NCBI RefSeq assembly: GCF_000186865.1
Contig: NW_008705601.1
Span: 3,884-33,035 of the forward strand
Length of the DNA stretch: 29,152 bases
Direction of reading: 5' to 3'
Source of the DNA: Aureococcus anophagefferens
Taxonomy: Eukaryota; Sar; Pelagophyceae; Pelagomonadales; Pelagomonadaceae
Position 1 is the first letter of the stretch. The number at the start of each line of letters is the position of its first letter. Made by a program: the position numbers and the translations under genes. Of the stretch, positions 1-29,152 are shown one piece after another. The notes below the pieces were generated by a model. That model was not told the DNA's origin. It saw only the letters and a list, made by a program, of their open reading frames with translations, and made no database searches.

Positions 1-72
1 ACATCAGTAGAGCCACCGTAAGCATGTAGCGTATATCTACTCATTATTACTGCGCCAATTCCCCGGGGCCTT

Positions 73-954
73 GTGTCGCTTCGCTGCAGCTTCCAGCTGC
101 TGTATCAGCGCGACCCTCCCCAATGCGATATTTATTTTGGCGCCCGTACTGGCGATCAGGGAATATACTTCACCTGTAGCCTCTCCCACTCTTCGTCTTC
201 TGTCTCTCGCCAGCAGGTAGTCGACGCAATGAATGCAAGGCCGCGGAGCGCGCGCCTTGCACCCGGGGGAGAAATCCTATTTGAGGATGCTATGAACTAC
301 CTGCGTTCACATGTCAGGGCAACTCTTTGTCATAGCCATAGCCGTTTTCACACTGGCGATCCGTACTTAAACAAGAAGAAGGGTACTACAGGTTATCTCA
401 CATCTGGTCCGGCACCCACCATCACCAGTGACATGAATGTAATCATTGATGTCACTCACAGGCATGAAAGCCCTAACGCGCCTGTCCATAGATATTTCAC
501 CACAGTGGAGGCTGCCAGGGCATCATCGTTTACTCCCGATTGTCTACAACGCCTACAGTCGATGGATGAAGAGACTGCCAGGAAAATGATTTCAAATGCA
601 ATTCCTAGGTTTATGCTCACAGCAGTGTACCTCACCGTATGTACACACATACTCGGAGGTGACATGTCAACACACAGTCTGTCCGCTTTCCTACATATAC
701 ATGCTCGACCACTGATGTGTTTGGGTGCTCATACTGAACTATCTTCTTCTGACGTAAGGGATAACATCTCAGACAGCAGGAAACACCGCAAGAAGAAGCA
801 TGCACCCAAAGCGCCTACTTCAGGATGGCGCCCATGTCCATCCCCAACGTCTAAGGAATATGCCGATTCCAAGTTCGCAGTGGACCTTTACCACAAGACA
901 ACACACAGATCCTGGCAACAGATAGAAGCGACATTGAAGCAGGCACCACACTAG
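73..954 (+). pseudogene. Element A polyprotein fragment: region before integrase plus integrase HHCC start
   Basis: This open stretch aligns throughout with element B residues of roughly 1125-1365. Shared landmarks are DIYFG (B: DVYFG), IRATLCHS-type and GPAPTITSD strings, HRY, NAIPRF, and the zinc-ligand pair in WYH/LYH-x3-HRSW. No standard family is recognised for the part before the integrase zinc motif. The stretch begins at a GTG in the middle of the domain, so this is not a real start; homology continues to the left in other frames. It ends at TAG 952-954 because of a frameshift: the sequence homologous to B continues in the -1 frame. It is therefore a remnant and not a functional gene. 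Confidence 0.8.
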
Positions 955-1128
955 GTTTCGATCTAAAACCAGGCGACAGCCGAATGATGAGTCCCTGTGC
1001 AGACTGTGAAGCAAACCAGAGTCAAATCCGAATTCCCAAACACAGTGACAGGTGGCATGAAAATGAAACCAATCATCTACCTATCCAAACCAAACTTGAT
1101 AGACCAATTTTCATCTCCTTTCCTAAAA
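955..1128 (+). pseudogene. Element A frame-shifted linker: integrase zinc motif fused to RT by deletion
   Basis: In the third + frame this stretch reads LGFDLKPGDSRMMSPC and continues through the CxxC pair (CADC) and WHENE. It then jumps directly to NHLPIQ and LDRPIFISFPK. In element B the two halves lie about 945 codons apart, so the integrase DDE core and the N-terminal RT motifs have been deleted. The frame ends at TAG 1140-1142, and the RT resumes in the first frame at GVDIRSD. A second, ~30-bp deletion has removed the sequence equivalent to B's HHSDIAQAF, which contains the first RT catalytic Asp. Confidence 0.75.
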
Positions 1129-2997
1129 GGTGTAGACATTAGGTCTGACTTGCTGAAAAGCATACAGGACAAGTTTCCAGACTCCAAGCTGGGAATCCGA
1201 TTGCTCAGATCCCTGTATGGCCTTAAACAGGCACCTATGTTATGGAATAAACTTTTGAATTCAGTCTTACTAGAAGCTGGCTTCATTCGCAGCAAGAATG
1301 ATACCAGTCTCTACATACATCATCATGAAGGTAAATGGGTTGCGTGTGCCGTATTTGTTGATGACATCTTGGTGACGGGGACTGACGTCAGCAAAATAGC
1401 GGAGCTGCGGAAACTGTTCCAAGAGAAATTCAAAGGAGAGCATCAATGGGATGAGAACATTAACTCCTTCCTGGGCATGGATATCTCGTATACTGACGGT
1501 GTACTCTCTATGAACGTCAAGGCCAAGATTGATGACTTGTTTAAGAAGTATCCTTTCCTAGCTAGCAGCAATCGTTGGTCTCAATCAACCTCTTCATCTG
1601 AAATCGACAACCCTCCGAGTTTAGATGATGACGAACTGTCGGACTATCAACTGCAGCTGAAGGAAAACTTCGCTAGCATAGTGGGATCCTGCATCTACTT
1701 CTCCATCACCTGCAGGCCTGATCTCTCCACCATTGTGTCCAAAGCATGCAAAGGCATGCATGGGCCAAAGAAAATTCACATACTTTATTTACAGGCCATG
1801 ATTCAATACCTTAAGGAGCACAGGGACCTCAGTCTTGTGTATCGCAAGAATAGCAAAGCCATTAGTCATATTGGTTCCCTGGCCGCTGCCTTTCCGGAAA
1901 TGAATGATGTCCCTAGTAGCCCAGTAGTGGGTTTCTCTGATGCCGATTGGCTGCCCAAGGCCTCAGATGGAGAGCAAATGAAAAGCACCTCCGGACACTG
2001 TTTCTATGTATTTGGTAGTTTAGTGCAGTGGAACTCAAAGCGTCAAACTATTACGGCAGCCAGTACAATGCAAGCCGAGCTGATTGCCGCGTCCTCGGCC
2101 GCTGACAGTGCCGTGTGGTATCATACTCTACAGTGCGATTTTCCATTTTTATTCGGTTTGAGCCAAGATATTCCAGCTATCCCTATCATGATTGACAATA
2201 AAGCTGCATTAAGCGTCGCAAACCATCCTGAATCCTCACCCAGAACAAGGCATATCTGTCTGAGAGAATTCCGTATAAGAGATATGCACGAGGCCAAGCA
2301 GGTACGGCCATACTGGTGCCCTGGCACCCATAATGTTGCAGACGTATTTACGAAGTTAGTACATAAAACATTGTTTCATAGATACTTGGATGTAATGGGA
2401 ATGGAAGGTTCAAATCGATTGCATTCAGACTACCCATCACTACAGGGGACACACAGGTCCTTTATGTCAGAAGGACTGCTTAGTGAGTGGGTGGTGTCTC
2501 ACAATTCACACATCGACGAGGACATAATATTTGAGTTGCGGAAGTCACTAGACTTCGAGTCCCCTCAGGCTGTGTACACCTGGGACTACTGGAATGCCTC
2601 GAGCGGTCAATTGCCTGACAATTATTGTAAAAATTTTGTATCATTACATTCCACTTCATTTTTGAATCCGCAGGAGTACAATCTCTGTGGCGATGGTCCT
2701 GTAAACACAAACATCCTCGAACACCATGGCTCTGACAACTCTTCCCCGTCCTCTCGTGCTAAGTTGAGTGTTGCTAAATTGCTTTACAAGCAGGGAATGG
2801 CAAAGAGAGCTACCAGGCTGGTGCAGGATCACCACCGCCGTGGACTGTCACCACCTGTTCCTTCCTGTCAGACTATAGTTGATGTAGACCCTTCGTTTGC
2901 AACACCTAACGCCCCATCTGCAGACTGGTCGCGCCTGTCTCGTGTAGTAGAATTGTTAGCTTGCGGTGCAATCTTATATCATGTCCTATATGCTTGA
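1129..2997 (+). pseudogene. Element A reverse transcriptase (partial) - RNase H - C-terminal tail
   Basis: The open frame covers the C-terminal half of a copia RT: RSLYGLKQAPMLWNK near 1207, and the catalytic FVDD box in AVFVDDILVTGTD near 1350. A Ty1-type RNase H follows with SDAD near 1940, MQAELIAASS near 2068, IDNKAAL near 2192 and GTHNVADVFTK near 2326. A tail of about 200 residues shared with element B follows, including RATRLVQDH and RRGLSPPVP, and ends in a hydrophobic segment (LLACGAILYHVLYA) before TGA 2995-2997. The reverse transcriptase lacks fingers and palm motif A, so it cannot be active alone. The frame is open at least from position 997, but the residues before 1129 are out of register with B. 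Confidence 0.85.
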
Positions 2998-3059
2998 AGG
3001 CTCTGGTACAAAAATGCTCTACATGGATCTTCATTATTGGCTTACGATCCAGGGGGAGT

Positions 3060-3082
3060 AGAGAGATAGAGAGTTTTGTATC
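3060..3082 (+). repeat. Start of element A 3' LTR (interrupted by element B)
   Basis: TAGAGAGATAGAGAG follows directly after the polypurine tract CCAGGGGGAG (3050-3059). Element B has the same PPT followed by the same 15 bases where its own 3' LTR starts (read on the - strand from 3450). This fixes the LTR start of A. The LTR continues TTTTGTATC and is then cut by the B insertion. It should resume at 13061 after the second copy of GTATC. Confidence 0.75.
3078..3082. repeat. Target site duplication GTATC, left copy
   Basis: GTATC directly precedes the left LTR of element B. The identical 5 bp directly follows its right LTR at 13056-13060. Five base pairs is the usual copia integrase staggered cut. 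The duplication shows that B arrived by integration. Confidence 0.85.
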
Positions 3083-3450
3083 TAGAAAGTTAGGATAGTT
3101 TACTAGCTTCCTAACGTCGCTATGACGTCAGTCAAACTACTATCCAGCAGGTGCACTGTCCGGCGACTGTGCAACCTCGCTGAGCCTGGTGCTACCTGGC
3201 ACGTCGCTGTGACGCTAACCAGACAGACACCACAGACACAGAAGAGCGCTATGCACTCTGTGCCTGCTTGGCAGTCACTCCTTCAGTTCGCTGTCTATAA
3301 GACTCGAAACTGGATTAGAATGAATTAAGGAAGGGAAGGGAAAACTAGCAGGATACGCAGTAGGAGCGCAGTGGGGTAAGGTGCACTGCAACATCAAGAT
3401 GCAGTTCACTGTTCACTGAAGATGAAGATAGAAATCTCTCTATCTCTCTA
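3083..3450 (-). repeat. Element B 3' LTR
   Basis: This 368-bp repeat is collinear without gaps with 12688-13055 and differs by one base. On the element strand it begins TAGAGAGATAGAGAG and ends AACTTTCTA, so its termini are TAGA...TCTA and not the usual TG...CA. It contains a perfect TGACGTCA palindrome at 3123-3130, a bZIP/CRE-type site. The polyprotein ends at 3618 outside the LTR. Confidence 0.95.
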
Positions 3451-3460
3451 CTCCCCCTGG
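3451..3460 (-). other. Polypurine tract of element B
   Basis: On the - strand CCAGGGGGAG lies immediately upstream of the 3' LTR start TAGAGAG. This is the expected place for the primer of plus-strand DNA synthesis. The same ten bases precede the 3' LTR of element A at 3050-3059. Confidence 0.8.
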
Positions 3461-3617
3461 ATTGAAACTCCGTGTAAATCCCAAATGATAGTGGACTTCA
3501 GCTTCATCATGAATGGAGTCAATTAAGCGAATGAAGTAGATGGGAATCGAGTATCTGCTAAGTACACGTTCTTCAGAAGACCTTCCTTGATATGTGTGAG
3601 TTAAAAGATTGATACAC
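3461..3617 (-). other. Element B 3' untranslated segment
   Basis: About 155 bp lie between the polyprotein stop (3618-3620) and the polypurine tract. I see no ORF, repeat or RNA-like fold here. It corresponds in place to 2998-3049 of element A. Confidence 0.5.
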
Positions 3618-6600
3618 TCAACCAGTGTGATTACTTTGGGGATTGCTCATGACCCAAAGAAATACTATGCTCAACATGACACATTCGATACAAGTAGCCA
3701 AGGAAGCGTACTTATGATCGGTTAGTACAAACGGTGAGGTTATGTTAGATGTAGGTTGACAGTATGGAACGGGTGGAGAGAGTCCACGCCTGCGATGATC
3801 TTGCACCAATCTAGTAGCTCTTCTAGCCATCTCTTGTCTATAGAGAGTCCGGGCAACAGTCAGTTTGGACTTCACTGAAGCGCTGGGTCCGTCTTGATTC
3901 TCATTGCTTGGTTGAGGATTCAGAAGTGAGACAGAGTGATGGACTAGTAAGTTTTCTGCAAACCATCCAGAGTCTGCGCCGGCATTATATTGTGTCCATA
4001 GGGCGGTGGCTACTTGTGAGTCAAAGCTGTGGGACGTCATCCACTTGTAAATACTTTTCTCTTCATCTGGGTCGACCTTTTCGCAGATGCATTCCTTAAC
4101 GATGTCGTCTTCGTATTGGGGTGCTAGTAATGCATTTAAGGCTGGAAAAGGTGAGTGTATAAGGTTTGAGCCAGTCATCCCCATGACTGCGAGGAATCTG
4201 TGGTACAGAAGTTTAGGTAAAATTTTTGTAAACATGTCGGCCACGTTATGGGTGCCGGGGCACCAATATGGTCTAATTTGACCTGCTTCGTGAAAATCCC
4301 TGATGCGGAATTCTCTGAGACAGATATGTCTTGTTCTAGGAGACGATTCAGGGTGGTTCGCTACACTAAGGGCAGCTTTGTTATCAATGAGTAATGGCAC
4401 TGCTTGCGCCTCTTGAATACCAAAGAGGATTGGGAAGTCCACTTGCAGAGTGTAGTACCAGACTCCACTATCCGCTCCACTTGAGGCAGCTATGAGTTCG
4501 GCTTGCATTGTGCTCCCTGCAGTGATTGTCTGACGTTTGGAAGACCATTGTACTAAGTTTCCAAAACAATAGAAACAGAGACCTGAAGTACTCTTCATTG
4601 ACTCTCCATCCTGAGCCTTAGGGAGCCAGTCGGCATCAGAGAAGCCTACCACTGGGCTGGAAGGCAAATGGGTAAGTTCGGGATAGGTTTCGCTCAAAGC
4701 GAATAGTAGTGAAGCACCACTCCCCTGCTTGGTGTAAGTAAGTGCCAGGTCACGGTGTCCTTTCAGATACCGAATTAGCATCTGTAAGTACAGTATGTGC
4801 ACCTTCTTGGGTCCATGCATTCCCTTGCACGCTTTGGACGTAATAGTAGAAATATCAGGTCTGCACGTGATGGACAGATAGATGCATGAGCCAACAATTC
4901 TGGGAAAGTATTCTTTCAGCAGTTCTTGGTACTTCGTCAGTTTGTCATCGTCTGGCTCTGGTAGGTCGTCCAGGAGCGCGGAGTGCGGTGAATTTTGAGA
5001 GCGGCTATCTAGCTTAGTGTCTCCTAAGAATGGGAATTTGTCAAACATGTCATCGATCTTGGCTTTGACGTCCATGGTTAGGATTCCTGTCATGATGTCA
5101 TAGTAGACTGCCATTCCTAGGAATGAGTTGATGTTCTCATCCCATTGATGTTCTCCACGGAACTTGGCCTTGAACAAAGCCTTGAGCTCAGTGATCTTGC
5201 GAGTGTCGGTGCCGGTAACAAGGATGTCATCGACGAACACTGCGCACGCGACCCACTTTCCTTGAGACTCGTAGACGTAGAGACTCGTGTCATTCTTACT
5301 TCTGACAAACTTGGCCTCAAGAAGTACTGAGTTGAGTTTCTTGTTCCAGAGCATTGGTGCCTGTTTTAATCCATAGAGTGATCTAAGTAGTCTTATGCCC
5401 AGTTTGGAGTTCGGGAACTGCTCCTGCACTTTGTTGATCAGGTCTGCTCGAATGTCAACTCCTTTCGGGAAGTTGATGTAGATAGGTCTATCCAGGGTAG
5501 TCTGTATGAATGCCTGAGCAATGTCGCTGTGATGTATTGGTAGTCCATGGTGAACCGCCAAGGCCATGAGAGTGCGTGCTGTCGTCATGGATGATGCTGG
5601 ACTGTAAGTAGCATAGAAATCCAATCCTATTGTGGCGAGGAAGCCGCGCACTACACACCTTGCCTTGTACTTGTCGAAGGAGCCATCTCCCTTTCGCTTG
5701 ATCTTAAGCACAATCTTGGTGCTGATTGGAGAACGTTCTTCAGGGATTACCTCCAAACTGAAGCACTCGTTCCTGCACAGGTCAGCGAATTCCTTCATGA
5801 TGGCCTTTAGATATTCCCTCTTATGTTCTAGAGGCTCTGACTTAAGTTCTAGAATGGACTCTTCATCCAGCACGATGTCGTCTTCTTTGATCGTTACACC
5901 CTGACTGGTTGTTTCCTTTTCTATTACCATCTGTAGTGCTATTAGAACCTGGGAATGGTTGTCAAGGCAGTAATTTAGGACCTTTTCAACATTCTCCTCG
6001 TGTTCTTCACTGAAATGACTGGAGAACAGGTGATCAAGTGAGTCACCTGACTGGGTGACAATAGTGGGATAATTCCCTATCAAGTCGTAGACGCCTACCA
6101 GGGCTACATCCCACAATTGGTGAGCAGAGTCTGCCGCGGCGAGAATAGATTCCGCTCTGTCCCAGGCTTGGGAGGACTGAAGGTCAGTTGAGCTGAGGAA
6201 CGCGGTGTCAAGGTTGCTATGTCCGTCTATCATGCTGTTCATCCAAAACTTACCTTGAACGTCTGGGTGACCTACCTCGACTGTCTTGTTCCTCACTTCA
6301 TACAGGAGTTGGCTTCTGGTGCCTCCTAGTTCTACATATTCCTTTGGAGTTAAGGCTCGATCAATATTGTTGGGCGAGTTACATTTGATGAAACGCCTTG
6401 GTCGATCCTTTGTGCGCCTAAGTGTGCAACGATCATTTACATTTAAAATAGCTTGTAGCATCCTTTCTGCAATGATTTCTTCCTTCGGACATGGTATGTC
6501 AGCGATATGTTCGACCATGAGATCGGACAATTGTTGGGATGCTTCCATCATGCCTAGTAGTTGAAACTTGTCGCGGTACCCTGGGACACACTGGGTGGTA

Positions 6601-9600
6601 ATCCGCCGCGCAGCCTCAGAGTAATCATTGGTGGGGCATCCTGCGCTGGTGAAGAAGGAGACGTAAGTGTCATTAGGAGTGTGCTCGTCTGGTTGCATGT
6701 CCTGCACCTGAGTGATGGTAACAGATTCAGCTGGAGCTTCGGATGTTGCTTCTGATCCATCTGGATTTGCGAAATGCCAGACTGCTTTTGGATCTGACGA
6801 TGGTCCGAATTGTTTCTCTCTAAGGTCAAACTGTCTGTCTTCCTTTGTTTCTGGATCCCATCTTATAACTCGGATATCGCTGGCCTGGACTGTAGCTCCT
6901 GGAGTAGAATCAGAGAGCTGAGGCTTGGTTTTTCCTCTCATGATTTTGAATGGGGGAGTTCCCATCCATTCGCCATCTTTGCTTCTAATGCGTATTAGGT
7001 CGCCTACTTTGGGTTTCCTGAACTTTTGGGGACCGACCTTGGGACTAGAAGATGTGAATGGAGGTTCCTGAGTAGTGGAGGAAGGAGATGGTATCACTGT
7101 TGGTGAGTCTGGCCACAAGTCTCTTGGTGAGCCTCTGTCCGTGGATACTCGCCTTAGGAGACCAGACAGTTGGTCGTTTATATCACGATCGAGTTGAGAC
7201 ATAGGTGAATATGGATCCTTGTCACTAGCGTCTCGTAGCACAAGTTCTCTGCTAGACTGTGGTGTGGTTGTGAGTATCGGTGTAGAGGGAACGTTGCTCC
7301 TGGAGTCTTGTAGTACCAGCTGTCCGTCAGGTTCGGGAGGAGGTGTCGAAGGAACCGGTGTAGCCTGCCTTTGAGATGTGGCGGCTGGCTTTGGTTGTTC
7401 CTTGCGGCTATCGCTGCCTGGTACCAAGACGACGTTAGGCTTAGAGCTGGGGATTGTCCTGTCCGGTTCTTTGGGTATGAACGGGTTTGCCTGGTTTGGG
7501 TCTGTCATTTGAGACTTCAGGTATATCTGGTTTTGTTTAGACAGGCTTGTTGGTCTGAAGTTTGTTGTGGTGACGGGTTTCCCATTTGTTACGAGCATCA
7601 GAACTGACAGGGACGTGCTCTTTAGTTCAGAAAACCGTTCATGGTGATAGTTTGCAGGGTGCAAGTAAATAGCTGGAGTGGTCTTTAACTTTGACTTGTT
7701 CATGATGTCTCTGTCCTCTCCTCTTCCTGTAGTCTTAAGTTTAGACACATTGTTCACAAAGTCTACCTTGCATCCGAATGGGTACAGTGGTAGGTCCCTA
7801 AGTACCTTTCCACCAGACTCACTGCACAGTTGCCGAGGGGTTGTCCTGATTCCATATTTTCGCAGTATGGAGGAACTGGAACTTTGGTTTAACGAGCATG
7901 CCATGTGTCTGAATGCTTCTGGAAGGAACTGTTCTGGTACAATTGGCTTTCCAAGCACGTTCAATCCAGCCAGCTGCTGTATCCGTACCACCGCCCCATT
8001 ACGAAGGATCTTTATATAGTTCTCGGCGTAATTGTAGTTATGTAAATACGGGGGTAATGGTTCGATCTCGATGTTTAACCGCAGCTTCATCTGTAAGACT
8101 TTGTCACCATCCTTGAACGTTGAGAATGAGTCTGTGACTAGTAGCTTGAGTGTTATACCGTACTCAAGCTTTATCTGGTTGTAGACCTGAACGATGGCGT
8201 TGATGAAGTGATCGGCGTTAAGTCTCTTCATGCCTATGTCTATTACCAGACCGCTTCTTATGCAAACGCATACCAGTATGTAGGTGAATCCGTCTAGCAT
8301 CGATTTGACAGGGCTGTCCCATATGTCTATCATGAGAGCCTGCAACGGCGTATATCCCATTTCATTTTCATGCCAAGATGGGCTGTGATGAATGACTGGG
8401 ATTTGACCCTTGTTGGCCTCACAGATGGGGCACGGTGACATCATTCGAGTGTCTCCTGGTTGCAAACCTAGTGACTCATTGATGAGGATGTCATTCTCGA
8501 TCAGTTCCCAGCTTCTGTGTGTGATAGTGTGATACCAATCAACTTTTAGCTTAGCCTGAGCGTATTCCTCACTTGTAGGGTGAGGACACTTCCTCCATAG
8601 AGCCTTTGAGGGTTTTAGTGTGTACTTCCGCTTGGGATCCAATGTGGTTGCGTCCAATACTGCGGTGTCTAACGCTGTGTCCTTGTTGTCTGAGTTCTGC
8701 CTTGCTAAGCCAGTGATGTGCTTGTGTGCGCACATGTAGACGGCTATGAGAGTGAATCGGGGAATGGCATTACCTAGTAGCTTATACGCTTCAGCTTCGT
8801 CCAGGGATTCAAGCCTGCTCTCCGCGTCTGGAGTGAGACTTGTGGCTCTGGATCCCTCCTTTATTGTCATGTATCTGTGCACATGTTTGTACTCGGGAGA
8901 CTCTGGACTGCACCTACTCGACACATCGATAAGCATGTTGAAATCCGATGTGATAGTGGGGGCAGGCCCTGAGATCCTGTAGGCTGTCGTGCCTTTCCTG
9001 TTCCGTAGTTCAGGGTCATTTGTTTTGAACCTGCCGTAGGAGTGGCAAAGTGTGGCTCTTATCTTTGACCGAAGTGCATTTCTGGTATCTACATATCTCA
9101 CTCCCCCTGATGCCAAAATGCATGAGCCTGGCGAGGCAACGTTGAGGAAAGCCACAACGTCTGCCGGGCGAGGCCCGGGAGGAGAAGCCTTTGGCACGCA
9201 GCTAAAGTACATGAAGCGACCATCACGCTCTGTCCCAAAGTACACATCACCTTGTGCGGGGCGCAGGAATGTGACTTTGATCTCAAACATGGTTTCATGT
9301 CTCTGCCTATGTCGCATTTCGCGTGCCAGCAGAGTGAACACAAACGCTAGTGACGGGTTCTTAAGACCTTGATACCTGTACGGTTGAGGTCCATGGCAAC
9401 CAACCGTTATTGTCTTCCGCACTATCGTCGCTGGAGACAGCTCTTTGTGCTTCTTGGCGAACACCCACGCAAGCAACACACAGGCAAGAGCATTTTCGTG
9501 AGGGAGAATGCTGAGCATGTTGGTCTTTGATGTTTTCCATGCGTTAAAGAGAGTTTGAACGAGATCGGGAGCATGTTGCACAGGAGTGTCAAACACATAC

Positions 9601-12569
9601 AGGCTTTCAGGAATGGTATCCTCATCCTGCAATATTTGACTCAGTCCTTTCGGGAAGCAGGACATACCACTGTCCTTGCACACGTCAAACGATTTGATGG
9701 GGCTTGTACTCGCAAGTGCGAACCATCTGAATCTCGATTGGAGATCGCCAAGGGTGCAGCAGTCAACCTGATCAGTCTCAACAAAGTAGTTCATCGCCCT
9801 GAACTCTTTTATAACAGCGTCGTGTTCCTGGTAGTAGTCGACTCTTGTTGGGGTCATCTCATTAAGCACGTGTTTGGGTCTGACCAAACTGATAAACTTC
9901 ATTTGTTCCTCCGCGAAGAGATCTCCTGAGGGGTGATAGTTCCCACCGTTTTCGTCGCGCAACTGAGTGTTTTTATAGCAAGGGAATGAGCACACTAGTA
10001 GATCGAACTCCACTATGTTCAGTTTGTCCTGTTCAATGTCCTCGTTAACCTTGCGTATGTCATTCAGTGCTTGTGCATTTGGAAAGGTTTCCTTAGCATG
10101 TTCAAAGTTCTTCCCTACCTCGATGAATGAGACGATTTTGACGGGCATATCCTTGAACCCGTCTGTGCCTTCAGTGCACAGGCCTGGACCGATAAGACAA
10201 ACGCGGACTATTGTTTGCTCTTTGCTAAGTTCAGCGACTGCATCGCGATCTTGTCCATCGGTAGGTGCAGGATCTGGCGCCTTAGCAATGCCTTTATCTG
10301 AGCGCGGTTCCTCTGGCTGATCGTCTGCCTGTTGTCCGATTGCACCCATGCATAGCAGTGCTGAACTTCCTGCTCTTGCAAGGACCTGGCAGTATTTGAG
10401 TACATGCTTTTCCTGTTGAAGAGCTGTTCTGGGTATTTCAACGCCTGTCTTTAGATCGATTAGGCGATTAAAGTCATTAGGACTCGAGGTCGGAATGGTT
10501 TTGAGTCCGTTCCTTTGTCTTCGTATCCTTACCCAATTAGTTAACCCTTTCATTCTGGATGGGTTTGAGACATCAGTTATCGATACAGATTTTAGTTTCG
10601 GTACGTCCCTGTACATGAATCTGGCGTCCTTCTGGAACGTGAGTGTCCAGTTGGCCTGCTCGTAACTGTCCATCCCCATCAGTTGGAGGCCTTGATAGAA
10701 CTTTGGCACAACAAACCACTGAATAGCTTGTACTATACCTGTTCCTTGGTTGGCCTCGTCAACCAGACAACTTAGTCCAATGCCTGAATGTGTGGCATGG
10801 GTAGTCGTGCTTCCCATTTTTACCAATCGAGGTGGTTTCAGTTCTTTGATTGTGGAGGGTATTAGTTGACTGGTGTCTTGTGTAAATGGTGCTGTCGCGN
10901 NNNNNNNNNNNNNNNNNNNNNNNNNNNNNNNNNNNNNNNNNNNNNNNNNCTCAACATGGTAATCCTTGGAGGACAGTGTGTTGACGGTGTTCATGTAGGA
11001 GCTGTAGTTGCGTAGAACCTTTTGTGCTTCTAGCATGCGGCTTAGAAATTGACCGTATTCTCTGGAAGCTTGGGTCAATAGTGTAGTAACATTTTGGGCT
11101 GTGAACTGTCTTTTGTGGAAATTGATTGCCCTAGCGTGCAGCATATCAATATGTTTCTCTCTGTCAAAATCAGGTCCCATCTTGTCTTGCAGGATATTGA
11201 CTATCCGTTCCAGAGCGGTTACCCAATGCAGTACGCAGCCGCCTGACAGAATATCATAGTCGAGACTTAGAAGTTGATTCATGAGGTCTTCCAGTTCCTT
11301 GTCAGTGCCGACAGCATTAGCGCCTATAATTACTTTCTGCATCCACTGAAATACGCCATTTGAGACTTCTTCCTGTCCGAGATGTTTTTCCAGTAGCTCG
11401 TACTGGAGGTTAGTTGAGCTCAGTCTATCCATGCTCCCCCTATAAAAAATAAGAGTTAGTCTACTAGCTCTGACTGCGTTTTCCAAATGGAGTTCCTGAG
11501 TCATGAATCGAGATGAGTTCGGATTCTTGTTCGGATCCTTCCAGTCTGGGCACGAGTACTTTGGAATCACTGACTCATCCTCAAGAGGGATTGTCTCCTT
11601 GAGGATTTCTTTCATCCTGGCTTGTAGCGTATCAAAAGCTGTTCTCCCAAAGAGAATTGCCTGAGTGCCTATGTAGACGTAGCTGTAGCCTCTTCCACCA
11701 TGTGTACTTATGTCTCTTTCTCCATCATAGATTGAAACTATCTTCTTGGCTTCTTGCTGATATCTATGAAAGTAATCTGCACCATAAATGTACTCTTCCC
11801 ATGGTTTCTCAATGTCCGCTAGTCGGGAGAAGTTGATATTTTGCTGTTTGAACTTAGACAGTTGCAGCTCAGGGTTTATACCTACCTTGAAGTAATGTCC
11901 CTCCTCTATAGCAGCGTGTATGTGTGAGGTACGGTCACTTAGTAGTAGATGCTGAGGAAACTTGGGCGCCTGTCCATAGAACTCGTTTGTTGAAAGTTCG
12001 GGTCCGTGACTTCTTGGAAGCTGCTGTTGACCTGATGCTAGCGTGACGAGCCTAGGTTCTATCTGTGCTAATACTGTTTTGACTATGTCCTCTGTGTCAA
12101 CTGACTCTCCCTTTATTTTCAAGGCTTTGCCTCTAATGTCACTTAGTACGGTCTTCTGTTTTGCTTCAAGTATCTGCAAGTGTGTCTTTTGTGCAGCGTC
12201 CCTCTTCAGGTCAGCACTCTCTATGTCATCCACATGGTCGTGAAACTTGGCTGTGAGGCTGTTAAGACCGTCACTAAGGTTGTGCACCTGTTCCTTAAGA
12301 TTGGCTGCTTCTTGCTTTATGATACCGAAGTCTGGGAGTGACCTATGAAACTCATCCCTGAGACCATTCTTTACGCTCTCCAGTGATTCTGCTATACTGG
12401 CTTTGAAGCTTGTCTCAAATCGTTCAAGCGCAGATGTAACTGTGTCATCCAGCTGTTCTCTGAGCTCCTTCTGAGTGACATTTCGTCTGTCCTCAGCTTC
12501 CGCCGCTTCCGCGACTAGCTTTGCAACGCGTCTCTCGGCGGCCTCTTTCTCGCCACTTTCGGACGTCAT
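3618..12569 (-). CDS. Element B gag-pol polyprotein with embedded C5-cytosine methyltransferase-like domain
   Basis: One ATG-initiated frame of 2983 codons starts at 12569, about 120 bp inside the 5' LTR. The N-terminal ~530 residues are gag-like and begin with a charged coiled-coil segment, with no CCHC zinc knuckle visible. A 50-N gap follows. Near residue 604 is LVDEAN followed ~30 residues later by LQLMGMDSY, resembling a degenerate retropepsin. Residues ~786-990 hold the C5-methyltransferase motifs. Residues ~1000-1340 are an unassigned domain shared with element A. The integrase has HHCC (H1347, H1351, C1380, C1383) and a DD35E triad (D1415, D1480, E1516). The RT spans roughly 2270-2500 with FVDD near 2444. 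The Ty1-type RNase H spans ~2640-2780 (SDAD, QAELIAAS, IDNKAA, GTHNVADMF). A ~200-residue tail ends with a hydrophobic stretch. No frameshift separates gag from pol. Expected products act in the cytoplasmic particle and in nuclear integration. The polyprotein is about twice the usual copia length. Confidence 0.95.
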   Translation of the reverse strand: MTSESGEKEAAERRVAKLVAEAAEAEDRRNVTQKELREQLDDTVTSALERFETSFKASIAESLESVKNGLRDEFHRSLPDFGIIKQEAANLKEQVHNLSDGLNSLTAKFHDHVDDIESADLKRDAAQKTHLQILEAKQKTVLSDIRGKALKIKGESVDTEDIVKTVLAQIEPRLVTLASGQQQLPRSHGPELSTNEFYGQAPKFPQHLLLSDRTSHIHAAIEEGHYFKVGINPELQLSKFKQQNINFSRLADIEKPWEEYIYGADYFHRYQQEAKKIVSIYDGERDISTHGGRGYSYVYIGTQAILFGRTAFDTLQARMKEILKETIPLEDESVIPKYSCPDWKDPNKNPNSSRFMTQELHLENAVRASRLTLIFYRGSMDRLSSTNLQYELLEKHLGQEEVSNGVFQWMQKVIIGANAVGTDKELEDLMNQLLSLDYDILSGGCVLHWVTALERIVNILQDKMGPDFDREKHIDMLHARAINFHKRQFTAQNVTTLLTQASREYGQFLSRMLEAQKVLRNYSSYMNTVNTLSSKDYHVEXXXXXXXXXXXXXXXXXATAPFTQDTSQLIPSTIKELKPPRLVKMGSTTTHATHSGIGLSCLVDEANQGTGIVQAIQWFVVPKFYQGLQLMGMDSYEQANWTLTFQKDARFMYRDVPKLKSVSITDVSNPSRMKGLTNWVRIRRQRNGLKTIPTSSPNDFNRLIDLKTGVEIPRTALQQEKHVLKYCQVLARAGSSALLCMGAIGQQADDQPEEPRSDKGIAKAPDPAPTDGQDRDAVAELSKEQTIVRVCLIGPGLCTEGTDGFKDMPVKIVSFIEVGKNFEHAKETFPNAQALNDIRKVNEDIEQDKLNIVEFDLLVCSFPCYKNTQLRDENGGNYHPSGDLFAEEQMKFISLVRPKHVLNEMTPTRVDYYQEHDAVIKEFRAMNYFVETDQVDCCTLGDLQSRFRWFALASTSPIKSFDVCKDSGMSCFPKGLSQILQDEDTIPESLYVFDTPVQHAPDLVQTLFNAWKTSKTNMLSILPHENALACVLLAWVFAKKHKELSPATIVRKTITVGCHGPQPYRYQGLKNPSLAFVFTLLAREMRHRQRHETMFEIKVTFLRPAQGDVYFGTERDGRFMYFSCVPKASPPGPRPADVVAFLNVASPGSCILASGGVRYVDTRNALRSKIRATLCHSYGRFKTNDPELRNRKGTTAYRISGPAPTITSDFNMLIDVSSRCSPESPEYKHVHRYMTIKEGSRATSLTPDAESRLESLDEAEAYKLLGNAIPRFTLIAVYMCAHKHITGLARQNSDNKDTALDTAVLDATTLDPKRKYTLKPSKALWRKCPHPTSEEYAQAKLKVDWYHTITHRSWELIENDILINESLGLQPGDTRMMSPCPICEANKGQIPVIHHSPSWHENEMGYTPLQALMIDIWDSPVKSMLDGFTYILVCVCIRSGLVIDIGMKRLNADHFINAIVQVYNQIKLEYGITLKLLVTDSFSTFKDGDKVLQMKLRLNIEIEPLPPYLHNYNYAENYIKILRNGAVVRIQQLAGLNVLGKPIVPEQFLPEAFRHMACSLNQSSSSSILRKYGIRTTPRQLCSESGGKVLRDLPLYPFGCKVDFVNNVSKLKTTGRGEDRDIMNKSKLKTTPAIYLHPANYHHERFSELKSTSLSVLMLVTNGKPVTTTNFRPTSLSKQNQIYLKSQMTDPNQANPFIPKEPDRTIPSSKPNVVLVPGSDSRKEQPKPAATSQRQATPVPSTPPPEPDGQLVLQDSRSNVPSTPILTTTPQSSRELVLRDASDKDPYSPMSQLDRDINDQLSGLLRRVSTDRGSPRDLWPDSPTVIPSPSSTTQEPPFTSSSPKVGPQKFRKPKVGDLIRIRSKDGEWMGTPPFKIMRGKTKPQLSDSTPGATVQASDIRVIRWDPETKEDRQFDLREKQFGPSSDPKAVWHFANPDGSEATSEAPAESVTITQVQDMQPDEHTPNDTYVSFFTSAGCPTNDYSEAARRITTQCVPGYRDKFQLLGMMEASQQLSDLMVEHIADIPCPKEEIIAERMLQAILNVNDRCTLRRTKDRPRRFIKCNSPNNIDRALTPKEYVELGGTRSQLLYEVRNKTVEVGHPDVQGKFWMNSMIDGHSNLDTAFLSSTDLQSSQAWDRAESILAAADSAHQLWDVALVGVYDLIGNYPTIVTQSGDSLDHLFSSHFSEEHEENVEKVLNYCLDNHSQVLIALQMVIEKETTSQGVTIKEDDIVLDEESILELKSEPLEHKREYLKAIMKEFADLCRNECFSLEVIPEERSPISTKIVLKIKRKGDGSFDKYKARCVVRGFLATIGLDFYATYSPASSMTTARTLMALAVHHGLPIHHSDIAQAFIQTTLDRPIYINFPKGVDIRADLINKVQEQFPNSKLGIRLLRSLYGLKQAPMLWNKKLNSVLLEAKFVRSKNDTSLYVYESQGKWVACAVFVDDILVTGTDTRKITELKALFKAKFRGEHQWDENINSFLGMAVYYDIMTGILTMDVKAKIDDMFDKFPFLGDTKLDSRSQNSPHSALLDDLPEPDDDKLTKYQELLKEYFPRIVGSCIYLSITCRPDISTITSKACKGMHGPKKVHILYLQMLIRYLKGHRDLALTYTKQGSGASLLFALSETYPELTHLPSSPVVGFSDADWLPKAQDGESMKSTSGLCFYCFGNLVQWSSKRQTITAGSTMQAELIAASSGADSGVWYYTLQVDFPILFGIQEAQAVPLLIDNKAALSVANHPESSPRTRHICLREFRIRDFHEAGQIRPYWCPGTHNVADMFTKILPKLLYHRFLAVMGMTGSNLIHSPFPALNALLAPQYEDDIVKECICEKVDPDEEKSIYKWMTSHSFDSQVATALWTQYNAGADSGWFAENLLVHHSVSLLNPQPSNENQDGPSASVKSKLTVARTLYRQEMARRATRLVQDHRRRGLSPPVPYCQPTSNITSPFVLTDHKYASLATCIECVMLSIVFLWVMSNPQSNHTG
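9590..10215 (-). other. C5-cytosine DNA methyltransferase-like domain inside the element B polyprotein
   Basis: Motifs occur in the order of a C5-MTase. A motif I-like VRVCLIGPG...GTDGF lies near residue 786 and would bind S-adenosylmethionine. Motif II is SFIEVG, and NDIRKV stands for the (G/N)DI position. Motif IV is CSFPCYKNTQL with the catalytic Pro-Cys at 9978-9983 (P863-C864). Motif VI is VLNEMTP with the Glu at codon 9858-9860 (E904). Motif VIII is LQSRFRWFALA (Q944, R946, R948, near 9740). GLSQILQDEDTIPESLYVFD then resembles the usual start of the region after motif VIII. I do not see clear motifs IX and X, so the target-recognition end may be short, divergent or lost. Known reaction: methyl transfer to cytosine C5 in DNA. 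Whether this copy is active is inference from intact P-C, E and QxRxR residues. Confidence 0.8.
10900..10949. other. Assembly gap (50 N)
   Basis: Fifty N lie inside the element B polyprotein between the gag-like region and the protease-like region. The frame is the same on both sides if 50 is taken literally, but scaffold gaps of round size often have unknown true length. Any domain hidden here, for example a zinc knuckle, cannot be judged. Confidence 0.95.
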
Positions 12570-12687
12570 CTCTCCCCCTCAAAGCAAGCGCGGAGGCGAA
12601 AGCGAAGAGAAAAGAGCGCGAAGCGGGTAAAGAGAAGAGAAAAGAATGAAGCGAGGCTTCACAGGAGGCCGAGCGTCGGCCCACACC
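12570..12687 (-). other. Element B 5' leader with presumed primer-binding site
   Basis: This is the 118 bp between the 5' LTR and the polyprotein ATG. On the element strand the first bases after the LTR are GGTGTGGGCCGACGCTCGG, which is where a tRNA primer-binding site should be. It does not start with the usual TGG and I cannot match it to a particular tRNA. The rest of the leader, as read on the + strand, is unusually rich in AAGAGAAGAG-type purine repeats. Confidence 0.5.
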
Positions 12688-13055
12688 TAGAAAGTTAGGA
12701 TAGTTTACTAGCTTCCTAACGTCGCTATGACGTCAGTCAAACTACTATCCAGCAGGTGCACTGTCCGGCGACTGTGCAACCTCGCTGAGCCTGGTGCTAC
12801 CTGGCACGTCGCTGTGACGCTAACCAGACAGACACCACAGACACAGAAGAGCGCTATGCACTCTGTGCCTGCTTGGCAGTCACTCCTTCAGTTCGCTGTC
12901 TATAAGACTTGAAACTGGATTAGAATGAATTAAGGAAGGGAAGGGAAAACTAGCAGGATACGCAGTAGGAGCGCAGTGGGGTAAGGTGCACTGCAACATC
13001 AAGATGCAGTTCACTGTTCACTGAAGATGAAGATAGAAATCTCTCTATCTCTCTA
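12688..13055 (-). repeat. Element B 5' LTR
   Basis: This is the partner of 3083-3450, with one substitution in 368 bp (T at 12910). It has the same TAGA...TCTA ends and a perfect TGACGTCA at 12728-12735. As the 5' LTR it should carry the element's promoter. An A/T-rich TCTTATAGAC (element strand) lies near its middle, but I cannot define the transcription start. Confidence 0.95.
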
Positions 13056-13060
13056 GTATC
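13056..13060. repeat. Target site duplication GTATC, right copy
   Basis: Identical to 3078-3082 and directly abutting the right LTR of element B. Confidence 0.85.
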
Positions 13061-13380
13061 TCCCTAGTGGCTCGCTGGTACAGAGCCACCCAATTTCCTT
13101 CCCCTCCTTAATACTTTCTAACCCTGTTATAGTTGCTTCCCGCACTACCTGTTGGATAAGTTCCTCCGGATTAGAAATCCGGGGGCTTACACGGTCCGGG
13201 TGAGCTTCCGGAGGTAAATGATAGGGTAAAATTTCGTCTTTGCCTATATCGACCTCTTCGAGTACTCGGTGCGTCATTTCGCTTGAACTTCGGAGTGTCT
13301 AAGATCCTCCTCTGTGAGGGACTCAGGGCCCGAGGCCATGTACAAAAATCTTTTGTCCAAGAATCGCTAAATTGATAGAG
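13061..13380 (+). repeat. Probable remainder of element A 3' LTR, then junction with element C
   Basis: Before B inserted, 3082 was joined to 13061, so this begins as the continuation of the A LTR. Support: around 13098-13130 the sequence TTCCCCTCCTTAATACTTTCTAACC resembles TTCCCTTCCTTAATTCATTCTAATCC in the B LTR read on its own strand. A TCTA at 13298-13301 could be the LTR end, giving an LTR of about 264 bp. Alternatively TAGACACTCC read on the - strand from 13301, preceded by purine-rich GAGGAGGATCT, could be the start of element C's 3' LTR. A 75-codon antisense frame at 13053-13277 (- strand) has protein-like composition, but I do not recognise it and do not call it a gene. Confidence 0.45.
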
Positions 13381-16300
13381 CTAGTCATTGTGATGGCCCT
13401 CAAGACCTATAGCACGACAGTATTTCACAAAAGGCTCCCTAACTAGGGGCTTCGTAAACATGTCAGCTACATTGTTGGTGCCCTCGATGTGTCTTACCTC
13501 GAGTTGAGAGGAAGACTGGTACTCTCTTATCTTTAAGTACCGCATGTCAATGTGTTTTGACCTGCCTGAAGAAACAGGGTTGGAAGAGGTGTGAACTGTC
13601 CCGAGGTTATCACACAGAATGCGCGTTGCCTTCAGGGGTTCGTCTTTACCTGAAATAGCACAGTTCAGTTCTTGTATGAGGTTGCGTATCCAGATGGCTT
13701 CCTGGGCCGCGATGTTTAGGGCAATCAGCTCAGATTCATGTGTGGACGTGGCCAGTATAGGCTGCAGCTTAGATTTCCATGAGATCAAGTTGCCCATGAA
13801 GAAGAAAGTGTAGCCTGTCGTTGACTTCTTAGACTCTTCCATCTTTGGTAGGTGATCAGCATCGCTGGCGCCCCAGAGATCCTTACTGCACACAGGGTCA
13901 AATGCTCTAGGTGCATCAGGCGCCGGTAAGTCATGACTAGGTTTGATGATGCCTAAAGAGTCCCATTTATAGGAATCTTTCGGTACAAGATCAAGAAGAG
14001 TCTTGTCTTCGTGTGCGCTTGCTTTCAGGTGCTCAAAGATGGGATGCTTGTCACGGAAGTAAACTAGCTTCAGTCCCTTTGTCCCATTTAGATATTGAAG
14101 GAGTTCTTTAAGGAGGACCACATGTTGCTCGGTTGGACCATGCATGCCTCTGGAGACTCGACTTACAGCCTGAGTAATATCGGGTCTGCAAGTGATACTT
14201 ATGTAAATAAGAGAGCCAACAATAGATGCATAGTTCTTAGTATCATGAAGGTACGCCATTAACTCCTTGGGATCCTTGACAAGAGGTTTAGCATCCGATC
14301 TCATTGGGGTAGCTTTCGTCCCTATGCTGTTTAGGATTGTTCGTTCTTTGAAGAGTGCGTTAAGCTTCTCCTCAACGTCCATAGCAAGGCGCCCACGGTG
14401 GTTGTCATATTTGATGTTGATACCAAGGAAGCTGGACATAGGCTCAAACTGTGAGATGTTGAACTCAGCCTTAAGCTGGTTTTTGAGTTCGACTACCATT
14501 CTCGGTGAGCCACTGATAACAAGATCGTCCACTTCGCAAAGGACAAAGAGATTTTCCCGTAAGCCGTCTGATTGCACTTTGGTCTTGTGATACAAAGAGG
14601 TTTCCGACGTTGCACGCGTGAATCCTAACTTTTCAAAGAAGGATGTCAAAGCTTTGTTCCAAAGCTGTGGAGATTGTTTAAGTCCATAAAGTGCTTTGCG
14701 CAACTTAACAACGTCACCTGATTTACCGTTACGTTCAACAGTGACGCCTCTTGGAAACTTAAGATAGGAATCACCATCAATCTGACTTTGTATAAAAGCC
14801 TGTGGAATATCGCAGTGCCAAATATCGAAGCTTTGATTAACTGCCAGGGAGAACATCATTCGTACAGCGGTAAGAGAAGCCATGGGACTGAAAGTGCTAA
14901 AGAAGTCTACGCCAAGGCGCGCAAGAAAGCCGCGCGCAACGAGGCGAGCTTTGTGCTTGTCATAAGCTCCATCGGCTCTATATTTGACCTTGAGGACAAT
15001 TCGTGAGTCAATGGGTCTAGCGCGATCAGGCATAGGAACTAGTTCAAATGCACCAATAGAGCAGAGGTCATGTATTTCCTTTGCTATGGCCTCTATCATT
15101 TTGGGTCTTTGCTCAATTGGTGTCTTTGCTAGGTCTGCTAGCTTGCTCGTATCAATTCGAATGTCTTCCTTAGTGACAGTGTATAGGGCTAAGAAGATCT
15201 CTGTAGCCTGTGGAATCGCAGCTGCACCATCCTCAGTATTCTCAATGACTTGATTTGTCAAGAGAGTAAGGTAGTCCACTAGTTGTTCATGAACATCGTA
15301 GTTAGTTGCATAATGAGCTTCTGGATTCTTCACCAAACTATAAGAGTCATACTTGACTGTATGGTACTGATCATGTGTCATGCCTAACATATTGGCACGC
15401 TGGTAGTCCTCTACGAGATTCCGCTGTATTCTTGCCTCGCGTAAAAGTTTCTCGTCGCAAAGAGAGGATTTATCTGGCACTATCGGAGGTTCTGCTGAGT
15501 CTGACTGATAATAGCAAGCGTAAGCTTCACCTGCCATCTTGGGCATACCTTTTTCTCCCCCGGAGCTAAGCTTGCTCCAGTTAGCTCCGCGAGAGTACTG
15601 CAGAGCATAGAGCTCAGGGTCCAAGAAGCGCAGAATGCCATACCAAACATCGTTTCGGTAGTCCTCGTGAGTACCGCCGTAAGCGAAATACTCCGGCAGG
15701 GTCTTGGCGCGTCGGTACGCCTTATAGCGAGTGTGAGCACGCACATGATGAGTTGCGCCAGGCATGACGTAAACCTCAGCATTCGCCTCGAGTAACTCGC
15801 CAATAGAAGGAATCACAAGCAGAGACTCGTCCCAACGAGAGTCCGCCCTGCTGATGTCAGTGCCGAAGCTGAAACGTTGAACCGGCGAACGCCGGCGCTT
15901 ACGCAGGTGCCACGGGAGTGGCCGGCACTCAAGCGGTATATCCTTGTGCGCCTGCTCATATGTGTCGTCTTGATCGTAGTTGCCATCGGCCCCATATCGC
16001 ATGGGTTCTTCAGGGACGGGTGGGTGGGTTTCATTCCTTTCTTTCTGCTGACCATGTTCCATGTCAGCCCCTCCCCCGGAGTCCTCCTCTTCTGGAGAGA
16101 AAGCCGCTTCATTCGGGTTGTCCTTTGTATCCGGATAGTCACTTGGGTCCGGAACATATGACCTCCTAGGCACGTCATGTGCCTTGGCTATTTTGTTTCT
16201 TTGCCGATCTATCTGCATGGGATCCGGGTCCTTATTTAGGTCCATGTCGATATCGGACAGGGTTTGCTGGAATTCGTCTGAGGTGCGATGAATTGTCCTC

Positions 16301-18231
16301 TGAGTCCAGCCATGCCCATCAGAGACATCCGCCGTTTCTTCTTCAGGTGGCTGTGGTAAAGCAGGATCTAAGATTATTTTCCTGGTTCCATCATGAAGTT
16401 CATTGGATAGCTCGTATGGGAAGATCGCAGAGCCTGTGGTTCGAATCTTGCCATCATTGAACAGACATACCTGCGCTCTGGGCATGTCTGTGAACTTGTT
16501 CTTCAACGAGTTCATCCGGCCATGGATGAGGAAATACGCTGACTCTCTAACTTCACCGAGTGACCCATCGCGGTTCTCCTTCTGTACAAGACTGTAACAG
16601 AATTCGCCAAAAGGCTGGAGTGTCAGTTTGTGATGGCCAGTGTCACCAGTAAACAGTTGCCAGGGTGTTAGAACTACACCGTAACGTTTTTCTAGTGCTA
16701 CAGACGCGAGTGAGTTAAAGCTTTGACACGTGTGTTCCCAAGCCCATGGCCAGTAGTCATTTGTGTCTCTGATGTATCGATGATTCTTCAAGCGAGCTAG
16801 CTGCTGATCGAAATTACGGAGACGGACCCTAGTCCCTTTCTTACATTCATGGATGGAGGATTCAACCTCACCATTTTTCCAATGCATGTAAGGAGGGCAC
16901 ACTTCCAGGGTAACTCCAGTTTCATTGCGAAATGCAGCAATGCCATCGTCACTTCGAAACTCCATGTAAGTTGAAAACATGTCTGAGTACAGGTATTTCA
17001 GCTCATTGCCGGTGAATTGCTTAGAGTACGTTTTCACATACTCAAGTGCTTCACGGAACTCATGCGTTGCATTAGACCTCACATAGTAAGCGACTCTCGT
17101 CTTGCTGACAATGTCGATAAAGTTAAGCACATAGCGAAAACCCTGATGGGAGATATGAGTTAAGTCTGCCCCATCAAAAGAGTAGCCCTCACCAACGGAC
17201 AAGGAAACTTCTTTCTTGGGTAAGTTCTTGTTGAAGTGTCGGCGAGGGTTCTTATCGTTCTTGCAAATGGAACATTCCATGCAATTTTGCTTGTGCTTAA
17301 TATCACCAGGAAGAAGACGATGGTTGGTAGTACACTGCATTGTCTTAGCCGCAACGTCATTGTTACAGTGATAGATGCGGTGAAAGTCACGCATACGTTT
17401 CTTACTAGCAGCTTCAGTGGTATCGCGGGTAGTAGTATTGTGTTTTTCATCATCATCATCATCATCATGCTCCTCATCATCATGCTCCTCATCATCTGCG
17501 GAAGCAGAAGCAGAACCAATAGAAGTTTTGGGCTTTTTGGCAGGAGATGCATATTTTGACAATTGGATTTCAAACAATTCAATTTTATCCTCAAGTTCTC
17601 CAATTTCATTGTCAAGTTTCTCAATACGCGTTCCATAACTCTTAATCTGCTTCTTTGATTGAGCATTCTTACGATTGAGCTCTGCCAACTTTTCATTAGA
17701 CTGAGCGAAATCATCTCCATCAAACATCTCCTTTGCAACCAATTTCATCTCTTTTTCAGTTTCTTCAAACAAAGACACCAAGACGTTGGACTTCTCGGTA
17801 AACTCATCAGACTTCAGAGTTTTCTCAGCATGCTCCTTTTTGAGCACCTTGAGTGTCTTGTTCAGGGTTTTGATCGCTTCCATAGGACGTTTTTTGGGCG
17901 TGAACTTAACTTTAGCAGATTTGACGTGCTGAACAGCAACTGAATCGTCATCGTCGTCGTTGTCTGGCGCTTCTGGCACGTCTTCCAGCCCTTTGATGAC
18001 GTCGGGCGTCCAGAGCATCTTCAGCGACAACTCCGAGCCCTTGCTCTTGACGAGCGCCTGCTGCGACAAGTGCCCGAGCAAGACCGACGACTTCATCAAG
18101 CTCAGCGACAGCTTCTGCGCGGGCGCAAACTTTAACTTCTGCCGCGCGGCGTGCTCCACGAGCGAACAGAGCGCTTCAAGCGCTTCACGCTGGTCCATAA
18201 CATCGTAGCGCTTAATGAGTTGCGAGCTCAT
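13381..18231 (-). CDS. Element C copia polyprotein (gag-like - integrase - reverse transcriptase - RNase H)
   Basis: An intact 1616-residue frame starts at ATG 18231 and stops at TAG 13381-13383. The N-terminal ~280 residues are gag-like: hydrophobic/helical start, a lysine- and glutamate-rich coiled coil near 135-245, then a poly-Asp/Glu/His stretch encoded by a TCATCA microsatellite. Zinc-binding residues of the integrase follow near 300-325 (NH...KH...CMECSIC). The core has D in SFDGADLTH, D in YSDMFSTY and E in NGEVESS. The RT carries IVLKVKYRADG, WHCDIPQAFIQ, LYGLKQSPQLWNK and an EVDD box (CEVDDLVISG) in place of the common YVDD. RNase H has SDADHLPK, THESELIAL, LCDNLGTV and GTNNVADMFTKPL. 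I see no D[ST]G[AS] protease motif and no CCHC knuckle. Sequence and length differ clearly from A and B, so it is a separate copia lineage. The lack of stops suggests it is fairly young. Confidence 0.92.
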   Translation of the reverse strand: MSSQLIKRYDVMDQREALEALCSLVEHAARQKLKFAPAQKLSLSLMKSSVLLGHLSQQALVKSKGSELSLKMLWTPDVIKGLEDVPEAPDNDDDDDSVAVQHVKSAKVKFTPKKRPMEAIKTLNKTLKVLKKEHAEKTLKSDEFTEKSNVLVSLFEETEKEMKLVAKEMFDGDDFAQSNEKLAELNRKNAQSKKQIKSYGTRIEKLDNEIGELEDKIELFEIQLSKYASPAKKPKTSIGSASASADDEEHDDEEHDDDDDDEKHNTTTRDTTEAASKKRMRDFHRIYHCNNDVAAKTMQCTTNHRLLPGDIKHKQNCMECSICKNDKNPRRHFNKNLPKKEVSLSVGEGYSFDGADLTHISHQGFRYVLNFIDIVSKTRVAYYVRSNATHEFREALEYVKTYSKQFTGNELKYLYSDMFSTYMEFRSDDGIAAFRNETGVTLEVCPPYMHWKNGEVESSIHECKKGTRVRLRNFDQQLARLKNHRYIRDTNDYWPWAWEHTCQSFNSLASVALEKRYGVVLTPWQLFTGDTGHHKLTLQPFGEFCYSLVQKENRDGSLGEVRESAYFLIHGRMNSLKNKFTDMPRAQVCLFNDGKIRTTGSAIFPYELSNELHDGTRKIILDPALPQPPEEETADVSDGHGWTQRTIHRTSDEFQQTLSDIDMDLNKDPDPMQIDRQRNKIAKAHDVPRRSYVPDPSDYPDTKDNPNEAAFSPEEEDSGGGADMEHGQQKERNETHPPVPEEPMRYGADGNYDQDDTYEQAHKDIPLECRPLPWHLRKRRRSPVQRFSFGTDISRADSRWDESLLVIPSIGELLEANAEVYVMPGATHHVRAHTRYKAYRRAKTLPEYFAYGGTHEDYRNDVWYGILRFLDPELYALQYSRGANWSKLSSGGEKGMPKMAGEAYACYYQSDSAEPPIVPDKSSLCDEKLLREARIQRNLVEDYQRANMLGMTHDQYHTVKYDSYSLVKNPEAHYATNYDVHEQLVDYLTLLTNQVIENTEDGAAAIPQATEIFLALYTVTKEDIRIDTSKLADLAKTPIEQRPKMIEAIAKEIHDLCSIGAFELVPMPDRARPIDSRIVLKVKYRADGAYDKHKARLVARGFLARLGVDFFSTFSPMASLTAVRMMFSLAVNQSFDIWHCDIPQAFIQSQIDGDSYLKFPRGVTVERNGKSGDVVKLRKALYGLKQSPQLWNKALTSFFEKLGFTRATSETSLYHKTKVQSDGLRENLFVLCEVDDLVISGSPRMVVELKNQLKAEFNISQFEPMSSFLGINIKYDNHRGRLAMDVEEKLNALFKERTILNSIGTKATPMRSDAKPLVKDPKELMAYLHDTKNYASIVGSLIYISITCRPDITQAVSRVSRGMHGPTEQHVVLLKELLQYLNGTKGLKLVYFRDKHPIFEHLKASAHEDKTLLDLVPKDSYKWDSLGIIKPSHDLPAPDAPRAFDPVCSKDLWGASDADHLPKMEESKKSTTGYTFFFMGNLISWKSKLQPILATSTHESELIALNIAAQEAIWIRNLIQELNCAISGKDEPLKATRILCDNLGTVHTSSNPVSSGRSKHIDMRYLKIREYQSSSQLEVRHIEGTNNVADMFTKPLVREPFVKYCRAIGLEGHHND
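17447..17496. repeat. Trinucleotide microsatellite (TCA)n / (CTCATCATCATG)n
   Basis: A run of TCA units followed by two copies of a CTCATCATCATG-type 12-mer. It lies inside the element C ORF and encodes an Asp/Glu/His-rich linker on the - strand between the coiled coil and the integrase. Confidence 0.85.
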
Positions 18232-18339
18232 CGCTGCCGTCTATAGCGCCTGCCCGCTTTTCCCGGTTCGGGCTAAGATATATCTTTCGGCAGCCTTATT
18301 ATTTTACCCCCCGGCGAACTAATCCCGCTAAGTATTTAC

Positions 18340-18430
18340 CTATAGTTTTGCCCCCCTTATTGTATCTTAGTTATTTTATCCTATTTATGGATAAAATAAC
18401 TAAGATACAATAAGGGGGGCAAAACTATAG
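18340..18430. repeat. Perfect inverted repeat: 42-bp arms, 7-bp loop
   Basis: 18340-18381 and 18389-18430 are exact reverse complements, separated by TATTTAT. Each arm begins CTATAG at its outer end and contains a run of six C (or G). The 91-bp unit could form a strong hairpin or cruciform. It lies between the element C leader and the short ORF whose last ~16 codons fall in it. It may be a foldback/MITE-type insertion, an LTR terminal structure or an assembly fold-back. I see no convincing target duplication. Confidence 0.95.
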
Positions 18431-18635
18431 TTAAGCCGCGTATCCCTCTAAACATCTTGTTCTTGTGTCTGTCATCTAGAATGAGGATGTTCGCCCAACT
18501 AGTGAAAGTAGGAGAGGCTCGTTGTATGGAGTATACTTTGTTGCCTTTCACATTTTCGCCGTTTACGTAGCCAAGGTAGGATGACCGGGAGAGATAACAA
18601 GATTCCAACTCAAAATTGACATCCTTGTAAGTCAT
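18381..18635 (-). CDS. Short orphan ORF, 84 codons, C-terminus inside the hairpin
   Basis: ATG 18633-18635. The first ~68 residues (MTYKDVNFELESCYLSRSS..., ending near RHKNKMFRGIRG) have ordinary protein composition and lie outside the hairpin. The last ~16 residues are encoded by the inverted repeat. This looks like an older coding sequence cut by the hairpin, possibly an exon fragment or part of a mobile element. No family recognised. It could also be chance. Confidence 0.3.
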   Translation of the reverse strand: MTYKDVNFELESCYLSRSSYLGYVNGENVKGNKVYSIQRASPTFTSWANILILDDRHKNKMFRGIRGLTIVLPPLLYLSYFIHK

Positions 18636-18827
18636 AAGTTAGCGCCAGGGAAGGGAGGATCTCAGTACTTTCGGATAGGAAAGGAAAGGAAAAGGGAGGA
18701 GAGCCTCCTCAGTGGGGAAGGTCGGTCAGGTGGCAGTAGGCTCAGTAGGCTGAGCCTATGGTCCTAGAGAGGGAAGTAGACCCTGAGGGTAAGTTGAGGT
18801 AGAACTTGAAGGTAAGTTGAGGAAGAG
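18636..18827. other. Intergenic stretch with short repeats
   Basis: Purine-rich spacer. It contains an imperfect direct repeat of GGTAAGTTGAGG (near 18789 and 18812) and an inverted pair TAGGCTCA/TGAGCCTA at 18737-18744 and 18751-18758. I see no gene. GGTAAGT resembles a splice donor on the + strand, but no + exon is evident. Confidence 0.4.
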
Positions 18828-20459
18828 TCAGGGAATAATCCTCGAGGGTAGTTCAGTAACTTTAAGCTTCTTGGATGCACCATCTTCAGCGGTTTCCTTC
18901 AAGTTGCGTTTCTCCCCCCGCTCGCTTAGCGTTTGCCACTTACGAGTTTCCTTGAAAATGAGGTGCTGGCGCTTGAGTTCACCTCTAGTTTTGATGTATA
19001 CCTCTTCAAATTGAAGGATGAAGTTCTTGAGAAAATTTAAATCCTGAATGATGCGACCGATATGCTTAGACTCATCTTCATCAGTATCATCGGTTTGAGA
19101 ACTCAATGAAACACGCGCTTTCAATAGCCTGAGATTGCCCAGAGAATCAACGATCAAATCTTTGCAAGGGTGCTCTGACAAATCACTTTCTCCAATCTCG
19201 CGACCACAGTTCCAAAGATGACCCATTTTTTCAGAGTCCTCGAGAGCATCAATTTTTTGTAATGATGACTGCTGAATTTCGGAGATCTCTTGACGGTCGC
19301 TACGTTTTTTTATCCACGGAGGGATATCTTCCAAGCGGTCAGGAATACGCTCGCCCGGGGCGAGCCGAAATCGAGCAACAACCCGGACCTTGACGGATGC
19401 ACGTCGGAGTTTACGTCGCCAGGATACAGTCGCATCCACTTTCGTTGAGCCTTCTTTACTCAACTCCCCGTGAGCTTGACTTACATGATGCCATCCCTGC
19501 GACGCGTCGGCAGTACCAGCGGCGGTGGCATTGTCGTCGGCGTTGTCCCCGAATTTGCCATGCACATCCTCCTTTCTAGTTCGATCATCGCGGCTTGGCT
19601 GGATTAGGGTAGAATCATCAGGGTAGCGTTCATTTAAGTATGACTTTAGCTTCTCTTTGAGTTCGGTCCCCTTCCACTTATTTATGTAGCATTCGTCCAA
19701 TATTTCAAAGCATCGTGGGCCGATGACGCTGCCCAGAGCTTTTAGAAAAGAATTGTTTCTACAACATTTGTCACTGACAAAATAAGGCTCGAGTTTCTTG
19801 AAATTGCCCGCGTTTTTCTTAAGAAATCCACACAAATCATCCCAATACTTTTTAAGTTGTGACTGGTATGCCAAAGCTAGTGCATTTTGGGGATTGAAGG
19901 ATGGAGCTTTCTCGACAATAGTGCCTTCCCCTTTCTTCGAAATCTCGCGCACTACAAAATTGTTTTCTGCTGCTTTTGCATCAACGTTTCCGTTTGCATC
20001 AAGCAACGGCTCGTAACGGCCTGACCTTTTTACTAGCGGGACCTTAGCGGTAGTCCTGGAAACCGCATTCTCCGGATCATTGACGTTGCGCTGACCCCCG
20101 TGCCGCAAGCGATCCGCGTCCCGCCCATTGAGCTCCCGATGGTTTGCGCGATCCGCAGCTTGGATCGCATCTGCGGTCTCGGCCTCTTCGTTCGCCGCAT
20201 CCGAAGTCTCGGCTGCGTCGTTCGCCGCATCCTCGGACGAGCTGCTTCTGTCGTCGGAGGAGTCACCACTGAGTGATGAGAGTAGTTTTTGAACTTCATC
20301 ATCAGATAATCGTTCATTATCTAAGTCGATGTTGAGGACGTATTCTTGGCAGAAATCGACGTATTCGACGTCGGAGTTGTTGGCCGTCTCCTCCATGGGC
20401 TCGGGCTCGTTCAGCACTGGCGCGGGTGCTTCTATGATTTCGACTCTACAATTGTCCAT
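18828..20459 (-). CDS. Hypothetical charged protein, 543 residues, no family recognised
   Basis: The first ATG in the frame is at 20459 (MDNCRVEIIEAPAP). The frame is open a further 72 bp upstream but without ATG. The N-terminal ~130 residues are acidic and Ser/Asp/Glu-rich with Ala-Ala-Glu/Asp-rich low-complexity stretches. The middle, roughly 190-300, is more globular and has a Cys pair (DKCCRNN) and aromatic residues. The C-terminus is basic with KRNLKETAEDGASKKLKV, which could be a bipartite nuclear localisation signal, so a nuclear role is plausible but inferred. I see no catalytic motif, no transmembrane segment and no similarity to copia gag that I can name. It stands between mobile sequences and could be a host gene or an orphan element ORF. 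Confidence 0.55.
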   Translation of the reverse strand: MDNCRVEIIEAPAPVLNEPEPMEETANNSDVEYVDFCQEYVLNIDLDNERLSDDEVQKLLSSLSGDSSDDRSSSSEDAANDAAETSDAANEEAETADAIQAADRANHRELNGRDADRLRHGGQRNVNDPENAVSRTTAKVPLVKRSGRYEPLLDANGNVDAKAAENNFVVREISKKGEGTIVEKAPSFNPQNALALAYQSQLKKYWDDLCGFLKKNAGNFKKLEPYFVSDKCCRNNSFLKALGSVIGPRCFEILDECYINKWKGTELKEKLKSYLNERYPDDSTLIQPSRDDRTRKEDVHGKFGDNADDNATAAGTADASQGWHHVSQAHGELSKEGSTKVDATVSWRRKLRRASVKVRVVARFRLAPGERIPDRLEDIPPWIKKRSDRQEISEIQQSSLQKIDALEDSEKMGHLWNCGREIGESDLSEHPCKDLIVDSLGNLRLLKARVSLSSQTDDTDEDESKHIGRIIQDLNFLKNFILQFEEVYIKTRGELKRQHLIFKETRKWQTLSERGEKRNLKETAEDGASKKLKVTELPSRIIP

Positions 20460-20486
20460 CCAATCACACTTGGGGCGAGCCGTTCG

Positions 20487-20518
20487 TGATTGTCTCAATA
20501 TTCCCGTCGAGACAATCA
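20487..20518. repeat. Small inverted repeat upstream of the 543-residue ORF
   Basis: TGATTGTCTC at 20487-20496 and GAGACAATCA at 20509-20518 are exact reverse complements separated by 12 bp. It lies 28 bp upstream of the presumed ATG, so it could be a regulatory palindrome or a chance hairpin. Confidence 0.5.
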
Positions 20519-20791
20519 AGGAAGACCTCACGAGCGCTGCCCTCGACCGGCAGTCCGGGACGGCCGGGCCTCGTTTTAACGTATGTACAAGGCAGAATCT
20601 GTACAGGTAATCTTCGATTAGCCAGGAAAGTAGCGCCCAAAGGAGAGAGAGAGAATGAGCTGTTATTTATTATTGCAGCTCAGTCGATACTCGCTCCTTA
20701 TGCTCTTATCTGGCCGGCGCTGCTGAAGCAGCCCGCCGGCGAAATTCTTTCTGGGTAAGGGGGCATAGTGTAGGTCCGAGCGGCGGTGACC

Positions 20792-20971
20792 ATGGTTGTG
20801 TCCAACCCGGTCCCGCTGGAGCTGCAGGGGCGCCCGTTCGTTGAACAGGCGCGGGCCCTGGCCGGCACGCCCAGGACGAACCTATCGGCGGCCTTTGCCG
20901 CCGTCGACGGACGCCTCGTCGTGCTATCCGAGGCCGAGAACGCCAAGACCGTCGCCGAGTGCGACGGGTGA
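20792..20971 (+). CDS. Small GC-rich ORF, 59 codons, possible exon or gene fragment
   Basis: The ATG at 20792 starts MVVSNPVPLELQGRPFVE, and the frame ends in TGA at 20969-20971. Third codon positions are almost all G or C, as in the PARP and GRDP-like genes at the right end of the window and unlike its neighbours. That bias over 59 codons argues for real coding ancestry. No family recognised. It may be one exon of a larger gene or a leftover piece. Confidence 0.35.
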   Translation: MVVSNPVPLELQGRPFVEQARALAGTPRTNLSAAFAAVDGRLVVLSEAENAKTVAECDG

Positions 20972-21172
20972 CTCCGCGCTCGCCGTCGTCTCCCGCCCTG
21001 CGCGTTCCGCGCCACAGAGCACCTCGCGACGATCTTTTAGCAGAAACTCATAAAAAGAGGCTAAATCGACGAGGAATCGGGGTTTCGACGGAACAACGGT
21101 CCTTTAAACGCGGCTATGGCTTACGTCAAGATCGAGGTCTGCTTGGGGCCCCTCCGCGTGAGTAAGGTCAGT
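20972..21172. other. Intergenic, nothing recognised
   Basis: About 200 bp between the small + ORF and the 3' end of the channel gene, which point towards each other. No repeat or RNA signal seen. Confidence 0.4.
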
Positions 21173-22717
21173 CTATATTCTTTGCACGAGAGAAAGAAAA
21201 AGGATCATGATGAACTTGTCTTTGAGGCAGCTGGCTATGGTGGCAGAGATAGACAGTAATGTCATAATTGTAGATAATGGATGATTTGCTGTCAATAAAG
21301 ACGTTCTGAAGCAAAGTATTCCAATACCGAGAAGGACATACTTGTGCAATAAGGTCAAATATGGCAAATCTGGAAGACGCTCCGCAACGAGCAATTTATA
21401 GGCAACAGCCGTGAAAAAGAGGGTCAATACCAATTGCAGACGGTCGGAGGTGTCACTCGTCGGCAACGCGAACGTCGTGAAACCCAAAATGATGAACTCG
21501 CCTGTGAGGCAGCTGGCTATGGTGGCAGAGACAGACGGTAAGGTCAGTCTAGATTCTTGGCATCTGTGCTGCTTCCACGTGGTCGCATTGAAATCCAGCC
21601 ACGCGAGCAGTCCGTGCCGGAACACCAACTTGTCGAATTCGACCGCAATTTGTGGAAACAGCTGCGACAGCCACGCAACAGCGACGCACTCGAGTGCGAT
21701 GAAGCACAGTATTCCAATACCGAGAAGGACGTACATATCCAACAAGGTCAAATATGGCAAATCTGGAAGACGCTCCGCGATGAGCAATTTATAGGCGACA
21801 GCCGTGAGAAAGAGAGTCAATACCAATTGCAGACGGTCGGAGGTGTCGCTTGTCGGCAGCGCGAACGTCGTGAAACCCAAAGAAACAATGGCGAACATCA
21901 ACAACCCAACATTCACAACCCAGTATTCTGGTTGCCGCTCCGCTTTCACTTTCAGGACCACACGGGCGTAGTTGCCCTTGGGGCCCGAACGGTCCTCCTC
22001 GACCTTAACTTCCTCGAAGTGGCACTTCCACGCCGCTTTGATGCCAAACTGTTCCACGCTCACTTGAGACGGATACTCTCGATTTCTTTTTATGCGAACA
22101 TCCGGGACTGACATCTCAATGACGACGCGGAGCCGCTGAAGGTCAAACGGGAAGAATTCGAAATCAAATTGCTGCTGGAAAGAGCCGCGAACGATGGTAC
22201 GCCAACAGATCATCGTCTTCTCAAACTTTTTCGAGTAATCCTCGTCGATCACGACCCAGGGAGCCTTGATTTCTTCAAACTCTCCAAGCCTGTTCTGAAA
22301 AATTGGTGTAGGGGTCCAGATTGTACTCCAATCTGAGATCATCTCCGACGGCCGCAAAGACTGTTCTTCCCAAGCTAGCTCGAGGTACAATTTGGCAGTG
22401 ATTGAATTTGTTTTCTCATCGATGGATTGGATGTCGAAAACGTTGAAGCGGCAATACACATCCCGCTTCATGGACTCCTCCACTGCGGCGCGCAGATCAT
22501 TTGACCATGAAGCCTCATTGCCGCCTTCGACTCGTAACGATTGCAACATTTTCTCGCCTGACCACCCTTTCTCCTTGATGCAGGCAACGAACTCATTGGC
22601 CTCTTTACGCGCAACGGCCTTGTCACGCCTATGCCGTGGACGTCGAAAGAGGCAAAGCAAGGAGGGTAATATGAGACATCGCCACGCACCCGCTCGACGT
22701 CGCGACGAGCAGCCCAT
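21173..22717 (-). CDS. Pentameric ligand-gated ion channel (Cys-loop superfamily, without the disulfide) with duplicated pore region
   Basis: The likely product is a plasma-membrane channel subunit that opens on ligand binding. From ATG 22717 it has 514 residues. The extracellular domain shows IDEKTNSITAKLYLELAW, STIWTPTPIFQN and FFPFDLQRLRV at about residue 188. The FPFD box is the hallmark of the family, but both cysteines of the Cys-loop are absent (F and L instead), as in prokaryotic and many protist members. TM1 is about 265-287 (PEYWVVNVGLLMF...), TM2 about 293-314, and TM3 about 324-350 after LPDLPYLTLLD. The block from LGFTTFALP to SATIASCL is then repeated (TM2' ~425-444, TM3' ~457-472), ending in a last hydrophobic segment. 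The start is uncertain. A second frame beginning at ATG 22829 reads well for ~65 codons (EEFEENIRENG) and may be the true 5' exon, joined by splicing or broken by a frameshift. Confidence 0.8.
   Translation of the reverse strand: MGCSSRRRAGAWRCLILPSLLCLFRRPRHRRDKAVARKEANEFVACIKEKGWSGEKMLQSLRVEGGNEASWSNDLRAAVEESMKRDVYCRFNVFDIQSIDEKTNSITAKLYLELAWEEQSLRPSEMISDWSTIWTPTPIFQNRLGEFEEIKAPWVVIDEDYSKKFEKTMICWRTIVRGSFQQQFDFEFFPFDLQRLRVVIEMSVPDVRIKRNREYPSQVSVEQFGIKAAWKCHFEEVKVEEDRSGPKGNYARVVLKVKAERQPEYWVVNVGLLMFAIVSLGFTTFALPTSDTSDRLQLVLTLFLTAVAYKLLIAERLPDLPYLTLLDMYVLLGIGILCFIALECVAVAWLSQLFPQIAVEFDKLVFRHGLLAWLDFNATTWKQHRCQESRLTLPSVSATIASCLTGEFIILGFTTFALPTSDTSDRLQLVLTLFFTAVAYKLLVAERLPDLPYLTLLHKYVLLGIGILCFRTSLLTANHPLSTIMTLLSISATIASCLKDKFIMILFLSLVQRI
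21206..21880 (-). repeat. Tandem duplication inside the channel gene
   Basis: Unit 1 is about 21491-21880 and unit 2 about 21206-21490 on the - strand. The best-conserved parts are 21702-21878 versus 21309-21486 (TM2-TM3 coding) and 21490-21535 versus 21210-21250 (SATIASCL coding). Unit 2 has lost about 35-45 codons between them, including the end of TM3. The frame stays open through both. The short stretch AGGTCAGTCTA[TG]ATTCTT also recurs near 21165 and 21540. Confidence 0.85.
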
Positions 22718-22839
22718 TCTCCCGAATATTCTCTTCGAATTCTTCGAGGAGCGCACGATTGTCCAGCGACTTGAGGTGCTTGCGCGGATTCTCGCACTGA
22801 TGCCACTGTCGAACGCGCTTTCGACTCATCAAGTCTGTA

Positions 22840-23007
22840 TAGGGAACCACCGCTGCATCTTGGTCCGGAAGACGTCTTGGTCCGGTCCGTTCACGATTGG
22901 ATGGCTCGCAGTTTATTTTATACGGTCCGCTCAATCTTGGTCCGCGCAAACCGTTCATTCACAGTATAATTTTCGCGACCGGACCAAGATTGAGCGGTGG
23001 TTCCCTA
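22840..23007. mobile_element. MITE-like element, 168 bp, with 29-bp terminal inverted repeats
   Basis: 22840-22868 and 22979-23007 are reverse complements at 27 of 29 positions, with outer ends TAGGGAACCACCGCT. GTA flanks both sides (22837-22839 and 23008-23010), giving a 3-bp duplication; alternatively TA/TA if the terminal repeat starts at GGGAACC. Inside, CTTGGTCCG recurs several times in both orientations. No ORF. Size and structure fit a non-autonomous DNA transposon of the PIF/Harbinger (3-bp) or Tc1/mariner (TA) type. It lies about 10 bp upstream of the alternative start codon of the channel gene. Confidence 0.75.
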
Positions 23008-23044
23008 GTAACTCGTGGTAAAGTTGGGTGATTGTTAAAATTGC

Positions 23045-23176
23045 ATTTCGGTCCACCCTTTCGTATCTCCCACTAGCCTGAGCTAAAGGAAGCAAAGTAA
23101 AACCCTCCCTCAAGGGGAGGGTGAGCTCAGTTTCAATTAAAGATGCCAGAATGAAGGCCGACGGACCGCGCTTGGA
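23045..23176. repeat. Dispersed repeat R1, copy 1
   Basis: This copy runs from ATTTCGGTCCACC through TTTCGTATCTCCCACTAGCC to GACGGACCGCGCTTGGA. It matches 28482-28620 with scattered substitutions and small indels. It contains a hairpin-forming CCCTCC...GGAGGG segment. No ORF in common that I can assign. Confidence 0.85.
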
Positions 23177-23414
23177 CAGAAGTCCGCAGTCTGCGTCGGG
23201 ACGCGCGCGCGTCGCCCGAGTGGCTTTGTAATGGTTCGGTCGTCGCAGGCACAGCCAGGCCAAAATCGGCGAGATTCCCTATCCCGCTTTACGCGTGGGT
23301 TAACGCCCCGCCGAGGCGCGTGGACGCTCCCTAAACCCCCCGGAGGCTTATTTATTTTTTATTTTTTTATATTTTCGGCCCTGAGATATTGGATCATTGC
23401 TTCACTGAGTCAAG
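23177..23414. other. Intergenic, T-rich tract, no gene seen
   Basis: GC-rich on the left, then a run of T and A near 23349-23375 (TTATTTATTTTTTATTTTTT), then ordinary sequence. No ORF or repeat recognised. Confidence 0.4.
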
Positions 23415-23613
23415 TTGCAAATAAAGTATGTGAATCTTCTTTGGTCCATGCATGCCTTTACAGGCTTTGGACACAATGGTGGAGAGGTCAGGCCTGCAAG
23501 TGATAGAAAAGTAGATACAGGATCCCACTATGCTGGCGAAGTTTTCCTTCAGCTTCAACTGATAGTCCGACAGTTCGTCGTCATCTAAGCTCGGAGGGTT
23601 GTCGATTTCAGAT
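23415..23613 (-). pseudogene. 199-bp fragment of a copia RT/RNase H region (element A family)
   Basis: The reverse complement matches element A from about 1602 to 1795 closely at the DNA level. It encodes, with little change, EIDNPPSLDDDELSDYQL, IVGSCIYFSITCRPDLST and KACKGMHGPKK. Homology stops abruptly at 23613. There are no LTRs, so this is a truncated scrap and not a solo insertion. Confidence 0.9.
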
Positions 23614-24055
23614 ACCCTAGCAGGTTTGAAGGACCTGACCCATATGCACTACCAGCTAGAGCGCAAGCGCTGCCGGGAAACGCGAACGGTAAAACATCCC
23701 TCACGAATTTATTGATAGAAAGCGTAGAAAATGCGCCTCCGTCAACGCCGGTATCTCCCACTAGCCTGACTCGGAGGGTCAGGAGAATTATCTGCAGCGG
23801 GCTATTTTCCCTGATTTTGAGGCAGTTGTGTTAGCCTCGCAAGTCAAAGATAAAAAGAAGTGACAAGAAGCGCCAAGATGAAGTCGCTCTGGTGCCGTTT
23901 GGAGTCTAGCCTGGCGTACTCCGTTCCGGTGCGCGCTCGCGTATCGCCGAACTCGATGATCTATGCCCTCGTGCCGAACCCAGCCGCTCTAGATCTCATT
24001 TTTGTTGTCCTCCTTTTGTTGCCCTCTTTTTGTTACCCAAGTGCCCACAGTCGCC
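23614..24055. other. Intergenic, partial R1-like string, no gene seen
   Basis: At 23749 GTATCTCCCACTAGCCTGA repeats the core of R1. It is followed by a small hairpin CTGACTC...GGGTCAG. The rest shows no repeat or protein that I recognise. Confidence 0.4.
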
Positions 24056-24931
24056 TCAGCGTCCCGACCGTGACGCTAAAATGTTATCTTTATTGCGACA
24101 TGCAACGCACTGCCAGTCTTCGTACGTGTCATTGTCGAGCATCCAGCCTGGTGATGGATTGTTCCATACTTCATCTTCGTCAATACAGGAAAGACAAATC
24201 ATCTTTTCACAACCAGCAAGACAAAAATAACCCATTCCGTTGCCTGAATCGTTTGCGATTTTACCGCAAAGTGGGCAAATCAAATCGTCCTCGTCGGAGT
24301 CGGAGTCAGAAGACAAATTCTGGTAGAGGGCTATTTGTTCTGCGAGCGATTCACCCTCACGGCAATACTCCTCATAAGATGATGGTCTGAAGTCTAGATC
24401 TAAGTTGCGTTGCCAACATGGGGGACAGAACATCTCTCTAGAATGGGTCATGTCGTCAAGACAAGCACGACAAATCATCTGTCCACAATCTTGAGACGAA
24501 GGGCACAATTGACCCATTCTGTTGGGAACGTTTGCGATTTTACCGCAACGTGGGCAAATCAAATCGTCCTCGTCGGAGTCGGAGTATGAAGGCAAATCCT
24601 CGTCATCTTCGTTGTCACCACCACCACGCAAACGGAGCAGATGATTTTTGTCGTCCTCGTTTTGTGTCTGCTCCAGATACTCCTTTTCAGAGCAACAGTG
24701 TTTGCAGTCTCCAAAAGTTTTGCTCCACATATCCTCTTTATCGACGTAGTGCTCTCCAACTTCAAACCATGCTTTACCCTCGATGTCCTCAGTCTCATCG
24801 TCGGAGTTCAAAGCAGACTCGTCATCGTCGTCTTCAGAATTCAAAACAGTCCCCAGATCATTCAATCGCTTCTCTGTTTCTTCGATTTCGCGACGTTCTG
24901 CTTCCATTACACGCTGTTTTTCTTCATCCAT
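24056..24931 (-). CDS. Tandem eight-cysteine zinc-domain protein with LRLRGGG motif
   Basis: From ATG 24931 there are 291 residues. An acidic coiled-coil-like N-terminus (MDEEKQRVMEAERREIEE) is followed by LLRLRGGG at 99-105, which resembles the ubiquitin C-terminal tail. Two zinc modules follow. Module 1 has Cys 126, 129, 143, 149, 154, 157, 169 and 172; module 2 has 219, 222, 237, 241, 246, 249, 275 and 278. The spacing is C-x2-C...C...C-x4-C-x2-C...C-x2-C, a C4C4 cross-brace layout like RING or PHD fingers. Each is preceded by DSDSDEDDLICP-type acidic sequence. Near-identical DNA at 24252-24306 and 24533-24586 shows a recent module duplication. A role in ubiquitin or chromatin binding is only a guess. 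It may be the 3' part of a longer gene with 24944-25240. Confidence 0.7.
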   Translation of the reverse strand: MDEEKQRVMEAERREIEETEKRLNDLGTVLNSEDDDDESALNSDDETEDIEGKAWFEVGEHYVDKEDMWSKTFGDCKHCCSEKEYLEQTQNEDDKNHLLRLRGGGDNEDDEDLPSYSDSDEDDLICPRCGKIANVPNRMGQLCPSSQDCGQMICRACLDDMTHSREMFCPPCWQRNLDLDFRPSSYEEYCREGESLAEQIALYQNLSSDSDSDEDDLICPLCGKIANDSGNGMGYFCLAGCEKMICLSCIDEDEVWNNPSPGWMLDNDTYEDWQCVACRNKDNILASRSGR

Positions 24932-24943
24932 GAAACGAAGAAA

Positions 24944-25240
24944 TTATGCGTTGGAATTCATAGCATCAACGTCTTTAATTGCCTGAAGAGCCTCATCGGG
25001 CAGAGAATCATTTTCGTCGCAATGTTCATGATCATAGCGATCGTTGTCGATCATTGGAGAAAGTTCGTCGGCTTCACGTGCTGAAATGCGAGGTTGATGA
25101 TCATTAAGGAAGGTTTGCCGAAGACGGGGTGGCATGTCCTTAATATATCCAACCAGGTCGTCCTCGTCTTCATCTTCGCAATCCCCACCACCACGCAAGC
25201 GAATCTTATTGTACTTAAAAATGAGTGTCGAAGGATACAT
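24944..25240 (-). CDS. Acidic ORF with IRLRGGG motif, in frame with the zinc-domain ORF across one stop
   Basis: From ATG 25240 there are 98 residues: MYPSTLIFKYNKIRLRGGGD, then an Asp/Glu run and a helical segment ending DVDAMNSNA. TAA at 24944-24946 is followed after exactly four codons by the ATG of the zinc-domain ORF in the same frame. The two halves share the RLRGGGD-[acidic] signature. Likely readings are one gene broken by a nonsense change, a stop removed by splicing, or two tandem genes from a duplication. I cannot decide which. Confidence 0.5.
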   Translation of the reverse strand: MYPSTLIFKYNKIRLRGGGDCEDEDEDDLVGYIKDMPPRLRQTFLNDHQPRISAREADELSPMIDNDRYDHEHCDENDSLPDEALQAIKDVDAMNSNA

Positions 25241-25318
25241 ATCCTAGTGACGTTGTGCTCCTTTTCTTTTCTTACTCACTAGTCTACCTGCTTGAGTAGG
25301 TAGTCAGCTAACTAATTA

Positions 25319-25915
25319 TTACCATACCCCCCCTATAATGTTGCTCTTCATCGCCGCGGCGCGGAGCTCCTGGACCCGCGACCTTGGCAACGAGACATAG
25401 TCTCGTTGCGGGTCCATCCTCTCCGCGACGGGTGGCCACACGCTCCTCGGAGGTGGGGCGCCGAACGCGAGGGCGTAGAGCTCGAGCGCGTCCTCGTACT
25501 GCCGCATGTAGCGCGCGTTTGCGGCGTCGCCGCCGGGGGTGGGGTCGTGGTGGATGAAGGTGCCGCCGACCAGCGCGCAGAGGTGGGCGTACGCGACGGT
25601 GTACGTGAGGGCGAGGTGGAAGACGTTGTCCACAACAACCGAGGGGGTCACGTCGGGGCGCACGGACTTGAGCGCCAGGAAGCGGAGGAACTCACGCACG
25701 TGGAAGTCGGCCTCGTCTGCGCAGCTCGCCGCCGACTTCGCGCTGGCGCCGTCGTGCTCCGCGTGGAGGTACTCTTGCTCGTAGCGCTGCTCGAACGTCA
25801 ACTCCACGTCGGCGTCGTCTGGCTCGAGTAGGTCGAACGAGAAGTGCTCGGCACGGGCGAAGGCAGACGAGATTGTTATTTGTTGTTCCAGTGATATCTC
25901 CGATTCCGGTATAGT
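25319..25915 (-). CDS. GRDP-like (glycine-rich domain-containing protein-like) protein, 5' end missing
   Basis: The open frame has no ATG before the domain. It starts after an in-frame TAG at 25916-25918, so an upstream exon or a lost 5' end is required; GGTTTAG just before it could be a splice acceptor. Conserved landmarks of the GRDP-like family (Pfam PF07173 / COG4278, from memory) are FDLLEPDDADVELTFEQRY, EFLRFLALK, VVDNVFHLALTYTVAYAHLC, FIHHDPTPGGD and FGAPPPRSVWPP. The second His of the usual VWHLHL is replaced (VFHLAL). Function of the family is poorly known. Third positions are strongly GC-rich, in sharp contrast with the AT-rich DNA directly upstream. Confidence 0.75.
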   Translation of the reverse strand, partial: TIPESEISLEQQITISSAFARAEHFSFDLLEPDDADVELTFEQRYEQEYLHAEHDGASAKSAASCADEADFHVREFLRFLALKSVRPDVTPSVVVDNVFHLALTYTVAYAHLCALVGGTFIHHDPTPGGDAANARYMRQYEDALELYALAFGAPPPRSVWPPVAERMDPQRDYVSLPRSRVQELRAAAMKSNIIGGVW

Positions 25916-26156
25916 CTAAACCGTAAGTTTCAATAGCTGGAATCCATTTTCTCAAAAAAGTTTCAACATTTCGTTTACCAGACTCTGGAGGACATTTTAT
26001 TTGTTTCATAATCATTCTTCCGCTTCCAGCACTTTCACTTAAATTACCATATCCATTTATGTGATCAAATTCAGATGAGTAAGTATCTTTAGAAGGACAT
26101 GCCTCGTTTTCAATTTCGCGGTTTGTTTTTATTTCTGTTTCATTTGTACTTACCAT
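25870..26156 (-). CDS. Small hydrophilic AT-rich ORF overlapping the membrane-protein ORF
   Basis: ATG 26154-26156 shares one base with the stop of the next ORF upstream (TAATG). It encodes about 95 residues of hydrophilic protein (MVSTNETEIKTNREIENEAC... to GLDYTGIGDITG) before the reading frame runs on into GC-rich DNA, where it is only the shadow of the GRDP-like gene. Its formal stop is at 25692. The natural C-terminus is probably lost at the AT/GC junction near 25870. No family recognised. Confidence 0.45.
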
Positions 26157-26677
26157 TATTCTTTTTTGAGAAATTTAATATAACCGAAAATGTTTGATAA
26201 TGGTAATTGCTGTATCGTATCATCTTCTCCTGGATAAAGTGAAAATTCCTTACTAATTTTGTATGCTAATTTATCAACTCTATATAATTTGATATCAAAC
26301 CACTCGTCGTCTCCATTTAACTTCTTAAAATGAAATTTGTAGCAATTGAATAGAAGTATAAACACCACTACCCACAAAACAAATTGATGGAACATGATTA
26401 CATCAGTTGACTCAGTAGTGTCATCTGGCAATAAAAAAAGTTCAAATATTATGATAGCAAGAAGAACGTTACCTAAAAATGAAAAATAGGGTTTATCTTC
26501 AGGAACATAAAGAACAACATGAGATGCAATATACAAAATTAACATGAAAGTAAAAATTTTATAATAAACGATCTTCATGTTGGCTCTTTCATCTTTCCTG
26601 AAAAATGTATTGAATAGAAAGGCGAAAAAAATTGGAACTAAGAAAACCAAAGTATATTCTATAATTACATTTACCAT
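26156..26677 (-). CDS. Small four-helix integral membrane protein, unknown family
   Basis: From ATG 26677 there are 173 residues. Hydrophobic segments lie at about 3-25, 34-58, 64-84 and 93-117, followed by a ~55-residue hydrophilic tail ending FGYIKFLKKE. Short charged loops separate the helices. Codon use is extremely AT-rich, unlike every other host-type gene here. The one-base TAATG overlap with the downstream ORF is typical of compact viral, bacterial or organellar genomes and unusual for a nuclear gene. I cannot name the source. Confidence 0.6.
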   Translation of the reverse strand: MVNVIIEYTLVFLVPIFFAFLFNTFFRKDERANMKIVYYKIFTFMLILYIASHVVLYVPEDKPYFSFLGNVLLAIIIFELFLLPDDTTESTDVIMFHQFVLWVVVFILLFNCYKFHFKKLNGDDEWFDIKLYRVDKLAYKISKEFSLYPGEDDTIQQLPLSNIFGYIKFLKKE

Positions 26678-26752
26678 TAAAACTATAAAGTATTTAAAAA
26701 ATTATTTTTGAATTCCAAAATATATAAGTCAATCTTCGCAACAATATATATC
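26678..26752. promoter_or_regulatory. Divergent AT-rich intergenic region
   Basis: About 75 bp, nearly all A/T, between the leftward membrane-protein ORF and the rightward small ORFs. It contains several TATA-like runs (ACTATAAAGTATTTAAAA and AATATATAAGTC). A bidirectional promoter is plausible but unproven. Confidence 0.35.
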
Positions 26753-26824
26753 ATGCTTGACGCTCTTGTATTTTGGACAGGATTCATCATTGTTCATCAG
26801 ATTCTACGGAATTCTGTTCCATGA
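26753..26824 (+). CDS. Very small ORF overlapping the next by ATGA
   Basis: ATG at 26753 begins a 23-codon hydrophobic frame (MLDALVFWTGFIIVHQILRN). Its TGA (26822-26824) overlaps the ATG of the following ORF at 26821 (ATGA). It could be a small membrane peptide or just a leader. Weak evidence alone; listed because of the overlap. Confidence 0.25.
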   Translation: MLDALVFWTGFIIVHQILRNSVP

Positions 26825-26991
26825 AATTTTTCACCAAAATAGCTTTCATGTCCAGGATTATAGAAATAGCAGTTTTCAGTTTATGCTCATTTATTTCACC
26901 TTTTGTTATATCAATCAAATGTTTTTGGTATTTAGGCGACAAGCCTTTAAAAATTTTGGTATTTAGTTGTCCAGCTTCATTTCTACAATAA
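26821..26991 (+). CDS. Small membrane protein ORF, 56 residues
   Basis: MKFFTKIAFMSRIIEIAVF starts at 26821. One long hydrophobic span (IIEIAVFSLCSFISPFVIS) follows a basic N-terminus, and another hydrophobic stretch lies near the end. AT-rich like the rest of the island. No family recognised. Confidence 0.35.
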   Translation: MKFFTKIAFMSRIIEIAVFSLCSFISPFVISIKCFWYLGDKPLKILVFSCPASFLQ

Positions 26992-27047
26992 AAAATGTTT
27001 AAATGATCAATACATATAACGTCTCCTTCGTTTTGTATGAGGCCTTA

Positions 27048-28394
27048 TCAAACGTTCGGGTCCGGGACGGGGTGCGCGCGGAGTCCTCGCCGCACGCACG
27101 GCAGGCGCCGCAGCGCGGCGAAGGCGCTGCCGTCCTCGACGAGGTGGCGAAAAAACGCGTCGCCCTCCTCCCTCGTGGCGAGCAGTTGGCGTTGCTGCCG
27201 AGGCGCACCTCCGCCGCCACCACCGCTGGTGTAGGCCACGACGTACAGTGGGAGCACTTGTGTGGCGCCACTCTCGAAGACGACGAAGATCGAGGGGTCG
27301 TCCACGTCGTCCACGGCCGTGTCGTGGTGCACCGTGGTCGAGCCCTCGCGCAGATCCGGGCGCTTCATAGATTTCCGACCCGTGCAGCTCGAGCCAACGG
27401 CCACCGCGCTCAGGAACATGTGGTGCCACCCCGAACCGCTGTCCGCGGGAGCGTAATTGTGACTGTAGCCCACGTCGCGCGCTTGGTACACCCCATCCCC
27501 GTAGACCCGGCCGTGCGTCGCGTGGAGGCGGTGGTCAAAGCCCTGCGCCGCAATCGTGCGGCACGGCTCGGGGTGGGCGCACCCGTGGAACAGCAGCCGC
27601 TGTAGCGGCTCCACGCCACCGTGTCGTGCGGCAACGGCCTTGACCGAGCCGCTGTAGCGCGCGTGAAGCGACATGTTGCGCAGCCTATAGACCTCGTGGA
27701 CCTGGAAGCCCCCGCCGCCGCGCAGGGCAAAGTGCGCGGCCACGGCATCGAACTCTTCCTGGCCAGGGCGCAGAGCGGCGATATCCTGCGTGTCCCGGCG
27801 CAGCGTTTCGCCCGGCACCTGAACCGTGACGACGCTCCCGGGAACCGCGCACGCGGGCAGCGCGATGATGTGCCTCCCCACCTGCATCTTGCTGCCCGGC
27901 CCGAGACCAGGGGGTACGGTAATGGGCACGTTGACGGTGGAGGCAGCATTCTGCCACGGCAACGGCGGCGCTCCGACGTCACGGCCGAGGAGCTCGTGCA
28001 GGAAGCGGTCCTCTTCGATCGCCGCGAACGCGGCGTCCACCTTGCGCCGGAGCGAGGGCGTAGCGAGCACGAACTCCGCGGCCCGCTCCGGGGTGATAAA
28101 AGAAAGGGCCAACCGAACTGATGCCTCGGTCGGGACCAGCACCTCCCGGGCGGCCGGGGCGGGCGCTGCAGCTCCACCACCGAATGCGCCCGGGGTGGGC
28201 CCAAAGAGGCTCGCGCCGGAGAGGCTCGCGCCCGGCTGCTGGCCCGCGGGCGTCGACGGCGGCGCGCCGAAGCCGCCGAAGGCCGGCTGCGCGGCGGGGG
28301 GCCCAAAGGCCGGGGGCGCGCCGAAGGCGGGCGCCGCGCCGCCCGCGGGCGGGAAGCCGCCGAAGGACGTCGTCGCGGAGGCGCCGAAGGTCAT
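27048..28394 (-). CDS. PARP-family ADP-ribosyltransferase with N-terminal FG repeats
   Basis: The ATG at 28394 gives 448 residues; the frame is open further upstream, but only into repeat R1 and without ATG. The first ~75 residues contain eight FG dipeptides in an Ala/Gly/Pro setting, like the phase-separating part of nucleoporins. A middle region has two VPPG-x2-PG / VPGSVVTVQVPGE-type motifs. The C-terminal third is a PARP catalytic domain: LLFHG (H270, NAD-binding), YGDGVYQARD (Y303) and DPSIFVVFESG...LPLYVVAY. At the third triad position there is Ile, not Glu, as in PARP10/14-type mono-ADP-ribosyltransferases, so single ADP-ribose transfer is expected. FG repeats suggest the nuclear pore or nuclear envelope (inference). 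Codon use is very GC-rich. The stop lies at the edge of the AT-rich island. Confidence 0.85.
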   Translation of the reverse strand: MTFGASATTSFGGFPPAGGAAPAFGAPPAFGPPAAQPAFGGFGAPPSTPAGQQPGASLSGASLFGPTPGAFGGGAAAPAPAAREVLVPTEASVRLALSFITPERAAEFVLATPSLRRKVDAAFAAIEEDRFLHELLGRDVGAPPLPWQNAASTVNVPITVPPGLGPGSKMQVGRHIIALPACAVPGSVVTVQVPGETLRRDTQDIAALRPGQEEFDAVAAHFALRGGGGFQVHEVYRLRNMSLHARYSGSVKAVAARHGGVEPLQRLLFHGCAHPEPCRTIAAQGFDHRLHATHGRVYGDGVYQARDVGYSHNYAPADSGSGWHHMFLSAVAVGSSCTGRKSMKRPDLREGSTTVHHDTAVDDVDDPSIFVVFESGATQVLPLYVVAYTSGGGGGGAPRQQRQLLATREEGDAFFRHLVEDGSAFAALRRLPCVRRGLRAHPVPDPNV

Positions 28395-28481
28395 CGCCGT
28401 TTGCTGAGGGGTGCCGAAGCCCCGCTTGGTTTGTTGTTTGTCTCGAACACATTGTAAAGCGTGCAATCGATCTATTCTTGT

Positions 28482-28620
28482 ATTTCCGTCCACTTGGCCT
28501 TTCGTATCTCCCACTAGCCTTCAGGAGCTAAAGGAAGCAAGTAAGATCCTCCCTCGAGGGGAGGTTGAGCTCAGTTTCAATTAAATATGCCAGGATGAAG
28601 GCCGACGGACCGCGCTTGGA
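28482..28620. repeat. Dispersed repeat R1, copy 2
   Basis: This is the partner of 23045-23176, starting ATTTCCGTCCACTTGGCCTTTCG and ending GACGGACCGCGCTTGGA. Its first 19 bases recur exactly at 28858-28876. It lies directly upstream of the PARP gene on the PARP strand. Confidence 0.85.
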
Positions 28621-28796
28621 TGGCGCAGCCACCTCAGCGGGGATGGAGGAGGGTAGGGCAGGGCGGGTGCTTCATCTGTGCCGAAGGAGGGTGGTGGGCG
28701 GGCCAAAAAAAATATAAGCCGCGCCACCCCGGACCCCGGGGAAGCGGCGAGCTGGGAGAGGACCACCACAACCAGCAGTTTTATTTAGCTGGATGA
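28620..28796 (+). pseudogene. Small ORF with a degenerate gag-type zinc knuckle
   Basis: ATG 28620 to TGA 28796 encodes 58 residues. GGCFICAEGGWWAGQKK closely resembles the retroelement CCHC knuckle (C-x2-C-x4-H-x4-C), but the His is Trp and the last Cys is absent. This would be a decayed nucleic-acid-binding motif of a gag protein. The resemblance is short and could be chance. Confidence 0.35.
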
Positions 28797-28852
28797 TGAT
28801 AGGTGGTCTAAACTCACTAACTCGTTACCGGAAACATATTGTACTGCCGTAA

Positions 28853-29152
28853 ATGCAATTTCCGTCCACTTGGCCTATCAGCCCACACCTCGACGACAGT
28901 ACACCACTACGCTTCAACCAGGTAAATCCCAAGAGGAAGGACTCCCAGAGCAACGTGAGGTATGAGAAGTACAAGCGTGCTCGGACTTATGGGGAGTACA
29001 GGGTACTGAACCCTGCCCTGGCTCAGGCGGACCTCAGGAACGATCTGAGTCATGGATACTTAGAAATTCTTGGCCATGGGAACCTGGTTCCTCCCCGGCC
29101 TCCGCCCACTCCGCGAACCGTTCCGACTCCTGGACCCACTCCAGGGACCGGA
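28853..29152 (+). CDS. Partial ORF running off the window; NPKR...RYEKYK module and Pro/Thr-rich tail
   Basis: ATG 28853 opens 100 codons without a stop to the window end. The protein starts MQFPSTWPISPHLDDSTPLR and continues with FNQVNPKRKDSQSNVRYEKY, KRARTYGEYRVLNPALAQAD and LRNDLSHGYLEIL. A PPRPPPTPRTVPTPGPTPG stretch follows. I recall similar NPKR-x-S...RYE-x-YK modules in predicted proteins of dinoflagellates and other algae, often in or near retroelement ORFs; this is from memory and unchecked. The start coincides with the 19-bp string shared with repeat R1, so the repeat may mark the 5' end of a mobile element. Confidence 0.5.
   Translation, partial: MQFPSTWPISPHLDDSTPLRFNQVNPKRKDSQSNVRYEKYKRARTYGEYRVLNPALAQADLRNDLSHGYLEILGHGNLVPPRPPPTPRTVPTPGPTPGTG
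28858..28876. repeat. 19-bp exact copy of the R1 start
   Basis: ATTTCCGTCCACTTGGCCT is identical to 28482-28500. It lies within the first codons of the partial ORF. Confidence 0.8.

Follow-up and report, generated by a model that had tools for sequence, protein, structure and literature searches.

A Ty1/copia retrotransposon carrying a C5-cytosine methyltransferase (MTase) domain in its pol frame, between the protease and the integrase, was identified in a 29,152-nt stretch of the Aureococcus anophagefferens contig NW_008705601.1 (hereafter the window, to whose positions all coordinates refer). Cytosine methylation is normally a weapon of the host against transposons. The observations are best explained by an apparently young copia element whose MTase is predicted to methylate the element's own cDNA, a reading to which we assign a probability of about 0.55. 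The identity of the domain itself, a C5-cytosine MTase with motifs recognisable through X, is close to certain. The element, here called family A, is composed of the following parts:

3083..13055, minus strand: whole copia element, 9,973 bp as assembled, delimited by its LTR pair and target site duplication (TSD)
13056..13060, minus strand: TSD GATAC, 5' side, directly outside the LTR
12688..13055, minus strand: 5' LTR, 368 nt, with ends TAGA...TCTA (LTR pair alignment)
10950..12569, minus strand: Gag-like part, ending at a run of N; its Met is frame residue 4
3618..10898, minus strand: pol frame, beginning at the N run and including the stop codon (open frame; comparison with the C49 copy)
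10230..10898, minus strand: protease part; the active site LDSGAT falls at the N run and is readable in the C49 copy
8679..10226 (about), minus strand: C5-cytosine MTase domain, frame residues 785-1300 (PF00145, motif alignment, profile-profile match and fold match)
7179..8543, minus strand: integrase part (DDE_3 below its cut-off; D/D/E pattern by eye)
5034..5771, minus strand: reverse transcriptase (RT) part, RVT_2, frame residues 2270-2515
3451..3460, minus strand: polypurine tract CCAGGGGGAG, abutting the 3' LTR
3083..3450, minus strand: 3' LTR (LTR pair alignment)
3078..3082, minus strand: TSD GATAC, 3' side, directly outside the LTR

The assignment of family A to the Ty1/copia LTR retrotransposons is supported by the RVT_2 match in its frame (139.5 bits, Pfam cut-off 31.6), the LTRs, the 5-bp TSD and the polypurine tract. 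The putative integrase part precedes the reverse transcriptase, an order consistent with Ty1/copia; it gave a DDE_3 match of 21.7 bits, below the cut-off of 28.6, and a D/D/E pattern was seen by eye, and the integrase of the sister family C is likewise under the cut-off (rve, 20.4 bits). No Pfam family scored above its cut-off in the Gag and protease parts of family A, and we infer from its position in the element that 10950..12569 is Gag. The LTRs are 368-nt direct repeats with one mismatch between the copies in a pairwise alignment, so the insertion is apparently young. On the plus strand, the 3' flank contains the polypurine tract and LTR start of an older element, which occupies window 1 to about 3077 on that strand, and thus family A was inserted into the LTR of that element.

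In the window, a minus-strand frame of 2986 codons (3618-12578) spans a run of 50 N between Gag and pol. In the copy on contig C49, the same anchors are 997 bases apart, and the Gag frame (824 codons, L025:5374-7845) and the pol frame (2500 codons, from L025:7779 onward) are in differing phases with an overlap of 67 nt. A single 2986-codon Gag-pol frame is thereby ruled out, as it merely bridges the N run. Since the two phases differ and the frames overlap, pol is probably produced by a frameshift from Gag, and the C49 copy is a candidate for -1 frameshifting. In its pol frame, the earliest Met is residue 102, and none precedes the protease site. The DSG protease string of this frame (LDSGAT), spotted by eye and presumably the usual copia protease active site, lies just ahead of the part visible in the window, which places the MTase between the protease and the integrase. 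The correction at the N run leaves the pol part untouched, including the MTase, which is wholly within the pol frame. As the window locus and C49 differ by 2 mismatches across 10,901 columns, they represent one near-identical locus on duplicate contigs, and C49 was therefore excluded as an independent copy.

The MTase motifs were located in the following order within the open minus-strand pol frame, those from II to X by motif alignment:

10167..10190, minus strand: motif I-like GPGLCTEG, a divergent SAM-binding loop, with GPGLCTE kept in the family B protein P0008
10110..10127, minus strand: motif II, FIEVGK, acidic residue
9966..9983, minus strand: motif IV, PCYKNT, catalytic Pro-Cys
9849..9863, minus strand: motif VI, NEMTP, catalytic Glu
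9723..9740, minus strand: motif VIII, QSRFRW
8946..8969, minus strand: motif IX, GPAPTITS
8757..8777, minus strand: motif X, LGNAIPR

The first-pass annotation had proposed a copia element with a C5-MTase domain and had listed the motifs from the GPG of motif I to VIII, all of which is borne out by the structural features above and by the profile search that it had suggested as a check. PF00145 matched frame residues 807-958 with 40.4 bits in the whole frame, and 44.9 bits were obtained on the excised 621-residue part (gathering cut-off 22). The same annotation had confined the domain to 9590..10215 and had described a compact enzyme lacking motifs IX and X; both motifs are present beyond that interval, preceded by the usual R-x-x-T-x-x-E, and the domain is accordingly longer. 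Its residue numbers, counted from the Met, are equal to the present ones minus 3. The PF00145 match begins at profile position 16 and leaves motif I outside. The canonical motif I (FxGxG), which is common in C5-MTases and not required for the PF00145 score, is absent from family A, with GPGLCTEG in its place; a variant motif I loop is likely, because GPGLCTE is kept from family A to family B and the fold match already begins at model residue 3. A chance string of motifs is ruled out by the PF00145 score, the profile-profile match and the shuffles, in which 0 of 20,000 sequences matched the ordered-motif pattern (drawn up after the sequence had been viewed). Against PDB, the best phmmer match of the single family A domain was M.HaeIII with E 0.5, a profile of families A and B only (A7) retrieved no MTases, and the family C domain retrieved by phmmer only one unrelated chain.

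Structure prediction, also proposed as a check, gave a low-confidence AF2 model of the MTase (mean pLDDT 38.3), whose predicted fold resembles C5-MTases from motif I to motif X and includes a class I MTase fold in which motif X folds back. With this fold and the significant PF00145 match, neither outcome that the first-pass annotation had named as refuting came about. Both lists of fold matches are led by the DNA MTases 8yf3, MET1, HaeIII and HhaI, with DNMT2 chains included and not prominent. The domain shares with M.HhaI, M.HaeIII and M.MpeI the motif order, the PC dipeptide, the ENV-type Glu, RxR, motifs IX and X and the predicted fold, whereas it differs from them in its divergent motif I, in PCY for PCQ, in its embedding in a polyprotein and in a region of about 250 residues between motifs VIII and IX, the length of which suggests a DNA target-recognition domain.

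The MTase domain is kept by purifying selection. Family A was compared with a diverged copy on contig C29, which is 94.3% identical over the domain and in which the Gag and RT parts are missing within the 15,001 bases taken. The dN/dS of the MTase was 0.073 (dN 0.028, dS 0.382; NG86, 557 codons, one pair, bootstrap 0.044-0.105), with 0.032 (0.011-0.063) in the catalytic core, 0.104 between motifs VIII and IX and 0.133 from IX to X (interval 0 to 0.50); the integrase of the same pair gave 0.093. Because dS ranges from 0.92 to 0.11 along the pair and the LTRs are 98.9% identical, the pair is a mosaic, for which the ratio is safe and the age is not. A ratio of 0.174 was obtained for the family C MTase (one pair, 278 codons). 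Between families A and B, dS was saturated over 226 codons, and hence no ratio was calculated. Between two copies of family D, 223 codons show 6 non-synonymous changes and no synonymous one, which are too few to read and would, if anything, count against constraint on D.

The genome (49.05 Mb, 86 contigs) was searched for related domains. The domain region gave 15 matches, including the window and C49 (one locus), the C29 copy, a fragment on C1 and family B (L005 and L006), and an initial protein search gave only two hits, both hypothetical proteins of A. anophagefferens, one at 94% across 37% of the query and the other at 41% across 61%. By profile search, PF00145 was found at 14 places in the genome, 7 of them in frames of at least 1000 residues. 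Two further copia families are represented in the window:

22..951, plus strand: C-terminal half of the MTase of an older family B element (L006), 48% identical to query residues 367-620
991..2994, plus strand: RT part of the same element (RVT_2, 67.9 bits)
13384..18240, minus strand: family C copia frame without MTase (RVT_2, 161.7 bits), with an RT 95% identical to that of the MTase-bearing C copy
18321..18641, minus strand: decayed MTase remnant from the motif IX region, 69% identical, with 4 internal stops, upstream of the family C frame

The MTase-bearing family C element (L030:4463-10000, C31) combines PF00145 (31.7 bits) with RVT_2 (158.4 bits) in a single frame. The domain was probably lost from the window copy, given the decayed remnant upstream of its MTase-less frame; this copy also has a new acidic N-terminal segment. 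The C31 and window copies form a natural pair with and without the MTase, and a comparison within this one RT lineage could show what benefit a transposon draws from DNA methylation.

More distant carriers were also found. Copia family D (L034:3101-8626 on C1, and L035 on C50) has PF00145 at 50.8 and RVT_2 at 96.3 bits, with ECQ replacing PCQ. Element E (L033:1814-7300, C4) is copia-like, with PF00145 at 51.6 bits, rve (15.3) and SH3 (14.5) both below cut-off, and an RT part that reads N. Element F (L041:4499-9691, C49) is retroelement-like, with PF00145 at 20.4 bits in hmmscan (below cut-off) and 24.4 in the genome search; it is a putative tyrosine-recombinase type, judged by eye from the end of the frame, and neither an RT nor a recombinase was detected by Pfam in its two flanks. 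The host complement comprises a DNMT5-like frame with SNF2, an MTase gene with PF00145 at 178.4 bits (L037) and what looks like a further MTase gene in pieces (L038).

RT identity is 70% between A and B, 36-38% between A and C and 23% between A and D, and MTase identity is 43-48% between A and B and 23-25% between A and C. In all, 80 loci were taken from the genome contigs, of which 40 entered the alignments (A5, A6) and 24 the MTase tree; the tree contained no eukaryotic DNMT3 references. The A, B and C MTases form one clade (99/99.6), and D, E and F another (85/95). Together, these identities and the A/B/C clade indicate that the domain was seemingly inherited with the A/B/C copia lineage. 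A single clade of A, its C29 copy, B, C, D, E and F was not rejected (p-AU 0.45, with long branches and unsettled bootstrap). The D/E/F profile matches M.HhaI (E 2.8e-15), and the D and E MTases are of a more canonical type; in the profile-profile comparison, A/B did not match D/E/F (probability 1.3). The MTases of A/B/C and D/E/F may derive from at least one, perhaps two, captures. No relatives were found in scans of viral contigs with the family A domain, the bacterial protein P0011 and D/E/F, and none of the 7990 candidates scored as long polyprotein relatives reached E <= 0.001.

The first-pass annotation had pointed to a 2018 report of MTases in retrotransposons of dinoflagellates and charophyte algae as a precedent. 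In that paper the carriers are LINE and DIRS elements in Symbiodinium and Gypsy elements in Klebsormidium, and the Symbiodinium Copia elements are without DNMT (PMC5890265); there is thus no precedent for copia in it. SymbioDIRS-Dnmt3, SymbioLINE-Dnmt and KnitGypsy-Dnmt3 resemble the present case in having a C5-MTase inside a retrotransposon frame, in several families and under purifying selection (<0.2), whereas the present carrier is a Ty1/copia element found in a stramenopile, and its MTase sits between the protease and the integrase (PMC5890265). Ka/Ks below 0.2 holds here as well for families A and C. When expressed in yeast, SymbioDIRS-Dnmt3 showed de novo CG methylation, and the LINE and Gypsy versions were without activity; the linkage of DNMTs to RT is credited to Iyer et al. 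2011, and the Dam-type adenine MTases of DIRS, although also retroelement-borne DNA MTases, belong to the unrelated adenine class (all PMC5890265). A 2025 paper citing the 2018 one names copia as a DNMT carrier, in a single phrase on DNMT3 members 'within LTR Copia and DIRS' (PMC12344493), but the cited paper calls the charophyte element Gypsy; section 5 of the 2025 paper describes no pelagophyte element. Apart from this phrase, neither a copia nor a pelagophyte DNMT element is described among the open-access matches listed. The copia-borne C5-MTase thus appears, from its sequence, to be an addition to the known kind of retrotransposon DNMTs; beyond the LINE, DIRS and Gypsy elements already published, it would bring in copia and a third lineage of algae.

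As to function, the chances are about even that the MTase methylates cytosines in the newly reverse-transcribed DNA of its own element. Pol would be made by frameshifting out of the Gag frame that overlaps it, and the MTase, as a part of Pol, would enter the particle together with RT and integrase and meet the cDNA before integration, which makes the element's own DNA its most likely target. An active enzyme with DNA as substrate would act in the particle or in the pre-integration complex, the new insert would carry methylation from its arrival, and the mark would then be maintained by the DNMT5-type SNF2 enzyme of the host. The mark might either hide the insert from defences against unmethylated DNA or lower its expression to a tolerable level. 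The window copy of family C has probably lost the domain while its integrase-RT frame is still open, so the domain may be dispensable.

A fold retained without catalysis, which would serve Pol in nucleic-acid binding or in assembly, would agree with the divergent motif I, with the change from PCQ to PCY in families A and B and with ECQ at the equivalent place in the distant family D. We consider it doubtful, as families A, B (P0008) and C all retain Pro-Cys, the Glu of motif VI, RxR and motifs IX and X, and the strongest constraint falls on the catalytic core. Methylation of the element RNA or of the primer tRNA, similar to the action of DNMT2 on tRNA, is quite unlikely: RNA methylation has been proposed by de Mendoza et al. 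for the LINE version (PMC5890265), and DNMT2 chains are among the fold matches, but these are unremarkable beside the DNA MTases at the top of both lists, and the long region between motifs VIII and IX would favour a DNA substrate. That the domain is a functionless passenger carried by chance is hardly credible. It is absent from the window copy of family C, but it is common to the sister families A, B and C, and its frames are open in diverged copies; a passenger or decayed domain is contradicted by the dN/dS of 0.073.

Action in trans on the host genome, with the elements setting de novo methylation and the host DNMT5-type enzyme only maintaining it, is very unlikely. DNMT5 is a maintenance enzyme in Cryptococcus (PMC10538959), a DNMT5-like frame is present here, and 6 of the 7 PF00145 places in long frames are element frames (A, D, E and F); against this, there are two or more further apparent MTase genes of the host (L037 and L038), and a six-frame search can overlook spliced DNMTs. 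The broader conjecture that retrotransposons constitute the genome's de novo methylation machinery, with several copia families and the putative tyrosine-recombinase element seeding marks that DNMT5 keeps, is a long shot; if true, methylation patterns would be seeded by the very elements they supposedly silence. With the carriers found here, it becomes testable what establishes new methylation in DNMT5 genomes.

To return to the preferred reading of methylation of the element's own cDNA, CpG depletion as a signature of self-methylation was considered and is unsupported. The observed/expected CpG ratio is 0.66 in family A vs 1.17 in window 18241-29152; it is 0.82 in the MTase-less and 0.78 in the MTase-bearing family C, 1.33 in D and 1.28 in E, and thus does not track the presence of the MTase. 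In the family A copy pair, substitutions occur at 37 of 186 CpG positions vs 27 of 232 GpC positions, an excess that host methylation would account for equally well.

Several other features were observed in the window. An isolated inverted fragment of an A/B RT (23416-23613) is 92% complementary to 1596-1793. A Cys-loop ligand-gated ion channel-like protein is encoded at 21176-22825 on the minus strand (PF02931, 27.4 bits), with a 182-nt repeat pair at 21307 and 21700 within its region, and a protein with a PARP catalytic domain at 27051-28520 on the same strand (PF00644, 53.7 bits). An 82-nt repeat pair (23095-23176 and 28539-28620, 93% identical) could be a non-autonomous element.
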